Below are positions 1-64,000 of a DNA stretch of 64,000 bases, in pieces. How positions within the stretch are numbered: position 1 is the stretch's first letter; every line of letters begins with the position of its first letter. A model generated the notes under the pieces. The model made no database searches. It was given only the letters and a program-made list of their open reading frames with translations, and had not been told where the DNA came from. A program made the translations under genes and the position numbers. The DNA lies in NCBI GenBank assembly GCA_033032865.1, contig JAWHQI010000013.1, positions 5,394,001 to 5,458,000 on the forward strand, written 5' to 3'. The DNA is from Dactylorhiza incarnata (lineage: Eukaryota > Streptophyta > Magnoliopsida > Asparagales > Orchidaceae).

Positions 1-1012
1 TGGTTCTGGATGATGGACTTTTGATTGTCCCTTAGGGTAGACAATTTATCAAGCACACTGTTTAGTTGTTGTCCAATTAAATGGGTAACTTGATTTATAT
101 TGGCTATTTCATCCCCAGTATTTTCCATAGCAATTGCAGCAGTTTGATATACATTGGAGTTTTGATGGTTTATGTGGTTGATATCTTCTTGGAGGGCATC
201 TATCCTGGCAAAGAGATCATTTCTGCAACCTGTGATAGCCTGATTTATATAGGCTTCAAATCTTTCTCTTTGTCTATCCAATAGACTTTCCATATGTGAC
301 AAAAAGTCAGGTGATGGAATCATGGGAGCTGTGTTGGGTAGAGGATGTGGTTCAGCTTCTATTCTAAGAGGTGAAGGCAACATTGTTGAATGACCTGTAT
401 GCTCCCCCTCCATTGGTGCAGGGGTTTCTGAGTGGTGGTCATGTTCTTCTCCTTATGAGAATGTATGTATGCCATTATTGAGAAAATCATTTAGGGATCC
501 GTTAGAGTGATCATGTTCTTCAACATCTGCATTACTACTTGGTTCTCTTTCAGGCAGCTCCAGATGAGCTGGATCCAATTCCTCTTAAGGTGTAGGATAA
601 CTATCCATTCTAGGGGTTTTTTCTCTCACATGCTCCCCCTCAACTGGAGTCAGGCGTTCTTGAGGAACTTGAGGTGATGTGACAGGGGTCTTTGAGCCTT
701 GAGCAGAAGGTTCACCTACATCATTCTTTGTGAACCTTTTCTCCCACCGCTCACTGTTCTGACATCTATCTTCTTGAGATAGTGGAGAGATATTAATTCT
801 AAAATTTTAAGGAGATGTAGGATGGTATTCCAGAGATATAAAGATAGAATTCTTCCAAATTTTGGAGAGTTGATGTTTTCTGTAATCATGTCGAACATTA
901 ACTTTACCCAATCAGTCCTTTTGTTTAAGATTACTCTGACCATTATTTCAAACATTCCTTTTGAGACTCGATCAAGCGACTTTAGGGTGGACCTTGTGTG
1001 AGATCCAGCCCA
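1..1012 (-). pseudogene. extra ORF after pol in Copia A (partial)
   Basis: A coherent reading runs along the minus strand downstream of RNase H, interrupted by a frameshift near 780 and stops near 588 and 453. The N-terminal part (about 716-960) reads NKRTDWVKLMFDMI and FGRILSLYLW, loosely like the 'putative plant transposon protein' domain found in extra ORFs of plant retrotransposons (low certainty). A Pro/Glu-rich linker follows, then a long polar, probably coiled-coil segment (about 1-300: ERFEAYINQAI, LFARIDALQEDINHINHQN, LNSVLDKLSTLRDNQ). Its continuation lies outside the window. The function of such ORFs is unknown; envelope-like roles have been proposed for SIRE elements, but no signal peptide or membrane segment is apparent here. 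Confidence 0.6.
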
Positions 1013-1057
1013 TCAAAATATTTCATACTTACTAAAAGGGAATATAATGGATTCAAC

Positions 1058-4000
1058 ATACCCTATTTCAAGAACTTAATATGCCCAATTCAATTTTGAA
1101 TTAATTGAACTTAGAATCATCAAGGGGCTTAGTGAAAATGTCAGCTATCCGCCCCTCTGTATTAACATACTCAAGGCAGATGTCCTCCTTTTCTACATGC
1201 TCCCTAATGAAATGATATCTAATTTCAATATGCTTTGTTCTGTTGTGTGCCACAAGATTTTTGGCAATGGAAATGACACTTGAGGAATCACAAAAGAGAG
1301 GTGTTCTCTTGATGTGCAGATTCTAATCCTCTAATTGGTGTTGAATCCATAGGAGTTGTTCACAGCAACTGCTAGCAGAAATGTATTCTGATTCAGCTGT
1401 GGAGATAGCAATGATGTTTTGCTTTTTACTACTCCAGGACACAAGCCTTCTCCCCAGGAACTGACAAGTTCCTGAAGTGCTTTTCCTGTCCTCTTTGCAC
1501 CCAGCAAATTCTGCATCAGAATATCCACATAGCTCAAAATCATCTGACTTAGGATACCAGAGCCCCAGATTTGGAGTACCCATCAGATATCTCAGAATTC
1601 TTTTCACAGCTGAGTAATGAGATTCTTTGGGGTTCACTTGATATCTTGCACAGACACAAGTAGCAAACATGATGTCTGGCCTACTAGCAGTGAGGTAGAG
1701 CAATGAGCCAGTTATGCTTATATACATGGACTCATTATAGGGTTTCCCTTTTTCATCCTTGTCTAGAGACACAGTTGAACCCATAAGAGTTCTCATATGG
1801 GTAGAGTTCTCCATACCAAATTTCTTTATGATATCCAAGGTAAATTTGGTATGAGAAATAAAAATTCCTTCCTCAGATTGCTTTACTTGTAGACCAAAGA
1901 AATACTTTAGCTCTCCCATACTGTTCATTTCAAATTTACTTTGCATAAGTTTAGCAAACTTTTTGCAAAGGCTCCATCTGTTGATCCAAATATAATGTCA
2001 TCAACATATATCTGGACCAAAAGGATCTCGCCCTTCAACTCTCTTAAGAAAAGAGTCTTATCTATTTCCCCCCTTGAGAACTTGTTTTCAAGGAGAAAGG
2101 TAGACAATGTCTCATATTAGGCTCTTGGAGCTTGCTTTAGCCCATATAAGGCTTTCTTGAGGAAATATACATGATCAGGAAAGTTTGGTGAGATAAAACC
2201 TGGTGGTTGAGCTACATAGACTTCCTCTTTTAGATTTCCATTTAGGAATGCTGATTTGACATCCATTTGATAAACTTTGAACCCCTTGTATGCAGCATAG
2301 GCTAGAAAGAGTCTGATGGCCTCCAATCTAGCAACATGTGCAAATGTCTGATCAAAGTCTATGCCTTCCTCCTGCATGTATTCTTGAGCTACCAGCCTTT
2401 CCTTGTTCTTTACAATCAATCCAGCTTCATCCATTTTATTTCTGTAGACCCACTTTGTCCTAATGATATTATGCCCTTGTGGCATTGGGACAAGTTTCCA
2501 TACCTTGCACCTTTTGAACTGATTTATCTCTTCTTACATAGCCATAACCCAGAATTGGTCTCTGTTGGCCTCCTCAAATTTCTTGGGCTCAAGTTGGGAC
2601 AGAAAACTAAGATGCGTGTTTTCATTTAATGCATTTCTTCTGGTTCTTACTCCATCAGTGAGCTCACCAATTATCTGATTTGCTGGATGATTTCTATGAT
2701 GTCTCATAGCAATAGGCGTTACTCTTGCCAGTTCTCTTGTTTCCGTAACATCTTCAGCCCCTACTTCTTGGATCTCATTTGGGGGATTTTGCTCTTCAGT
2801 AGACTCTTCTACTGATTCTGGAATGGATTCCATTATGGAGGACTTATTCTCCTCAACTGGTTCTTCTACTCTGATTTTAAGGTTCTCTAATCTTTCTTCA
2901 ATTCCTGCATTGGATAAACTGGAGTAAGGATTATGCATCATGCTGCTCTCATCAAATAATGTGAATAGATTCCTTAATTATAAGAGCATTCTTATTGAAG
3001 ACTCTGTAGGCCTTGCTATGCTTGATATATCCTACAAAGACACCTTCATAACTCTTTTCAGAGAATTTGGTAATATAGTGCTTATTGTTTTTCAGCACAT
3101 AACATTTACTTCCAAAGATTTGGAAGTAAGCTGGTGTTGGCTTCTTACCCTTAATTAGCTCCTAAGGAGTCTTATTATGGTTCTTATTGATGAGTGCTCT
3201 ATTTTGCACATGACATGCAGTGTTAACTGCCTCAACTCAAAGGTATTCTGGGAGTGAGGACACTTAGCATGGTCCTCCCAGCTTCAATAAGTGTTCTATT
3301 TTTCCTCTCAGCCACCCCATTCTGTTGGGGAGTTCTGGGAGAAGAAAACTCTTATAGGATACTTTCTTCTTCACAGAAATAGGTCATTAACCCAGACTAA
3401 AATTCAGTTCCATGATCACTTCTGATTTGGACCACAGAGTTGTTTACTTCATTCTGAATTTGTTTGACAAAATTCTTGAATGTACTTAGGGTATCAGACT
3501 TGTGTTTCAAAAAGAACACCCAGGCAAATCTAGAATGATCATCAACAATAACTAATGTATAAGCCATACCTCCTAGGCTGTGCACTGCCATAGGACCAAA
3601 TAGGTCCATGTGTAGTAGGTATAAGCACCTAGTGGATTCTATGTCATGTATGCTTCTAAATGAAGTCCTTGTTTGTTTGCCCATTTGACATGCATGACAA
3701 GGACTCATCTCTAAGCAATACAGCTTAGGAGCATCTCTTACCAAGTTCTCTGTCATTAATTTTATGAAAGACTTGTAGTTGACGTGGGCTAGTCTCTTAT
3801 GCCACTTTACACAAGCAGACACTCCATCATTTGCTATAAGACATATAGGCTCATTTTTCCTAATGCAAATGAAATTTAGACAATAAATATTTCCACTCGT
3901 AGTGCCTGTTAGAATGGAATCATTCTCACAATCCTTAATCATGCACTTATCCTTGTGGAAAGAAACATCATATCCTAGGTCACACAGCTGACTTATGCTT

Positions 4001-4239
4001 ATAAGGTTATGTTGTAACCCTTCCACATAAGCTATTCTTGTGATAGTGATACTGCCATTTGTGATCTTACCATAGCCCTTGACTACACCTCTGTCAGATC
4101 CACCAAATTTAACTTTGGGTCCATCTTCTACAGGTGCAAACTCCTTCAATAGGCTTCTTGTTCTAGTCATATGCCTGGAACATCCACTGTCCAAGTACCA
4201 CATAGGAGTCTTGGTGGTTTTGGACATACCTGCAAAAAC
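1058..4239 (-). pseudogene. pol: Copia A pol (protease-integrase-RT-RNase H)
   Basis: Protease is at about 4200 (WYLDSGCSRHMT, catalytic DSG). Integrase follows with its H-H-C-C region (HKRLAHVN, CHACQMGKQ) and catalytic Asp in MDLFGPM and RSDHGTEF; a stop directly follows GTEF at 3397. The frame resumes with [23 protein letters not shown] has [13 protein letters not shown] (about 2250) and an intact YVDDIIFGS (about 2000). RNase H has GYSDAEFAGC and STAESEYISAS, an in-frame TAG near 1323, then KHIEIRYHFIREHVEKE and IFTKPLDDSKF. At least five disruptions make it a pseudogene, although the RT catalytic box is preserved. Confidence 0.9.
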
Positions 4240-4289
4240 AATTATACTTCCTTAGGAACCCATTGTCTTTTGGGTCCTAGGTGCTTGTT

Positions 4290-6343
4290 AGATGATGAAT
4301 TTGCAGCCTGCCTTTTTGTTGTCATGTGAGAATGATTCTTAACAGTCTAAGGCAAAATGCCCTACTTTTCCACAACACCAGCATTCAAATCTATTGTATC
4401 TAGAGTTTCTTGTGGTGTTTGGTCTGACTACGTTAGCCTGTTGTTTAACATATAACCTTCCCTTCTTGGAGGCAGAAGGGTTTTCTCCAACATGGCAACT
4501 TCTGCAGGCTTTTATTGGAGGATTCTTTTGGGGTGCAGATAGTGCACTCTTCCTAAGGAGAGTTTGTCTCTTGCTTATCCAGGTAGAAGGCAGCTTAATA
4601 CTGCTGTCTAACTTATGACTTTTTTGCATCCATAGATGCTACTGTGATCATATGAATTTGTGGGTATGATCACTTTTCTAAAGACAGTCTTTCCTTGGGT
4701 AGATTTCCCATGGTTTTCACCTGGAGTGTAGCCCAAACCTTGCTTATTTGTTTGTGAAAAGCTACCAATCAAGGGAAGAACTGTTTGTGGCTTGGAATAA
4801 TTAGTCACAATTTTCTTTTCTTTTAAAACCATATCCTTCAGCTCTTTAATTCTAAAATTCTTGCGCTTGATTACTTCAGTCAAGGTGTTGGTGCTCAGTG
4901 GAGGGATTAATAATTTGGCTTTCTATTGAGCTAGCTCAGTTACTTTCTTAAGAAGTTCATCTCTCTTCCCACTCAAGGAGATGATCTCTGCAGCTTGTGC
5001 CTTACAGAGAGCTTTTGCTTTCTTAAGAGCATCAAGCAGTGCACCAAATTTCTCTATGTACCCAGTATCAACTTCTTCTTCTGTTGAAGAGGAGCTGGCA
5101 TCTGAATCTGTGTTAGAGAGGGTAGGAGATGCTTTAGGGATTACCTATTTGTGATGAGTTTCATCACAACATTCTTCATCTGAGAGAGCCATGGCTGCTA
5201 TGTGGCTGTCTGATTCTGATGAGGAGCAATCAATGTTACTATCACTGAGTGTCTTCACTTTCTTTGCCACAAAACTTTTCTCTGACTTCCTGTTCTTTGA
5301 GTGCTTTCTATCTTCACTCTTTTCTTGTCTTTTGGATGGACATTCAGCAATGACATGTCCAGGCTTGTTGCAACTGTAACAAATAATGTTAGAAGAATTA
5401 TGTTTACCAGTTTTGGAATTATACCTGTCTGATTTGTGTTTTCTTCTAGGCTTGTCTTCTTAACAGCATCATATATTCTGTTCCCTCCTTTTCTGTTTCT
5501 CAGCAGTTTCTTAAATTGCCCGGTGAATAGTGAGAGATCTTCATCAGAGAGTTCTGAGGTGGAGTTGCTTAAGGTCTCTTCCTTTGAAACATAGACAAGC
5601 TCCACTGTCTTGTGCTTCCTGGAAGCTTCAGCTTTAAAGGCCACTACCTTTTCTCTGGAGTAAGCCTTGGAGTTTTCCTCCTCAGCCTTTCTGGTATTCA
5701 GCTGTAGCTCACATGATAAGAGCTTGCCATACAACTGTCTAGGATCCATAGCTCCCAGATTGCCAACTTCTCTTATTGCACATAGCTTTATGTCCCATTC
5801 TTTGTTCAGAGATCTCAGGAACTTATCATTTAATTCATAGTTGGTGAACTCTCTTTCATAAATTCTGAGTCCATTGACAATCCTGAAGAACTTCTCATAG
5901 TAGGTAGCTATGTCATCCTTCTTATCTTGCCTGAAGGATTCATACTCCTGATTCAGGAGGGATTTCATGTCATCCCTGACTTCCTCAGTTCCTTCCATAT
6001 AGACAACTAAGGAGTCCCACATTTCCTTAGCTGTTTGCAATGAATTAGATTTTGAAAAGTTGAATCATAAATTGCATTCACAATGATGTTCATAGCCCTT
6101 TTGTCCATGGTGACCAAGGAAACTTCATCCTTGGTGAAATAAGATAATTTCTTAGGTGTAGGAACAACTGTTGGATCCACAGGAATATTCATGGGAATAT
6201 AGGGTCCTTCTTCTACTGCCAAAGACTCTAGGGTCTAAGGCTTCCCTGTACAACCTAATTATATGCTTCCAGATGGGAAAGTTCTCCTCGGTGTAGACGG
6301 GCAGCTTCATTGAGCTAATCTCCTTATGATGCTCACCAGCCAT
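4290..6343 (-). pseudogene. gag: Copia A gag
   Basis: The start is placed at MAGEHH (6343), which aligns with MAGGDQ of element D; upstream codons lie in the leader. The capsid-like UBN2-type region reads FPIWKHIIRLYRE, TAKEMWDSL, LLNQEYESF, VNGLRIYEREFTNYELNDKF. A first zinc knuckle, CYSCNKPGHVIAEC (5340-5381), is followed by an acidic Ser-rich stretch, a coiled coil (about 5080-4780) and a second knuckle, CWCCGKVGHFALDC (4342-4383). Frameshifts near 6222 and 6030 and stops near 4923 and 4341 break the frame. Two well-separated knuckles are a shared trait of A, D and B/C here. Confidence 0.85.
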
Positions 6344-6410
6344 TTGTTTATCACAACCCACTAGATTTGTAGATCTTGTTCTAAGCTGTTAAGCCTTTAA
6401 ACTCAACCTA

Positions 6411-6422
6411 CCTCTGATACCA
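6411..6422 (-). other. primer binding site of Copia A
   Basis: The minus strand reads TGGTATCAGAGG two bases inside the LTR. This complements the 3' end of plant initiator tRNA-Met, the usual primer of plant Copia elements, and fixes the transcription direction as minus. Confidence 0.93.
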
Positions 6423-6644
6423 ATTGAAAGATTATGGGTTGACTATAAACTACACCTAGAGGAGGGTGATTAGGTGTTTTCAAATTTCTTTGCTTTTTAA
6501 TAGTTTATCAATCACAGCACACAAACATCTCAAAAAACACATAATGATTTATAGTGGTTCCCAGCAAGATAATGTGTCTAGAGGTAGTCCATTGTCCCTC
6601 CCACCTATCTAGCAGTGTGCTAGACTGGGCAACTTCTCCAACTT

Positions 6645-6826
6645 AGATCTTTTCACTATAATCAGATCTTACAACTCAGGTTCACACAGAACCTTACAAA
6701 GCTCAGACTTTACAAGTCCTACAAACTCAGATCTTCAATAAGATCCTACAAAAATTCAGGTTCACCAAGAACCCTACCAACTCAGATCGATCACTAGATC
6801 CTACAGCTCAGACTCACAAAGAGTCC
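6645..6826 (-). repeat. tandem mini-hairpin array in Copia A LTR
   Basis: Seven units of about 25 bp share the frame CTCAG / stem / short loop / stem / CCTACAAA. The stems differ between units but pair: AGATCT/AGATCT, AGGTTC/GAACCT, GACTT/AAGTC, GATCTT/AAGATC, GGTTC/GAACC, GATC/GATC, GACTC/GAGTC, with loops of 3-13 bases. The array is downstream of the TATA-like site, so it should lie in the transcribed leader. Confidence 0.8.
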
Positions 6827-7399
6827 TACAAAGTAATACAGAGATGTTGTTGTAGAAGAGAAGATTTCAGAAATGAAGGCTTGAATCACAGATCTTCTTC
6901 TTCTTCTTGTAGCAGTAAGCCCAAAGATCTTGTGGATCAATGAACCTTTCTTTAGAATCTTCTGTAGATCTTTACAGCATAACAACAATGAAGATTCTTC
7001 TTTTTGTTGATTCTTTTCTTTCTCTCTTCAGGAAATATGAGTGAGAATAAAGCTTGAGAGAATTACTGAGCAAGTGTATTGCTGCAGATAAAATTATCTT
7101 CTTTTATATGCTCTGCAATTTTGCATAAAACCCCTTATTGATTATTCCATAATCAATTTCCCGTTTGAACTCGTATTGCAGAATTGGCAATTCTTTATTA
7201 TAATTACTAGCCTTTCTTGGAACTTGCAGAATATAGAAATAATAAATCTCTTTCTTAAATACTGTGTAACGACTATATTCTGTAGAGAATATATCATTTG
7301 CTGCTCCTTGATTTGTGCGCAAGATAGAAGGCGTGCACATTCCCTGAATATCAATTTCCAAGAAAGTCTGTGCATTAAATGTTGCTTTGTAATCTGTCA

Positions 7400-7985
7400 A
7401 GACGATGTTAATCCTTCAAGACGATATCGTCTTGATCCATGTATACGACATATATACTTCATGACGATATCATCGATATTCTTCCTTCTTCACGACTCTA
7501 CTTAATATCAGAATGATATCACTTCTTCTAGACGACATCGTCGAGATATTACTTTCATTTGTACTTAGACTTATTCTTTAGGCTGGCTGGCCTTTTTTAA
7601 GGTGATATCGTCTTGATCTTCTAGACGATATAAGGTCTTCAAGTCGATGTTTGTTTATATGAACCTTTCTTTATGAAGTTAGGAGTTATATCTTTTATTC
7701 CATTAAGGTTGAACTTCTTCTTCAAGACGATATCGTAGAGACATCTTAGCTTTATCCGCGATAAGCTTTCTTCAAGACGGTGTCGTCGATATTTGAACTT
7801 AGCTTTCTCCACGACAAGCATTCTTCAAGACGATGTCGTCGATATCTGAACTTAGCTTTTTCTACGTCAAGCTTTCTACAATCTTCAATACGTTGTGTCT
7901 TCATCAAGATGATATCGTCGAAACTATTTTGACAATAAGATACTTTTCTCCACGATTCTTCTGCTAAGTCTTGAGACGATATTTT
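7400..7985 (-). repeat. palindrome array in U3 of Copia A LTR
   Basis: About ten near-copies of GACGATATCGTC are irregularly spaced. The best is a perfect 20-bp palindrome at 7416-7435 (TCAAGACGATATCGTCTTGA). Variants include GACGACATCGTC and GACGATGTCGTC. The same array occurs in A' (62340-62880). The position upstream of the TATA-like site suggests a regulatory role, but this is inference. Confidence 0.75.
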
Positions 7986-8152
7986 ACTTAGTTAATTTTC
8001 AATACTTTTATCGATTACATACCGATGATGTAGATTTGATGCATCTGTCATAAAATAAACTTAAACACAACATCAAAGACAAACTAGCTTATCTATACTT
8101 ATGTTCCTACTTCAAATCTAGAGACATTGAAGGCACAATACCCAACAACATC

Positions 8153-8295
8153 CCTTCTATGACCATATTGTATAACTATTATCCGGGGTAATGTGTTACA
8201 AAGTTGATGATCCATAAGATGTGATGTGAATTATCTTATTGATAATCATCATTAATAATTATAAGTGGCACTTCTAGGCTAACATTGGCTCTTAG
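8153..8295. other. unassigned flank between elements A and E1
   Basis: AT-rich sequence with no open frame or repeat that I recognise. It continues after E1 at 13849, because E1 inserted here with a GATAC duplication. Confidence 0.5.
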
Positions 8296-8300
8296 GATAC

Positions 8301-9608
8301 TGTTGGAACATGGTTTTCCGCATCCCTTTGATTTGAGAATAACAAATCCTACTTGTATTTGATCTTGTTTGCCATTGTGTTTTTAGCATGCAGGTTTGAA
8401 CTGATATAACACTAGATTGCTGCATTATTGGTATGTAACTGCTCACAAGCAGAAGTTTTGATTATGGTCTAACGCCATGCGTTAAGACTTAACGTTGGGC
8501 GTTGATGATCGACGGAATGGCTTGTCGATCGACGGGATGGCTTGCTGATCGATGGGATGGCTTGTCGCTGAGATAATCGACGAGATAGCTTGCCGACTGA
8601 GAAAATGAAAGAGGTTCAATGCTAGGCATTAGGTCTTAACGCGGGGCGTTAACTCTCGATGATTATGGCAAGGAGGCAAGTAGCTGTGATTGCAGGGCCA
8701 CTTTAGGAATGATTTGACCTAAAGCGAGCGTTAGCCTCAACGCCAGCATCAGGGTTGCCTAAAATGGATATTTCCTCAAGTGCAGAATCTCCTTCCCGTT
8801 TTGAAGATCCAAGCCATCAAAACAATTCCATATTGGGTCAACTCCAGGCGTTATCCTTAATGCCGGCATTAGCCTTCAGTCCTATAAATTGATGGACTTC
8901 GTCTTCTCCAACTAATGATTGAAGAGAGCCCTATTCCAGCACTTCAGAAACTCTGAGAGGGCCGTATTTTCCAGACCATCATCTCCCACACAAATTCGAG
9001 AGAGGAATTCAAGGAGGACCAGATCAACGCTTACTCAACGCGAAGAACGCACGCTTCGACTTCGAGAATATTCAGTGAGCCTTCGCCATCTCCAGAATTC
9101 TTCATAGGGAGTTTTGATTTGTGTTTTGTATTTTATTTGTAACCTTTTTATTATAATCGTGAATTGAATTCGCCTCATGTTGGCGACTAGGTCTGGGTAG
9201 GACTTAGGGAGGAAATCACCTCGTGTTGGCGACTGGATCTAGGGAGTAGATCTAGGGGGTGCTCGAGGCCTTTTCGGGGATAGAAGGGCTAGAGCGGCTT
9301 GAAGCCGTATCCAGGAGAGATCGGCTAAAGCCAATCGGTTCTTGGTGAGAAGAGTCGGTATAGAAAACAAAAAGAATATTTTACTTTATCGCCTACGATT
9401 TCTAGCGTCATAAGAAATCAAATTTTGTAATCTTATATTTCAAGTTAATAAAGTCATGTATTTCATTTATATTACTTAATCTCCTCTTTTTGTGTGGTAT
9501 TATCATTTGTTTAATCTCTTATCATTTCAAGTATTTCAAAATATAACAAAAGTTTTAAAACCCTTATTCACCCCCCCCCCCCCTCTAAGGGTGCCTTAAG
9601 ATCCAACA
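8301..9608 (+). repeat. 5' LTR of E1
   Basis: Begins TGTTGGAACATGG, ends CCAACA, 1308 bp. U3 carries repeated palindromic variants of TAACGCNNGCGTTA (about 8470-8880). A TATA box lies at 8883. The downstream part contains stem-forming stretches such as CGGCTT-G-AAGCCG (about 9297) and a run of 13 C (9571-9583) before the terminus. Highly similar to 12523-13843. Confidence 0.93.
8883..8889 (+). promoter_or_regulatory. TATA box of E1 5' LTR
   Basis: TATAAAT after CAGTCC, about 580 bp into the LTR and 720 bp before its end. The counterpart in the other LTR is at 13120-13126, in the same context. Transcription would start roughly 30 bp downstream. Confidence 0.65.
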
Positions 9609-9610
9609 AG

Positions 9611-9622
9611 TTGTATCAGAGC
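9611..9622 (+). other. primer binding site of E1
   Basis: TTGTATCAGAGC two bases after the LTR end. It differs by one base from the canonical TGGTATCAGAGC complementary to initiator tRNA-Met, probably a G-to-T change. Confidence 0.9.
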
Positions 9623-9657
9623 TAGGTTATCCCAATACGGTCTAACAACTGGGAATA

Positions 9658-10560
9658 ATGGCGCTTCATGATCTCGCTTTCCATGAAGGGCAAAGAATAA
9701 GTAGATATCCACTTTTCACCGGAACTGATTATAACTATTGGAGAACACGAATGTGTTATTTTCTAATAAATTTAGATCTAGACATTTGGGCTAGTCTTGA
9801 AACACCGTATACTACTCCTACTTATGTTGTTGGAGAAGTAACCATGGAAAAGCCTAAAGATAGATGGGATGATGGGGACAAAAATAATGCTAAAGCTATG
9901 AATGCCTTATTTTGTGCACTAGATAGGACTGAATTTAATAGAGTTTGTGCTTGTGAAACTGCTTATGACATTTGGAATTTGCTTGAACTAACTCATGAAG
10001 GTACCTCTCAGGTTAAAGACTCAAAGCTCTTCCAACTGGAGTCGGAGTTTGAAAGATTCAGAATGGATCCAGAAGAGGACGTTGACTCGATGTACACCCA
10101 TTTTACTAAGATTATGAACGCCTCAAAGATCCTTAGAAAAACCTTCTCGAACGATGACTTGGTGAGGAAGATCCTTCGATCTCTCCCTCCGAAGTTCAAC
10201 CCAAAGGTGACAGCTATTTCGGAATCACACGATCTAAGACGGCTCCAGATTGAGAGCCTCATTGGGAACTTCAAAACCCATGAGGTAGAATTCAAAATCC
10301 AAGTCGAAGAATACACCAAAGAACCAAAGAAGAAAGCCTTGGAACTAAAGTCAAGGAAAGAGGATGACAACGAGGAAGAAGATGAGGAGAGTCTCTTTGT
10401 GAAAAATTTCACAAAGTTCATGAAGAATCCAGAAAGGAGGAACACCTTTCGCAAGTACTTCCGAAAAGGATCATCTTCCAAAAAGGAGAAAAATCAAGCG
10501 ACGACGATGAAGAGCGGCCTTCACCCGAGTGCTTCCACTGTAGGAAGACAGGGCATATAA
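9658..10560 (+). CDS. gag: E1 gag, capsid part (UBN2-type)
   Basis: A 300-codon frame from the ATG in AATAATGGCG, the same start context as gag of E2. It reads FTGTDYNYWRTRMCYFL (residues about 20-36), a KNNAKAMNALFCALD segment, YDIWNLLELTHEGTSQVK, a helix-rich FERFRMDPEEDVDSMYTHF and RKILRSLPPKFNPKVTAI: the conserved order of SIRE-type Copia gag (capsid). A Lys/Glu-rich tail follows. The last about 20 residues are out of the original frame because of a shift near 10493; the true continuation is annotated separately. The protein would form the virus-like particle that packages element RNA. Confidence 0.87.
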   Translation: MALHDLAFHEGQRISRYPLFTGTDYNYWRTRMCYFLINLDLDIWASLETPYTTPTYVVGEVTMEKPKDRWDDGDKNNAKAMNALFCALDRTEFNRVCACETAYDIWNLLELTHEGTSQVKDSKLFQLESEFERFRMDPEEDVDSMYTHFTKIMNASKILRKTFSNDDLVRKILRSLPPKFNPKVTAISESHDLRRLQIESLIGNFKTHEVEFKIQVEEYTKEPKKKALELKSRKEDDNEEEDEESLFVKNFTKFMKNPERRNTFRKYFRKGSSSKKEKNQATTMKSGLHPSASTVGRQGI

Positions 10561-11160
10561 GAAGTCAATGCCCAAAGTACTTAAAAGAACAAAAAGAGAA
10601 GTGACATAAAGGAAGGGAAAAGAAGAACGTTTTGTAGGCTGCAACGTGGGATGATTCTTCATCCGAAATTTTAAACGGGTCATCTTCAAGCGATAGTGAT
10701 GAGGCAAATCCGTGCCTCATGGGGAAGAGCCATGAATCAACGGACGACGATTGCAGTGTCTAAAGCGACACTGAGGTAATTCCTACTACCTATGATGACC
10801 TTTATTTTGAGTACATGAAAACATGTAAATCCTTTAGTAAAAGCCTAAAAGATCTTAATCTTCTAAAAACTAAAAATAAAATTCTTTTAAAAAAAAATAA
10901 AAAATTAAGTAAGTAAAAACTTTGGGAAAGAGATAGGGTCTAGCCAAGGAAATAATCATAACTTGGCAAGGACAAAAGAACTTGAAAATAATCTTTCTAA
11001 GGCTCTCTCAAATATCGAATCTCTCACAAATCAAAAGAGAGACTTAGAAAGAAGTTTAAAAATCTCTCTTTCCGAAACTGAAAATGAAAAGAAAAATTTT
11101 GCAAAGAGGTGTGGAAATATAGTTAGTGAAAACTTCGCTAATGTTTGCATCAACAAGTGA
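10497..11160 (+). pseudogene. gag: E1 gag, nucleocapsid and coiled-coil tail
   Basis: In the frame following the shift, an acidic linker SDDDEERPSPE leads into a zinc knuckle CFHCRKTGHIRSQC (10530-10571), a Ser/Asp-rich stretch and a Lys-rich coil; stops occur near 10602 and 10761. At 10963-11160 another frame encodes a coiled coil (ELENNLSKALSNIESLTN). In autonomous relatives the protease motif would follow here. Instead the coding sequence ends, so the missing pol is a property of this element type rather than of the frameshift. Confidence 0.7.
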
Positions 11161-11221
11161 ATTCGGAGACCTTTGACCCAAACTTAAAAATTTATGAAAT
11201 AAAAAGCCAAAGATAACTCCA

Positions 11222-11281
11222 CCAAGCACTACTCACCCTCCTGATAAGTCTTAATGAGCATTGTGAGGTTGAGCACCTTTG
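11222..11281 (+). other. conserved hairpin, copy 1 (E1)
   Basis: Inner stem CTCACCCTC (11232-11240) pairs with GAGGTTGAG (11265-11273), 8 of 9 positions. The loop begins CTGATAAGTC and ends near CATTGT. A second copy lies about 165 bp downstream and a third in E2. It is non-coding and between gag and the polypurine tract. Confidence 0.6.
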
Positions 11282-11386
11282 AAAGAATTGTAAAGTATCT
11301 TGTGCAAACACATTCCTTTTTATCACTTCTATTTGTACACTGGATCACTAAAAATAAAAAAATCATAAAAGTGCTTATGTGATCCC

Positions 11387-11447
11387 CCAAGCAATACTTC
11401 GCTCCCTGATAAGTCTTAATGAGCATTGTGTGGGCGAAGCACCTTGG
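11387..11447 (+). other. conserved hairpin, copy 2 (E1)
   Basis: Outer stem CCAAG (11387-11391) with CTTGG (11443-11447), and inner stem CTTCGCTC (11397-11404) with GGGCGAAG (11432-11439), fully paired allowing one G-U. The loop is the same as in copy 1, while the inner stem sequence differs with pairing kept. Confidence 0.65.
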
Positions 11448-11450
11448 TAG

Positions 11451-12506
11451 TTGTACTCTTTTTATGTGCTTTGAAATTTTATTCTATATTTGATGTGTGA
11501 AAGTAATTAAGAGATTACAATATTAATGTTGTTGTTATTATTTCATTGCATATGTCATGTGTTTTGATTATTTCACTTGTATACTTTTATCAAAACACCT
11601 TATGCACACATCATTGTTTTTCATAAAGCTTCTACTCATGAGAATTGGATCCTAATGCAAAATTACATAATTCTCTAAAAACTTAAGTAAAAGCACTAGA
11701 TTGCAATGCATGATTTCTACAATATTTTCTTTACTTGAAATACGAATTGGTTACATTGTAGTTATTATCTTTTTGAATATGTTAAATCATGTTTTCCTAT
11801 TTGTTATGAAAATGTTCAAAGTTAAATGCTCAAATGTGAAGAGTCTAGACATGTTGTTGGAATGGTCAAACAATAACAAAAATACTACTCTTAATTGTTT
11901 TGTTTTTGTTTTCCGCATTTCTCTTTTGGTCATGTATTTCGTTTACCATGGTTTATCATGCTTACTTAGTTTTTTTTTCACTTGTGCTTGTCAAACTATA
12001 TTGCAACTCTCTTAACAAGTAATATTCTTCTTTAAAATTAATTCGCAAAGCAAGTGGTAGAATTCTTTTGGTACAATAATGGAATGTTGCTCTTTCACGC
12101 TTATCATATATATTTTCCGTTGTGCTACTCTCTCCCTTAGCTCGATCATGACTTAACTTATGCTTAAACAAAACTCTTAATCCTCTCTTAGTTATGTCCT
12201 AACTTTTGTCTTCTCTTTTCTAGTTTTGTTTCAACTCCACCCTCTTTTGCTAATAACAAAAGGGGGAGAATAAAATGATAAATCGTAATGATTAAAGGAG
12301 TAGGATTCACTAGATTAAGGGGAGCATAAATCTAGTATATGGAAGCATACACTAAGGGGGAGCACTTAAGTAGGGGAAGCACAACTTAAACAACTTAAAC
12401 AATCTATAATTCTTATTATTATCTCTATATTGCTTAGTGTCATATATTCATCTAATAACACACCTCTCTTATATGAATCTGATTTATCTATATTGGATTT
12501 GTTATT
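11451..12506 (+). other. non-coding 3' spacer of E1
   Basis: AT-rich stretch without coherent coding signal; the short frames present are not conserved in E2. No other feature seen before the polypurine tract. Confidence 0.6.
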
Positions 12507-12507
12507 A

Positions 12508-12522
12508 TCAAAAGTGGGAGAT
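12508..12522 (+). other. polypurine tract of E1
   Basis: CAAAAGTGGGAGAT immediately before the 3' LTR. It is preceded by GTTATTAT, as in E2. It primes plus-strand DNA synthesis; the T in AAAAGTGGGAG is a likely mutation from AAAAGGGGGAG. Confidence 0.85.
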
Positions 12523-13843
12523 TGTTGGAACATGGTTTTCCGCATCCCTTTGATTTGAGAATAACAAATCCTACTTGCATTTGATCTTGTTTGACATTGT
12601 GTTTTTAGCATGCAGGTTTGAACTGATATGACACTAGGTTGCTGCATTATTGGTCTGGAACTGCCCAAAAGCAAAAATTTTGATTATGGTCTAACTCCAT
12701 GCGTTAAGACTTAACGCTGGGCATTGACGATCGATGGGATGGCTTACCGATCAATGGGATGGTTTGTCGTTGAGATAATCGATGGGATAGCTTGCCGACT
12801 GAGAAAATAAAAGAGGTTCAACGCCAAGCGTTAGGTCTTAACATGGGTGTTAACTCTCGATGATTATGGAAGGGAGGGAAGCAGGCGTGATTGTCGGGCC
12901 ACTTTAGGAATGATATGACCTAACGCCAGTGTTAGCTTCAACGCCAGCATTAGGGTTGCCTAAAATGGATGTTTCTTAAAGTGCAGAATCTCCTTCCCGT
13001 TTTGAAGATCTGAGCCATCAAAACAATCCCATACTGGGTCAGCGCCATGAGTTAGCCTTAACGCTGGCGTTAGCCTTAACGCTGGCGTTAGCCTTAACGC
13101 CGGCAATAGCCTTCAGTCCTATAAATTAGTGGACTTCATCTTCTCCAACTACTGATTGAAGAGAGCCCTATTCTATCACTTCAGAAACTCTGAGAGGGTC
13201 GTATTTTCCAGACCATCATCTCCCATACAAATTCGAGAGAAGAATTCAAGGAGGACTGGATCAACGCTTACTCAATGCGAAGAACACATGCTTCGACTTT
13301 GAGAATATTCATCAAGCCTTCGCCATCTCCAGAATTCTTCATAGGGAGTTTTGATTTGTGTTTTGTATTTTATTTGTAACCTTTTTATTATAATCGTGAA
13401 TTGATTTCGCCTCGTGTTGGTAACTAGGTCTGGGAAGGACTTAAGGAGGAAATCGCCTCGTGTTGGGGCTTGGGTCTAGGGAGTAGATCTAGGGGGTGCT
13501 CGAGGCCTTTCTGGGGATAGAAGGGCTAGAGCGGCTTGAGGCCGTATCTGAGAGAGATCGGCTAAAGCCAATCGGTTCTTAGGGAGAAGAGTCGGTATAG
13601 AAAACAAAAAGAATGTTCTACTTTATTGCCTACGATTTCTAGCGTCATAAGAAATTGAATTTTGTAATCTTATATTTCAAGTTAATAAAATCATGTCTTT
13701 CATTTATATTACTTAATTTCCTCTTTTTGTTTGGTTTTATCGTTAGTTTAATCTCTTATCATTTTAAGTATTTTAAAATATAACAAAAGTTTTAAAACCC
13801 TTATTCACCCCCCCCCCCTCTAAGGGCGCCTCAAGATCCAACA
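12523..13843 (+). repeat. 3' LTR of E1
   Basis: 1321 bp, TGTTGGAACATGG to CCAACA. U3 holds three tandem 18-bp units GCCTTAACGCTGGCGTTA (about 13050-13105); the 5' LTR has fewer, so the LTRs differ by expansion. A C-run of 11 lies before the end. The duplicate GATAC follows. Confidence 0.93.
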
Positions 13844-13848
13844 GATAC

Positions 13849-14280
13849 ATCCTATGAGAGCACTAAGAAATTTCGTAGTCTATGCATTTTAGTGGTGGAT
13901 TGAAGGCTGCGAATTCGAACTGGTTCAACACTCGGGTAAATGTTTTATGGTCCCGTAGATACTTCGACTATTTTTGTATCAATGTAATCCTCGAGACTCT
14001 TGAATAATGGAGAGTGGAGGAATTTCACAATGGAGACTGCAACTCAATCTTGGATTTGGAGAAATTTTTGTGAGACGGGCTAACAACTTGGACTTAGACT
14101 TGACATGATTTTTTGATGCAACACCGGAATAGAACAACGACAACTTAAAATAAACTTTATAAGTAAATTAACTCAAAATTGATTCCGGTTAATGATAGTG
14201 TAGTCAGGGGATCAATATGAACTCAACAAAACTAGTTGCATCTCATTCTGGCCTGCAATCATAAAGTTGACTAAATCGGG
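13849..14280. other. unassigned sequence between E1 and Gypsy G
   Basis: Continues the flank interrupted by E1. It has no long frame and no recognised repeat. Its right part may already be Gypsy G LTR, whose left edge I could not place. Confidence 0.45.
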
Positions 14281-14850
14281 TTGGATCAAGCTACATGATT
14301 GTTTGCCCGGAAGTCCGCGGCCTCAGCTTCTCGATCAAAGTTACTGACCCGGTGGTCACAAATTTTGGAGACCGCCCAGACCGCCTTTCTCGTCTCCGAC
14401 TGATTCTCCAAGTCATAGGGGGTCTGCTTTCAGCAAGACAGCATGACCATGCGGTTTGGAGTTTTCTCTTCTTTTTACTATTTACACCCCATGTATCCTC
14501 TTTTCCCAGCCCCGGTTCTCATGTACCCCAGGCAACCCATTATTTTTAGACCTGCCCATTTGGGCAGACACTCTCGTCTATAAATAGAGGGGTGGGGGTA
14601 CCAGAAAAGACACTTTTGATTTGAGCCTCCAGCTTATGATCTACATAAGCGGTATCGAATTCATTTTCTTTTCTACCTCTTTCACTGACATGTTTTAGAC
14701 TTCCTTGTAATCTCTTTTCATCAATTAGATCACCCGTCAAAATGGTTCCCATTATGGGCCGTCAGACTTCTTAACTAAACTACCTCTCTTTTTAGCATCC
14801 TCTAGCCTGAGTAACCGGCACTCCACAACTTCCCCCCATTACTTTGTAGT
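14281..14850 (+). repeat. probable LTR and leader of Gypsy G
   Basis: Precedes gag, contains a TATA box (TATAAATAG, 14579-14587) in a GC-rich context and C-rich tracts. I could not define TG/CA ends or a clear primer site (GGGCCGTC near 14756 could be a decayed one), so the boundaries are guesses. Confidence 0.4.
14579..14586 (+). promoter_or_regulatory. TATA box in presumed Gypsy G LTR
   Basis: TATAAATA preceded by CTCGTC and followed by GAGGGG, a typical plant core promoter context, 290 bp before the likely gag start. Confidence 0.5.
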
Positions 14851-14885
14851 GTGAGTTTTTGAGGTACAATCTTTGTTCCAACAGA

Positions 14886-15677
14886 ATGAACACGCAAACT
14901 TTGGATCAGAGTGTTAGGCAAATCCAGCGGCCAGATAAGATGTCAGACCGTGAAAACCAGCCAAGTCAGCCCACCAATGGTCGACCTTCGCATCAAACAC
15001 GCTCGTCGAGAGGCCATCCAGGCTCAACAAGAGATCATTCGGCAGATCAAAGCAATGAACTAGGACCTAGCGATGATCTCCCAGCGGTTGGTTCCTCAAA
15101 CCGCTTCGAGCTCTACCCCAGGTACTCCAGCCGGCGGTCATGCACCTAACTGTGTGGTCGCTCAGCCCGCAAATCCTCTGTAATCTCATGGTGAAGAATT
15201 CATGGCTCTTCGTGATTTCTTCATTGCAGCAGCTCAGGGAACCCCAGCCTGAGTGCTGAATTTTTAGGAGGATTATGCTTATCCACCAGCTTCTGTCGTT
15301 GTTGCCCATCCTTCTACTTCTTCCGATGTTGTTGAAGCGGAATAGCCCTCTCCCTTTATAAACAGAGTTCGTTGGAAACATATTCCCATTGGCTTCAGAG
15401 AGCCTTGACTGCCTATGTTCACAGGAGAAAGTGATCCAGTCTCCCATCTTCACGCTTTCGAGTCAACTGTCACTCTGAGATCTCTCCCAGATGCGATGAG
15501 GTGTAAACTCTTGATTACCTCTTTCGATGGGAAACCAAGGGAGTGGTTCTACAAGCTACCTCCCCAGTCCATCACTTGCTTTACCTTTCTTAGGCAAGAG
15601 CTTCTTTTGTGGTTTGCTACCTCCAGAAAAAGGAAGAGTGGTCCTGCAACCGTCTTCTGAATCAAACAAGGAGAAAG
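14886..15677 (+). pseudogene. gag: Gypsy G gag, N-terminal part
   Basis: Starts MNTQTLDQSVRQIQRPD, then a Gln/Ser-rich tract. Around 15190-15420 it reads EFMALRDFFIAAAQG and PFINRVRWKHIPIGFREP with several stops. The core gag domain follows at 15415: MFTGESDPVSHLHAFESTV, MRCKLLITSFDGKPREWFYKLP, ITCFTFLRQELL, typical of Tat-type Gypsy capsid (retrotrans_gag). It ends where Copia C begins; the continuation is at 26525. Confidence 0.75.
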
Positions 15678-17138
15678 TGAAAGTGCACAGTGTGCCTCTG
15701 AGAGGGGGGTGAATAGAGATTTAAAATATTTCTATCCTAACTGTGTAAATAATAAAACAAACTAAGGAGTTATGCTCAAACAAAATCACAGACAGAATAA
15801 TATACAACAGGAAATAAAATGCTGAAGAAAAGAAATGGTATAACACAGAAAAGCACAACACAAACACAAGAGATTTTATAGAGCTTCCCCTAAATGTGGG
15901 TAGTCCTCTCTTCTACCACCTGGTAGGAATGCACCACCTGTGCCTGAGTCTATTGATAAGGAGACTCTTGAACCAAAGATCTTTTGATAAGGAGATCTTG
16001 AACCGCAGATCTTTTGATAAGGAGATCTAACACCAAAGATCTTTTGATAAGGAGATATTGAACCACAGATCTTTCGGTAAGGAGATCTTGAACCAATTGA
16101 ATCCTTTGAAAGAGGGATTCTAAAAACTCATTTACAGGTGAAGAGAAAATGAAGGAGGAAGTGAAAGAAAGAAGGAGAATTCTGTTCTCAGAGTTCTGTG
16201 AAGCCTTGTGTTTCCAATTTCTCTTTTCTGGATCTTGTGAACAATGAATCCTTGCTTTTGATTGAGATGTTTTGCAAGGATTATGATGCTTCAGATCCTA
16301 TCTATTTTCTTCAATTCAAAACTGGTTGTTGTATAATAGTGATGAGAAGCAGCCTTTGTTCTTCTGATCTGAGAGAGAGAGAGAGAGTAGATCTTCTATT
16401 TTTTTTCTTCTAGGGTTCTAGCAGGAAGAAGAAGAAGAAGAAGGCAACCCTAAATGACAGCCGTGAGAAATTTTAATAAATGCTGTGTATTTCTCTATGC
16501 AATCTTCTTATTTATTGTCCCTCTATTTTGTTTAAATTCCTTTCTCTCTGCATCGAGTTCTCTTTCTCTCTTATCGACGCAGCTTTGATTTCTTGTAAGA
16601 GCAGCTTCGAATTCATTCTTGCTCTGATTGAACTCTGCTTGTCGACGTTGCGTTGAAACCTTATCGTCGTAACCGTCGAGTTGAAGGCTTGACTCAGAAC
16701 CTCATTATCTGCTTCGAAATGTAGTTGACGTTGCGTCGACTTTAGATGGCTTCGACAAATACTTCCTTCTGCATTGAGTTGATGTAGAAGCCGCATCGAC
16801 TTCTCATGATACTTCGACATGACCATGGCCTCTACGTCAAAGTCCTTTCGACGTAGCGTTGAGTTTAATTACTTTGACAGAAGGTTGAGTTTCTTGGACT
16901 TCTAGTCTAAGTAGCATCGACATCCATTCGATGTTGCGTCGATTTCTATTCGACGCAAAAGATAACTTAACCCAAATACTGGTTGTCTCGAACTTATCTT
17001 GTCACCTTAAGTTGAGAGAGATATCCTAAGACATCTAATGACCACATTACCCTCACTATACAATGGGTAATTCAACCTAAGATATAAATCACTTCTTAGA
17101 TAATTTGTTAAGTTAAATCAAAGGAGTTTTTCCCAACA
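15678..17138 (-). repeat. 3' LTR of Copia C
   Basis: On plus it runs TGAAAGTGCACAG to CCCAACA, 1461 bp. Compared with the other LTR (1709 bp) and with B, a block of about 250 bp corresponding to 25675-25925 is missing near 16545. It carries the hairpin array (15911-16120), a GA microsatellite near 16376 and the CGTCGA-rich block (16550-16980). Confidence 0.93.
15911..16120 (-). repeat. mini-hairpin array in Copia C 3' LTR
   Basis: Units of about 31 bp: stem, TTTGATAAGG-type loop, stem, then TTGAACCA spacer. Stems: GAGTCT/AGACTC, several AGATCT/AGATCT, and GAATCC/GGATTC with loop TTTGAAAGAG. A CTACCA/TGGTAG hairpin precedes it. The other LTR has the same array at 25054-25263. Confidence 0.75.
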
Positions 17139-17152
17139 ATCTCCCCCTATTT
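17139..17152 (-). other. polypurine tract of Copia C
   Basis: The minus strand reads AATAGGGGGAGAT next to the 3' LTR, identical in core to B (60023-60037). Confidence 0.88.
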
Positions 17153-17324
17153 ATCTTAACAAATTTTACAGATTGATTAAAGTGATTTTACACATTCCTT
17201 TTTCATAAACAAAAATACAGACAATACAACATAGACATAGAATAAATAACTGGATTGAACTAGTAAATAGAAATGCATCTGATTAATTGTCACAGGAGTT
17301 TATCAGAGATTACCCAAGAATACA

Positions 17325-18843
17325 TATACTTCCTTCCTTTCAGAAAAGTAGATAAGTCCTCATAGACCTTTCTGAATTTTCTTTCCACATACTTGAATTT
17401 TGCAGGAGTTTCCTTCTCTGGATTCTTTTGTATTCTTTCATGACCTTTGAATAGCTTCTCCAGGTCACTTTCTATTTTAGGGGAAACATCTTTTAAAGTG
17501 AAACCCAGCCAAGAACTTTTGTTGTCAACAGGTTTATGACTTCCAACTCTAGACCATCTGACTCTGAGTACCCATCAGGATTTGGTACAAGAAAGGTTGA
17601 TTGAGGTTTACCAGAGACTGAAGCAGACTTGAACAGTATCTTTTTCTACTTCGCAGGAAGTTGTTCTCCTTTCATTTTCTTCTGAGGTGGCTCCTCTGTA
17701 TCCTCTGAAATACATCCAATACCCCTTTTTTGAAGATGGCCTATTTCCTCCAACATCTTAGCTTGAGGATATTTTGTAACATAGTCAGTGGGGGTCAAAC
17801 AGGGAGGTTTTGTTGGGGAATGCTTTTGCTAGCTCCTCTTGTTCAACAACTTCTTTTCCTCTTTGCAGAATATCAATAAACCTCTTTCTCTTTTCCTCAA
17901 TTTCTTTTTGAACTGCTTCATACTCATATATGTCTCTATCACCAATGTCCTCTAAAGCTTTGTAGAGCTTTGGATCATTGTGGGTTTTCATTGAATTCAT
18001 TGTGACTTCAATCTTCTCATATTTTTTTGATAGGATTTATCTTTCTTGTATTCCTTTCTTTCCTCTTTTAAATACCTTTCCCAAATAGGTATCTTCCCTC
18101 TGCCCCCACTTCCTCTTCATCTATATGGAGGTCTTCCCCTGAAGGCATGTGTTGGAAGAATTGGTTTGAGAATTGGAGCAGGTGGAGATGGAAGCTGAGT
18201 TGGAGGTGGAGATGGAAGTTGTGCTGAAGGTGGAAATTGAGCTGAAGGTGACAACTAATCTGGAGCCTGATCAACCACCTTGACTGGAGAAGGTGTTGTT
18301 GAGGAATCTTCAGAAGACACCCTGAATGCAAGTGCATCAGGGATAGATGGCTCAGTGTCTTCATGGAATTCTTGTAGAGTGTTGAGGTAGACCTGATCAT
18401 TTGAAAATAGAGAAGACTCCCCCTGAATCGAGGACTCCCCCTGTGTTGAGAGCAGAATCCTTGGAGGGGTTGACTCCCCCTGAGTTGCAGAATCTTAAAT
18501 ATGTAGCTTGGAAGAAATAACTGGCTCCCCTTATAAAGGAAAGAGGAATTGCTGTTGTGTACACTGAGTCTTCAGGAAGCTGCCTGTTGATACATTTCTC
18601 CCCCTGTTTTTTATCATTGAAAAAAGATATAAAGACATATGCAGGCACAATAGCCAGTCTCAATTCCGCATCAATGGCCTTGATTTCTGATGAAAGATAT
18701 TGCAACCTTCTGTGTTGGCCGCGTAGTTTGCGATAAAATTCCTTGGAGAAGTCAAGATATAGAGAGCTAAACTTTGATAACATTATTTTGAGAGCAAGAT
18801 TGACTGCTTCAATAACATTTTGTTGAAGCGACGAAGATGCCAT
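17325..18843 (-). pseudogene. extra ORF after pol, Copia C
   Basis: Start placed at MASSSLQQNVIEAVN (18843), after a long CGTCGA-rich leader. N-terminal part is predicted helical (LDFSKEFYRKLRGQHRRL, SSEIKAIDAEL); then a Pro/Ser-rich linker with repeated CAGGGGGAG codons, an RGG-like patch, a Lys/Glu-rich helix (EYEAVQKEIEEKRKRFIDIL), and a C-terminal FVYERKF-like end (KYVERKFRKVYEDLSTFLKGRK). Frameshifts near 18480, 18060 and 17780. B has the same protein, confirming the family trait. No known domain recognised; function unknown. Confidence 0.7.
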
Positions 18844-19059
18844 TGAGATCTTGAGGGGGCATACACTGAAACAAGAGAGATGGACGAAGAGAGGAAAATG
18901 GAAGAGAGCAATAGGGAGAGAATTCGAAAAGCACAATAGAATCAAACGCATAAGTTGCTTTGAGTAGATGAATCATCGCAACTTAGAGTTTTATTCAAAG
19001 CAACGTCGAAAAGAGCTGAATTCACCCCGCCAAAACATGTCAATGTGCGCGATCTGTCA

Positions 19060-19260
19060 AATCGACGGAGCGTCGAGTTGACGTCGACGTGGCTTTGAAA
19101 TATAATCATCAATGATGATGTCGACATAAGCGTTGATAGGTATTCGACGTTACGTCGAGTGCTATTCGAATGAACCGTCCTAGAGAGCTATCGAAGCTGA
19201 CGTCGAGTAGAAGTTGACTGAACGTCGATTTGAATTTGACGCAGCTCTGATTAAACAGTT
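19060..19260 (-). repeat. CGTCGA/TCGACG motif block before the extra ORF of C
   Basis: Dense short palindromic motifs (TCGACG, CGTCGA, GACGTCGAC) in the non-coding gap between pol and the extra ORF. The same motif density occurs in the LTRs and in gag of this family (22795-23040), and at the equivalent place in B (48354-48620). Confidence 0.7.
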
Positions 19261-19343
19261 ATGTTTTTCTCAAAACTCCTTGCTGTTTTTCCCAGCAATA
19301 ATTTTCTATTGAAAAATAGGTCTTTATACATAATAAGTGAGAC

Positions 19344-22300
19344 CTACAAAGCTCCATCAAGCATACCTAGTGCATTGATGAAGTACTTGTGCTTACTTTC
19401 ATCAAGAGGCTTAGTGGAGATGTCAGCCATTTGAGTGTTAGTAGATATGTATTGAAGGTTGATCTTACCCTTCTCTACATTGTCTCTGAGAAAGTGGCGC
19501 CTTATCTCTAAGTGCTTAGTTCTGCTATGAAGAACAGGAATGGAAGCAATTGAAATAGCACTAGAGCTGTCATTATAAATTGTGGAATTGTCAAGGAAAA
19601 AGTTGTAATCCAACAACTGATTTTGCATCCACAACATTTGTGAACAACATCTTCCTGCAGCTATATACTCAGCTTCAGCTGTAGAAGTGGAGACTGTGGT
19701 TTGCTTCTTGCTAAACCATGAGACCAGTCTAGCACCCAGAAACTGACATGTTCCTGAAGTACTTTTTCTATCCATCCTGCATCCAGCATAGTCTGCATCT
19801 GCATAACCAACTAATTCAAATCCAGATTCAACTGGATACCATAAGCCAAGCTCAGGAGTACCCTTCAGATATCTGAGAATTCTTTTGATAGAACTCATGT
19901 GGGATTCCTTTGGGTCAACCTAAAATCTTACACAGATACAGGTAGTAAACCTTATATCAGGTCTGCTAGCTGTTAGGTAGAGAAGAGAGCCAATGACTGC
20001 TCTGTAAGTCTTTTGATCAAAAGACTTACCTTTTTCATCTCTATCCAGAACAACATTGGTAGCCATGGGGGTTTTCATAACACAAGCATTTTCCATCCCA
20101 AATCTCTTGATTTGTTCTCTGGTATATTTGGATTGGGATATGAAAATGCCATCTGCATTTTGTCTTACTTGAAGACCAAGAAAATAGGATAATTCCCTCA
20201 TGCTGCTCATTTCAAATCTTGATTGCATTAGGTAGGCAAATCTTTTGCAGAGAGATTGATCAGAAGATCCGAATATGATGTCATATACATATATTTGTAC
20301 AAGTAATAGCTGATTTTTATGTGCTCATGTGAAAAGGGTTTTATCCACTTTCCCTCTTTCAAAGGTGTGTTCCAGAAGAAAAGTGGATAAGGTCTCATAC
20401 CAAGCTCTTAGAGCTTGCTTGAGGCCATATAATGCTTTATCTAGCCTATATACATAAGAGGGAGAAGTTGGATTGACAAAACCTGGTGGCTGCTCCACAA
20501 ACACTTCTTCTTGAAGTGTTCCATTGAGGAAAGCACTCTTTACATCCATTTGATAGACTTTGATCTTCATATGGGCAGCATATGCCAGGAATATTCTAAT
20601 GGCCTCTAACCTTGCTACTGGAGCAAATGTTTGGTTAAATTCAACTCCCTCCTCTTGTCTGTACCCTTGAGCCACTAGTTTGGCCTTATTCCTGATTATG
20701 GCTCCTATTGAGTCCATTTTATTTTTAAATACCCACTTGGTCCCAATAACTGGATAATTCCTTGGTCTTTCAACCAATGTCCAGACCTTGTTCCTTTCAA
20801 ACTGTGTCAGTTCCTTTTGTATAGTAGATATCCAGTGAGGGTCACTGTCTGCTTCTCCAAACTTCTTGGGTTCATATTGTGACAAGAAACATTGCAGAAT
20901 TGTCTCGCTTGTGAGTTGTTTCCTTGTCTTGACTCCTGCTGTCAAGTCTCCTATTACTTGAGTTGGAGGATGATCTTTTTGAGTCATCCTAGATCTTGTT
21001 GAGTGATCTAGGATATTCTCTTCTTCCTGAGTTGTCACTTGCTCAATGATAATGGGAGATTTATCCTCATTTACTGGAATGATGTCTGTCGCTGGTAACC
21101 CAGGTGCTGCAGTTTCCTCTTCATCTACTGCAGAATCTTCACCTGAGTCAGTGTCAATATCCTGTTGTCCTTTTTCCTGACATACAGATGGATGGTCCAC
21201 TAAGCTCATCCTTTCAACTTGATCTGCTAGTTGGTCTTCTTCCTGCAGAATAGGACTGGTGGAAGTTTCCTTCACCTTGTAAAACATGTTAGTTTCATCA
21301 AAGACCACATGCACAGACTCCTCAATTTTGAGATAGCTTTTATTGAAGCACCTATAGGCCTTGCTTGATGAGGAATATCCCAAGAATATCCTATCATCAA
21401 CCTTCTTATCAAATTTGGCAAGATGACTTTTCCCATTGTTGAGGATAAAGCAAGTACACCCAAAAATTCTAAAGTAAGTGACTATAGGTGCCTTTCCTTT
21501 CAATAACTCATAGGGAGTCTTCAACTTAGTCTTGTGGATGAGACTTCTATTCAGAACATAATTTGCAGTTTTCACTACCTCAGCCCAAAAGGACTTTGGC
21601 AAGTTGGATTCAGCTAATAATGTCCTTCCTGATTCAATTAGGGTTCTATTTTTCCTTTTTGCCACTCCATTTTGTTGGGGGGTTCTAGGAGCTGAAAAAC
21701 TTTGCTTGATACCTTCATCCTCACAGAATCTACACCTTAACTGATTCTCAAACTCAGTGTCATGATCACTTCTGATCACAGCTACCTGTGTATTGAGTTT
21801 AGATTGAATCTGTCTAATGATTCTTGAGAGGATCTTAAAGGTGTCTGACTTAGCTTTTAGAAAAAACACCCAGCTGAACCTAAAAAATCATCAACAATGA
21901 CTAAGGTGTAGAACTTTTATGCTAAGCTTTGAGTGGAGATAGGACCAAATAGGTCCATGTGCAACAGAAATAGTATTCTAGGGGAATCATTCTTACCAAT
22001 TGGTTTGAATGAAGCTTTAATCTGCTTTCCTAGTTGGCAGGCACTACATGGGTGGTCTTTATTGAATTTATCAGTTGGTAAACCCTTGACTAGGTTGAGT
22101 TTGGAGAGTTTGGAAATGGTCTTGAAATTAAGGTGACTAAGTCTCCTATTCCACAACTCACTATTTTCTAATTGGGAATTAAACAAGCAGATCTCAGACC
22201 TTGTGTACTCAAAGTCTACAATATTGACCTTACCTTTTCTGAGACCAGTCAAAACTATTTGATCAGTCTTAGAGCTAACTATATGACACAAAGACTTATT

Positions 22301-22560
22301 GAATACAACTTTGTATTCGCCATCACACAGCTGGCTAATGCTAATTAGATTATGTTGAAGTCCTTCAACATAAGCTACCTTAGAAAAGGAGATTTCTCCA
22401 ATCCTGAGCAAACCATATCATTTGGTTTGAACAAGTGAGAGTTCCCAAAAATTACCTTAGGCCCTTCCTTGGCCTTGAAATTCTCTAGCAAATCTTTTGC
22501 TCTAGTCATATGCATGGAGAAGCCACTGTCCAGATACCACTGCTGGTTTGTGGTTGAACA
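19344..22560 (-). pseudogene. pol: Copia C pol
   Basis: Protease WYLDSGFSMHMTR near 22535, where the Cys of the usual DSGCS is changed to Phe. Integrase: [41 protein letters not shown], then [35 protein letters not shown] and, near 20288, YVYD in place of the catalytic YVDD. RNase H: GYADADYAGC, STAEAEYIAAGRCC, KHLEIRRHFLRDNVEKG. Frameshifts near 22410 and 21880 and stops near 20326 and 19920. The RT mutation alone should abolish activity. Confidence 0.92.
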
Positions 22561-22579
22561 GTCTTCCCTCTGCACATTG

Positions 22580-24711
22580 AATTAAACATTAGTGTAGACC
22601 CTCTCAGGCGGGGGTCTCTTTCTTCTATCATCATATGAAGACATGAAAGAATGAGATGGTCTTCCATTGTTCCCCCTTAGGTGAAGAAGTGCTGCATTAT
22701 TATGCCAACAATGTTTGACAATATGTCCTAGTTTAGAGCTGCAAAAACATCTAGGAATAGAAGTAGAAAGAGGTTTTGAGGTTTGGTAATTTTGTGCAGA
22801 AAATATGCATCGAGAAGAAGTTGACGCATTTTTTGAGTTGCGTCGAATGGAATTCGATGTACCTGCATAGTCCCGTCGATAGTCATTCGCAACATGGTAT
22901 TGGTTGCGTTGAGTGTAATTCGATGCACCCACATAGTTGCTTCAAAATGATGTCGATGCATATGATGGATTCCGTCGAGTTGCATACGACGCATTCTTAA
23001 AATTGCGTTGAGTTCTATTCGACGTATGATTCTTATCATTAAGATTTTCAATTGATTTTTCTAAGGAATGTTTGCCTAAGATTCTTGGTTGATCGCTAAT
23101 GTTTACACTATTAAATATGGTGATTTATTAGGGTTATTATTATTATGATCTTCACATGATTCTAAAATATTATTAGGTCTAGACCTATATGATGATACAG
23201 GTTTTTTCCAAGCGTGTTTACTAGGGATCTGGGTGCTAGTGGATGGTTGTGATTCCTGATCAAGATAATCAAATCTCTTGGAGAAATTTTGTGATATATC
23301 TTTGATCTTTTCACTCCTTCCATTTAGGGAGTCCTCAAAGGCTTTTGCCTTTGAGAGTTCTTTCTTTAGGTCTGAATTTTCTATATCTAATAAGTATATT
23401 TATTTTTCTTTTATAAATAATTCACCTCTTAGAGCATAATTGACTGTGAATAAACATTCTTGCCTAAGGTCTTCTAGTTCTGTTCTGATAATATTAAGTT
23501 CCTTTTGGTTGTTAAAGTAGTCTTGACAAAATTCCTTGAAACATTCCTTAAAATCTTCTGAAGAAAAGTCAAAGTCTTCAAAGATGCTTACCTTAGTTTC
23601 ATCAGTGGAATTTTCCAGATCCATTAAGCAGGCTTCTTATGGTCCACCTTCTTTATCATCATCAGATGAGGAGGAGCTTGATTCAGAGTTTGAATCACTC
23701 CAGATTTCAGCAATGAAACCTTTCCTCTCTTCTTGTCCTTCCTCCTGAAGGATTGCTTCTTGAGCTCCTTCCTCTGCTTAATGTTCTTGTTCTTTTCTTC
23801 CTCAAGACATTCAGTAGAGAGGTGTCCTGCTTTTCTACAAGAGAAATAGATAATCTCCTGTTTAGGAGTTTTGTCATACCTTGGTTTGCTGGAACTCCTT
23901 TCTTTTCTTCTGGAGTCCTCTGATCTAACCCACATTTTGAATCTCTTTGCCAAGAGATTGAACATCTCTTCTTCAGTGGTGGAGGACTCTGCTTCAGCAG
24001 TCTTTATTGTAAGAGTCCTTTCTTTAGGAGTAGATATTCTCTCCTGAACCTCTGACTCAGCCCTGCTTTTCAGTAGGAGCTAATAGGACTTGAGATGTCC
24101 CAGCAGAGCATCAGTTGAAATTTCTCTGAGGCATCTAGAATCTCTAATAGCCCAGATTCTAGAGTCCCATGTGCTTGGGAAGCACATGAGGAGCTTGTCA
24201 TTAATTTTTGTCAGGGAAATTTCTTTGTCAAGACCTCTCAGCTCATTTATGATGAGAGGCTGAATCTGTCATACATTTCTGTTATGCTTTCTTCATCCTT
24301 TTTATTGAAGTTCTCATATTGGGATATGAGAAGTGACTTTTTGTCCTTCCTTTCATCTGAGCTCCCCTCAACTAGTCTAGTAAAAGATTCCCAGATCTTC
24401 TTGGCAGAGTTGCAATCAACAACTTTTTGGAATATGTCATCAGACATGGTTGAGACCAGAATGTTCATGGCCTTGGCATCACATGCCTTGACCTTCTTCT
24501 CATCATCAGTTCATTCTGCTCTGGGGACTAAAGTTTGTATGACCTTTCCACTAGTGTTTTTCCTTATTGGGACTGGAGGACCTGTGAGGATGACAATGAA
24601 AATTTCCTCATCAATTGAATTCATATACAGTTTTATTCTAGCCTTCCAGAGTGTTAACTTATTCAAGTTACACACTGGAGGTCTTATTGAGGCATAATCC
24701 TTAGAACTCAT
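22580..24711 (-). pseudogene. gag: Copia C gag
   Basis: Start MSSKDYASIRPPVCNLNKL. Capsid region: LWKARIKLYMNSIDEEI, NSAKKIWESFTRLVEGSSDE, LLISQYENF, YDRFS; stops and shifts near 24511 and 24250. First knuckle reads YFSCRKAGHLSTEC (first Cys lost). A coiled coil (23400-23620) and an Asn/Arg/Ser repeat region (22800-23030; units like TRRNPSYAS, IRRNSKNAS) follow. Second knuckle CFCSSKLGHIVKHC has lost its second Cys. Both knuckles being damaged implies decay. Confidence 0.85.
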
Positions 24712-24796
24712 TTTCCTTATAAAATATATTTGAAATAAAAAGATAAGAGTCGGGGGTATTTTTGATCAAGGTGTTAACCTTTTAATGGTCAACCTC

Positions 24797-24808
24797 CCTC
24801 TGATACCA
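24797..24808 (-). other. primer binding site of Copia C
   Basis: TGGTATCAGAGG on the minus strand, two bases from the LTR edge, complementary to the initiator tRNA-Met 3' end. Confidence 0.93.
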
Positions 24809-24810
24809 AT

Positions 24811-26519
24811 TGAAAGTGCACATTGTGCCTCTGAGAATCCTCTAGAGGGGGGTGAATAGAGATTTAAAATATTTCTATCCTAATTGTGTAAACAATAAAA
24901 CACACTAAGGAGTTATGTTCAAACAAAATCACAGGCCGAATAATATAGTGCAGGAAATAAAATGCTGAAGAAAAGAATTGGGACAACACAAAAAATAACA
25001 ACACGAACACAAGAGATTTTATAGAGGTTCCCCTAAATCTGGGTAGTCCTCTCTTCTACCACCTAGTAGGAATGCACCACCTATGCCTGAATCTTTTGAT
25101 AAGGAGACTCTTGAACCAAAGATCATTTAATAAGGAGATCTTGAACCAGAGATCTTTTGATAAGGAGATCTTGAACCAAAGATCTTTTGATAAGGAGATC
25201 TTGAACCACAGATATTTTGGTAAGGAGAACTTGAACCAACTAAATCCTTTGAAAGAGGGATTCTAAAAACTTTTTTACAGGTGAAGAGAAAATGGAGGAA
25301 GTGAAAGAAAGATGGAGAATTCTGTTCTCAGAATTCTGTGAAGCCTTGTGCTTCCAATTTCTCTTTTCTAGATCTTGTGAATAATCAATGCTTGCTTTTG
25401 ATTGAGATGTTTTGTAAGGATTATGATGCTTCAGATCCTATCTGTTTTCTTCAATTCAAAACTATTTGCTGCATAGTAGTGATCAGAAGCAGCCTTTGTT
25501 CTTCTGATCTGAGAGAGAGAGAGAGCAGATCTTCTGTTTTTCTTTTCCTTTAGGGTTCCAAAAGGAAGAAGAAGAAGAAGGCAACCCTAAATGACAGCCG
25601 TGAGAAATTGTAATAAGTGTTGCGTGTTTCTCTCTGCAATCTTCTTATTTATTGTCCCTCTATTTGGTTTGAATTCCTTTCCTCTTCTAGAATGTCCTGA
25701 AAAGGCAAATCATTGGACAATAGCTCTTCCTTTCCTCTTTTAATTCTCGACCCTTCCACCAACTGTAATGTCCCATTCCAAGAAACCTTTTTTGTCTTCT
25801 TGAATGCTCCATTCCATTTGAGGCAATAAGTGAGTCGTTGGAGAACGGTCTTGAGCACTGTGGGCCATGAGAGAGAGAGATTCAAAATGACAGCTGAAAA
25901 GGTTTCCTTTTTAGACTGTATTTGACGTAGCGACGAGTTCTCTTTCTCTCTTATCGATGCACCTTCGATTTCTTGTAAGAGAAGCTTCGAATTCATCTTG
26001 ATCTGATTGAAATTTGCTTGTCGACGTTGCGTCAAAACCTTATCGACGTAATTGTCGAGTTGAAGGCTTGACTCAGAACCTTATTATCTGCGTCGAAATG
26101 TAGTTGACGTTGCGTCGACTTTAGATGGCTTCGATAAATACTTTCTTCTGCGTTGAGTTGATGTAGAAGCTGCGTCGACTTCTCATGATACTTCGACATG
26201 ACCATGGCCTCTACATTGATATCCTTTTGACATAACGTTGAGTTGAATTACTTTGACAGAAGGTTGAGTTGCTTGGACTTCTAGTCTTAGTAGCATTGAC
26301 ATCCATTCGATGTTGTGTCGATTTCTATTCGACGCAAAAGATAACTTAACCCAAATACTGCTTGTCTTGAACTTATCTTGTCACCCTAAGTTGAGAGAGA
26401 TATCCTAAGACATCTAATTACCACATTACCCTCACTATACAATGGGAAATTCAACCTAAGAGATAAAATCACTTTTTTAGATAATTTGTTAAGTTAAATC
26501 AAAAGAGTTTTTCCCAACA
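24811..26519 (-). repeat. 5' LTR of Copia C
   Basis: 1709 bp, TGAAAGTGCACATTG to CCCAACA on plus. It is the fuller LTR of the pair, with hairpin array 25054-25263, GA microsatellite near 25510, and CGTCGA motifs 25920-26340. GAAAG duplicate follows. Confidence 0.93.
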
Positions 26520-26524
26520 GAAAG

Positions 26525-27786
26525 CGAGACTTTAGCTCGCTTCGTGGATCGCTTCCAAAAAGAGATCCTCGGCATCAGGGATGTTGATCCCTCCCTTTAT
26601 ATGGTATCCCTAGTTAATGGCCTCCAGGAAGGCCCTCTCAAGTTCGAGGTCACCACTTGAGAGTCCAGCTCTTACCAGGAGATGATAAACATTGCCAACC
26701 GATTCATAGAGGGGGAAATCAGTTACCCCAATTATGTATTAAATCTAACATCAAGAACCAACCAGAGAGGCTCTGTTGGCTCCTTCACTGCTCCTCAACA
26801 GCTGACGAGGCCTCCTCGCTAAGTGTTCTAACCTCCTGCACAAAGAGGAAGGAACTTCTATCACCACCGTCCATATCAAGGTCACCAACAGTTCCAACAG
26901 AAAAGACCTCTACTGCCCACCCCGGTCACTCCATCTCTCCAACCGACATCGATCAACCAGGTCAAGTTTTGTCCACTGCCTCTTCTAGATCTATCACAAC
27001 ATCCCTTCAACAATTCTCAAGAGTCCTTTACCAATCTCAACTTATCAATGAGCGAGGTCGTTCAAGTTCTCCTAAAGCAACCTTTCTACAAAAGGCATGC
27101 TCCTCTGCAATCTGATCCAAAATCCAAGAACCTCTCTCTTTACTGTGAACATCTAGGGTGAGGGCACTTAAAAGAAAATTACTGAGCTCTCCGCATCCTG
27201 GTGGAGAAGCTTCTAAAATATGGGAAGTTTCAGGACTTAGTCCTAAAAGGCGATTCTGCAAAGGCTTCAACCACTAAAAGCAAAGAAGTAGCAGAAGCTC
27301 GCTGGGAGTGCGAAGAGGTAGATGATGTTGGCCTCCTTGCCAATGTCGGTTATCAAAATGAATGCATAGAAGTTAATGATAAGGGTGCCTTGGGCTACCT
27401 CTTTTGCATTCATGGAGAAGCAGGACTCGAATCTTCCCGAAAATCTAGTCTTTCAAGAGTTTACCGATCAGAGGTCGCTGCGACCTCCTCCTCAGCTCCT
27501 GTTAGGGGGATGGTCACCTTCGTGCCAGATGATCTACCTCCAACCGCCAATCCTTTTAATGATGTTGTTGTTATTAAGGTGATGATCGAGAACTATACAG
27601 TGGAAAGCATTCTGGTCGACACTGGAAGCTCAGTAAACCTCCTTTTCAAGCCAGTGTATGAGGCCCTAAAGACTAGAAAGACTCTCCTTTCCACTGAAGG
27701 GCCACTCTATGGCTTTTTTTGGAGAGAAGAAAGAGGTAAAAGAAAGTGTCACGCTCTCAGTAACACTCGGTAGAATCACAAAGTTG
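26525..27786 (+). pseudogene. Gypsy G gag C-terminus and protease
   Basis: Continues gag after Copia C: SETLARFVDRFQKEI, DPSLYMVSLVNGL, then a decayed Pro/Gln region and a former zinc-knuckle/dimer segment (YCEHLG, LLKYGKFQDLV near 27200). An aspartic protease follows from about 27560: VIKVMIENYTVESILVDTGSSVNLLF, with catalytic DTGSS. It stops at the insertion of Gypsy F. The 27201-27773 part is open for 190 codons; stops occur upstream near 26657, 26820 and 27161. Confidence 0.8.
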
Positions 27787-27960
27787 GTTCATGATAAGTT
27801 ATTTTTATATAACTTATTTTTGTATAAATCTTAGTAATTATTTAATATGAACTTTTCTTTTTTATGTCAATTTTAGCGTATAACTAGTTCTTTTATGAAA
27901 ATTGTTTCTAATTTAGCTTATTTGTATTTGAATTTTGGGACAAATTTAAAAAAAATTGCA

Positions 27961-28405
27961 TTACACGCCCTAGGTCACGCCCGTGACCAAGGGCGTGTAA
28001 TCATAAAACAAGTCCAGAGTTGATGCCACGTATTTGAGCTTGTCCACAGCAAGTCACGCCCGTGACCCAATGGTCACGCCCGTGACCAAGGGCGTGTAAA
28101 TTTAAAGTGATGTTCCCGGTGACGCTGTCGAATCGTGGAGTTGCCGTCGTGAAGTCAACTTGTCATGCCCGTGACCAATATTTCACGGCCGTGACATTCT
28201 TGTGTGATCCATGCATGTCATCGCGCTATAGTCAAGCCCACACAGCATTAAATGAAGTCGTCACAGGTCAGGCCCGTGACCCAAATGTCGTGGTCGTGAC
28301 TTGTCCCTTTTCGCCACGCCGTCACGCAAGACCCACACCGCTGTCAGAACTGACCTGTACAGTGGTTACACGCCCTTGGTCAAGCCTGTGATCGAGGGCG
28401 TGTAA
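27961..28405 (+). repeat. GTCACGCCCGTGAC palindrome cluster in Gypsy F LTR
   Basis: A near-perfect inverted repeat spans 27961-28000: arms of 19 bases (18 matching) around CC, outer TTACACGCCC, inner GGTCACG. The GTCACGCCCGTGAC core recurs near 28053 and 28073 and as variants near 28164, 28265 and 28285. The outer arms return at 28367-28405, bracketing the cluster. Confidence 0.8.
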
Positions 28406-28420
28406 CTTGAATTTTTTTTC

Positions 28421-28427
28421 TATAAAT
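28421..28427 (+). promoter_or_regulatory. TATA box of Gypsy F LTR
   Basis: TATAAAT after a T-run, directly downstream of the palindrome cluster. Confidence 0.6.
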
Positions 28428-29530
28428 TCAGAGGTTCTCCTTGAGTCCAGGTTGAAAATTTTGGAGAGGGGGAGGTGCTGCTAGAGCTGTTAGTGAGCTC
28501 TTTCATGTTTCCTTCATGTTTCTCTCTTTCTTCATGTCATGCAATGTTCTAGTTTTATTTCTATGCAATAGTCTAGTGTAAGCTTGTAGCATTAATTTTC
28601 CTAGCTTTGTAATCTTCTTTAAGGCTTGTAATAGTTTTTTTAATTCAATAAAAGTTGGCAAGTTTTTCTTCATTCTCTCTTTCCTACTTAGTAATTTTTC
28701 CTTCATGCAATTTTATTTTTCTTTCTTTTTTCCTTCCGCTATGATTAACTAATTCTCATTAGTGCTCGATCGAAATGATTTGAGGATGAGATAATCAAGT
28801 TATGATTTTCTAAGCTCTCTTTTTCCGTTTTTGTAAATACTTGAATTACCCTTGATTTTTAATTAGTGAGACCATATTTTCGATGCATGGTTTTCGCTTA
28901 GGTTTTCATACTTAGTTAGCCGAGAGGCTCAAAGTATGAATCGATTATTCAAGGGTAAAGAGAGTTGCGCGCACCCCTCGACAGAGGATGACGTAAATCT
29001 CCCGGATTGGAGTCAAATCCAATAGTGGGGTTCATAACGTAAAACAAGTCTTAGGTAATCAATTATAAGACGAGAGTTCGGTTGATTTTTCCTAAACTTT
29101 GTTGGGCATTAACCTCGAGAGAGACATGTTCAAGCTTCGGGAACCTCCACGGTCAAGTAGTTTAATTAAACGGAATTAGATTTATTTTTCCTTCACTTGA
29201 TTATCCTCACTCCAAGGTGATTTTAGATTGAGCACTAAGTTTTTTTTGCCATCGTTTAAACCCTTCTTTTAGTTTGCAAAATTGTCTCTTATTAGCTAAG
29301 TAAAGCAAATCCTCAAAATTTAGTAGATAAGATAATAGTGATTTTCCTCAAAGTTGAAGTACTCAATGCGCCCCGAGGAATACGACCTTGGTATTTCTAA
29401 ATATTCTATGTTATAGACGATAAGGTGCACTTGCCTTCATCGAATATAGTTTGGAAAACATCATCAATCTCTTCACTTTTCATATTTTCAAATCTTTAAG
29501 TAAGAAGTAGATTTCTACGTATCAAGTTTT

Positions 29531-29548
29531 TGGCATCGTTGTCAGGGA
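29531..29548 (+). other. primer binding site of Gypsy F (decayed)
   Basis: TGGCATCGTTGTCAGGGA, 6 bases after the LTR, resembles TGGCGCCGTTGCCGGGGA (tRNA-Asp type used by Athila-like elements), with differences mostly of the transition type expected from cytosine deamination. Confidence 0.7.
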
Positions 29549-29878
29549 CTCTGCGTAGATATTTTGAAAAGATGATAGCTAGTAATTTTATTGTGTTTCT
29601 TTATATTTTCATTTTACTTTTTCTAAATCCAAAAAAAATTCTTAAAGGTGTAATCAAAATCTTGTAAAGGGACGTTTGGGTTATCATCCCATCTCGCCTC
29701 CTAGTACCGGTGAGAACCCTTCACAGGGTATACCTCGGGAAGTCCAAGACTAACTTAATCTGCCTAAAAGAAAAAATATTTATTATAATCAAGTTTTCCT
29801 CTTTCTTTATTTTTAGTTTTATTATTCTCTCTTTTCTTTTTTTTTTCTCTTTCTTCTTTCCCTTTTTCCTTTTTAGTA

Positions 29879-30365
29879 TATGACCCGAGATAGCACTTCG
29901 AATATTCCTTTTGATCCAGAGATCGAGCAAACTCTTTTGCGGCACCGCCGTTCTCGTGATCAGGAAATACACTTATTATTCAAAGAGTAGATCGGGGACA
30001 CTAACACAACCAATATGGATCATAATCTTAATCCTCCTAATCCTAATACGCCAATTCCTAATGAGGCCGCACAACAGACCATGTCCTATTATGCGTGGCC
30101 GAATCTGGAAGGCACACAGTCAAGTACTGTTCGCCCCGCGGTGACGAACAATAACTTTGAGATTAAGTCCAGCATGATACAAATGGTACATCAATCAGTG
30201 ACCTTCGATGGTCAGCCAGACGAAGATCCAAACTGTCATATTTCTAATTTTTTCAAAATTTGTGGCACGTTTAAAATCAATGGCGTCACCGATGATGCCA
30301 TTCGATTACATCTTTTTCCTTTTTCTTTGCGGTATAGGGCCAAGAAGTGGTTGGGCTCACTTCCT
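29879..30365 (+). pseudogene. gag: Gypsy F gag, part 1
   Basis: MTRDSTSNIPFDPEIEQTLL and, after a TAG at 29986, MDHNLNPPNPNTPIPNEAA; then SSMIQMVHQSVTFDGQPDED and HISNFFKICGTFKINGVTDD, LFPFSLRYRAKKWLGSLP. This is the order of Athila-type gag. The frame breaks at the LINE-like insert and resumes at 31212. Confidence 0.82.
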
Positions 30366-31201
30366 TGAAAAGTGCATATGCATATAAAAGGAAAAGAAAG
30401 GGCAAGTACAGCGACTAGAAACTAAAGCATACCCTCCACATCGGATTGGACAAGATCAGCCAATTCCGAGGGGAGGGCGAGAGTAGAAACAAAAACAAAC
30501 TCGTCCCGAAGGGAAAATCTGGCACAAAAGTCAGCAACCCGGTTGGCCTCCCGCACCACATGCTGAAACCGCAGCTGGGTGAACCCGCAGAGGAAGGAGA
30601 AGTCCTCATCACCGTCTGGCGTCACGCTCCACCCGTCACGGCGAAGGCTCTCCGAATAGCTGTCCATGAGGGAATGACAGTCCCCCTCCACAATAGCCCC
30701 CCGGGCCTCAAGCAAGGCAGGTGTGAGAAGTGGCTCCAACGCCAGGAGGGCGGCCAGCTCAACTCCTCCAGGGTCCCAGTGCACCGTCTGCGAGCCCGCA
30801 GCGAAGAGGACGCACCCAGCTCATCCCGAGCAACCATGCCAAGCCCTGCGCAACCCGAGGAAAGAAGAGAACCGTCAACGTTGAGCTTTATCCATCCAGG
30901 AGGGGGGCACCAAAGAGGCGGTGTCGACAGCAGGTGAGGCTGGGTGGCACCCCAGTGTCCATGGAAGGAGAGAGCTCGCAGGAGGGAGAGGTTCACCACA
31001 ATGGTCGCCGCCATGACCGTGAAGGTAGCCACCTCCCGGTTGTGGACTTTGGCATTGCACCCGCGCCAAGCCTGGTAAACCGCATAGCAAAAGACCCGCG
31101 CCGGCTGAAGCGAGTGAGCGGAGGAAGAGGAGAGGAGCATCACCGCGCTCTCCCAGCTGGAAAAAGAGGGCAGGCAGTACCCCCAGCGACGAAGAGCCGC
31201 C
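30366..31201 (-). mobile_element. LINE-like insert (RNase H end), GC-rich
   Basis: 836 bp inserted in gag of Gypsy F, flanked by 10-bp duplicates CTCACTTCCT (30356-30365 and 31202-31211). The minus strand encodes the tail of a non-LTR-type polyprotein. No terminal inverted repeat is visible. A 5'-truncated L1-type insertion fits best, though no poly(A) is seen at its 3' end (left edge). GC content is clearly higher than the surroundings. Confidence 0.65.
30424..31200 (-). pseudogene. RNase H-like domain of LINE-type ORF
   Basis: Two overlapping minus frames join near 30780 by a frameshift. The upstream part has the VYQAWRGCNAKVHNRE linker typical between the RT zinc finger and RNase H. RNase H (RVT_3 type) follows: WIKLNVDGSL (first Asp), ELAALLALEPLL (Glu), EGDCHSLMD (Asp), REANRVADFCARF (last Asp). 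All four acidic positions are present across the frames. The stop is at 30422-30424. An orphan nuclear RNase H-like gene fragment is the alternative. Confidence 0.75.
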
Positions 31202-31211
31202 CTCACTTCCT

Positions 31212-31661
31212 AGGGAGTCCATCACTACATGGGCCGATATGGCAAAAAAAATTCTCACTAAATATTTCCCGCCTGCAAAGACCGCCAAATTACGAACAGA
31301 TATTGCATCATTTATGCAAATCAACTCGGAGACTCTCTATGATACATGGGAGCACTTCAAGGAGCTTTTGCGTAGATGCCCTCACCACGCACTTCCCACT
31401 TGGCAACAAGTGCAAATCTTTTATAATGGCTTGAATTTCCTAACTAAGCAAATGATTGATGCGGCTGTCGGGGGTACATTAAATAAAAAGACCCCGAAGG
31501 CCGCTCAAGAGCTTTTTGAGGAAATGGCCGTGGATTCTTATCAATGGAACTTGCCCCAAGCACGGCCTAATAAGCCCGTCAGAATTTTTGAAATAGACAC
31601 TACTTATAATTTGGCTTTACAAGTTGAGCGCTTAACAAAGCAAGTGGAGGAGATGTCTGTC
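31212..31661 (+). pseudogene. gag: Gypsy F gag, part 2
   Basis: Resumes with TWADMAKKILTKYFPPAKTAKL, then ETLYDTWEHFKELLRRCPHH, WQQVQIFYNGLN, MIDAAVGGTLNKKTP and EEMAVDSYQWN, a textbook Athila gag. It ends at [13 protein letters not shown], where sequence of Copia D begins. Confidence 0.87.
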
Positions 31662-34423
31662 CCTGATGTACTTTTCCTGTCTTCCTTGCACCCTGCATAA
31701 TCTGCATCTGAATAGCCAGTTAGTTCACAACCATCGTTCCTAGGGTACCATAGGCCAAGATTTGATGTACCCTTTAGGTATCTTAAGATTCTCTTGGCAG
31801 AGACATGATGAGATTCCATAGGGTTCACCTGATATCTAGCACAGACACATGTAGCAAATATTATGTCAGGCCTACTTGCAGTTAGATAGAGTAGGGATCC
31901 AATCATGCATCTGTCCTTGGTTTCATCAAAGGGTTTGCCCTTCTCATCCTTGTCCAGAGACACATTGGTTCTCATTGGAGTCTTCATTGAAGAAGCACTC
32001 TCCAATCCAAATTTCTTGACTAGCTCCCTAGCGAACTTTGTCTGGGAGATGAATATACCATCTTCAGATTGTTTCACCTGGAGACCTAGGAAGTATTTGA
32101 TCTCACCCATACTGCTCATCTCAAACTTTCCCTGCATCAAGTTGGCAAACTTTTTGCAGAGATTGTTATCTGTAGAGCAAAAGATGATGTCATCCACATA
32201 GATCTGCACTAGCAAGATCTTGCCCTTTACTTCCCTTAGGAACAATGTCTTATCAATCTTTCCCCTTGAGAACTTGTTCTCAATTAGAAAGCTTGATAGG
32301 GTCTCATACCAGGCACTAGGAGCCTGCTTTAGGCCATAAAGAGCTTTTCTAAGAAAATAAACGTAATCAGGATGAGTGGAATCTACAAAACCTGACGGTT
32401 GCTCTGCATATACCTCCTCTTTGAGGTCACCATTTAGAAAGGCTGACTTCACATCCATCTGATAGACCTTGAATCCTTGGTATGATGCATAGGCTAGAAA
32501 CAGTCTTATTGCTTCCAGTCTGGCTACTAGAGCAAATGTCTGATCAAAATCTATCCCTTCATCTTGTCTGTAGCCTTTTGCCACTAGCCTTGCTTTATTC
32601 TTGGTGATGATTCCATTTTCATCCAACTTGTTTCTATAGACCCATTTAGTTCCTATGATGTTCTGTCCTTAGGGTCTTGGAACCAGTTTCCAAACCTTGC
32701 ATCTTTTAAACTGGTTCAGCTCCTCCTGCATTGCTGCAATCCAAAATGGATCCTGATTTGCTTCCTCAAATTTCTTGGGTTCAATTTGAGAGAGAAAACT
32801 CAGGTACAATGCTTCATTTGTAGCTCTGCTCCTTGTCAGCACACCTTGGTTGACATTTCCTATTATCTGCTCTTGGGGATGATCTCTTACTTGTCTCAAG
32901 GTAGTTGGGAGTATACTGGGTACTTCTGCATCAGCAACTTCTTCAGGTTGCACTTCTTCAGCCATTTCTTAGCTTTCTGCAGGTTCTTCCTCGATTTCAA
33001 CTGTCACTGACTGATTCTCATTTCTGAATGAAGTATCAGCATTGGTTTTAATGGATAGCTTCTCTATTCTCTCCACTGTACCTGCATTCACTAGAGAACT
33101 AGACCATCCCTTATGTATAAGGCTAGTCTCATCAAATACCACATGAACAGATTCTTCCACTGCTTGGTTATTGATGTTGTACACTCTATAGGCCTTGCTA
33201 TGAGAGCTGTAGCCAACAAAAATACCCTCACTGCTTTTCTCAGCAAACTTAGTTAGCTTGGATTTCCCATTATTAAGGACATAGCATTTGCTTCCAAAGA
33301 TCCTAAAGTAGGATAAGGTTGATTTTCTGCCCTTCATTAACTCATAGGGAGTTTTCTTGTGGTTTTTGATGATGGAAGCCCTGTTTATCACATGACAAGC
33401 TGTATTGACAGCCTCTGCCCAGAAGTATTCTGGTAGGGAGGAGTCACTTAGCATTGTCCTACTAGCTTCTATCAAGATTCTGTTCTTCCTTTCAGCAACC
33501 CCATTATGTTGAGGAGTTCTGGGTGAGGAGAATTCTTGGGAGATACCTAGTTCTTGGCAGAATTCTGTCATGGCCCCAGACTAAAATTCTTTCCCATGGT
33601 CACTTCTGAGTTTGACCACAGTACAGTCCATCTCATTCTGGATCTGCCTAACAAAAATTTTCAAGATATCTAGGATATCTGACTTCTTTTTGAGGAAGAA
33701 TACTCAAGTGAACCTTGAATAGTCATCAACAACTACAAGTGTGTAGGTCTTCCCTCCTAAGCTATGAACTGACATAGGACCAAACAAATCCAGGTGCAGT
33801 AGAAATAGGCACCTAGTGGACTCTTTGTTAAATATGCTTTTAAAGATGGTCCTAGTCTGCTTTCCAAGTTGGCAAGCTTGACATGGACCATCTTTGATGC
33901 ACTTAATGTCAGGTCCATTTCTAACTAGGCTTTGTGAGAAAAGCTTGTCTATTGTCTTATAGTTGATGTGTGCAAGTCTCTTGTGCCATTGAACACAGAG
34001 AGCCTCTTTATCATCAGCCACAAGACATATGGGCATGGAAGAATTTGTATTGAGAAAATTTAAACAATAAATATTCTCACTCCTAGTGCCAGTTAAGGTA
34101 GCCTCAGAATCTAAGGACTTCTTAATTAGACACTTGTCCTTGTGGAAGGTAATAACAAAGGCTAAGTCACAAAGTTGACTTATGCTTATGAGATTGTGTT
34201 TCAATCCCTCCACATAAGCCACCTTTGTGATTGTAACTAACCCATTTGAGATGCTTCCATAGCCCCTGGTCACTCCCTTTTCCGAACCTCCAAAAATCAT
34301 TGTTGGTCCATTATCCACAGGGGTGAACACTTTCAAGTACCTTCTGACTCCAGTCATGTGTCTGGAGCAGCCACTGTCCAAATACCAAATTGGAGATTGG
34401 TTGGCATTTGGACCTACCTGCAA
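31662..34423 (-). pseudogene. pol: Copia D pol (RNase H truncated)
   Basis: Protease WYLDSGCSRHMTG (near 34385). Integrase: WHKRLAHINY, CQACQLGKQ, LDLFGPMSV, RTPQHNGVAERKNR, FWAEAVNTA; stops near 33704 and 33584. [28 protein letters not shown], both catalytic motifs intact. RNase [21 protein letters not shown], then cut. The 32626-31662 frame is open over all of the RT palm and connection. Confidence 0.92.
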
Positions 34424-34429
34424 GATAAA

Positions 34430-36562
34430 TTACTTCCCCTTAGGTACCCAAAATGGATTGGGTCCTCGGTTTCTGTTAGGTTGATATAAGGGAACACTAA
34501 ACCACGAGGGGTTCTGCACTCTCTTTGCATTGAGCCATGTTGGATTGAACCAACAGTCCAAGGCAATGTGGCTTACTTTCCCACAACACCAGCATTCATA
34601 TCTGTTGTATCTTCTCTTCTGCTTCACCATCTGAGTGGGGTGGCAGTGCTGATGAGCAGAGGAAAATCCTTCTTGCCTAACAGATCTTGGATGAACCTCA
34701 TATGTGTGAGTTTGGGGTGGAATCGGTCTCACCACATTTTGATTCACCTTCTTGGGAACAGGCTTTGTAGGAACAGCCATTTCCTTACTTTTGATTGTTG
34801 TTGCTGCAGGTTTGTGGGCTGAAGGACTTGACACCAGCACCTTCTTGTAGGAAGGTCTAGCTTCAGAATCTTTGCCCTTAACTGTCTCTTGATTAAAACC
34901 AATACCAGCTCTGAACTGTCCAGAGAAGGTGTCAATGATAGGCAGGATAGTTTTGGGCATTGACAAGCTGGATGTCAGTTTCTTCTCAGCCAACAGCATT
35001 TCCTCAAGGTCCTTAATGACCTTGTTCTTCTGTCCTAACTCAGCATTTTTAAGCCTTATGGCTTCCTTGAATTTGTTCACTTCCTTGCTCATAGCAGCCA
35101 GCTTCTCAGCTGTCTCCTGGAGCTCAGATTGAACAGGCTTCAAGAAATCTAACTCCTTAGTCTGGACTTTGAGGAGTTTCTTACAGCCCTTGAAGGCTTT
35201 CCACAAGGCTTTGTATTACCTTATTAGTTCAGATTCAACTTCATACTGGGATCTTGAGGTTGTTCTATTGGCAGCAGACACATCCTCATCATCATGCAGA
35301 TAGGGAGGTTCTGTGATTTACCTTTCCAGGAGAGTTGTCATCCCGGTTGCCTTCATTGATGACCATCAATCCAATAAGTGCCTCGTCCTCAGTACTAGAG
35401 GAGCTTGAGTCAGAGTCACTCAATGTTCTCGTCTTCTAAGCCACGAACCCTTTTTCAGAGTTCCTCTTGCTCCTCGAGCTTCTTCTTTCTTCATGGTTCC
35501 TTGACTCCTTCTTCTTAGAGGGACAGTCCACAGCCATGTGACCTGTTTTGCTGTAGGAATAGCAAACATTATTATTTAAATCATGTCTACTAGAGTTGGA
35601 TCTGTACCTGTCCTCCCTGGGAGCTTTGGATCTGTCACGATAGTCAGATCTTCTGGAGCTTGAGGAGGAACTTCTGTTGTTGTCCCTCCTCCTTCTGTAT
35701 AGTAACTTTCTGAACTATTTTGAGAGGAGTGCCACCTCTCTATCAGTGTCATCAGAATCAGAGGATCTGGCTTCTGATTCCTCACTGTTCTCAGATCTAT
35801 TTTGAGATGCAGAGCTCTTGCTCTTGGATCTTCTGGTGCTCTCAGCCTTTAGAGCCACAGATCTCTCTTTTGAGCTCACTCTTGAGCTTTCTTCTTCATC
35901 CTTCCTGGTGTTGAGCTGAAGTTCATGAGACAACAGCTTTCCGTACAGATTTTTGGGCTCCATGATGCCCAGGTGACCCATCTCTCTAATGGCATAGATC
36001 TTGATGTCCCATTCTTTTGTAAGTGATCTGAGAAACTTGCCGTTTAGATCATAGTTGGTGAACTCTCTTTCGTAGTTTCTCAGACCATTCACAATCTTGA
36101 AAAATCTCTCATAGCAGTTGGAGATTGTTTCATTATTGCCCTGCTTGAAGGCCTCATACTCTTGGTTGAGGAGGGATTTTCTATCATCCCTTACCTCTTC
36201 AGTACCCTCCATATATACGATCAGGGAGTCCACATCTCCTTGGCCGTTTTGTAGTGAATTAGGTTTTGGAGGGTTGAATCATCTACAACACTTACGATAA
36301 CATTTTGTGCCCTCTTATCCAGGCCTGCCAATGCTAGCTCGTCCTTGGTCATGTCTTCATATTTCTTTATCACCTTCCGTGTTGGATCAATGGTGGAAGC
36401 GGTTGTGGGGATAAAAGGACCCTGTTGGACTGTCAGATAGATTTTTGGATCGTCCGCTTTCATGAACAGCCTAATTCTTTCCTTCCAGATAGGAAAGTTC
36501 TCCTTTGTGCAGATCGGAAGTTTCATAGATCTCATCTCCCGATTTTGATCTCCACCGGCCAT
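34430..36562 (-). pseudogene. gag: Copia D gag
   Basis: Start MAGGDQNREMRSMKLP. Capsid: FPIWKERIRLFMKADDPK, YKTAKEMW, LLNQEYEAF, VNGLRNYEREFTNYDLNGKF; a frameshift near 36225. A long Arg/Ser region precedes knuckle 1, CYSYSKTGHMAVDC (second Cys changed to Tyr). After stops near 35437 and 35320 a coiled coil (35206-34930) follows, a basic linker, then knuckle 2, CWCCGKVSHIALDC, and the WVPKGK junction to protease. Confidence 0.85.
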
Positions 36563-36617
36563 GGTGAGTCGTTCCTCGATCTAGATCAGTCGGTTAAATC
36601 TTCCTTTGATCAACCTC

Positions 36618-36629
36618 CCTCTGATACCA
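36618..36629 (-). other. primer binding site of Copia D
   Basis: TGGTATCAGAGG on minus, two bases from the LTR. Confidence 0.92.
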
Positions 36630-36875
36630 CTTGTTAGTAATGGAACGTTCACCTAGAGGGGGGGGGGGGGGGGTGTTAGGTGATCTTGGTTCTTTTTGAT
36701 AAAATAGTGTGAGTTAAGAGTATTTAAGCACAGCAGTAAAATATCACACACAAAAGGCACAACAGACGACACAAGATCTATAGAGGTTCCTCAAGACATG
36801 GTGTCTTGAGTAGTCCTCTTTCCCTCTACGCCTACCCAGCAGTGTGCTAGGCTCGACAAACTCCGCCAAATCTTC

Positions 36876-37206
36876 AGGCCCTCAAGCCTTACAACACGGA
36901 CCCGCAAGTCCCAACAGCCTAGGCCCGCAAGCCCCTACTGCCCCCGAGCCCGCAAGCTTGACACTCAGGCCCTCAAGCCCTACAACACGGACCCGCAAGT
37001 CCCAACAGCCTAGGCCCGCAAGCCCCTACTGCCCCTGAGCCCGCAAGCTCGACAAATCGCACCCGCAAGTGCACTGCCCTGGCCCTCAAGCCTCACAGCT
37101 CTCCAGCCCACAAGCTAGACGATGTCGGACCCGCAAGTCCACTACCCTGGCCCTCAAGCCTCACAGCTCTCCAGCCCTCAAGCTAGACAAATAGGCCCTC
37201 AAGCCT
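36876..37206 (-). repeat. array of about 15 covarying mini-hairpins in Copia D LTR
   Basis: Each unit is a 3-4 bp stem closing a six-base CCGCAA, CCTCAA or CCACAA loop (plus strand). Stems: AGGC/GCCT, GGAC/GTCC, GGC/GCC, GAGC/GCTC, GCAC/GTGC, AGC/GCT. Stem changes are paired between the two sides, while the loop stays. Units are 20-26 bp apart. Nothing here is coding. Confidence 0.85.
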
Positions 37207-37684
37207 TTACAAAGATTACAGTAAAAAGAAACTGTTACTTCTGCCGGATGAAGATCGACAACTTTAACCTGATGAAGATTGGCTTCTTGAGGTTGAAGAA
37301 GATGCTTCTTGATCTGGAGATTCAGCACTGGATCTTCTTCAGCCTTCACTTCTTTTGCCTGGTGTTGATCGGCTACTTTTCAGTTGATGATGATGACTGA
37401 TTCTTCAGAGAGCACTTGATTTTTGCTCTCTACTTGATCTTCTTCTTCTCCACCGATAATACTATTCTATTGAAGTGTAGCTGCGGGATACTTTCTCGTT
37501 TCTTTTCTTTTTCTTCGAAGATTTCTTTTCTAGGGCATCACTGTTCCCTTTTATAGGACAGATGAGCCGCATAACAGTAACATGTGATGTCCTTTAATGT
37601 CAGACGCCCATTCCATAAGAGCACGCGCTGATCGGACAATCAGGCGGCTACATTAAATGCTGACAGCGTGTCCGCAATATTTAA

Positions 37685-38510
37685 ATCTGTCTCGACGATA
37701 TTTCTATCGTTATGACGTCATGGACAATATCTCGACGACAGAACTTTGTAGAGGCCTTGAACTTAGATACACTTTCAATTCTTCTAGCTTCTTCTTCTGA
37801 TGCTGGTATCTCGTCGATACGAGACAATTTGCAGCTACTATATATACGACGATATGCTATCTCTGACTGTGTCGTCGTGATCTTCCTTCTTGTAGTTTGT
37901 CGTCGTAATCATGTTGTTCTCTCGACGACATGAGTGATACTATGTCGACAGATCATACTTCACCAATTGCTTGTCTTCAACTGTCCTTCTTTAGTCTTCT
38001 CGACGACATTCCTTCTTTACAACGATGTTCAACGCCATCAGTCATGCTTAGCCTTTTCAGCGACAAGGCTTCTGAACGACGAGATCTGTTCTTCTCGACG
38101 ACAAAGCTACTTTATTAATGTCGACGATACTGCATCTTCTCGACGACATTTCTTCCTTAGTCTTCATTCTTCTCTGCGTTCGACGAACGTGCCAACATCT
38201 CAGCTGTTTCTTCTGTCTCGTCTCAGAGTTTGATGAACTGTCTTCTGCGTTCGACTAACGCGCCAGATCTCTTTTATCTGCAGCTCCTTTCCCGTCTCAG
38301 CGGATCCGCTGAGACAGTGAGCTCGTCCCAACAGATTTGACCCCTCGTCTCAGCGGTCGACGTTCTTCCTTCTGAGTTCGACGATCTTGCCGAGTCTCAG
38401 CGGTCGACGAACACGCTACTTCTCAGGAGTTGCTTTGCTCATCATTACGACGATAAGCGTGCTTTGTTGACGATATCTCCTATTCTTCTCGACGACATAT
38501 CTTTAACTTC
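37685..38510 (-). repeat. TCGACGACA motif block in U3 of Copia D LTR
   Basis: At least nine near-copies of TCGACGACA/TACGACGATA (for example 37731, 37921, 37999, 38095, 38138, 38493) spread over 800 bp, with CAGCGGTCGACG variants near 38350-38410. Confidence 0.7.
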
Positions 38511-38609
38511 CTGAGATCATAAGCTAGAGAAGTAATCAAATACAAAGTGAAGTTTTCTTGACTTGGTGACTTCTTCAAATCAGGAATCATGTGGGCAAGA
38601 TTCCCAACA

Positions 38610-39911
38610 CAACTCTGCCAAGGAAATCTGGGAATCTCTCTTCAGATTAGTTGAAGGCAGCTCTGATGAGAGAAAAGACAAAAAGTCACTTCTCATATCC
38701 CAATATGAGAACTTCAAGAAAAAGGCTGATGAAAGCATTATAGAAATGTATGACAGATTCAGCCTCATCATCAATGAGCTGAGAGGGCTTAACAAAGAAA
38801 TCTCTTTGACAAAGATTAATGACAAGCTCCTCATGTGCTTTCCAAGCACATGGGACTCTAGAATCTAGGCTATTAGAGATTCTAGATGCCTTAGAGAGAT
38901 CATAACAGATGCTCTACTGGGAAAGCTCAAATCCTATGAGCTTTTACTGAAGAGCAAGGCTGAGTCAGAAGCCCAGGAAAGAATATCAACTCCTAAGGAA
39001 AGGACTCCTGCATTAAAGACCGCTGAAGCAGAGTCCTCCACCACTGAAGAAGAAATGTTCAACCTCTTGGCCAAAAGATTCAAGAGGTGGGCCTGGACAG
39101 AGGACCCCAAAAGAAAAGAAAGGAGTTCAAGCAAGCCAAGGTATGATAAAAATCCTAAACAGGAGATTGTTTGTTTTTCATGCAGAAAAAAGCAGAGGAA
39201 GGAGCTCAAGAAGCAATCCTTCGGGAGGAAGGACAAGAAAAGAGGAAAATGTTTCATTGCAGAAACCTGGAGTGATTCAAACTCTGAATTAAGCTCCTCT
39301 ACATCTGATGATGATGAAGAAGGTGGACCAGAAGAAGCCTGCCTAATGGGCCTGAAAGTCTCCTCTGCTGAGAATGAGGTAACAGTTTTTGATGACCTTG
39401 ATTTTTCATCAAGAGATTTTAAGAATTGTTTTAAAGAATTTTGTCAAGATTTTATTAACAACCAAAAGGAACGTAAAACAATCAGATCAGAACTAGAAGA
39501 ACTCAAGAGAGATAATCAGTACTCAGTTAACTATGATCTGAGAAATGAGTTTTATGGAAAAAAGAATTAAATATACTAGATAATAAAAATTCAGAGTTAA
39601 AGAAAGAAATTACAAAGGCTAAAGCCTTTGAGGACTCCCTCAATGGAATGAGTCAAAAGATTAAAGATATCTCACAAAATCTCTTCAAGAGATAAAATCA
39701 TCTTGATCAGGAATCACAACCATCTGCTAGCACTCAAATCCCTAGCAAACATGTTTGGGAAAATCTTGTAGCATCATTTAGGTCTAGACCTAATAATATT
39801 CTAGAATCAAGTGAAGATCACAATGATAACAACCCTAATAAAGTCACCATATTTAATAGGGCAAACATTAGTGATCAACCAGGAATCTTAGGCAAACATT
39901 CCTTAGGAAAT
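38610..39911 (+). pseudogene. gag: Copia B gag, first part
   Basis: Begins inside gag at NSAKEIWESLFRLVEGSSDE, continues LLISQYENFKKKADESI, YDRFSLIINELRGLNKEI, LLMCFPSTWDSRI, then a TAG at 38866 (Trp in C). The first knuckle starts VCFSCRK and is cut by a deletion joining it to KQRKELKKQSF. An acidic stretch and a coiled coil (39390-39660) follow. The CACTA element interrupts the part before knuckle 2. Confidence 0.87.
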
Positions 39912-39937
39912 TGCTACACTTTTATTAACCAGGGAAC

Positions 39938-40080
39938 AAAATTCGTGGCTAATATTAGGGTATTAGCCATGATTGCAAAAGTCATGGCTAATAGTTTAAT
40001 TTTAGGTAGTGTAGAAAATAACATGACTATTACATAAGTCTTAGCCACGGTAAACTATTGCCGTAGCAAAAGTATATGAG
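39938..40080 (+). repeat. left subterminal repeats of the CACTA element
   Basis: Degenerate CGTGGCTAAT, TTAGCCATG and TAGCCACGG repeats in both orientations, counterpart of 44239-44580. In En/Spm elements such repeats bind the transposase. Confidence 0.65.
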
Positions 40081-41964
40081 TATTTGCTAAGATTTCGATA
40101 TATTGGGGCTAATATTGAAGAGTATTGGCTACGGATGACTCTTGATATTAATGTCCCGCTCAAAAAACCTAGCGAAAACGATCTCTCTTCTCGACGCCCT
40201 CGTTCTGCCACTCGTCTTCTCCATTTCCAAAGACCATCGATCGACGACCTAAGTCCAAAGGAAGAGCTTCTTCCATGAGGGTCCTCGATAGAAACCGGAG
40301 GGTTGCCCTTTCCTTCCTCAACCTCTCTCACGGCAGGTGACACATTTCTTCGATCAATGACCTAATTTCCAGAGGAAGAGCTTCTTCCACAATAGTTTAT
40401 ACCTCTTTCATTTCCAACCTCCTTGATGAACCTCCAGAAAACTTAGTGAGTCATCATTTTGCCCTTGGTTGCATCCAAAACTCACGCAAGCCTTCTTCCC
40501 CTTTCGATTCCTCCTATATATGCCTGGATGTGTTTTTTTGTTTCTTACTTTCAGCCCAGCAGCTTTGGCTGCATTTATTCGGCTTTGACTGGCCACTTAA
40601 TTGCCGCCATCTTCTTGCCTATCTGAAGACCAATTTCATTCTCATATTAACCGTTGTAGCTTCATGGTAATCATCTCGATTTCTTAGATTTAGCTTTCAG
40701 GGGAGTCAGTGTTCATTTTTGAAGCACAGAAAGCATTGGAAGCACAATTAGCTTTCTGCTTGGAGCCACCTAGCTCCATTATGATGTTACGATACTATTT
40801 TAGGTGAAATGACCAAGCTTTTTCAGTGTAGATAATCTGTAAGATCTGATAAGGATATGACAATCACGCATATAAGCATTCATGGGTCATTAGTTTCAAT
40901 TGCATGCTACTAAATGCTCCCTTGCTTTTGGATTTTTTTTTTTAGTTTTTAGCGGCTAGTTAACTTCCATCTTCCTATTGCTTTATATTTTGATTCACGT
41001 CGTTCTGAAGTAAGCTTCTAGATCATGTTATTGGATCATCACGAAGGGGTAACTGTTTTTATTTTGTTTGAGTACTAATTCTCCATTGTTTATGATTATG
41101 AAATTTATCATGGCTAAAAGACTTTATCCTCATAGGAGGAGAACTATCAATTAAAATAAATTAGAATTTGATGTTGTGGGTTTCAATTGAAAGAATCGTC
41201 CAAGAATGGCTGTTAGATTGGTTTTATTTAATGGTGATAGTGTGGGCATGCAATCATGGTAAAATGGTTTTGTGGTTCCCCAAGATGCTCTAAAGACTAC
41301 TCAAATACAGGCCATCAGCAGGAGGTATGAAGTTTCTCACTCTTATTTCAGTTGACATTTGCAATTCCATTAATTTACCTAAATCATGCCCCCAAGATTC
41401 TCTCTCATGTGTCTCATGATTCACAAATGAGCTAGAATATGTATTTGATGCCTTAATAATTTTGTCAAACTGTTCGATATGCCTAGTTTAAGATTTGTAT
41501 TTGTTCCGTACACTTTGAAGAATTGTTTTGATATTTGTTTGGATGTGGTTTGGATCAAAGTTTTAAATTTGAGTTCATGCATATGGTAGAATGTTTGAGG
41601 CCTTTGAAAAAACATAGAGATGGGACTGTTTTGGAGATTTGCATTCTTAAGCTACTAAAATATTTTTTTGGGTATGGATTAGCTACTAAAATATTTATTT
41701 GTTAAAGCATGGAAAATAGCGCTCATGAAGATGTCAAATTATAATGTATGAATTGTATGATCCATCTACAGTTATGCTCTTCTTTTATTAAATGTTTGAT
41801 TCATTTCAGGTTTGTCTTCATACTAAAACAATGAAACTTCCTGTGACTTATGTTAGGTTATTTCTTACTTCTACTTAGTCTAGCTGATACTACTTCCTCG
41901 TACCATTTTTTGTTTCTTGGTTGCCAATCAAACTATTGTACTCCTATTTTTGCTTTTATGTCAG
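40081..41964 (+). other. CACTA interior, gene-like but unidentified
   Basis: Includes a stretch resembling a 5' leader, and near 41206-41320 a frame MAVRLVLFNGDSVG ... QIQAISRR ending at a GT donor (AGGAGGTATGAAG), with one stop. Possible captured exon; not identified. Otherwise nothing coherent. Confidence 0.35.
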
Positions 41965-42125
41965 GAGGTTCTCTTTTCATTCTATGGATCCATAGCGGCT
42001 CTCTCAATCCGTTGCCGCATATTCAATCTCCCAACCCATTACTGCACATTCAATTTCCCAACCTACTGCACATCCTCCCCCAGTCTTTCACCCCATTGAC
42101 ACAACACATTCACTTGTCAGTGCAG
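41965..42125 (+). pseudogene. captured exon-like segment in CACTA (unidentified)
   Basis: Bounded by a TTTTATGTCAG acceptor and a GTGCAG/GTACTT donor. It reads, with one TAG, a Ser/Pro-rich segment (QSVAAYSISQPITAHSIS, PPPVFHPIDTTHSLVSAG). I do not recognise the protein. A following short exon-like piece (42445-42492) has matching borders. Confidence 0.35.
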
Positions 42126-43068
42126 GTACTTGGAAACATAATTTCATGTCGCGCTCATGAAGATGTGGAATTTTAATAGTAAGTAGTTTTTTATTACTCT
42201 TTTGCTTTTTAATGTATCATAGTGTGATTAGTGATGTACATGAATATATACCTTCACCTAGCTCTTTTTTATAGAGCTGTTCGTGCTATATGGTGATGAC
42301 CGCTTAGGTTCATGCTTTGGAACCATTTAATATTAATTTTGAAATTCAATTATTGTTATCCCTTTTCCTGGTTCGTTTGTACCTTGCACATTAGAAATTG
42401 CCACCTCAAAAAATAATTTGATTTTACACTACTTTTGTTGTAGGTGCCGCCTCTTTTCCTGGATGTACTCCCTGATCACTATATACTTGATAGTAAGCTA
42501 GTTGTTCAAGCAATTTTCTTAGTCTACTGATACCTAGAAAGCAGCTTCTTTTAGTTGACCAGCAGTTTCAATGTTTTGTTCAGCATGCATCTCCTCAGAG
42601 TCTATGGGAAATGATTTAATGTATCTCTTGTTTCACATCATCCACAAATTATACCTTGTTTTCTCTAGTAGAACCAGTCCATAGGAGAGATAAAAGACAT
42701 CCCAGTCCCCCATTTAAATGGAAATTTTCTCTTCAGATCTCGAATCTATAACCATTTTTAAAGTTATTTTTTCATCCATTTCTCTCTTCAAAAGAGGAAT
42801 TTCTTACCTTTCTCCGACAAAACAGTAAGTTACAGGGACACCAATGCCCTTGTGGATACTGAGGTGCTTTTAAACTATATCTCCATTACTTGAGAAGACT
42901 TTGTGCATATATGGAGGCTTATGATGGGGAACTTTTTTTTTAAAGAGTTCGATAGATCTTTAAATTACTCAGTTAAAAGCTTGCTGATATATGGAGGCTT
43001 ATGCTGTTTTAGTACAAGTAATGCTTTGTTTGATTTTTCACATGCGTTTTTGTAAGGGTGTTGTGGAG

Positions 43069-43175
43069 GAAACTGAATTAGGAGGCATAGAGGATGATGA
43101 AGCTGCTGCTCTGGTTGGTGATCTTGGGAGTGATGATGAGGAATACAATTTTTCTTTCTTTGGAGGTTTAGAAGA
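43069..43175 (+). pseudogene. acidic exon-like segment in CACTA (unidentified)
   Basis: Open reading VEETELGGIEDDEAAALVG and DLGSDDEEYNFSFFGGLE, directly joined to the kinase fragment. A different source gene is likely; not identified. Confidence 0.35.
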
Positions 43176-43248
43176 GGTGCTAAAGATCTTGTTAAGAAGA
43201 TGCTCGATCCAAATCTGAAGCGTTGTTTAACCGCCCAAGATGTACAGG
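43176..43248 (+). pseudogene. calcium-dependent protein kinase exon fragment captured by CACTA
   Basis: Reads GAKDLVKKMLDPNLKRCLTA followed by QDVQ and a GT splice donor (GG/GTAAAC). This matches the end of the kinase domain in plant CDPK/SnRK-type kinases (consensus about AKDLVRKMLxxDPKxRLTAxxVL), and an intron at that place is usual. The frame of the upstream acidic segment does not continue into it, so the join is chimeric. It cannot encode a kinase. Confidence 0.7.
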
Positions 43249-44230
43249 GTAAACATCAAGTCTTTTGTACAATTGAATTTATATTATGTGATTGTTTCTT
43301 TGAATTATGATATTATTGAACCTTTCAATTACGTTGACAAGATAACAAAAGAAGTTAATTAATGATCCTATTTATAGAATATTGAAGGAGATGCTTTCAA
43401 CTCTAAATTAGTTTTAATGTTTTACGAGCTATTAAAAATAATTTGGGAGAGAAGAGAGGGGTGGTTGATTTATGGTTTCCCTCTTGTGGAGTTATCAGCC
43501 GCTAGAAATTAGCTCAAAATCTAATTATATTAGTTTAAAAATTGAGAAACTATAAACCTGGATTATTATATGGCTATTTATAGCCAGAAGTAATATCATT
43601 CTAGCCTATCTTTTTGTGATATTTATAATCTCTTATCTTCATCTAGATAAGCTAATGAATGAAAACACATTCCCGTCTCATTACTTATTATAATTATTCA
43701 AACATAATAGCTAATCCTTAAATAATCTTGGAACGTAAAATGTCATGTAAAATCAACGAGGTGACAATCAAAACCAATTAGACTAATTGGCAAACTGTTT
43801 TTGACTTTCTGTTTCATCTGTTCCTTTTCTTTATACTGCTTCATTTCCTTATGGTTGTTTGATGTGTTCGATATTCCCATCTTGTGGCATTTGCCTTTGC
43901 CTGGTCACAATATACTTTGCAGACTCCATATTCTTCCTATCTCTCGTGCCTTCTTGTTTCATATTCATTACATGTTTCGTTGCCTGTCTTACTCCCAAAC
44001 TTTTTGTTCCTTTTTAGGACAAAGGATGATGCAATGATGAGTCCATTGTGATTCTTCAGCCCCTAGACTAGAAAATCAGCAAAAACAGGATCGTTTAGTA
44101 GATGGAAGTTGTTATAAAGCTGATATTCTTATTCAAAAATACATCTGGTTAGAAGAAATTAGGATGATGACGGTGGATGTGGTTAGAAGAAATTAGGATT
44201 TTTGCTCTATTTTTTTAAAAAATACTTAAT
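43249..44230 (+). other. CACTA interior, no gene seen
   Basis: AT-rich, intron-like sequence after the kinase exon. The short frame at 43801-44037 has no recognisable features. Confidence 0.45.
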
Positions 44231-44238
44231 TTATTATT

Positions 44239-44580
44239 TGCCACGGCTTAAAACCGTGGTAAATAGTTATTTTAAAAAAATATCAAAATTACTTTTAGCC
44301 GGGGTTTAAAACCGTGGCTAATAGTCCGACTATTTGCCACGGCTGAAAGCCGTGGCAAATAGTTCATTTTAACAGTATTGAAAAGTTTTTGCCAGGGTCT
44401 AAAACCGTGGCAAAAGGTGAAGTTATTAGCCACGAGAGTATTTTTGTGGAAATACTATTTGCCACGGCCAATTCGTGGCTAAAAAACTTTTGTCACGCAA
44501 CCTTTAGCCACGAATTTTTTTCGTGACTAGACCGTGGCAAAAACTCTTTAGCCACGGTTCTGGATTTTTTGCCAGAGCAA
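44239..44580 (+). repeat. right subterminal inverted repeats of the CACTA element
   Basis: Four or more hairpin-like units TTTGCCACGG-loop-CCGTGGCAAA. The unit at 44333-44359 has an 11-bp perfect stem around TGAAA. Typical CACTA subterminal transposase-binding repeats. Confidence 0.75.
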
Positions 44581-44617
44581 TTTGCCCTGGCCAAAAGTCT
44601 GTTTTCTTGTAGTGAAT

Positions 44618-45060
44618 GCATCGAATACAACTCGACGGAATCCAGCATATGCGTCGACATCATCTCGAAACAACTATGTGGGTGCGTCGAATTGCACTCA
44701 ACGCAATCGATACCATGCTTTGAATGACTATCGATGGTACTGTGCAGGCACGTCGAATTACATTCGACGCAACTCTAAGAATGCGTCGACTTCTTCTCAA
44801 CGTATGTTTCCTGCTCAAAGTCACCAAACATCTAAACCTCTCTTTATATCTACTCCTAGATGTTTTTGTTGTTCTAAATTAGGACATATTGCCAAACATT
44901 GCTGGCATAATAATGCAGCACTTCTTCACCTAAGGTAGTATACTGAAAGACCTTCTCATTCTTTCATCACTCCATATGATGATAGAAGAAAGAGACCTCA
45001 GCATGTTAGGGTCTATAATAATGGTTGATTTCCTGTGCAGAAGGGAGACTGTCCAATCAC
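44618..45060 (+). pseudogene. gag: Copia B gag, second part
   Basis: After the CACTA element: repeats TTRRNPAYAS, CTQRNRYHA, YIRRNSKNAS (encoded by CGTCGA-type DNA motifs), an intact knuckle CFCCSKLGHIAKHC (about 44862-44903), then stops near 44937 and 45026 before the protease. Confidence 0.82.
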
Positions 45061-46659
45061 AAACCAGTAGAGGTATCTGGACAGTGGATGCTCCATGCAT
45101 ATGACTGGAGGAAAAGAATTGCTGGAGAATTTCAAGGCCAAGGAAGGGCCTAAGGAAATCTTTGGGTTTTCCCACTCTGGTCAAACCAAAGGATATGGTT
45201 TGCTTAGGATTGGGGAAGTCTCTTTTTCTAAGGTAGATTATGTTGAAGGACTTCAACATAATATGAGCATTAGCCAGCTGTGTGATGGGGAATACAAAGT
45301 TGTATTCACCAAGTCCTTGTGTCATATAGTTAGCACTAGAACTGACCAAGTAGTATTAACTGGTCTTAGGAAGGGTAAGGTCTATGTTGTAGACTTTGAG
45401 TACACAAAGTCTGAGATTTGCTTATTCAACTCTCAATTAGAGAACAGTGAGTTGTGGCATAGAAGACTTAGTCACCTTAATCTTAAGACAATTGCCAAAC
45501 TCTCCAAGCTCAACCTAGTGAGGGGCTTACCAACTGGTAAGTTCGATAAAGATCATCTCTGTAGAGCCTGCCAACTAGGAAAGCAGATCAAGGCATTATT
45601 CAAACCAATTGGTAAGAATGATTCACCCAGAATCCTATTCCTGTTGCACATGGACCTATTTGGTCCTATCTCCACTCAGAGCTTAGCAGGTAAGTCTTAT
45701 ACTTTAGTCATTGTTGATGATTTTTCTAGATTCAGCTGGGTGTTCTTTCTAAATGCTAAGTCTGACACCTTCAAGATCCACTCAAGATTTATTAGACAAA
45801 TTCAATCTGAATTCAACACCCAGGTTGCTGTGATCAGAAGTGATCATGACACTGAGTTTGAAAATCAGTTAATGTGTAGATTCTGTGAGGATGAAGGGAT
45901 AAGACAAGGCTTTTCAGCTCCTAGAACCCCCCAACAAAATGGGGTGGTTGAAAGGAAAAAATTGAACCCTAATTGAATTAGGAAGGACATTATTGGCTGA
46001 ATCCAACTTGCCTGTCCTTTTGGGCTGAGGCAGTAAATACTGCAAATTATGTTCTGAATAGAAGTCTCATCCACAAGACTAAGTTTAAGACTCCCTATGA
46101 GTCATTGAAGAAAAAGGCACCTATAGTCACTTACTTTAGAATGTTTTGGTGTACTTGTTTTATTCTCAACAATGGGAAAAGTCATCTTGCTAAATTTGAC
46201 AAGAAGGCTGATGATGAGATATTCTTGGGATATTCCTCATCAAGCAAGGCCTATAGGTGCTACAATAAAAGCTCTCTCAAAATTGAGGAGCCTGTGCATG
46301 TAGTCTTTGATGAAACTAACATATTTTATAAGGGGAAGAAAACTTCCACCAGCACTGTTTTGTAGGAAGAAGATCAGTTTGCAGAACAAGGTGAAAGGCT
46401 GACCATCATTGACCATTCATCAATGTGTCAAGACAAGGGGAAACAGAAGATTGACACTGACTTAGATGAAGATTCTGCAGCAGGTGAAGAGGAAATCACG
46501 ACAGCTGAGCTGCTAGCAACAGATACCATTCCAGTGAATGAGGATGATGTCCCCATTATCACTGAGCAAGTGATTCCTCAGGAAGAAGAGAGTCTCCAAG
46601 ATAACTCAACTAGATCAAGGATGACCCTAAAGGATCGTCCTCCAACACAAGTTATATGA
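45061..46659 (+). pseudogene. pol: Copia B pol, protease and integrase
   Basis: Protease RYLDSGCSMHMTGG (after a TAG at 45067). Integrase: [40 protein letters not shown] and TPQQNGVVERK, where one extra A shifts the frame near 45957. It resumes at [16 protein letters not shown] and [16 protein letters not shown] up to FDETNIFYKGKK, then a TAG (46363), an acidic linker and a TGA (46657). Confidence 0.9.
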
Positions 46660-46662
46660 GAC

Positions 46663-48261
46663 TTGACAGTGGGAGTCAAGACAAGGAGACAATATACAAA
46701 TGAAACAATGCTACAATTCTTTCTCTCTCAATATGAACCAAAAAAGTTTGAAGAAGCGGACAGTAATCCTCACTGGATACCTGCTATACAAAAAGAACTG
46801 ACTCAGTTTGAGAGGAACAAGGTTTGGACATTGGTTGAAAGACCAAAGAACTACACAGTCATTGGCACCAAATGGGTATTCAAGAACAAAATGGACTCAA
46901 CAGGAACCATCATCAGAAATAAGGTCAAACTTGTGGCCCAAGGATACAGAAAAGAGGATGAGATTGACTTCAACCAGACAATTGCTCCAGTAGCAAGGTT
47001 AGAGTCCATCAGAATGTTTCTGGCATATGCTGCCCATATGAAGATCAAAGTCTATCAGATGGATGCAAAGAGTGCATTCCTCAATGGAACTCTTCAAGAA
47101 GTGTATGTGGAGCAGCCACCAGGTTTTGTCAATCTAACTTTTCCCTCTTATGTGTATAGGCTAGATAAAGCACTATATGGCCTCAAGCAAGCTCCAAGAA
47201 CTTGGAATGAGACCTTATCCACTTTTCTTCTGGAACACTCCTTTGAAAGAGGGAAAGTGGATAAAACCTTTTTCACAAGAGCACATACAAATCAGATGTT
47301 ACTTGTACAAATATATGTAGATGACATCATATTTGGATCTACTGATCAATCTCTCTGCAAAAAGTTTGCCTACCTATGGCAGTCAAGATTTGAAATGAGT
47401 AGCATGGGGGAATTATCCTATTTTCTTGGTCTTCAAGTAAGACAAAATGCAGATGACATTTTTATATCCCAATCCAAATATACCAGAGAACTCATCAAGA
47501 GGTTTGGGATGGAAAATGCCTCTGTTATGAAAACCCCCATGACTACCAATGATGTTTTGTATAGAGATGAAAAAGGTAAGTCCTTTGATCAAAAGACTTA
47601 CAGAGCAGCCATTGGCTCTCTTCTCTACCTAACAGCTATCAGACCTGATATAATGTTTGCTACCTGTATCTGTGCAAGATTTCAGGTTGACCCAAAGGAA
47701 TCCCACATGAGTTCCGTCAAAAGAATTCTCAGATATCCGAAGGGTACTCCTGAGCTTGGCTTATGGTATCCAGCTGAATCTGGATTTGAATTAGTTGGTT
47801 ATTCAGATACAGACTATGTTGGATGCAGGCTGGATAGAAAAAGCACTTCAGGAACATGTCAATTTCTAGGTGCTAGACTGATTTCATGGTTTAGCAAGAA
47901 GCAAACCACAGTCTCCACTTCTACAGTTGAAGCTGAGTACATAGCTGCAGGAAGCTGCTGCTCACAAATATTGTGGATGCAAAATCAGTTGTTGGATTAC
48001 AACTTCTCCCTTAACAATTCCACAATATATTGTGACAGCTCTAGTGCCATTTCAATAACTTCCAATCTTGTTCTTCACAACAGAACTAAGCACATAGAGA
48101 TAAGACACTACTTTCTCAGGGATAATGTGGAGAAAGGTAAGATCAACCTTCAATACATATCTACTGACACTCAAAGGGCTGACATCCTCACTAAGCCACT
48201 TGATGAAAGTAAGCACAAGTTCTTCATTAATGCACTAGGAATGCTTGATGGAGCACTATAG
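46663..48261 (+). CDS. pol: Copia B pol, reverse transcriptase and RNase H (open)
   Basis: 532 codons without interruption. RT fingers [14 protein letters not shown], palm VYQMDAKSAFLNG (first catalytic Asp; Ala replaces the usual Val), [17 protein letters not shown], and [14 protein letters not shown] with both catalytic Asp (near 47310). Connection [17 protein letters not shown]. RNase [61 protein letters not shown]. It ends at LGMLDGAL like C. The nominal start follows the TGA in the linker, so translation would need readthrough; still the best preserved enzyme in the window. Confidence 0.92.
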   Translation: MTVGVKTRRQYTNETMLQFFLSQYEPKKFEEADSNPHWIPAIQKELTQFERNKVWTLVERPKNYTVIGTKWVFKNKMDSTGTIIRNKVKLVAQGYRKEDEIDFNQTIAPVARLESIRMFLAYAAHMKIKVYQMDAKSAFLNGTLQEVYVEQPPGFVNLTFPSYVYRLDKALYGLKQAPRTWNETLSTFLLEHSFERGKVDKTFFTRAHTNQMLLVQIYVDDIIFGSTDQSLCKKFAYLWQSRFEMSSMGELSYFLGLQVRQNADDIFISQSKYTRELIKRFGMENASVMKTPMTTNDVLYRDEKGKSFDQKTYRAAIGSLLYLTAIRPDIMFATCICARFQVDPKESHMSSVKRILRYPKGTPELGLWYPAESGFELVGYSDTDYVGCRLDRKSTSGTCQFLGARLISWFSKKQTTVSTSTVEAEYIAAGSCCSQILWMQNQLLDYNFSLNNSTIYCDSSSAISITSNLVLHNRTKHIEIRHYFLRDNVEKGKINLQYISTDTQRADILTKPLDESKHKFFINALGMLDGAL

Positions 48262-48353
48262 GTCACACTTATTATGTATAATGATCAATTTTCAATAAAA
48301 AGTTATTGCTGGGAAAAACAGTAAAAAAAATTGAAGAAAAACAAATTGTTTAA

Positions 48354-48620
48354 CCAGAGCTGCGTCGAATTTAAATCAACGTACCGTCGACTTCTACTCG
48401 ACGTCAACTTCGAGAGCATTATGGGACAGGTAAGGCGAATAACACTCAACCTAATGTCAAATACATGTCGACGCTTACGTCGACATCATAATTGATGCTT
48501 ATATTTCAAAGCCACGAAGACTTCATCTCGACGTAGCGTTGACTTGACAAAACGCGCACCCAGGACATATTTGACTTCTTGTCAACGCCACTTCGAATAT
48601 GACCCTAAGTTGCGACGATT
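48354..48620 (+). repeat. CGTCGA/TCGACG motif block between pol and extra ORF of B
   Basis: Many CGTCGA, TCGACG and CAACG motifs in a non-coding leader, aligned with 19060-19260 of C. Confidence 0.7.
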
Positions 48621-48743
48621 CATCTATTCAAAGCAACTTAGGACGTCAACTTTATTGTGCTCTTCGAATTTTCTCCCTCTTGCTCTCCCTCTCTTTCCCT
48701 TCTACGTCTCTCTCTGTTTCGTGCAGGTACTCGCAGGACCGCA

Positions 48744-49922
48744 ATGACGTCTCCCCAAGACATTGCTGATGCGATTGATCAAAGCCATGGAGACCCTTCT
48801 TTCACACTTCAGCTCCCTCTATCTTGACTTCTCTAAAGTATATTACAGGAAGATCAGTGCTCAACATCGAAGGCTGCAGTCTCTCAATGTTGAAATCAAG
48901 GACCTAGATGACAGAGTAAGGTCTGAGAGTATCTCTGCTGGTGCTTTTATATCCTTATTAAATGATATACAACAGGGGGAGAAATATGTCAGCAGGTCTC
49001 CTCAAGGATGTGTGTACAAATCTCTCCATGACTCAGTGTACACCACATCATTGACTCTCTTATTTGTTTCTGAAGGGGAGCCAACCATCACATCTAGGCT
49101 GCAACTTGAAAGCTCAACAACTCAGGGGGAGTCAACCCCTTCAAGGATCCTGCCACCGGCACAGGGGGAGTCCTCAATTCAGGGGGAGATCCCTTTAATC
49201 TCAGATGATCAGGTTTACTTAAAGACTCTGCAGGAGTTCCAGGTAGACATTGAAAGACCCATTCTTGATGCACTTGCATTCATGGTGCCTTCTGAAGATT
49301 CTACAACAACACCTTCCCCAATCAAGGTGGTTGAGCAGGATTTTGTCTCATCTGATCCTGCTCCAGCTCAGCTTCCACCCCCAGTTCAGCCTCCATCTTC
49401 ACCTACCCAAATTCAAACAGCTAAACCAATTCTTCCAACACCTGTCTTCAGAGGAAGATCTCCATATAGAGGAAGAGGGGGCAGAGGGAAGCTACCTATT
49501 TGGGAAAGGTACTCAAAAGAGGAAAGAAAGGAATACAAGAAAAATAAATCCTATCACAAAAAAATATGAGAGGATTGAATTCCCAGAGAATACAATGAAA
49601 ATCTACACTGATCCAAAGCTCTACAAAACCTTAGAGGACATTGGTGATAGAGACAAATATGAGTATGAAGCAGCTCAAAAGGAAATTGAGGAAAAGAGAA
49701 AAAAGTTTATTGATATTCTGCAGAGAGGAAAAGAAGTTGTTGAACAAGAGGAGTTGGCAAAAGCAATCCCCATCAAAACCTCCTTGTTTGTCCCCACTGA
49801 GTACATTACAAAAAATCCCCAAGCTAAGATGTTGGAGGAAATAGGCCAACTTCACAGAAGGGGTGTTGGATGTATTCCAGAGGATACAGAGGAGCCAACT
49901 CAGAAGACAAAGAAAGGAGAAC
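48744..49922 (+). pseudogene. extra ORF after pol, Copia B, first part
   Basis: MTSPQDIADAI, a frameshift near 48775, then helical LYLDFSKVYYRKISAQHRRL and LNVEIKDLDDRVRSESI, a Ser/Pro linker with four CAGGGGGAG tracts (48973-49190), ALAFMVPSEDSTTTPSPIKV, a PPPVQPPSSPTQ stretch, RGG-like GRSPYRGRGGRGK, and after a shift near 49520 a Lys/Glu helix YEYEAAQKEIEEKRKKFIDI. E2 interrupts it; the C-terminus is at 59513. Confidence 0.78.
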
Positions 49923-51143
49923 TGTTGGATCGATAGACGCCCTTAGAGGGGGGGGGGGGGGGGGGGTGAATAAGGGAATAAAAATTCTTTTTAATAATGT
50001 TATGAAAATTTCTAAATTGTTTTATAATAGGAGAAAGGCAAAATAACAATTTAGCTAAATTAAGAGAATATCATAATTTCCAAGTTTAGAAATAAGTACT
50101 AAATTGTTTTATGATGAAAGAGATTGAAATAAACAATTTAGATAAAGTAATTAAAATTGAAAACTTAGTAACCAATATTTTAAAGATTATGTCAAAGGAG
50201 AAAAATCAAGTAAACACAAATAAAGACATGATTGTATTTATATAAAATGTGTTTACATAAATTTGATTTCAATATCGCTAGAAATCGGAGGCGTACAAAT
50301 GTAAATATCTTTTCCTTTTCTATACTGACTTGTATCCCCACAAACCGGTTGGCTTTAGTCTATCCTTCCCCGGATAAGGCCTCAAGCCGCTCTAGTCAAT
50401 CCTTCCCCGGATATGGCCTCGAGCACCCCTAGATCTAATCACCTAGAACTAGTCGCCAACACAAGGTGAATTCCTCCTTAAGTCCTACCCAGACCTAGTC
50501 TCCAACACAAGGCGAATTAACTAAACGATTACAAAAAGTTTGAAATGAAAATAAAGATAACAATAATAAAAACTCCCTATATGAGATCTCTGAAGATGAG
50601 GATGAAGGATCGATGTAGTATGAGCGAGGTCGAAGCGATCGTCCTTCGGATGTAGCGTGGCGTAGTCCTCCTCCAGAATTCTCCTTAAGCTTTTTGTGGG
50701 AGATCCATCTTCAGCAGCATAACATCAATAGAATTGTGGCACAAGCAATCTATCTGGGATGGATAGCAAAATAGAGAAAGAGTCCATCAATTTATAGAAC
50801 TTGAAGATAGCGTCTGCGGTAGTACGTAGCGCCTGCGGTAGTACGTAGCGCCTGCGGTAGCGTTCGTGTGGAGCGGTTGCGAAACCGTCGGCCGCGTGGC
50901 GCTGTGCACGAACTTGATTTAGCTCCAGGCGGTTGCGCTAGCGCTGGTGGTAGCGCTAGCGCCTGCGTTAACCACTAACGTTGGCGTTAGTGCAATCTTC
51001 CAGATGTTTGAATTCAGCTGCTTTCTACCTGTGGAGTATTGCACCTATAGTTTCTGCACACTATAAATACACGATAAGCAAGATCAAATACAATTTGGGA
51101 TTTGTTATTCTCAAACAAAGGGATGTGACACACATGTCCAACA
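49923..51143 (-). repeat. 3' LTR of E2
   Basis: 1221 bp; on plus TGTTGGATCGATAG to ATGTCCAACA. Includes a 19-G run (49948-49966), hairpin-like TATCC-TTCCCC-GGATA (about 50358), tandem 18-bp units with TAGCGCCTGCGG (50810-50870), AGCGCTAGCG palindromes (50938-50965), and a TATA-like ATTTATA on plus (50790-50796). Confidence 0.92.
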
Positions 51144-51158
51144 ATCTCCCCCTTTTGA
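51144..51158 (-). other. polypurine tract of E2
   Basis: The minus strand reads CAAAAGGGGGAGATTG next to the 3' LTR, preceded by TTATTAT as in E1. Confidence 0.87.
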
Positions 51159-54100
51159 TAATAACAAATCCTCTTAGCAAGAAATCAACATTAGTGTTTA
51201 TAGAATATGATAAGCATGATAAATAGTGCAACTATAGAATATGATAAGCATGAGAAATGTGCATACTCCCCCTATCTTAATGCTCCTCCTACATAAATGC
51301 AATTTATGTTTTACTCCCCCTAAATAATAGATTACATGAATTATTCTCCCCTTAATCGTCTATATTTCTCTTATATAGATTTCTTCAATCAATCTCCCCC
51401 TTTTGGTATTATCAAAAGAAGGTAGGGTGAGGGTAGTAAGGAGACATTCTTTAGGCTAGTTATAAATCATGATCGAGTTTTTGTAATATATGAAATGATA
51501 AAGAGTTCAAGCATAATATTGAAGAGATTTCAAATAAATAGATAAGAGTTTTAAACAAGCGAAAAATTATAAGAAACATCTTTTTGTAAGAAAAAAAATC
51601 ATAAGTATAAATTTTGGAGTTTAAGTTCAAAATGTAAAGATGTTGTAACCTTTTGAAAATCTCATAGTTTTACATAAAGATACCAAACATGAGATGAACA
51701 TATTAAAAAGGGAATATACTACAATGTTACTTAATTTTAAGTTCAAGAGATACCAAAACATTGTAGAGATCATGCTAGGTTATCTAGTGCATTTTTTATA
51801 TAAAGAGTAGTATAGATAAAGCATTAGAATCCAATACTCATGAGAAGAAGTGTTATGAAAGATAATGATATGCACAAAAGTGTATTTTGGGCAATGTTAA
51901 CAATTGATTTAAATCACAAAATACAAGACATATGTAGAGTAAAGTGCACAGTAAAACACAAGTAAATTAACTTCCACACACTTTAATGCACATTATTTTA
52001 TAAAAAATGGTGTATTAATCAAGGGTTGCACAAGACACTTTACTATTCTATCCAAGGTGCTCAATCTCACAATGCTTATGAAGACTTATCAGGAGGTTCA
52101 AGTAGTGCTTGGTGGAGTTATATTTGTGTACATATATAATTTTTTGTTCACATTTGTGAGACAACATTCTTCGAATACACTTGTTTTGCAAACCCAAAAA
52201 TTTTAAACTTAACCACTTTTCTAAATTTCACAAGTGCAATTCAAATGTAGTGTAGGTAATAAATTTATGCAAGTTGTAATTCATTGTACAAATACAATAC
52301 ACAAGCAAACATTTTTAGATTTAAACACACATGTTAATTACCAAAATAAGTGAGTGAAAAGTATCATTATCAATCATAATACATTTACTCATACTTATAA
52401 TAGGCATGCTAAGTTTGGTTCTACACATATTTTTCAATACAATTGATGCACTTTAAATAGATATATCAAAGCATGATAAACAAAACAATGTTCATAGTAA
52501 TTTGAAGGAATAAATTTTAACATTGTAAATAATTCTAAATAATAGAATTCATTCATGCTTGATATTAGCAATAAAGATCATACAGTTTTTTTGTTGTTGT
52601 TTTAAAATTTTTTAATAAGATAAAAACAGAAAATCACAAAAACATATTTTTGTATTTTTAAATTTTGAACTTTTGTAGTTGATTTTTCATAATATGAATA
52701 AGACAAATCTCAAAAACATATTTTTGTATTTTTTGAATTTTGAACTTTTGTAGTTGATTTTTCATGATATGAATAAAACAAAAATAACAAATGTTAGAAA
52801 TACAAAATTAAGTAGTACATATAAACTAACATATTTGTAAAGATTCTATGAAATTTTGAAAAACAGGAAAATCACAAACCCACGCTAGCGCCAGCGCTAG
52901 TGCTAGCGCTGGAAACAGTACATGATTTTTTGAGAATTTTAAAAATCTGATTTTTGATATTTATTAAGTGTCCTTAGAGTAGTCTTATGCAAAAATTTTG
53001 TAATTTTTGGAGATGTCTTGATTGCTTAAATTTGCATAAAACTTCAGCTTTTTCAAATACATGTGTTTTACAAAAACATGTAGGCTCAAAAATATAAATT
53101 ATGCAAACACAAGAGGATAATTTTTTATTAAACAACCCAAAATATGCATGATTTAAACGATAAGTAAATAAAATGATCATGCAAAGAATAATATAAGTAT
53201 GTCCTAAGATTAAAAATCACCCTGACTAAATGTCTACACCCTAGCCCCGTACTAAGTGACGGATAGACATGAGGAGTTGCACATATGCCGTAGGTTGGGG
53301 TGTTAATCCCATATGCACACACTAGCGAACGCTCAACCTAGAACTCTTTCCCCTCAGTGTCTCGCAAGACCCCACTGGAACCATCCCCGGTTAAGGACAA
53401 GACATGACTTAGAGGTTAGGTCTCTAATGCATACAACCATACGCCCCTGCTATTGTGAGATATGAAGTCATAGGTGAATAATCCTTGGACAACCTATGCT
53501 TTTAAACTATGGGTTGATTTATAAACTATGGGTTTTGTTTAATGTGATGAGGTATATAAAGCCGCATAGTTTTTCTACTTTTATGAGATGACGATATGAG
53601 ATAACTAGCACAATTACTAATATTCAATTAGTGACAATGCTAGTATGATGAGTTTTGGGTTTAATGTCATGTCATAAGATTTATATTAATATTGCATGTA
53701 TTCCAAAATAGAGTTTCAAATTATAGATCTAGGATAAAGTGACGATTTAGTTTGATTTATTCTTTCATTACAAAGTTGATTCTAGAGTCTACAAATATGA
53801 AAGATACATGCAATCACTAGCAAAGCAAATCAATACATCAAATAATGTAAAGAAAACATTATTCATATTTTTATCATAAGATTCATAATTCCTAGGTGAT
53901 AAACATTATTGTTTTGAGATATTTCTTGATAAAACATGAATTATGATTTATGATTATAGAGAATTTTGCATAGAATATATGTTAGATCATCATGATGAAT
54001 GTGAATTCTATTCTTTCTAAATTTATGACAAAATGATTTGGCGATTTTCTTTTGAATAAGCATGTTTGATTTGTAAGTTTAGAAAAATGATGATCATCCA

Positions 54101-55365
54101 ATCATATAAAAGACAAAGATCACATATACAAAGTTTTGAAATTTATAAGATTGCTTTCAATAATTGAATTTATTGATCTTTGGTTTTGCATGATAATATA
54201 TGATTCATGATACAATATTCATATATATTCTAATGATTAATCCATAAACTATGTGTTTGTTGGAATTTTAGTATTCTATTTATGATTTCAAATCACATAG
54301 TTATCATGAAATTTGAATAACATTGTAAGTGTTATACCTATCATAAATATATAAGCATAAACGAAGAAATGATGATAGGATGATGATTTTGAATGCAATG
54401 TTATTACATAGGATTAATGGAGATAATGTTGCATGTAATATGAGAAGTTTTCAAATTAATTTTCTTTAGACCTAGAATGAAATGATTAAACTTTTGATTT
54501 GATCTTAATGATACAAGATGATTCTAAGGTCTAAATTACATGCAAACAATGGTGACACACATCACACACATAATATCTAAATTAATATATGAAATAATTA
54601 TACTAAGGATAGCATGTGATGAAAAATCCATAAACACAAAAATTTCCAAATCAAGCAAACTAAGATAGCTTTTAAAACGGAGTTGAAATTGGGCAAATTG
54701 ACAGCACCAAACGAACTCAAATGGGCAAGCCTAGTTCGTCGCTGGATGGAGATTTCTGTGCTCTTTCCGAAAATATATTAAACGCGAAAATCGGACGAGC
54801 GGATCAAAAGATATGTCTGTTTGAAGTTTTGATCGTAAACTCGCATTTTTGAAAGATTAAACATGCGTTTAGATGAATTTATGTTTTCAATTTTTCTAGA
54901 TAATATTCTTCATTATAAGGGCTATCATATGCAGCAAACAAAAATAGAAAAGAATAAAAAATGTTGCACATTTTAATTTTTAGTTTAAACCCTTTAATAA
55001 ACCATTTAAATCCATTCATTAAAATAATTTCATTAGTCTTGATTATAATTTCAATATTCAATTTATGATGATAATTCAAGACATTTATGAGTAAAGGATT
55101 TAAAAAGGATAAAGAACAACAAAGATAAGAGATTGATCATTTTTAAAATCATATGACTTTATATTCAATCCAATTTAATTTGATTTGATAAACATTATGC
55201 TTAATATGTGAAAGTCATATTTCATGATATATAAAGTGATCATAGCATGTTTGTTCAAAAAATAATAAAAAATAAACAAAAGAAAAGAGATAATAAGCAT
55301 ATCATGAAGTAGAGTAATGATATTTCATTTTCTTAATAGTTTCTACTTCATGCATTTGAAATATA
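51159..55365 (-). other. AT-rich non-coding interior of E2
   Basis: 4.2 kb without coherent frames where a Copia element would have pol. It includes the conserved hairpin at 52052-52112, a near-duplicated pair of about 70 bp near 52640 and 52705, and an LTR-like AGCGCTAG cluster (52880-52912). A block at 53220-53480 with GC-richer sequence is unassigned. Confidence 0.6.
52052..52112 (-). other. conserved hairpin, copy 3 (E2)
   Basis: Minus strand: CCAAG/CTTGG outer stem (52108-52112 with 52052-52056), inner stem TTGAACCTC against GAGATTGAG (mostly paired), loop CTGATAAGTCTTCATAAGC, two differences from E1. Confidence 0.6.
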
Positions 55366-56126
55366 CTAAATGATAAGAGATTTATGTATCCAAAGTTGAC
55401 CATGTGTAATGGTTCCTTTGGATACCCAAATATGACATGATGATTTTTTAAGAGACAAGGATAAATGAGCCTTTTCAATTAAAGTTGATGTGCCATTTTT
55501 CTTTATGGGTCTCCATTCATACCTTGATTGTTTATCTTTTAAATTCATATTATGATTATGTGACATCTTTATATGATTATATTTGTTTGAAAAATAATTC
55601 ATTTGCGATTTATGTTTATTCAAATTATTTTTCAAAATAGATTGATGTTGATAATCATAATGAATTTTATTATATGGATTCTTTGAAAGTTTATAAGAGT
55701 GATTGTCTTTCTTTAGAATTGAATGTTGAAAGAGTGGGTTACAATAAATTTTAAATGATTGAGTCTTAATTTGATGATTTTCATTTCCACTCTTTCTTAT
55801 AGACATACTCTTATAATATGAAGGATAATATTTATAGTTTGATTTTCATGAAAAAGAGTTTTTAAATTTGAGTAATGATTGAAAATATATTGAGACTTAT
55901 AATAGTGACTCTTAAGAATTTTGTGAGGGTCATAATTCTTTTTGAAACTAAACTCCTTTTGAGTTGATGTATGAAAATGATCCTTTTTAGAAATGATTTT
56001 GTAAGTTAATTTATCTTTGTTATTCAAACTCTTATGATGAAAGTCATTACTAGAAATTAGAACTTTTTCAACAAAAGATTTTAATTGTCTTAACTTACAA
56101 GTTAAAGCACCATTTTTAAATATCAA
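55366..56126 (-). pseudogene. gag: E2 gag tail / protease-junction remnant
   Basis: Two overlapping frames (56126-55797, 55806-55366), Asn/His/Lys-rich, ending near WRPIKKNGTSTLIEK and CHIWVSKGTITHGQLW. The latter resembles the WVPKG tract that precedes protease in SIRE-type elements (WVPKGK ends gag of D). No DSG protease motif follows. Confidence 0.55.
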
Positions 56127-56133
56127 ATTTTCA

Positions 56134-56640
56134 TTATGCTTTTTTAGAAACTAAGAGCCCTTTTTCAATATCCTTGAATTTTCCTTTTAATAGATTGCAA
56201 TCAAAACAAGAAATAAGAATTTTAACTAAAGAGCATGAAAGAGAATTTAACACATCAATATTTGATTCTACGTTATCGTTTGCTTTTAAAGATTTATTTT
56301 CTAAGCGTAATTTGGAATTAGCAATTTTTAACTTTAATATTTTACGTTTAGCAATTTTAAGCATACGAGATGTAGAAATAGAATTTGTTACAAAAAGAGA
56401 AGTTTTTGATTTTCTTACATTGCTATGGGATGAGGCAAGATTTGAACCAAGGGTTCCTTTGACATCTTCTTCGCATTCCTCTTCCATAGTTGAATTTCCG
56501 TCTTCTCTTTTGCTTGATGTGTTGCCAATAAATGAGTCCAATATTGTGACGTTGTATTCTTCTTCCTCCAAGCATAAGTCCTCATCAGTGGAAGGAATTG
56601 CTCTTGTTCATTATCTGTGGAAGGAAGACAATAAGAATTC
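56134..56640 (-). pseudogene. gag: E2 gag, acidic and coiled-coil middle
   Basis: Reads DEDLCLEEEEYNVTILDSF, a Ser/Glu-rich part, then a coiled coil MLKIAKRKILKLKIANSKLR LENKSLKAN-like segment and FDCNLLKGKFKDIEKGLL. It corresponds to the post-knuckle coil of E1. The UBN2 core and knuckle are absent, presumably deleted near 56645. Confidence 0.6.
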
Positions 56641-56651
56641 TCAAGAAATTT

Positions 56652-56945
56652 TCAAACTTCATAAGCAGTAGGAAGTGTATAAATAAGTTTGAAAATATTT
56701 TGATCTAATGTACAATATATACTATTCATTGATTTGGCATTTAAAAATATTTCATTTTTATTTAAAATACTCGGGGGCATTTTAATTGTAATATTCCATA
56801 CTTCAATATCCAAAGATTTAAGAAATTCTTCCATAAGAATTTTCCACCCATTATAATTTTTGCCTTCAAATAAAAGTGGTGCCAAAGATTTTTCATTTAT
56901 ATAAAAGTTTTTCCCAATAGTAGAAGCGAGATCATGAGACGCCAT
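56652..56945 (-). pseudogene. gag: E2 gag, N-terminal part
   Basis: MASHDLASTIGKNFYINEKS, FEGKNYNGWKILMEEFLKSL, EVWNITIKMP, FLNAKSMNSIYCTLDQNIFK and LPTAYEV. Equivalent to residues about 1-105 of E1 gag with the same GGGAATAATGGCG start context. It terminates where the capsid domain should continue. Confidence 0.8.
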
Positions 56946-56980
56946 TATTCCCGGTTTTTAAGCCGTTTGGAATAACCTAG

Positions 56981-56991
56981 CTTTGATACCA
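56981..56991 (-). other. primer binding site of E2
   Basis: TGGTATCAAAG on minus, two bases from the LTR; complementary to initiator tRNA-Met with one change (A for G). Confidence 0.88.
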
Positions 56992-56993
56992 CT

Positions 56994-59507
56994 TGTTGGA
57001 TCGATAGGCGCCCTTAGAGGGGGGGGGGGGGGGTGAATAAGGGAATAAAAATTCTTTTTAATAATGTTATGAAAATTACTAATTTGTTTTATAATAGGAG
57101 AAAGGCAAAACAATAATTTAGCTAAATTAAGAGAATATCATAATTTCCAAGTTTAGAAATAAGTACTAAATTGTTTTATGATGAAAGAGATTGAAATAAA
57201 CAATTTAGATAAAGTAATTAAAATTAAAAACTTAGTAACTAATATTTTAGAGATTATGCCAAAGGAGACAAATCAAGTAAAGACAAATAGAGACATGATT
57301 GTATTTATATAAAAGGTGTTTACATAAATTTGATTTCAATATCGCTAGAAATCGGAGGCGTATAAATGTAAATATCTTTTCCTTTTCTATACTGATTTGT
57401 ATCCCCACAAACCGGTTGGCTTTAGCCTATCCTTCCCCGGATAAGACCTCAAGCCGCTCTAGCCAATCCTTCCCTGGATATGGCCTCGAGCACCCCCTAG
57501 ATCTAATCACCTAGAACTAGTCGCCAACACAAGGTGAATTCCTCCCTAAGTCCTAACAGACCTAGCGCCAACACAAGGGGAATTAACTAAACAATTACAA
57601 AAAATATGAAATGAAAATAAAGATAACAATAATAAAAACTCCATATATGAGATCTCTGAAAATGAGGATGAAGGATCGCTGTAGTATGAGCGAGGTCGAA
57701 GCGATCGTCCTTCAGATGTAGCGTGACGTAGTCCTCCTCCAGAATTCTCCTAAGCTTTTTGTGGGAGATCCATCTTCGGCAGCATAACTGCAATAAAATT
57801 GTGGCACAAGCAATCTATCTGGGATGGATAACAAAAATGAGAAAGAGCCCATCAATTTATAGAACTTGAAGATAGCGCCTGCGATAGTACGTAGCGCCTG
57901 CGGTAGCGTTCGTGTGGAGCGGTTGCGAAACCATCAGCGACGTGGCGCTGTGCACGAACTTGAGCTAGCGTCAGGCGGTAGCGGTAGCGCTAGCGGTAGC
58001 GCTAGTGAAAGTGCACAGTTAACCTCACTAGAATTCTCTAGAGGGGGGGAGTGAATAGAGATTAAAAATACTTTGTGTAATTATATATATATATATGTAA
58101 TAATCACAGATTTAAGCTTCCCACACACCAACAAGAATTAATCAAGTAAAGAAGAAAAATAAGAAGAAAATCACAGCACAACACAAGGAAATATAGTGGT
58201 TCCCCAAACTTTGAGTAGTCCACTCTTCTACCCCCTTGGTAGGAATTCACTAACTTGCACTGAGTCTTTTGATAAGGAGACTCTTAGAACCAGACTGAGT
58301 CTTTTGATAAGGAGACTCTTAGAACCACTACAACTGAATTTTTTTGAAGAGAGATTCTAAAAACTCTTTTACACAGTTTGAAAATGAAATAAGAATAAGA
58401 AGAAGAAGTAGAACAAGTAGAAGAACAGAGATCAATATAAGAAGGAATCTTCTTCCTAGCAAGAAGATTAGAAGCACAAGTATAGTGAATATGATCTCTC
58501 TTCTATAGTGAGAAGGAGATTGTAAGTTTTTCTCTCTTTTGTGAGAGCTTTCAGAATTTGCAGCAGAATGGCTTGAGAAGATGAAGACTTTTTCTTTGCT
58601 GCAGCACACTATCTCTTTTCTCAATTTTCTCACTCTTCACTTGGGAGCTCTTCCCCTTTTTCAAATGTATATGGTGGATCACTCTTCACTTCTTATCATT
58701 CTCTGCCGACCTCCTTCTTATTTATAGCTCTGTTTAAAATATATTGCTAAAAGGGAATAATCAATTAGCAGACACAGAAATAGAAAGAGATAAGAGTTTC
58801 CATAATCAATATTTCTGTAGAAGGAAAAGAACTCATTCTGATTTCAAATAATATCCATAATAATCTTAATCAAATAAGTCAAGAATCAAATAGAAGGAAA
58901 GGTTGATTCAGAACGGCTATAAAAGAATAATATCATTCCATAAAAATTAGATCTACAGAAAGAAGGAAAGAGATCTGGCGTGTTTTTGAATTACTTATAG
59001 ATATCGACGTGCGTTGATTACTATTCGACGTAAACGTCGATTTCATCCTGGATGGACGTCGAGAGGAGAATAAGGAAGGTGCGTCGACAAATGTGCGTCG
59101 ACTTTATCAAATGCGTCGACTAGAAGTCAGAGGTACGTCGACTATGATTACGTCGAGTTCTTCTAAGAGTAACTTCGACTCATTCTGAGAGAAACGTCGA
59201 CTATATTTCGACGTTGCGTCGAATACTATTCGACGCATATTTACTTAGCCTAATTTTTCATACTTAGAATTTATGTTCTACTCAATTCTAGGGGTTAAGA
59301 TAAATCATTTCCCCAACAGCTAGCGCTTCCGTTAACCACTAACGCTGGCGTTAGTGCATTCTTCCAGATGTTTGAATTCAGCTGCTTTCTACCTGTGGAG
59401 TATTGCACATATAGTTCCTGCACACTATAAACACGCGACAAACAAGATCAAATACAATTCGGGATTTGTTATTCTCAAACAAAGGGATGTGACACACATG
59501 TCCAACA
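56994..59507 (-). repeat. 5' LTR of E2, containing a solo Copia LTR
   Basis: Parts 56994-58005 and 59324-59507 (1196 bp) match the other LTR. The middle is an unrelated LTR (58006-59318). The G-run is 15 here versus 19 in the other LTR. Confidence 0.92.
58006..59318 (-). mobile_element. solo LTR of a Copia family related to B/C
   Basis: On plus TGAAAGTGCACAG to TTCCCCAACA, 1313 bp, with GCTAG duplicates (58001-58005 and 59319-59323). It shares the LTR-end motif, GAGTCT/AGACTC hairpins (58228-58350) and a CGTCGA-rich U3 (58990-59245) with B/C but is divergent. No interior: produced by LTR-LTR recombination. Confidence 0.92.
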
Positions 59508-59512
59508 AGAAC

Positions 59513-59850
59513 AACTTCCTGTGAAGAAGAAGAAGATAATGTTCAAGACTGCTTCAGTCTCTGGTAAACCTCAATCAACCTTTCTTGTACCAAATCCTGA
59601 TGGGGACTCAGAGTCAGATGATCTAGAGTTGGAAGTCATAAACATGTTGACAACAAAAGTTATTGGTCTGGGTTTCACATTAAAAGATGTTCACCCTGAA
59701 ACAGAAAGTGACATGGAGAAGTTGTTCAAAGGTCATGAAAGAATATAAAAGAATCCAGATAAGGCAACTCCTGCAAACTTTAAATATGTGGAAAGAAAAT
59801 TCAGAAAGGTCTATGAGGCCTTATCTACTTTTCTGAAAGGAAGGAAGTAG
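59513..59850 (+). pseudogene. extra ORF after pol, Copia B, C-terminal part
   Basis: Continues from 49922: MFKTASVSGKPQSTF, an acidic PNPDGDSESDDLELEVINML, GLGFTLKDVHPETESDMEKL, one TAA (59746), then ANFKYVERKFRKVYEALSTF and LKGRK ending at TAG. Aligns with C at about 17660-17340. Confidence 0.75.
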
Positions 59851-60022
59851 ATTTATATTTGGGTAAACTATGATAAACTCATGTGATAATTAATCAGATG
59901 CATTCATGTTTACTAGTTCATCCAGTTATTTATTCTATGTCTAAGTTGTCTTGAATATATTTTCTGATTATGTCAAAGGAATATGTAAAATCACTTTAAA
60001 CAATCTGTAAAATTTGTTAAGA

Positions 60023-60037
60023 TAAATAGGGGGAGAT
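60023..60037 (+). other. polypurine tract of Copia B
   Basis: TAAATAGGGGGAGAT immediately before TGTTGGG of the LTR. Confidence 0.9.
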
Positions 60038-61514
60038 TGTTGGGAAAAACCCCTTTGATTTAACTTAACAAATTACCTAAAGTGATTTTATCTCTTAGGA
60101 TTCAATTACCCATTACATAGTGAGGGTAATTTGGTCATTAGATGTCTTAGGATATCACACACAACTTGGGTGTCAAAGACCAGATCAAGACAAGCAGAAT
60201 TTGGGTTAAGTTAACAATTGCGTCGAATAGAAATCGACGCAACATCTGTCGAAGCCATTTGAAGTCGACGCAACATCGACTACAATTCGACGTAGATGAT
60301 GAAGTTCAGAGTCAAGCCTTCCACTCGATGGTTACGTTGATAAGTAATCGACGCAACATCGACAGTAGAGCTCAATCAGAGCAAGAATGAATTCGAAGCT
60401 GCTTTTACAAGAACTTGAAGGTGCGTCGATAAGAGAGAAAGAGAAATCGACGCAACGTCGAATATAGTCTGAAAAGGAAATTTTCATCTATCATTTTGGA
60501 ACTCTCTCTCAAGGCCCATAATACTGAAGACCGTTCTACAACGGCTCATTTATTGCCTAGAATAGAAAGAAGCAATAAAGAAGACAACAAAAGCTTTCTT
60601 GGAAAGGATCAAGACAGTTGGTAGACGGGTCGAGAACAAATGAGGAAAGGAAGAGAAATTGTCCAGGCCAATACCTTTTCAGCACACTCTAAAAGAGGAA
60701 ACAAATTCAAATTAATGGATGGACAATAAATAAGAAGATCAGAGAGAAGAAACTAGAGCATTCAATACACATTCAAATTCTGTCGATTGGGGTTCTCCTT
60801 CTTGTTCTTCCTCCTGAACCCTAGAAGACAGTGAAGAACAAATACTGCTCTCTCTCAGCACAGTAAAAATAGAAGTCTTATTTGCATCAAAGATCATACA
60901 ACAACCAGATTTGAATAGAAGAAACTGACAGGATCTGAATCTCATAACCTCAGAAATCATCTATATCAAAAGCAAGGGTTCATCTTTAGCAGATCCAGAA
61001 AAGAGAAAATTGAAGCAGAAGGCTTCATCATAATTCTGATAGGAGAATTCATTTCCCTACTTCTTTCTCCTTTCCTTCACTTTTCTCAACAGTAAAAGAG
61101 TTTTAAGAATCCCTCTTCCAAAGGATTTAGTGGTTCAAGATCTACTTATCAAAAGATCTGGTTGGTTCAAGATCTCCTTATCAAAAGATCTGGTTGGTTC
61201 ATGATCTCCTTATCAAAAGATCAGTAGTTCTAAGAGTATCCTTATCAAAAGACTTAAGGCACAGGTGGTAGAAGAGAGGACTACCCATATTTTAGGGAAC
61301 CTCTATAAAATTTTTGTGTTTGTGTTGTGCTTTAAAGTGCTGTCCCAATTTTCTTTCTTAGCATTTTTATTTCCTGCAATAATTATTCTGCCCGTGTGTT
61401 GTTTGTGAGCATAATTCCTTAGTTTGTTTTATTGTCTACACAGTTAGGATAGAAATATTTTAAATCTCTATTCACCCCCCTAGAGGATTCTCAGAGGAAC
61501 ACTATGCACTTTCA
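60038..61514 (+). repeat. 3' LTR of Copia B
   Basis: 1477 bp, TGTTGGGAAAAACC to GCACTTTCA. Holds CGTCGA motifs (60217-60470), a TATA-like ATAAATAAG (60726-60734), hairpin array (61107-61275) and a CCCCCC tract (61477-61482). CTATC follows (61515-61519). Confidence 0.93.
61107..61275 (+). repeat. mini-hairpin array in Copia B LTR
   Basis: Sense units GAATCC/GGATT, AGATCT-ACTTATCAAA-AGATCT, AGATCT-CCTTATCAAA-AGATCT, a decayed GATCT/AGATC and a decayed GAGTAT/AGACTT, spaced by GGTTGGTTCA-type linkers. Confidence 0.7.
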
Positions 61515-61959
61515 CTATCAAGGGTATTTTGTTGATGTGCCTGCAAGTGGAAGTAGGCAAATCAGGAAAGGTAAAAGACACTCTGTTGACCTGGAAGAGC
61601 AAGAAGCTAAGAGGAGGAGAATGAAGGAAGTTAAGAAAAATCCTAACTTTGAAGAGTGGAGCCCTTGCTCAAGGGATATCATTCTGAACACTTGGAATCA
61701 ATACCCGCAGGGAAAACATGATAGGGGCACCTTCTATAGCTCAGAGGAATGACAAAAATATGAAATCTGTGAAGCTGGTAGAAGGGATTACTGGAACAAG
61801 ATTAAAATGGGAGAAACCACAGTGCCTGCTCATGCACCTCTAAGATATCACCCCAAGCTCTATAACTACTTTGAGAGACAAAAACAGAAACAGGCTGAGG
61901 CGGTGCAATCAAAGAAGGTAGGATCTTCTGGTAAAGGCAAAGATGTTCAAAAGGATTAA
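61515..61959 (+). pseudogene. extra ORF of Copia A', C-terminal part
   Basis: YQGYFVDVPASGSRQIRKGK, a basic RHSVDLEEQEAKRRRMKEVK (possible nuclear localisation signal), WSPCSRDIILNTWNQYPQGK, a TGA at 61750, then YFERQKQKQAEAVQSKKVG and stop. No domain recognised. It would follow the part of A's ORF that ends at position 1. Confidence 0.6.
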
Positions 61960-62139
61960 AAAGAAGAAGGATTCTATAAATCACTTGCACACTTCTATAC
62001 TTTACATTTGTGAATCTGATATATACTGTTAATGTATTGGATTGTTATTAATACATGCAGTGATCAAATGCCTAATTTATTGTTAATCATTATATTTGAA
62101 TAGTAAGGCATATCTATACTTATAAGTTCTAACTTCTTC
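61960..62139 (+). other. 3' untranslated stretch of A'
   Basis: AT-rich, between the extra ORF and the polypurine tract; nothing else seen. Confidence 0.5.
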
Positions 62140-62153
62140 AAATATGTGGAGAT
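62140..62153 (+). other. polypurine tract of Copia A' (weak)
   Basis: AATATGTGGAGAT before TGTTGGG; poorer than in B and C but in the right place. Confidence 0.65.
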
Positions 62154-63173
62154 TGTTGGGTATTGTGCCTTCAATGTCTCTAGATTTGGAGAAGGAACAC
62201 AAATATAGATAAGCTAGTTTGTCTTTGATGTTTTGTTTAAGTTCATTTTATGACATATGCATCAAAGCTACATCATCAGTATGTAATCGATTAAAGTAAT
62301 GAAATTAACTAAGTAAAATATTGTCTTGAGACTTAGCAGAAGAATCGTGGAGAAAAGTATCATATCGTCAAAATAGTTTTGACGATATCGTCTTGAAGAT
62401 TGTAGAAAGTTTATCGTAGAAAAAGCCAAGTTCAGATATCGATGACATCGTCTTGAAGAAAGTTTATCGTGGAGAAAGCTAAGTTCAAAATATCGACGAC
62501 ACCATCTTGAAGAAAGCTTATCGCGGATAAAGCTAAGATGTCTCTACGATGTCGTCTTGAAGAAGAAGTTCAACCTTGAAGGCTAAAAAGATATAACTCC
62601 TTACTTCATAAAGAAAGGTTTATATGAAAAAACATCGACTTGAAGACTTTATATCGTCTGGAAGATCAAGATGATATCGTCTTAAAGAAAGACAGACAAC
62701 CTAAAGAATAATTCTAAGTCCAAATGAAAGTAACATCTCGACGATGTCGTCTAGAAGAAGTGATATCGTTCTGATATTAAATAGAGTCGTGAAGAAGGAA
62801 GAATATCGACGATATCGTCATGAAGTATATATGGCGTATACACGGATCAAGATGACATCGTCTTGAAGGATTAACATCATATTGACAGATTAGAAAGCAG
62901 CATTTAATGCACAGACTTTCTTGGAAATTGATATTCAGGAAATGGGCACGCCGTCTATCTTGCGCACAAATCAAGGAGCAGTAAATGATATATTCTCTAC
63001 AGAATATAGCCGTTACACAGTATTTAAGAAAGAGATTTATTATTTCTATATTCTGCAAGTTCCAAGAAAGACTAGTAATTATAATAAAGAATTGTCAATT
63101 CTGCAATACAATTTCAAACGGGAAATTGATTATGGAATAATCAATAAGGGGTTTTATGCAAAATTGCAGAGCA

Positions 63174-63180
63174 TATAAAA
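63174..63180 (+). promoter_or_regulatory. TATA box of Copia A' LTR
   Basis: TATAAAA in GCATATAAAAGAAG, conserved in A (7102-7109, minus). Confidence 0.6.
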
Positions 63181-63452
63181 GAAGATAATTTTATCTACAA
63201 CAATATACTTGCTTAGTAATTCTCTCAAGCTTTATTCTCACACATATTTCCTAAAGAGAGAAAGAAAAGAATCAACAAAAAGAAGAAGTCTTCATTGCTG
63301 TTGTGCTGTGAAGATCTACAGAAGATTCTAAAGAAAGGATCATTGATCCACAAGATCTTTGGACTTATTGCCACAAGAAGAAGAAGATCTGTGATTCAGG
63401 CCTTCATTTCTGAAGTCTTCTCTTCTACAACAACATCTCTGTATTACATTGT

Positions 63453-63632
63453 AGGACTCTTTGTGAGTCTGAGCTGATAATCTAGTGATAAATCTGAGTT
63501 GGTAGGGTTCTTGTTGAACCTGAGTTTTGGTAGGATCTTGCTGAAGATCTGAGTTTGTAAACTTGTAAAGTCTGAGCTTTGTAAAGTTCTGTGAGAACCT
63601 GAGTTGTAAGATCTGATTATAGTGAAAAAATC
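63453..63632 (+). repeat. mini-hairpin array in Copia A' LTR
   Basis: Sense-strand units GACTC-TTTGT-GAGTC, GGTTC-TTGTT-GAACC, GATCTT-GCTG-AAGATC, ACTT/AAGT, GTTCT-GTG-AGAAC and AGATCT ... AATCT, each followed by CTGAG; the same array as in A. Confidence 0.75.
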
Positions 63633-63840
63633 TAAGTTGGAGAAGTTGTCTAGTCTAACACACTGCTAGATAGATGGGAGGGACGGTGGACTACCTCTAG
63701 ACACATTGTCTAGTTGGGAACCATTATAAATCATTGTGTGTTTTCTGTGATGCTTATGTGCTGTGATTGATAAACTATTAAAAAACAAAGAAATCTGAAA
63801 ACACCTAATCACCCCCTCTAGGTGTAGTTTATAGTTTTCA

Positions 63841-64000
63841 GATGTTGATAATAGCGGCCTCCATGCAGGAAAAATGAAAGTTTTTATTATCCCAAGACCA
63901 AATGAAAAAAATAATATTTGCGTCTCTATCAATATTCACAAGGACGCCTGGAACTTCAACACAACCTATCCATCATTCTTGCAGAAAGAGGAAAGATCAC
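63841..64000 (+). CDS. partial open frame of unknown identity, flanking A'
   Basis: Frame open over all 53 codons to the window edge: DVDNSGLHAGKMKVFIIPRP, NEKNNICVSINIHKDAWNFN, TTYPSFLQKEERS. Composition is protein-like (Trp, Tyr, Pro spread evenly). It starts exactly after the LTR, so the element may have landed in a host exon, or in another element. I do not recognise the family. The start and end are outside. Confidence 0.35.

Follow-up and report, generated by a model that had tools for sequence, protein, structure and literature searches.

The array at the centre of this study, which lies in an LTR of a Copia element of the orchid Dactylorhiza incarnata (contig JAWHQI010000013.1), raises the question of why a tandem series of mini-hairpins keeps its arms complementary while the letters of the arms change. 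We analyzed the window, i.e., the whole stretch of 64,000 nucleotides that holds this LTR, together with its 3.27 Gb source genome (feature coordinates in Table 1). Each unit of the array consists of two complementary arms of about four bases that flank the loop CC(G/T/A)CAA in forward-strand letters. The initial annotation quoted this loop correctly for the forward strand but not for the transcript, which has the reverse complement UUGNGG because the element (hereafter, D) sits on the minus strand. Its count of about 15 mini-hairpins with one loop, about 23 bp apart, was accurate: we counted 15 units with loops starting at 36880, 36902, 36925, 36950, 36971, 36993, 37016, 37041, 37063, 37084, 37108, 37131, 37152, 37176, and 37197 (spacing 21–25 bp), and the stems quoted are all present.

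Based on four-base arms, 52 of 60 positions are Watson-Crick pairs (45/45 at positions 1–3 from the loop), and none of 20,000 re-pairings of arms among the 15 units reached this value (mean 37.1, maximum 49), in agreement with the earlier claim that stem bases change on both sides together. Pair types include G-C, A-T, and C-G at stem position 3 and G-C and A-T at position 2. Arms lengthened to six bases gave a weaker result (60/90 paired; reached by 2 of 20,000 shuffles). The array holds tandem duplications (91-bp period, 2.0 copies at 96% matches; 68-bp period, 2.3 copies at 86% matches), and its 15 units are therefore not 15 independent events. For this reason, identical arms were collapsed to distinct pairs, leaving eight arm pairs with 28 of 32 positions paired (reached by 31 of 20,000 shuffles); with one pair per distinct left arm (n = 6), 15 of 18 positions were paired at positions 2–4 (120 of 20,000). 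The argument that simple tandem duplication would not give paired changes overlooked the duplication that the array does contain. When the window was scanned for stems of at least 5 bp without mismatches and with loops of 3–12, the array did not stand out; its stems are too short for such a scan, and unit-based tests were therefore chosen.

Element D encodes the domains RVT_2, gag_pre-integrs, Pol_BBD, and Retrotran_gag_2, all of which pass Pfam cut-offs, i.e., a Copia-type gag-pol. Its LTR junction (CA/AGTGG/TATCAGAGG, 15/16) agrees with the Sirevirus rule CA/A(T or G)TGG/TATCAGAGC, its C run lies 25 bp from the LTR end (about 21 bp in the Sirevirus criterion), and its TATA box lies near mid-LTR, upstream of the array at sense positions 1404–1734. 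These three traits (junction, poly-C run, and mid-LTR TATA) are given as features of Sireviruses in PMC2829016, and by its sequence D is classified as a Sirevirus-type Copia element. BLAST within the window found no second copy of the D LTR; neither the 3' LTR of D nor the region before it, in which a Sirevirus has multiple PPT octamers, turned up there. The pol frame of D departs from the family sequence at 31604–31650, beside open frames of another element. Elsewhere in the window, post-pol open frames at 48748–49569 (no Pfam match) and 18068–18571 lie where an envelope-like gene may be present in Sireviruses. A search for relatives by reverse transcriptase protein gave pattern hits (one in viral contigs, 39 in genome contigs), none of which was confirmed.

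Table 1 Features of the window discussed in the text
Feature	Position	Strand	Remarks
5' LTR of Copia element D, 1978 bp	36632..38609	minus	sense strand starts TGTTGGGAATC, ends TTACTAACA; boundaries read from sequence
U3 repeats: TGTCGTCGAGA in nine near-copies, with up to 2 mismatches	37690..38497	minus	upstream of TATA
TATA box CTATAAAAG	37548..37556	minus	sense position 1054 (LTR length 1978); the array follows 350 bp downstream
Mini-hairpin array, 15 units, family D	36876..37206	minus	sense loop UUGNGG
Conserved domain directly 3' (sense) of array	36779..36819	minus	AGNGG-ACUAC...GGAA-CCNCUAUA
Poly-C run near LTR end, Sirevirus integrase-signal position	36658..36673	minus	from sequence and the description in PMC2829016
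LTR/PBS junction	36619..36633	minus	sense CA/AGTGG/TATCAGAG
gag-pol remains of element D, several open frames	31604..36278	minus	Retrotran_gag_2, gag_pre-integrs, Pol_BBD, RVT_2
Hairpin string of LTR C1 (LTR 6427-8147)	6645..6835	minus	linker UGAG..GUAGG; limits approximate
Hairpin string of LTR C2 (LTR 62154-63842)	63450..63635	plus	limits approximate
Hairpin string of LTR A1	15943..16123	minus	loop CCTTATCAAA; limits approximate
Hairpin string of LTR A2	25083..25263	minus	limits approximate
Hairpin string of LTR A3	61105..61260	plus	limits approximate
Hairpin string of LTR fragment A4	58255..58357	minus	limits approximate

The array adjoins a short conserved domain, and two more LTR families of the window carry strings of hairpins just before this same domain: family C (two copies), in which the linker is constant and both stems and loops vary, and family A (four copies), which has one loop and stems such as AGATCT, GAGTCT, GAATCC, and TGATCT. 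The linkers of D and A have no common word, those of C-like units include UUGUAG, and GUAGG/CUGAG flanks are common to D-type and C-like units. CFIm loops RNA in a UGUA-dependent manner; this was dropped as an account of the linkers because the word is not common to all families. In a comparable stretch of another LTR pair in the window (50360–50530; about 57445), there are separate short hairpins such as ATCC-TTCCCC-GGAT and GGC-CTCAA-GCC.

The domain pattern TATAG(A/T)GGTTCC..GTAGTCC(A/T)CT has 34,577 exact matches genome-wide (reversed control: 0). The domain ends with CCWCUAUA(A/G), followed by U/G-rich sequence, and among the 81 distinct regions that we fetched with it, 80 have A..T or T..A as the end pair; the domain may therefore form a covarying stem too, beside a putative poly(A) signal. 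These regions, of which two fetched sets lie wholly on one contig (C11), comprise 32 D-type, 23 A-type, 13 C-like, and 13 other regions. Under a wider linker rule, C-like units were also present in eight of the 13 others, leaving five; two of these (L032 and L060) have a string with a constant GGTG/CACC stem, varying loops, and AGATTTTGATCA-like links, and inspection of a third (L014) revealed no hairpin string. D-type and C-like arrays are probably related, because one region (L036) combines the D loop with a C-like linker. Among the regions in which a PBS word was seen, 22 of 23 show CA/A(T/G)TGG (no such word was seen in the other 58, often since little flank was fetched), and 71 of 81 satisfy a loose poly-C rule. 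A genome search with the D array returned 3601 candidates; among the 40 scored, 39 non-window copies were 96–97% identical over 326–331 of 331 bases. The number of units per copy, which the initial annotation had proposed to count, varies from 8 to 21 loops among D-type regions. Hairpin strings are thus general in this genome, across LTR families with different loops, linkers, and stems.

Pairing across copies was counted per unit, because units came out misplaced when the four A copies were aligned with MAFFT; the shuffles leave relatedness in, and the resulting figures are not probabilities. In D-type regions (32 loci, 444 units), Watson-Crick pairing was 81% within units vs. 58% between units of the same locus. 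This count took in those of the 81 regions that had at least six D loops or at least four C-like units, and about 670 nt were scanned per region, so that a small number of the D loops may fall beyond the array. The 71 distinct D-type arm pairs gave 180/284 Watson-Crick positions (shuffled maximum 155 in 2000). A D pattern with four free stem letters had 33,796 genome matches vs. 2843 for the control, and among the 100 matches listed both free pairs were Watson-Crick in 89 (shuffled mean 38.6, maximum 56). C-like units, which were excised by their linkers rather than by their stems (regions with at least three linker-defined units; D-type excluded, nested units dropped), gave 540/640 over 21 loci and 160 units (shuffled maximum 399) and 398/488 for the 122 distinct units (shuffled maximum 262). 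Sliding the partner by 1–3 bases lowered the Watson-Crick share of C-like units from 0.866 to 0.10–0.32; single loci with few units (L059, L069) were not significant on their own.

The pattern of two exact linkers had 1351 matches in the genome (control: 0). Among the 100 listed, 99 were used (one stretch was set aside as two units; a second such stretch, of 24 letters, was kept), with 259/297 Watson-Crick positions at positions 2–4 vs. 40.5% between units, and 178/210 for the 70 distinct units (shuffled maximum 110 in 5000). Position 3 of these 99 units comprises T-A (28), C-G (27), G-C (26), and A-T (9). For family A, 28 distinct arm pairs gave 113/168 (shuffled maximum 107 in 5000), a count that took in some loop-like matches from LTRs of the L032 kind, which are not their hairpin loops. 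Pairing is therefore well above shuffled controls in D-type, C-like, and A-type units and in the genome sample, as expected if stems covary among copies, the point on which the initial annotation had staked its reading. At the level of sequence, arms remain complementary despite changes of letter, whether units are compared inside one copy, among copies, or among families. Given the size of the effect and its recurrence in families with different words, chance or shared descent is a poor account.

The initial annotation had also placed the array in a 5' leader, and this placement is supported by the TATA box upstream of the array and by a sense-only loss of AUG after TATA in D, C1, and C2. From 32 nt past TATA to the LTR end, ATG occurs once in 892 nt in D (10.7 expected), four times in 650 nt in C1 (12.4 expected), and three times in 637 nt in C2 (12.6 expected); in each of the three, all 200 shuffles gave higher counts, and because C1 and C2 are one family, the depletion covers two families. 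ATG is about as frequent as expected in U3 and on the antisense strand of all three. Inside the arrays of D, C, and A, sense ATG was rarer than in any of 20 shuffles (antisense ATG was also low in A), and the pattern used matched no TATA in the A LTRs. AUG depletion fits a ribosome-scanned leader that would include the array. The start of sense AUG depletion after TATA might also serve to mark where LTR transcription begins from sequence alone.

Departures from Watson-Crick pairing were compared between the strands. The ratio of sense to antisense G-U pairs was 45:9 in distinct D-type arms (positions 1–4), 45:9 in distinct C-like units (arms of different units: 0.179:0.116), 13:3 in the genome sample (99 among the matches listed; binomial P = 0.024 vs. 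the cross-unit ratio), and 19:4 for single changes between units alike elsewhere. The cross-unit null covers C-like units and the genome sample, and a strand bias of mutation may contribute to the ratios. Single changes to plain mismatches were also common (16), and three of four two-sided Watson-Crick changes between close units were transversions, which are unable to pass via a G-U pair; these change counts, the 19:4 ratio included, kept only units with at least two of four Watson-Crick pairs and lean towards pairing. A-type units showed no strand preference (11:10). A preference of these departures for transcribed-strand G-U in D-type and C-like units is thus partly demonstrated by the counts.

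Predicted folding favoured the other strand. In ViennaRNA ensembles, unit hairpins of D had a mean of 0.63 for antisense vs. 0.17 for sense (0.80 vs. 0.52 with pairs limited to 30 nt), and those of C-like units 0.47 vs. 0.30. The minimum-energy fold of the D sense strand is not a simple string of hairpins; sense-strand z-scores were −3.3 for D, −2.0 for C1, and −1.6 for A1. We read the better antisense folding as a likely effect of the G/U-rich sense strand, which would have many alternative pairs.

Taken together, we favour the reading, with a probability of about 0.4, that the array is a leader RNA structure under selection, i.e., small stem-loops strung together through short linkers in the part of a Sirevirus-type Copia RNA that follows TATA. 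Each hairpin would expose a word that is constant within the family, either in the loop (D, A) or in the linker (C-like). Three features suggest a platform on which multiple copies of a partner bind: the form persists as letters vary, a word recurs, and differing numbers of units are tolerated. The partner would co-evolve with the family and, because the word differs between families, is more likely to be the element's own Gag, the simplest candidate, than one host factor; bound Gag would mark the genomic RNA for packaging or dimerisation. Short stems would still permit ribosome scanning, and local folding would benefit from the differences in stem between adjacent units. Several results count against this reading: the predicted folding, which on the models used favours antisense rather than sense RNA, and the lack of strand preference in A-type wobbles together with the 16 plain mismatches. 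The flanks common to D-type and C-like units also weaken the argument for a family-specific partner.

Among other explanations, RNA 3'-end formation would place the array in R just upstream of the 3'-LTR poly(A) signal, with hairpins that space or expose U/G-rich linkers (UUGUAG) to recruit the poly(A) machinery. We regard this as unlikely and rank it second to packaging or dimerisation because the array adjoins the widespread CCWCUAUA domain with its U/G-rich sequence; the word UUGUAG within C-like linkers also fits. Presence at the RNA 3' end, which the initial annotation had also suggested, would require a poly(A) site downstream of the array; the poly(A) signal is only putative, and D and A linkers lack a common word. 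Furthermore, Sire LTRs have a very short R according to PMC3601003, and the array would therefore fall in U5, at the 5' end only. Mutational upkeep, in which reverse transcriptase switches template within a short palindrome, so that a change in one arm is carried over to its partner and pairing persists without function, is less likely still. Transversions in two-sided changes, the variable number of units, and the unbiased A-type wobbles are what it would produce, but it predicts no sense G-U preference, contrary to D-type and C-like units, and leaves unexplained why loops and linkers are kept while stems change and why strings recur at the same LTR place in several families; moreover, no inverted loops were noticed in unsystematic inspection.

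A role in avoiding silencing ranks lower again. Stems of 4–6 bp that differ between units would be too short for dicing and, with their varied letters, would offer neither long double strands nor repeated siRNA targets, and in maize Copia elements the structured parts of LTRs are reported to draw small RNAs (PMC10760457). However, the repeated linkers and loops would remain repeated targets, and the simplest way past dicing is to have no structure. We consider it very improbable that the units are DNA-level cis-regulatory repeats, read by dimeric factors as interrupted palindromes in the manner of Sirevirus palindromic boxes, even though dyad symmetry and tandem copies are shared with the RM boxes described in PMC2829016. 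In the array, the arms are the varying part, with all four pair types at one position; the array lies downstream of TATA, while U3 has repeats of its own; and the strand-asymmetric wobble of D-type and C-like units is not a property of double-stranded DNA.

We return to the leader RNA platform, which, if correct, would make the hairpin string an undescribed arrangement in which structure and a short word are selected and the letters of the stem drift. We tentatively propose that many Sirevirus-type families of this genome use it as a countable multivalent scaffold for Gag or for RNA condensing. Plant genomes hold large numbers of Sireviruses, and, to our knowledge, how they recognise their own RNA is not known. 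Adjacent units differ as natural compensatory mutants of one another, so that covariation can be followed within one molecule as a handle on RNA recognition, and structure also offers a means of recognizing related LTRs that are too diverged in sequence to align.

Regarding known systems, an Rfam search of window positions 36600–38620 returned no matches at E ≤ 1 on either strand. Our literature search, which covered the maize Sirevirus palindrome study of 2016 (Genome Research) through papers that cite it, found no such array downstream of TATA. The RM boxes of Sireviruses, including the palindromes of maize Opie and Ji, resemble the array in having many short dyad-symmetric units in a Sirevirus-type Copia LTR, but in PMC2829016 they lie upstream of TATA and have one palindrome per element with a CGG-CCG core, whereas the array lies downstream and has several different stems; identity with an RM box was rejected on both features. 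The U3 repeats sit where RM boxes would, nine in D and eight in C1; those of C1 (7400–7920) are near-copies of the palindrome GACGATATCGTC (2 mismatches allowed), upstream of TATA as are the Sirevirus boxes in that paper.

Stem-loops are also mentioned for long R regions (PMC3601003). The likeness to the array is a structure possibly within R and beside a putative poly(A) signal; the difference is that the array has repeated units in varying number. In retroviral R regions, stem-loops occur near the poly(A) signal. Packaging and dimerisation signals of retroviruses, Ty1, and BARE comprise a few unique stem-loops in the leader, whereas the array is a tandem string of short, mutually different predicted hairpins. 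The likeness is that the array, too, would form stem-loops where these retroelement signals have theirs, in the 5' leader RNA before the PBS (PMC3735527).
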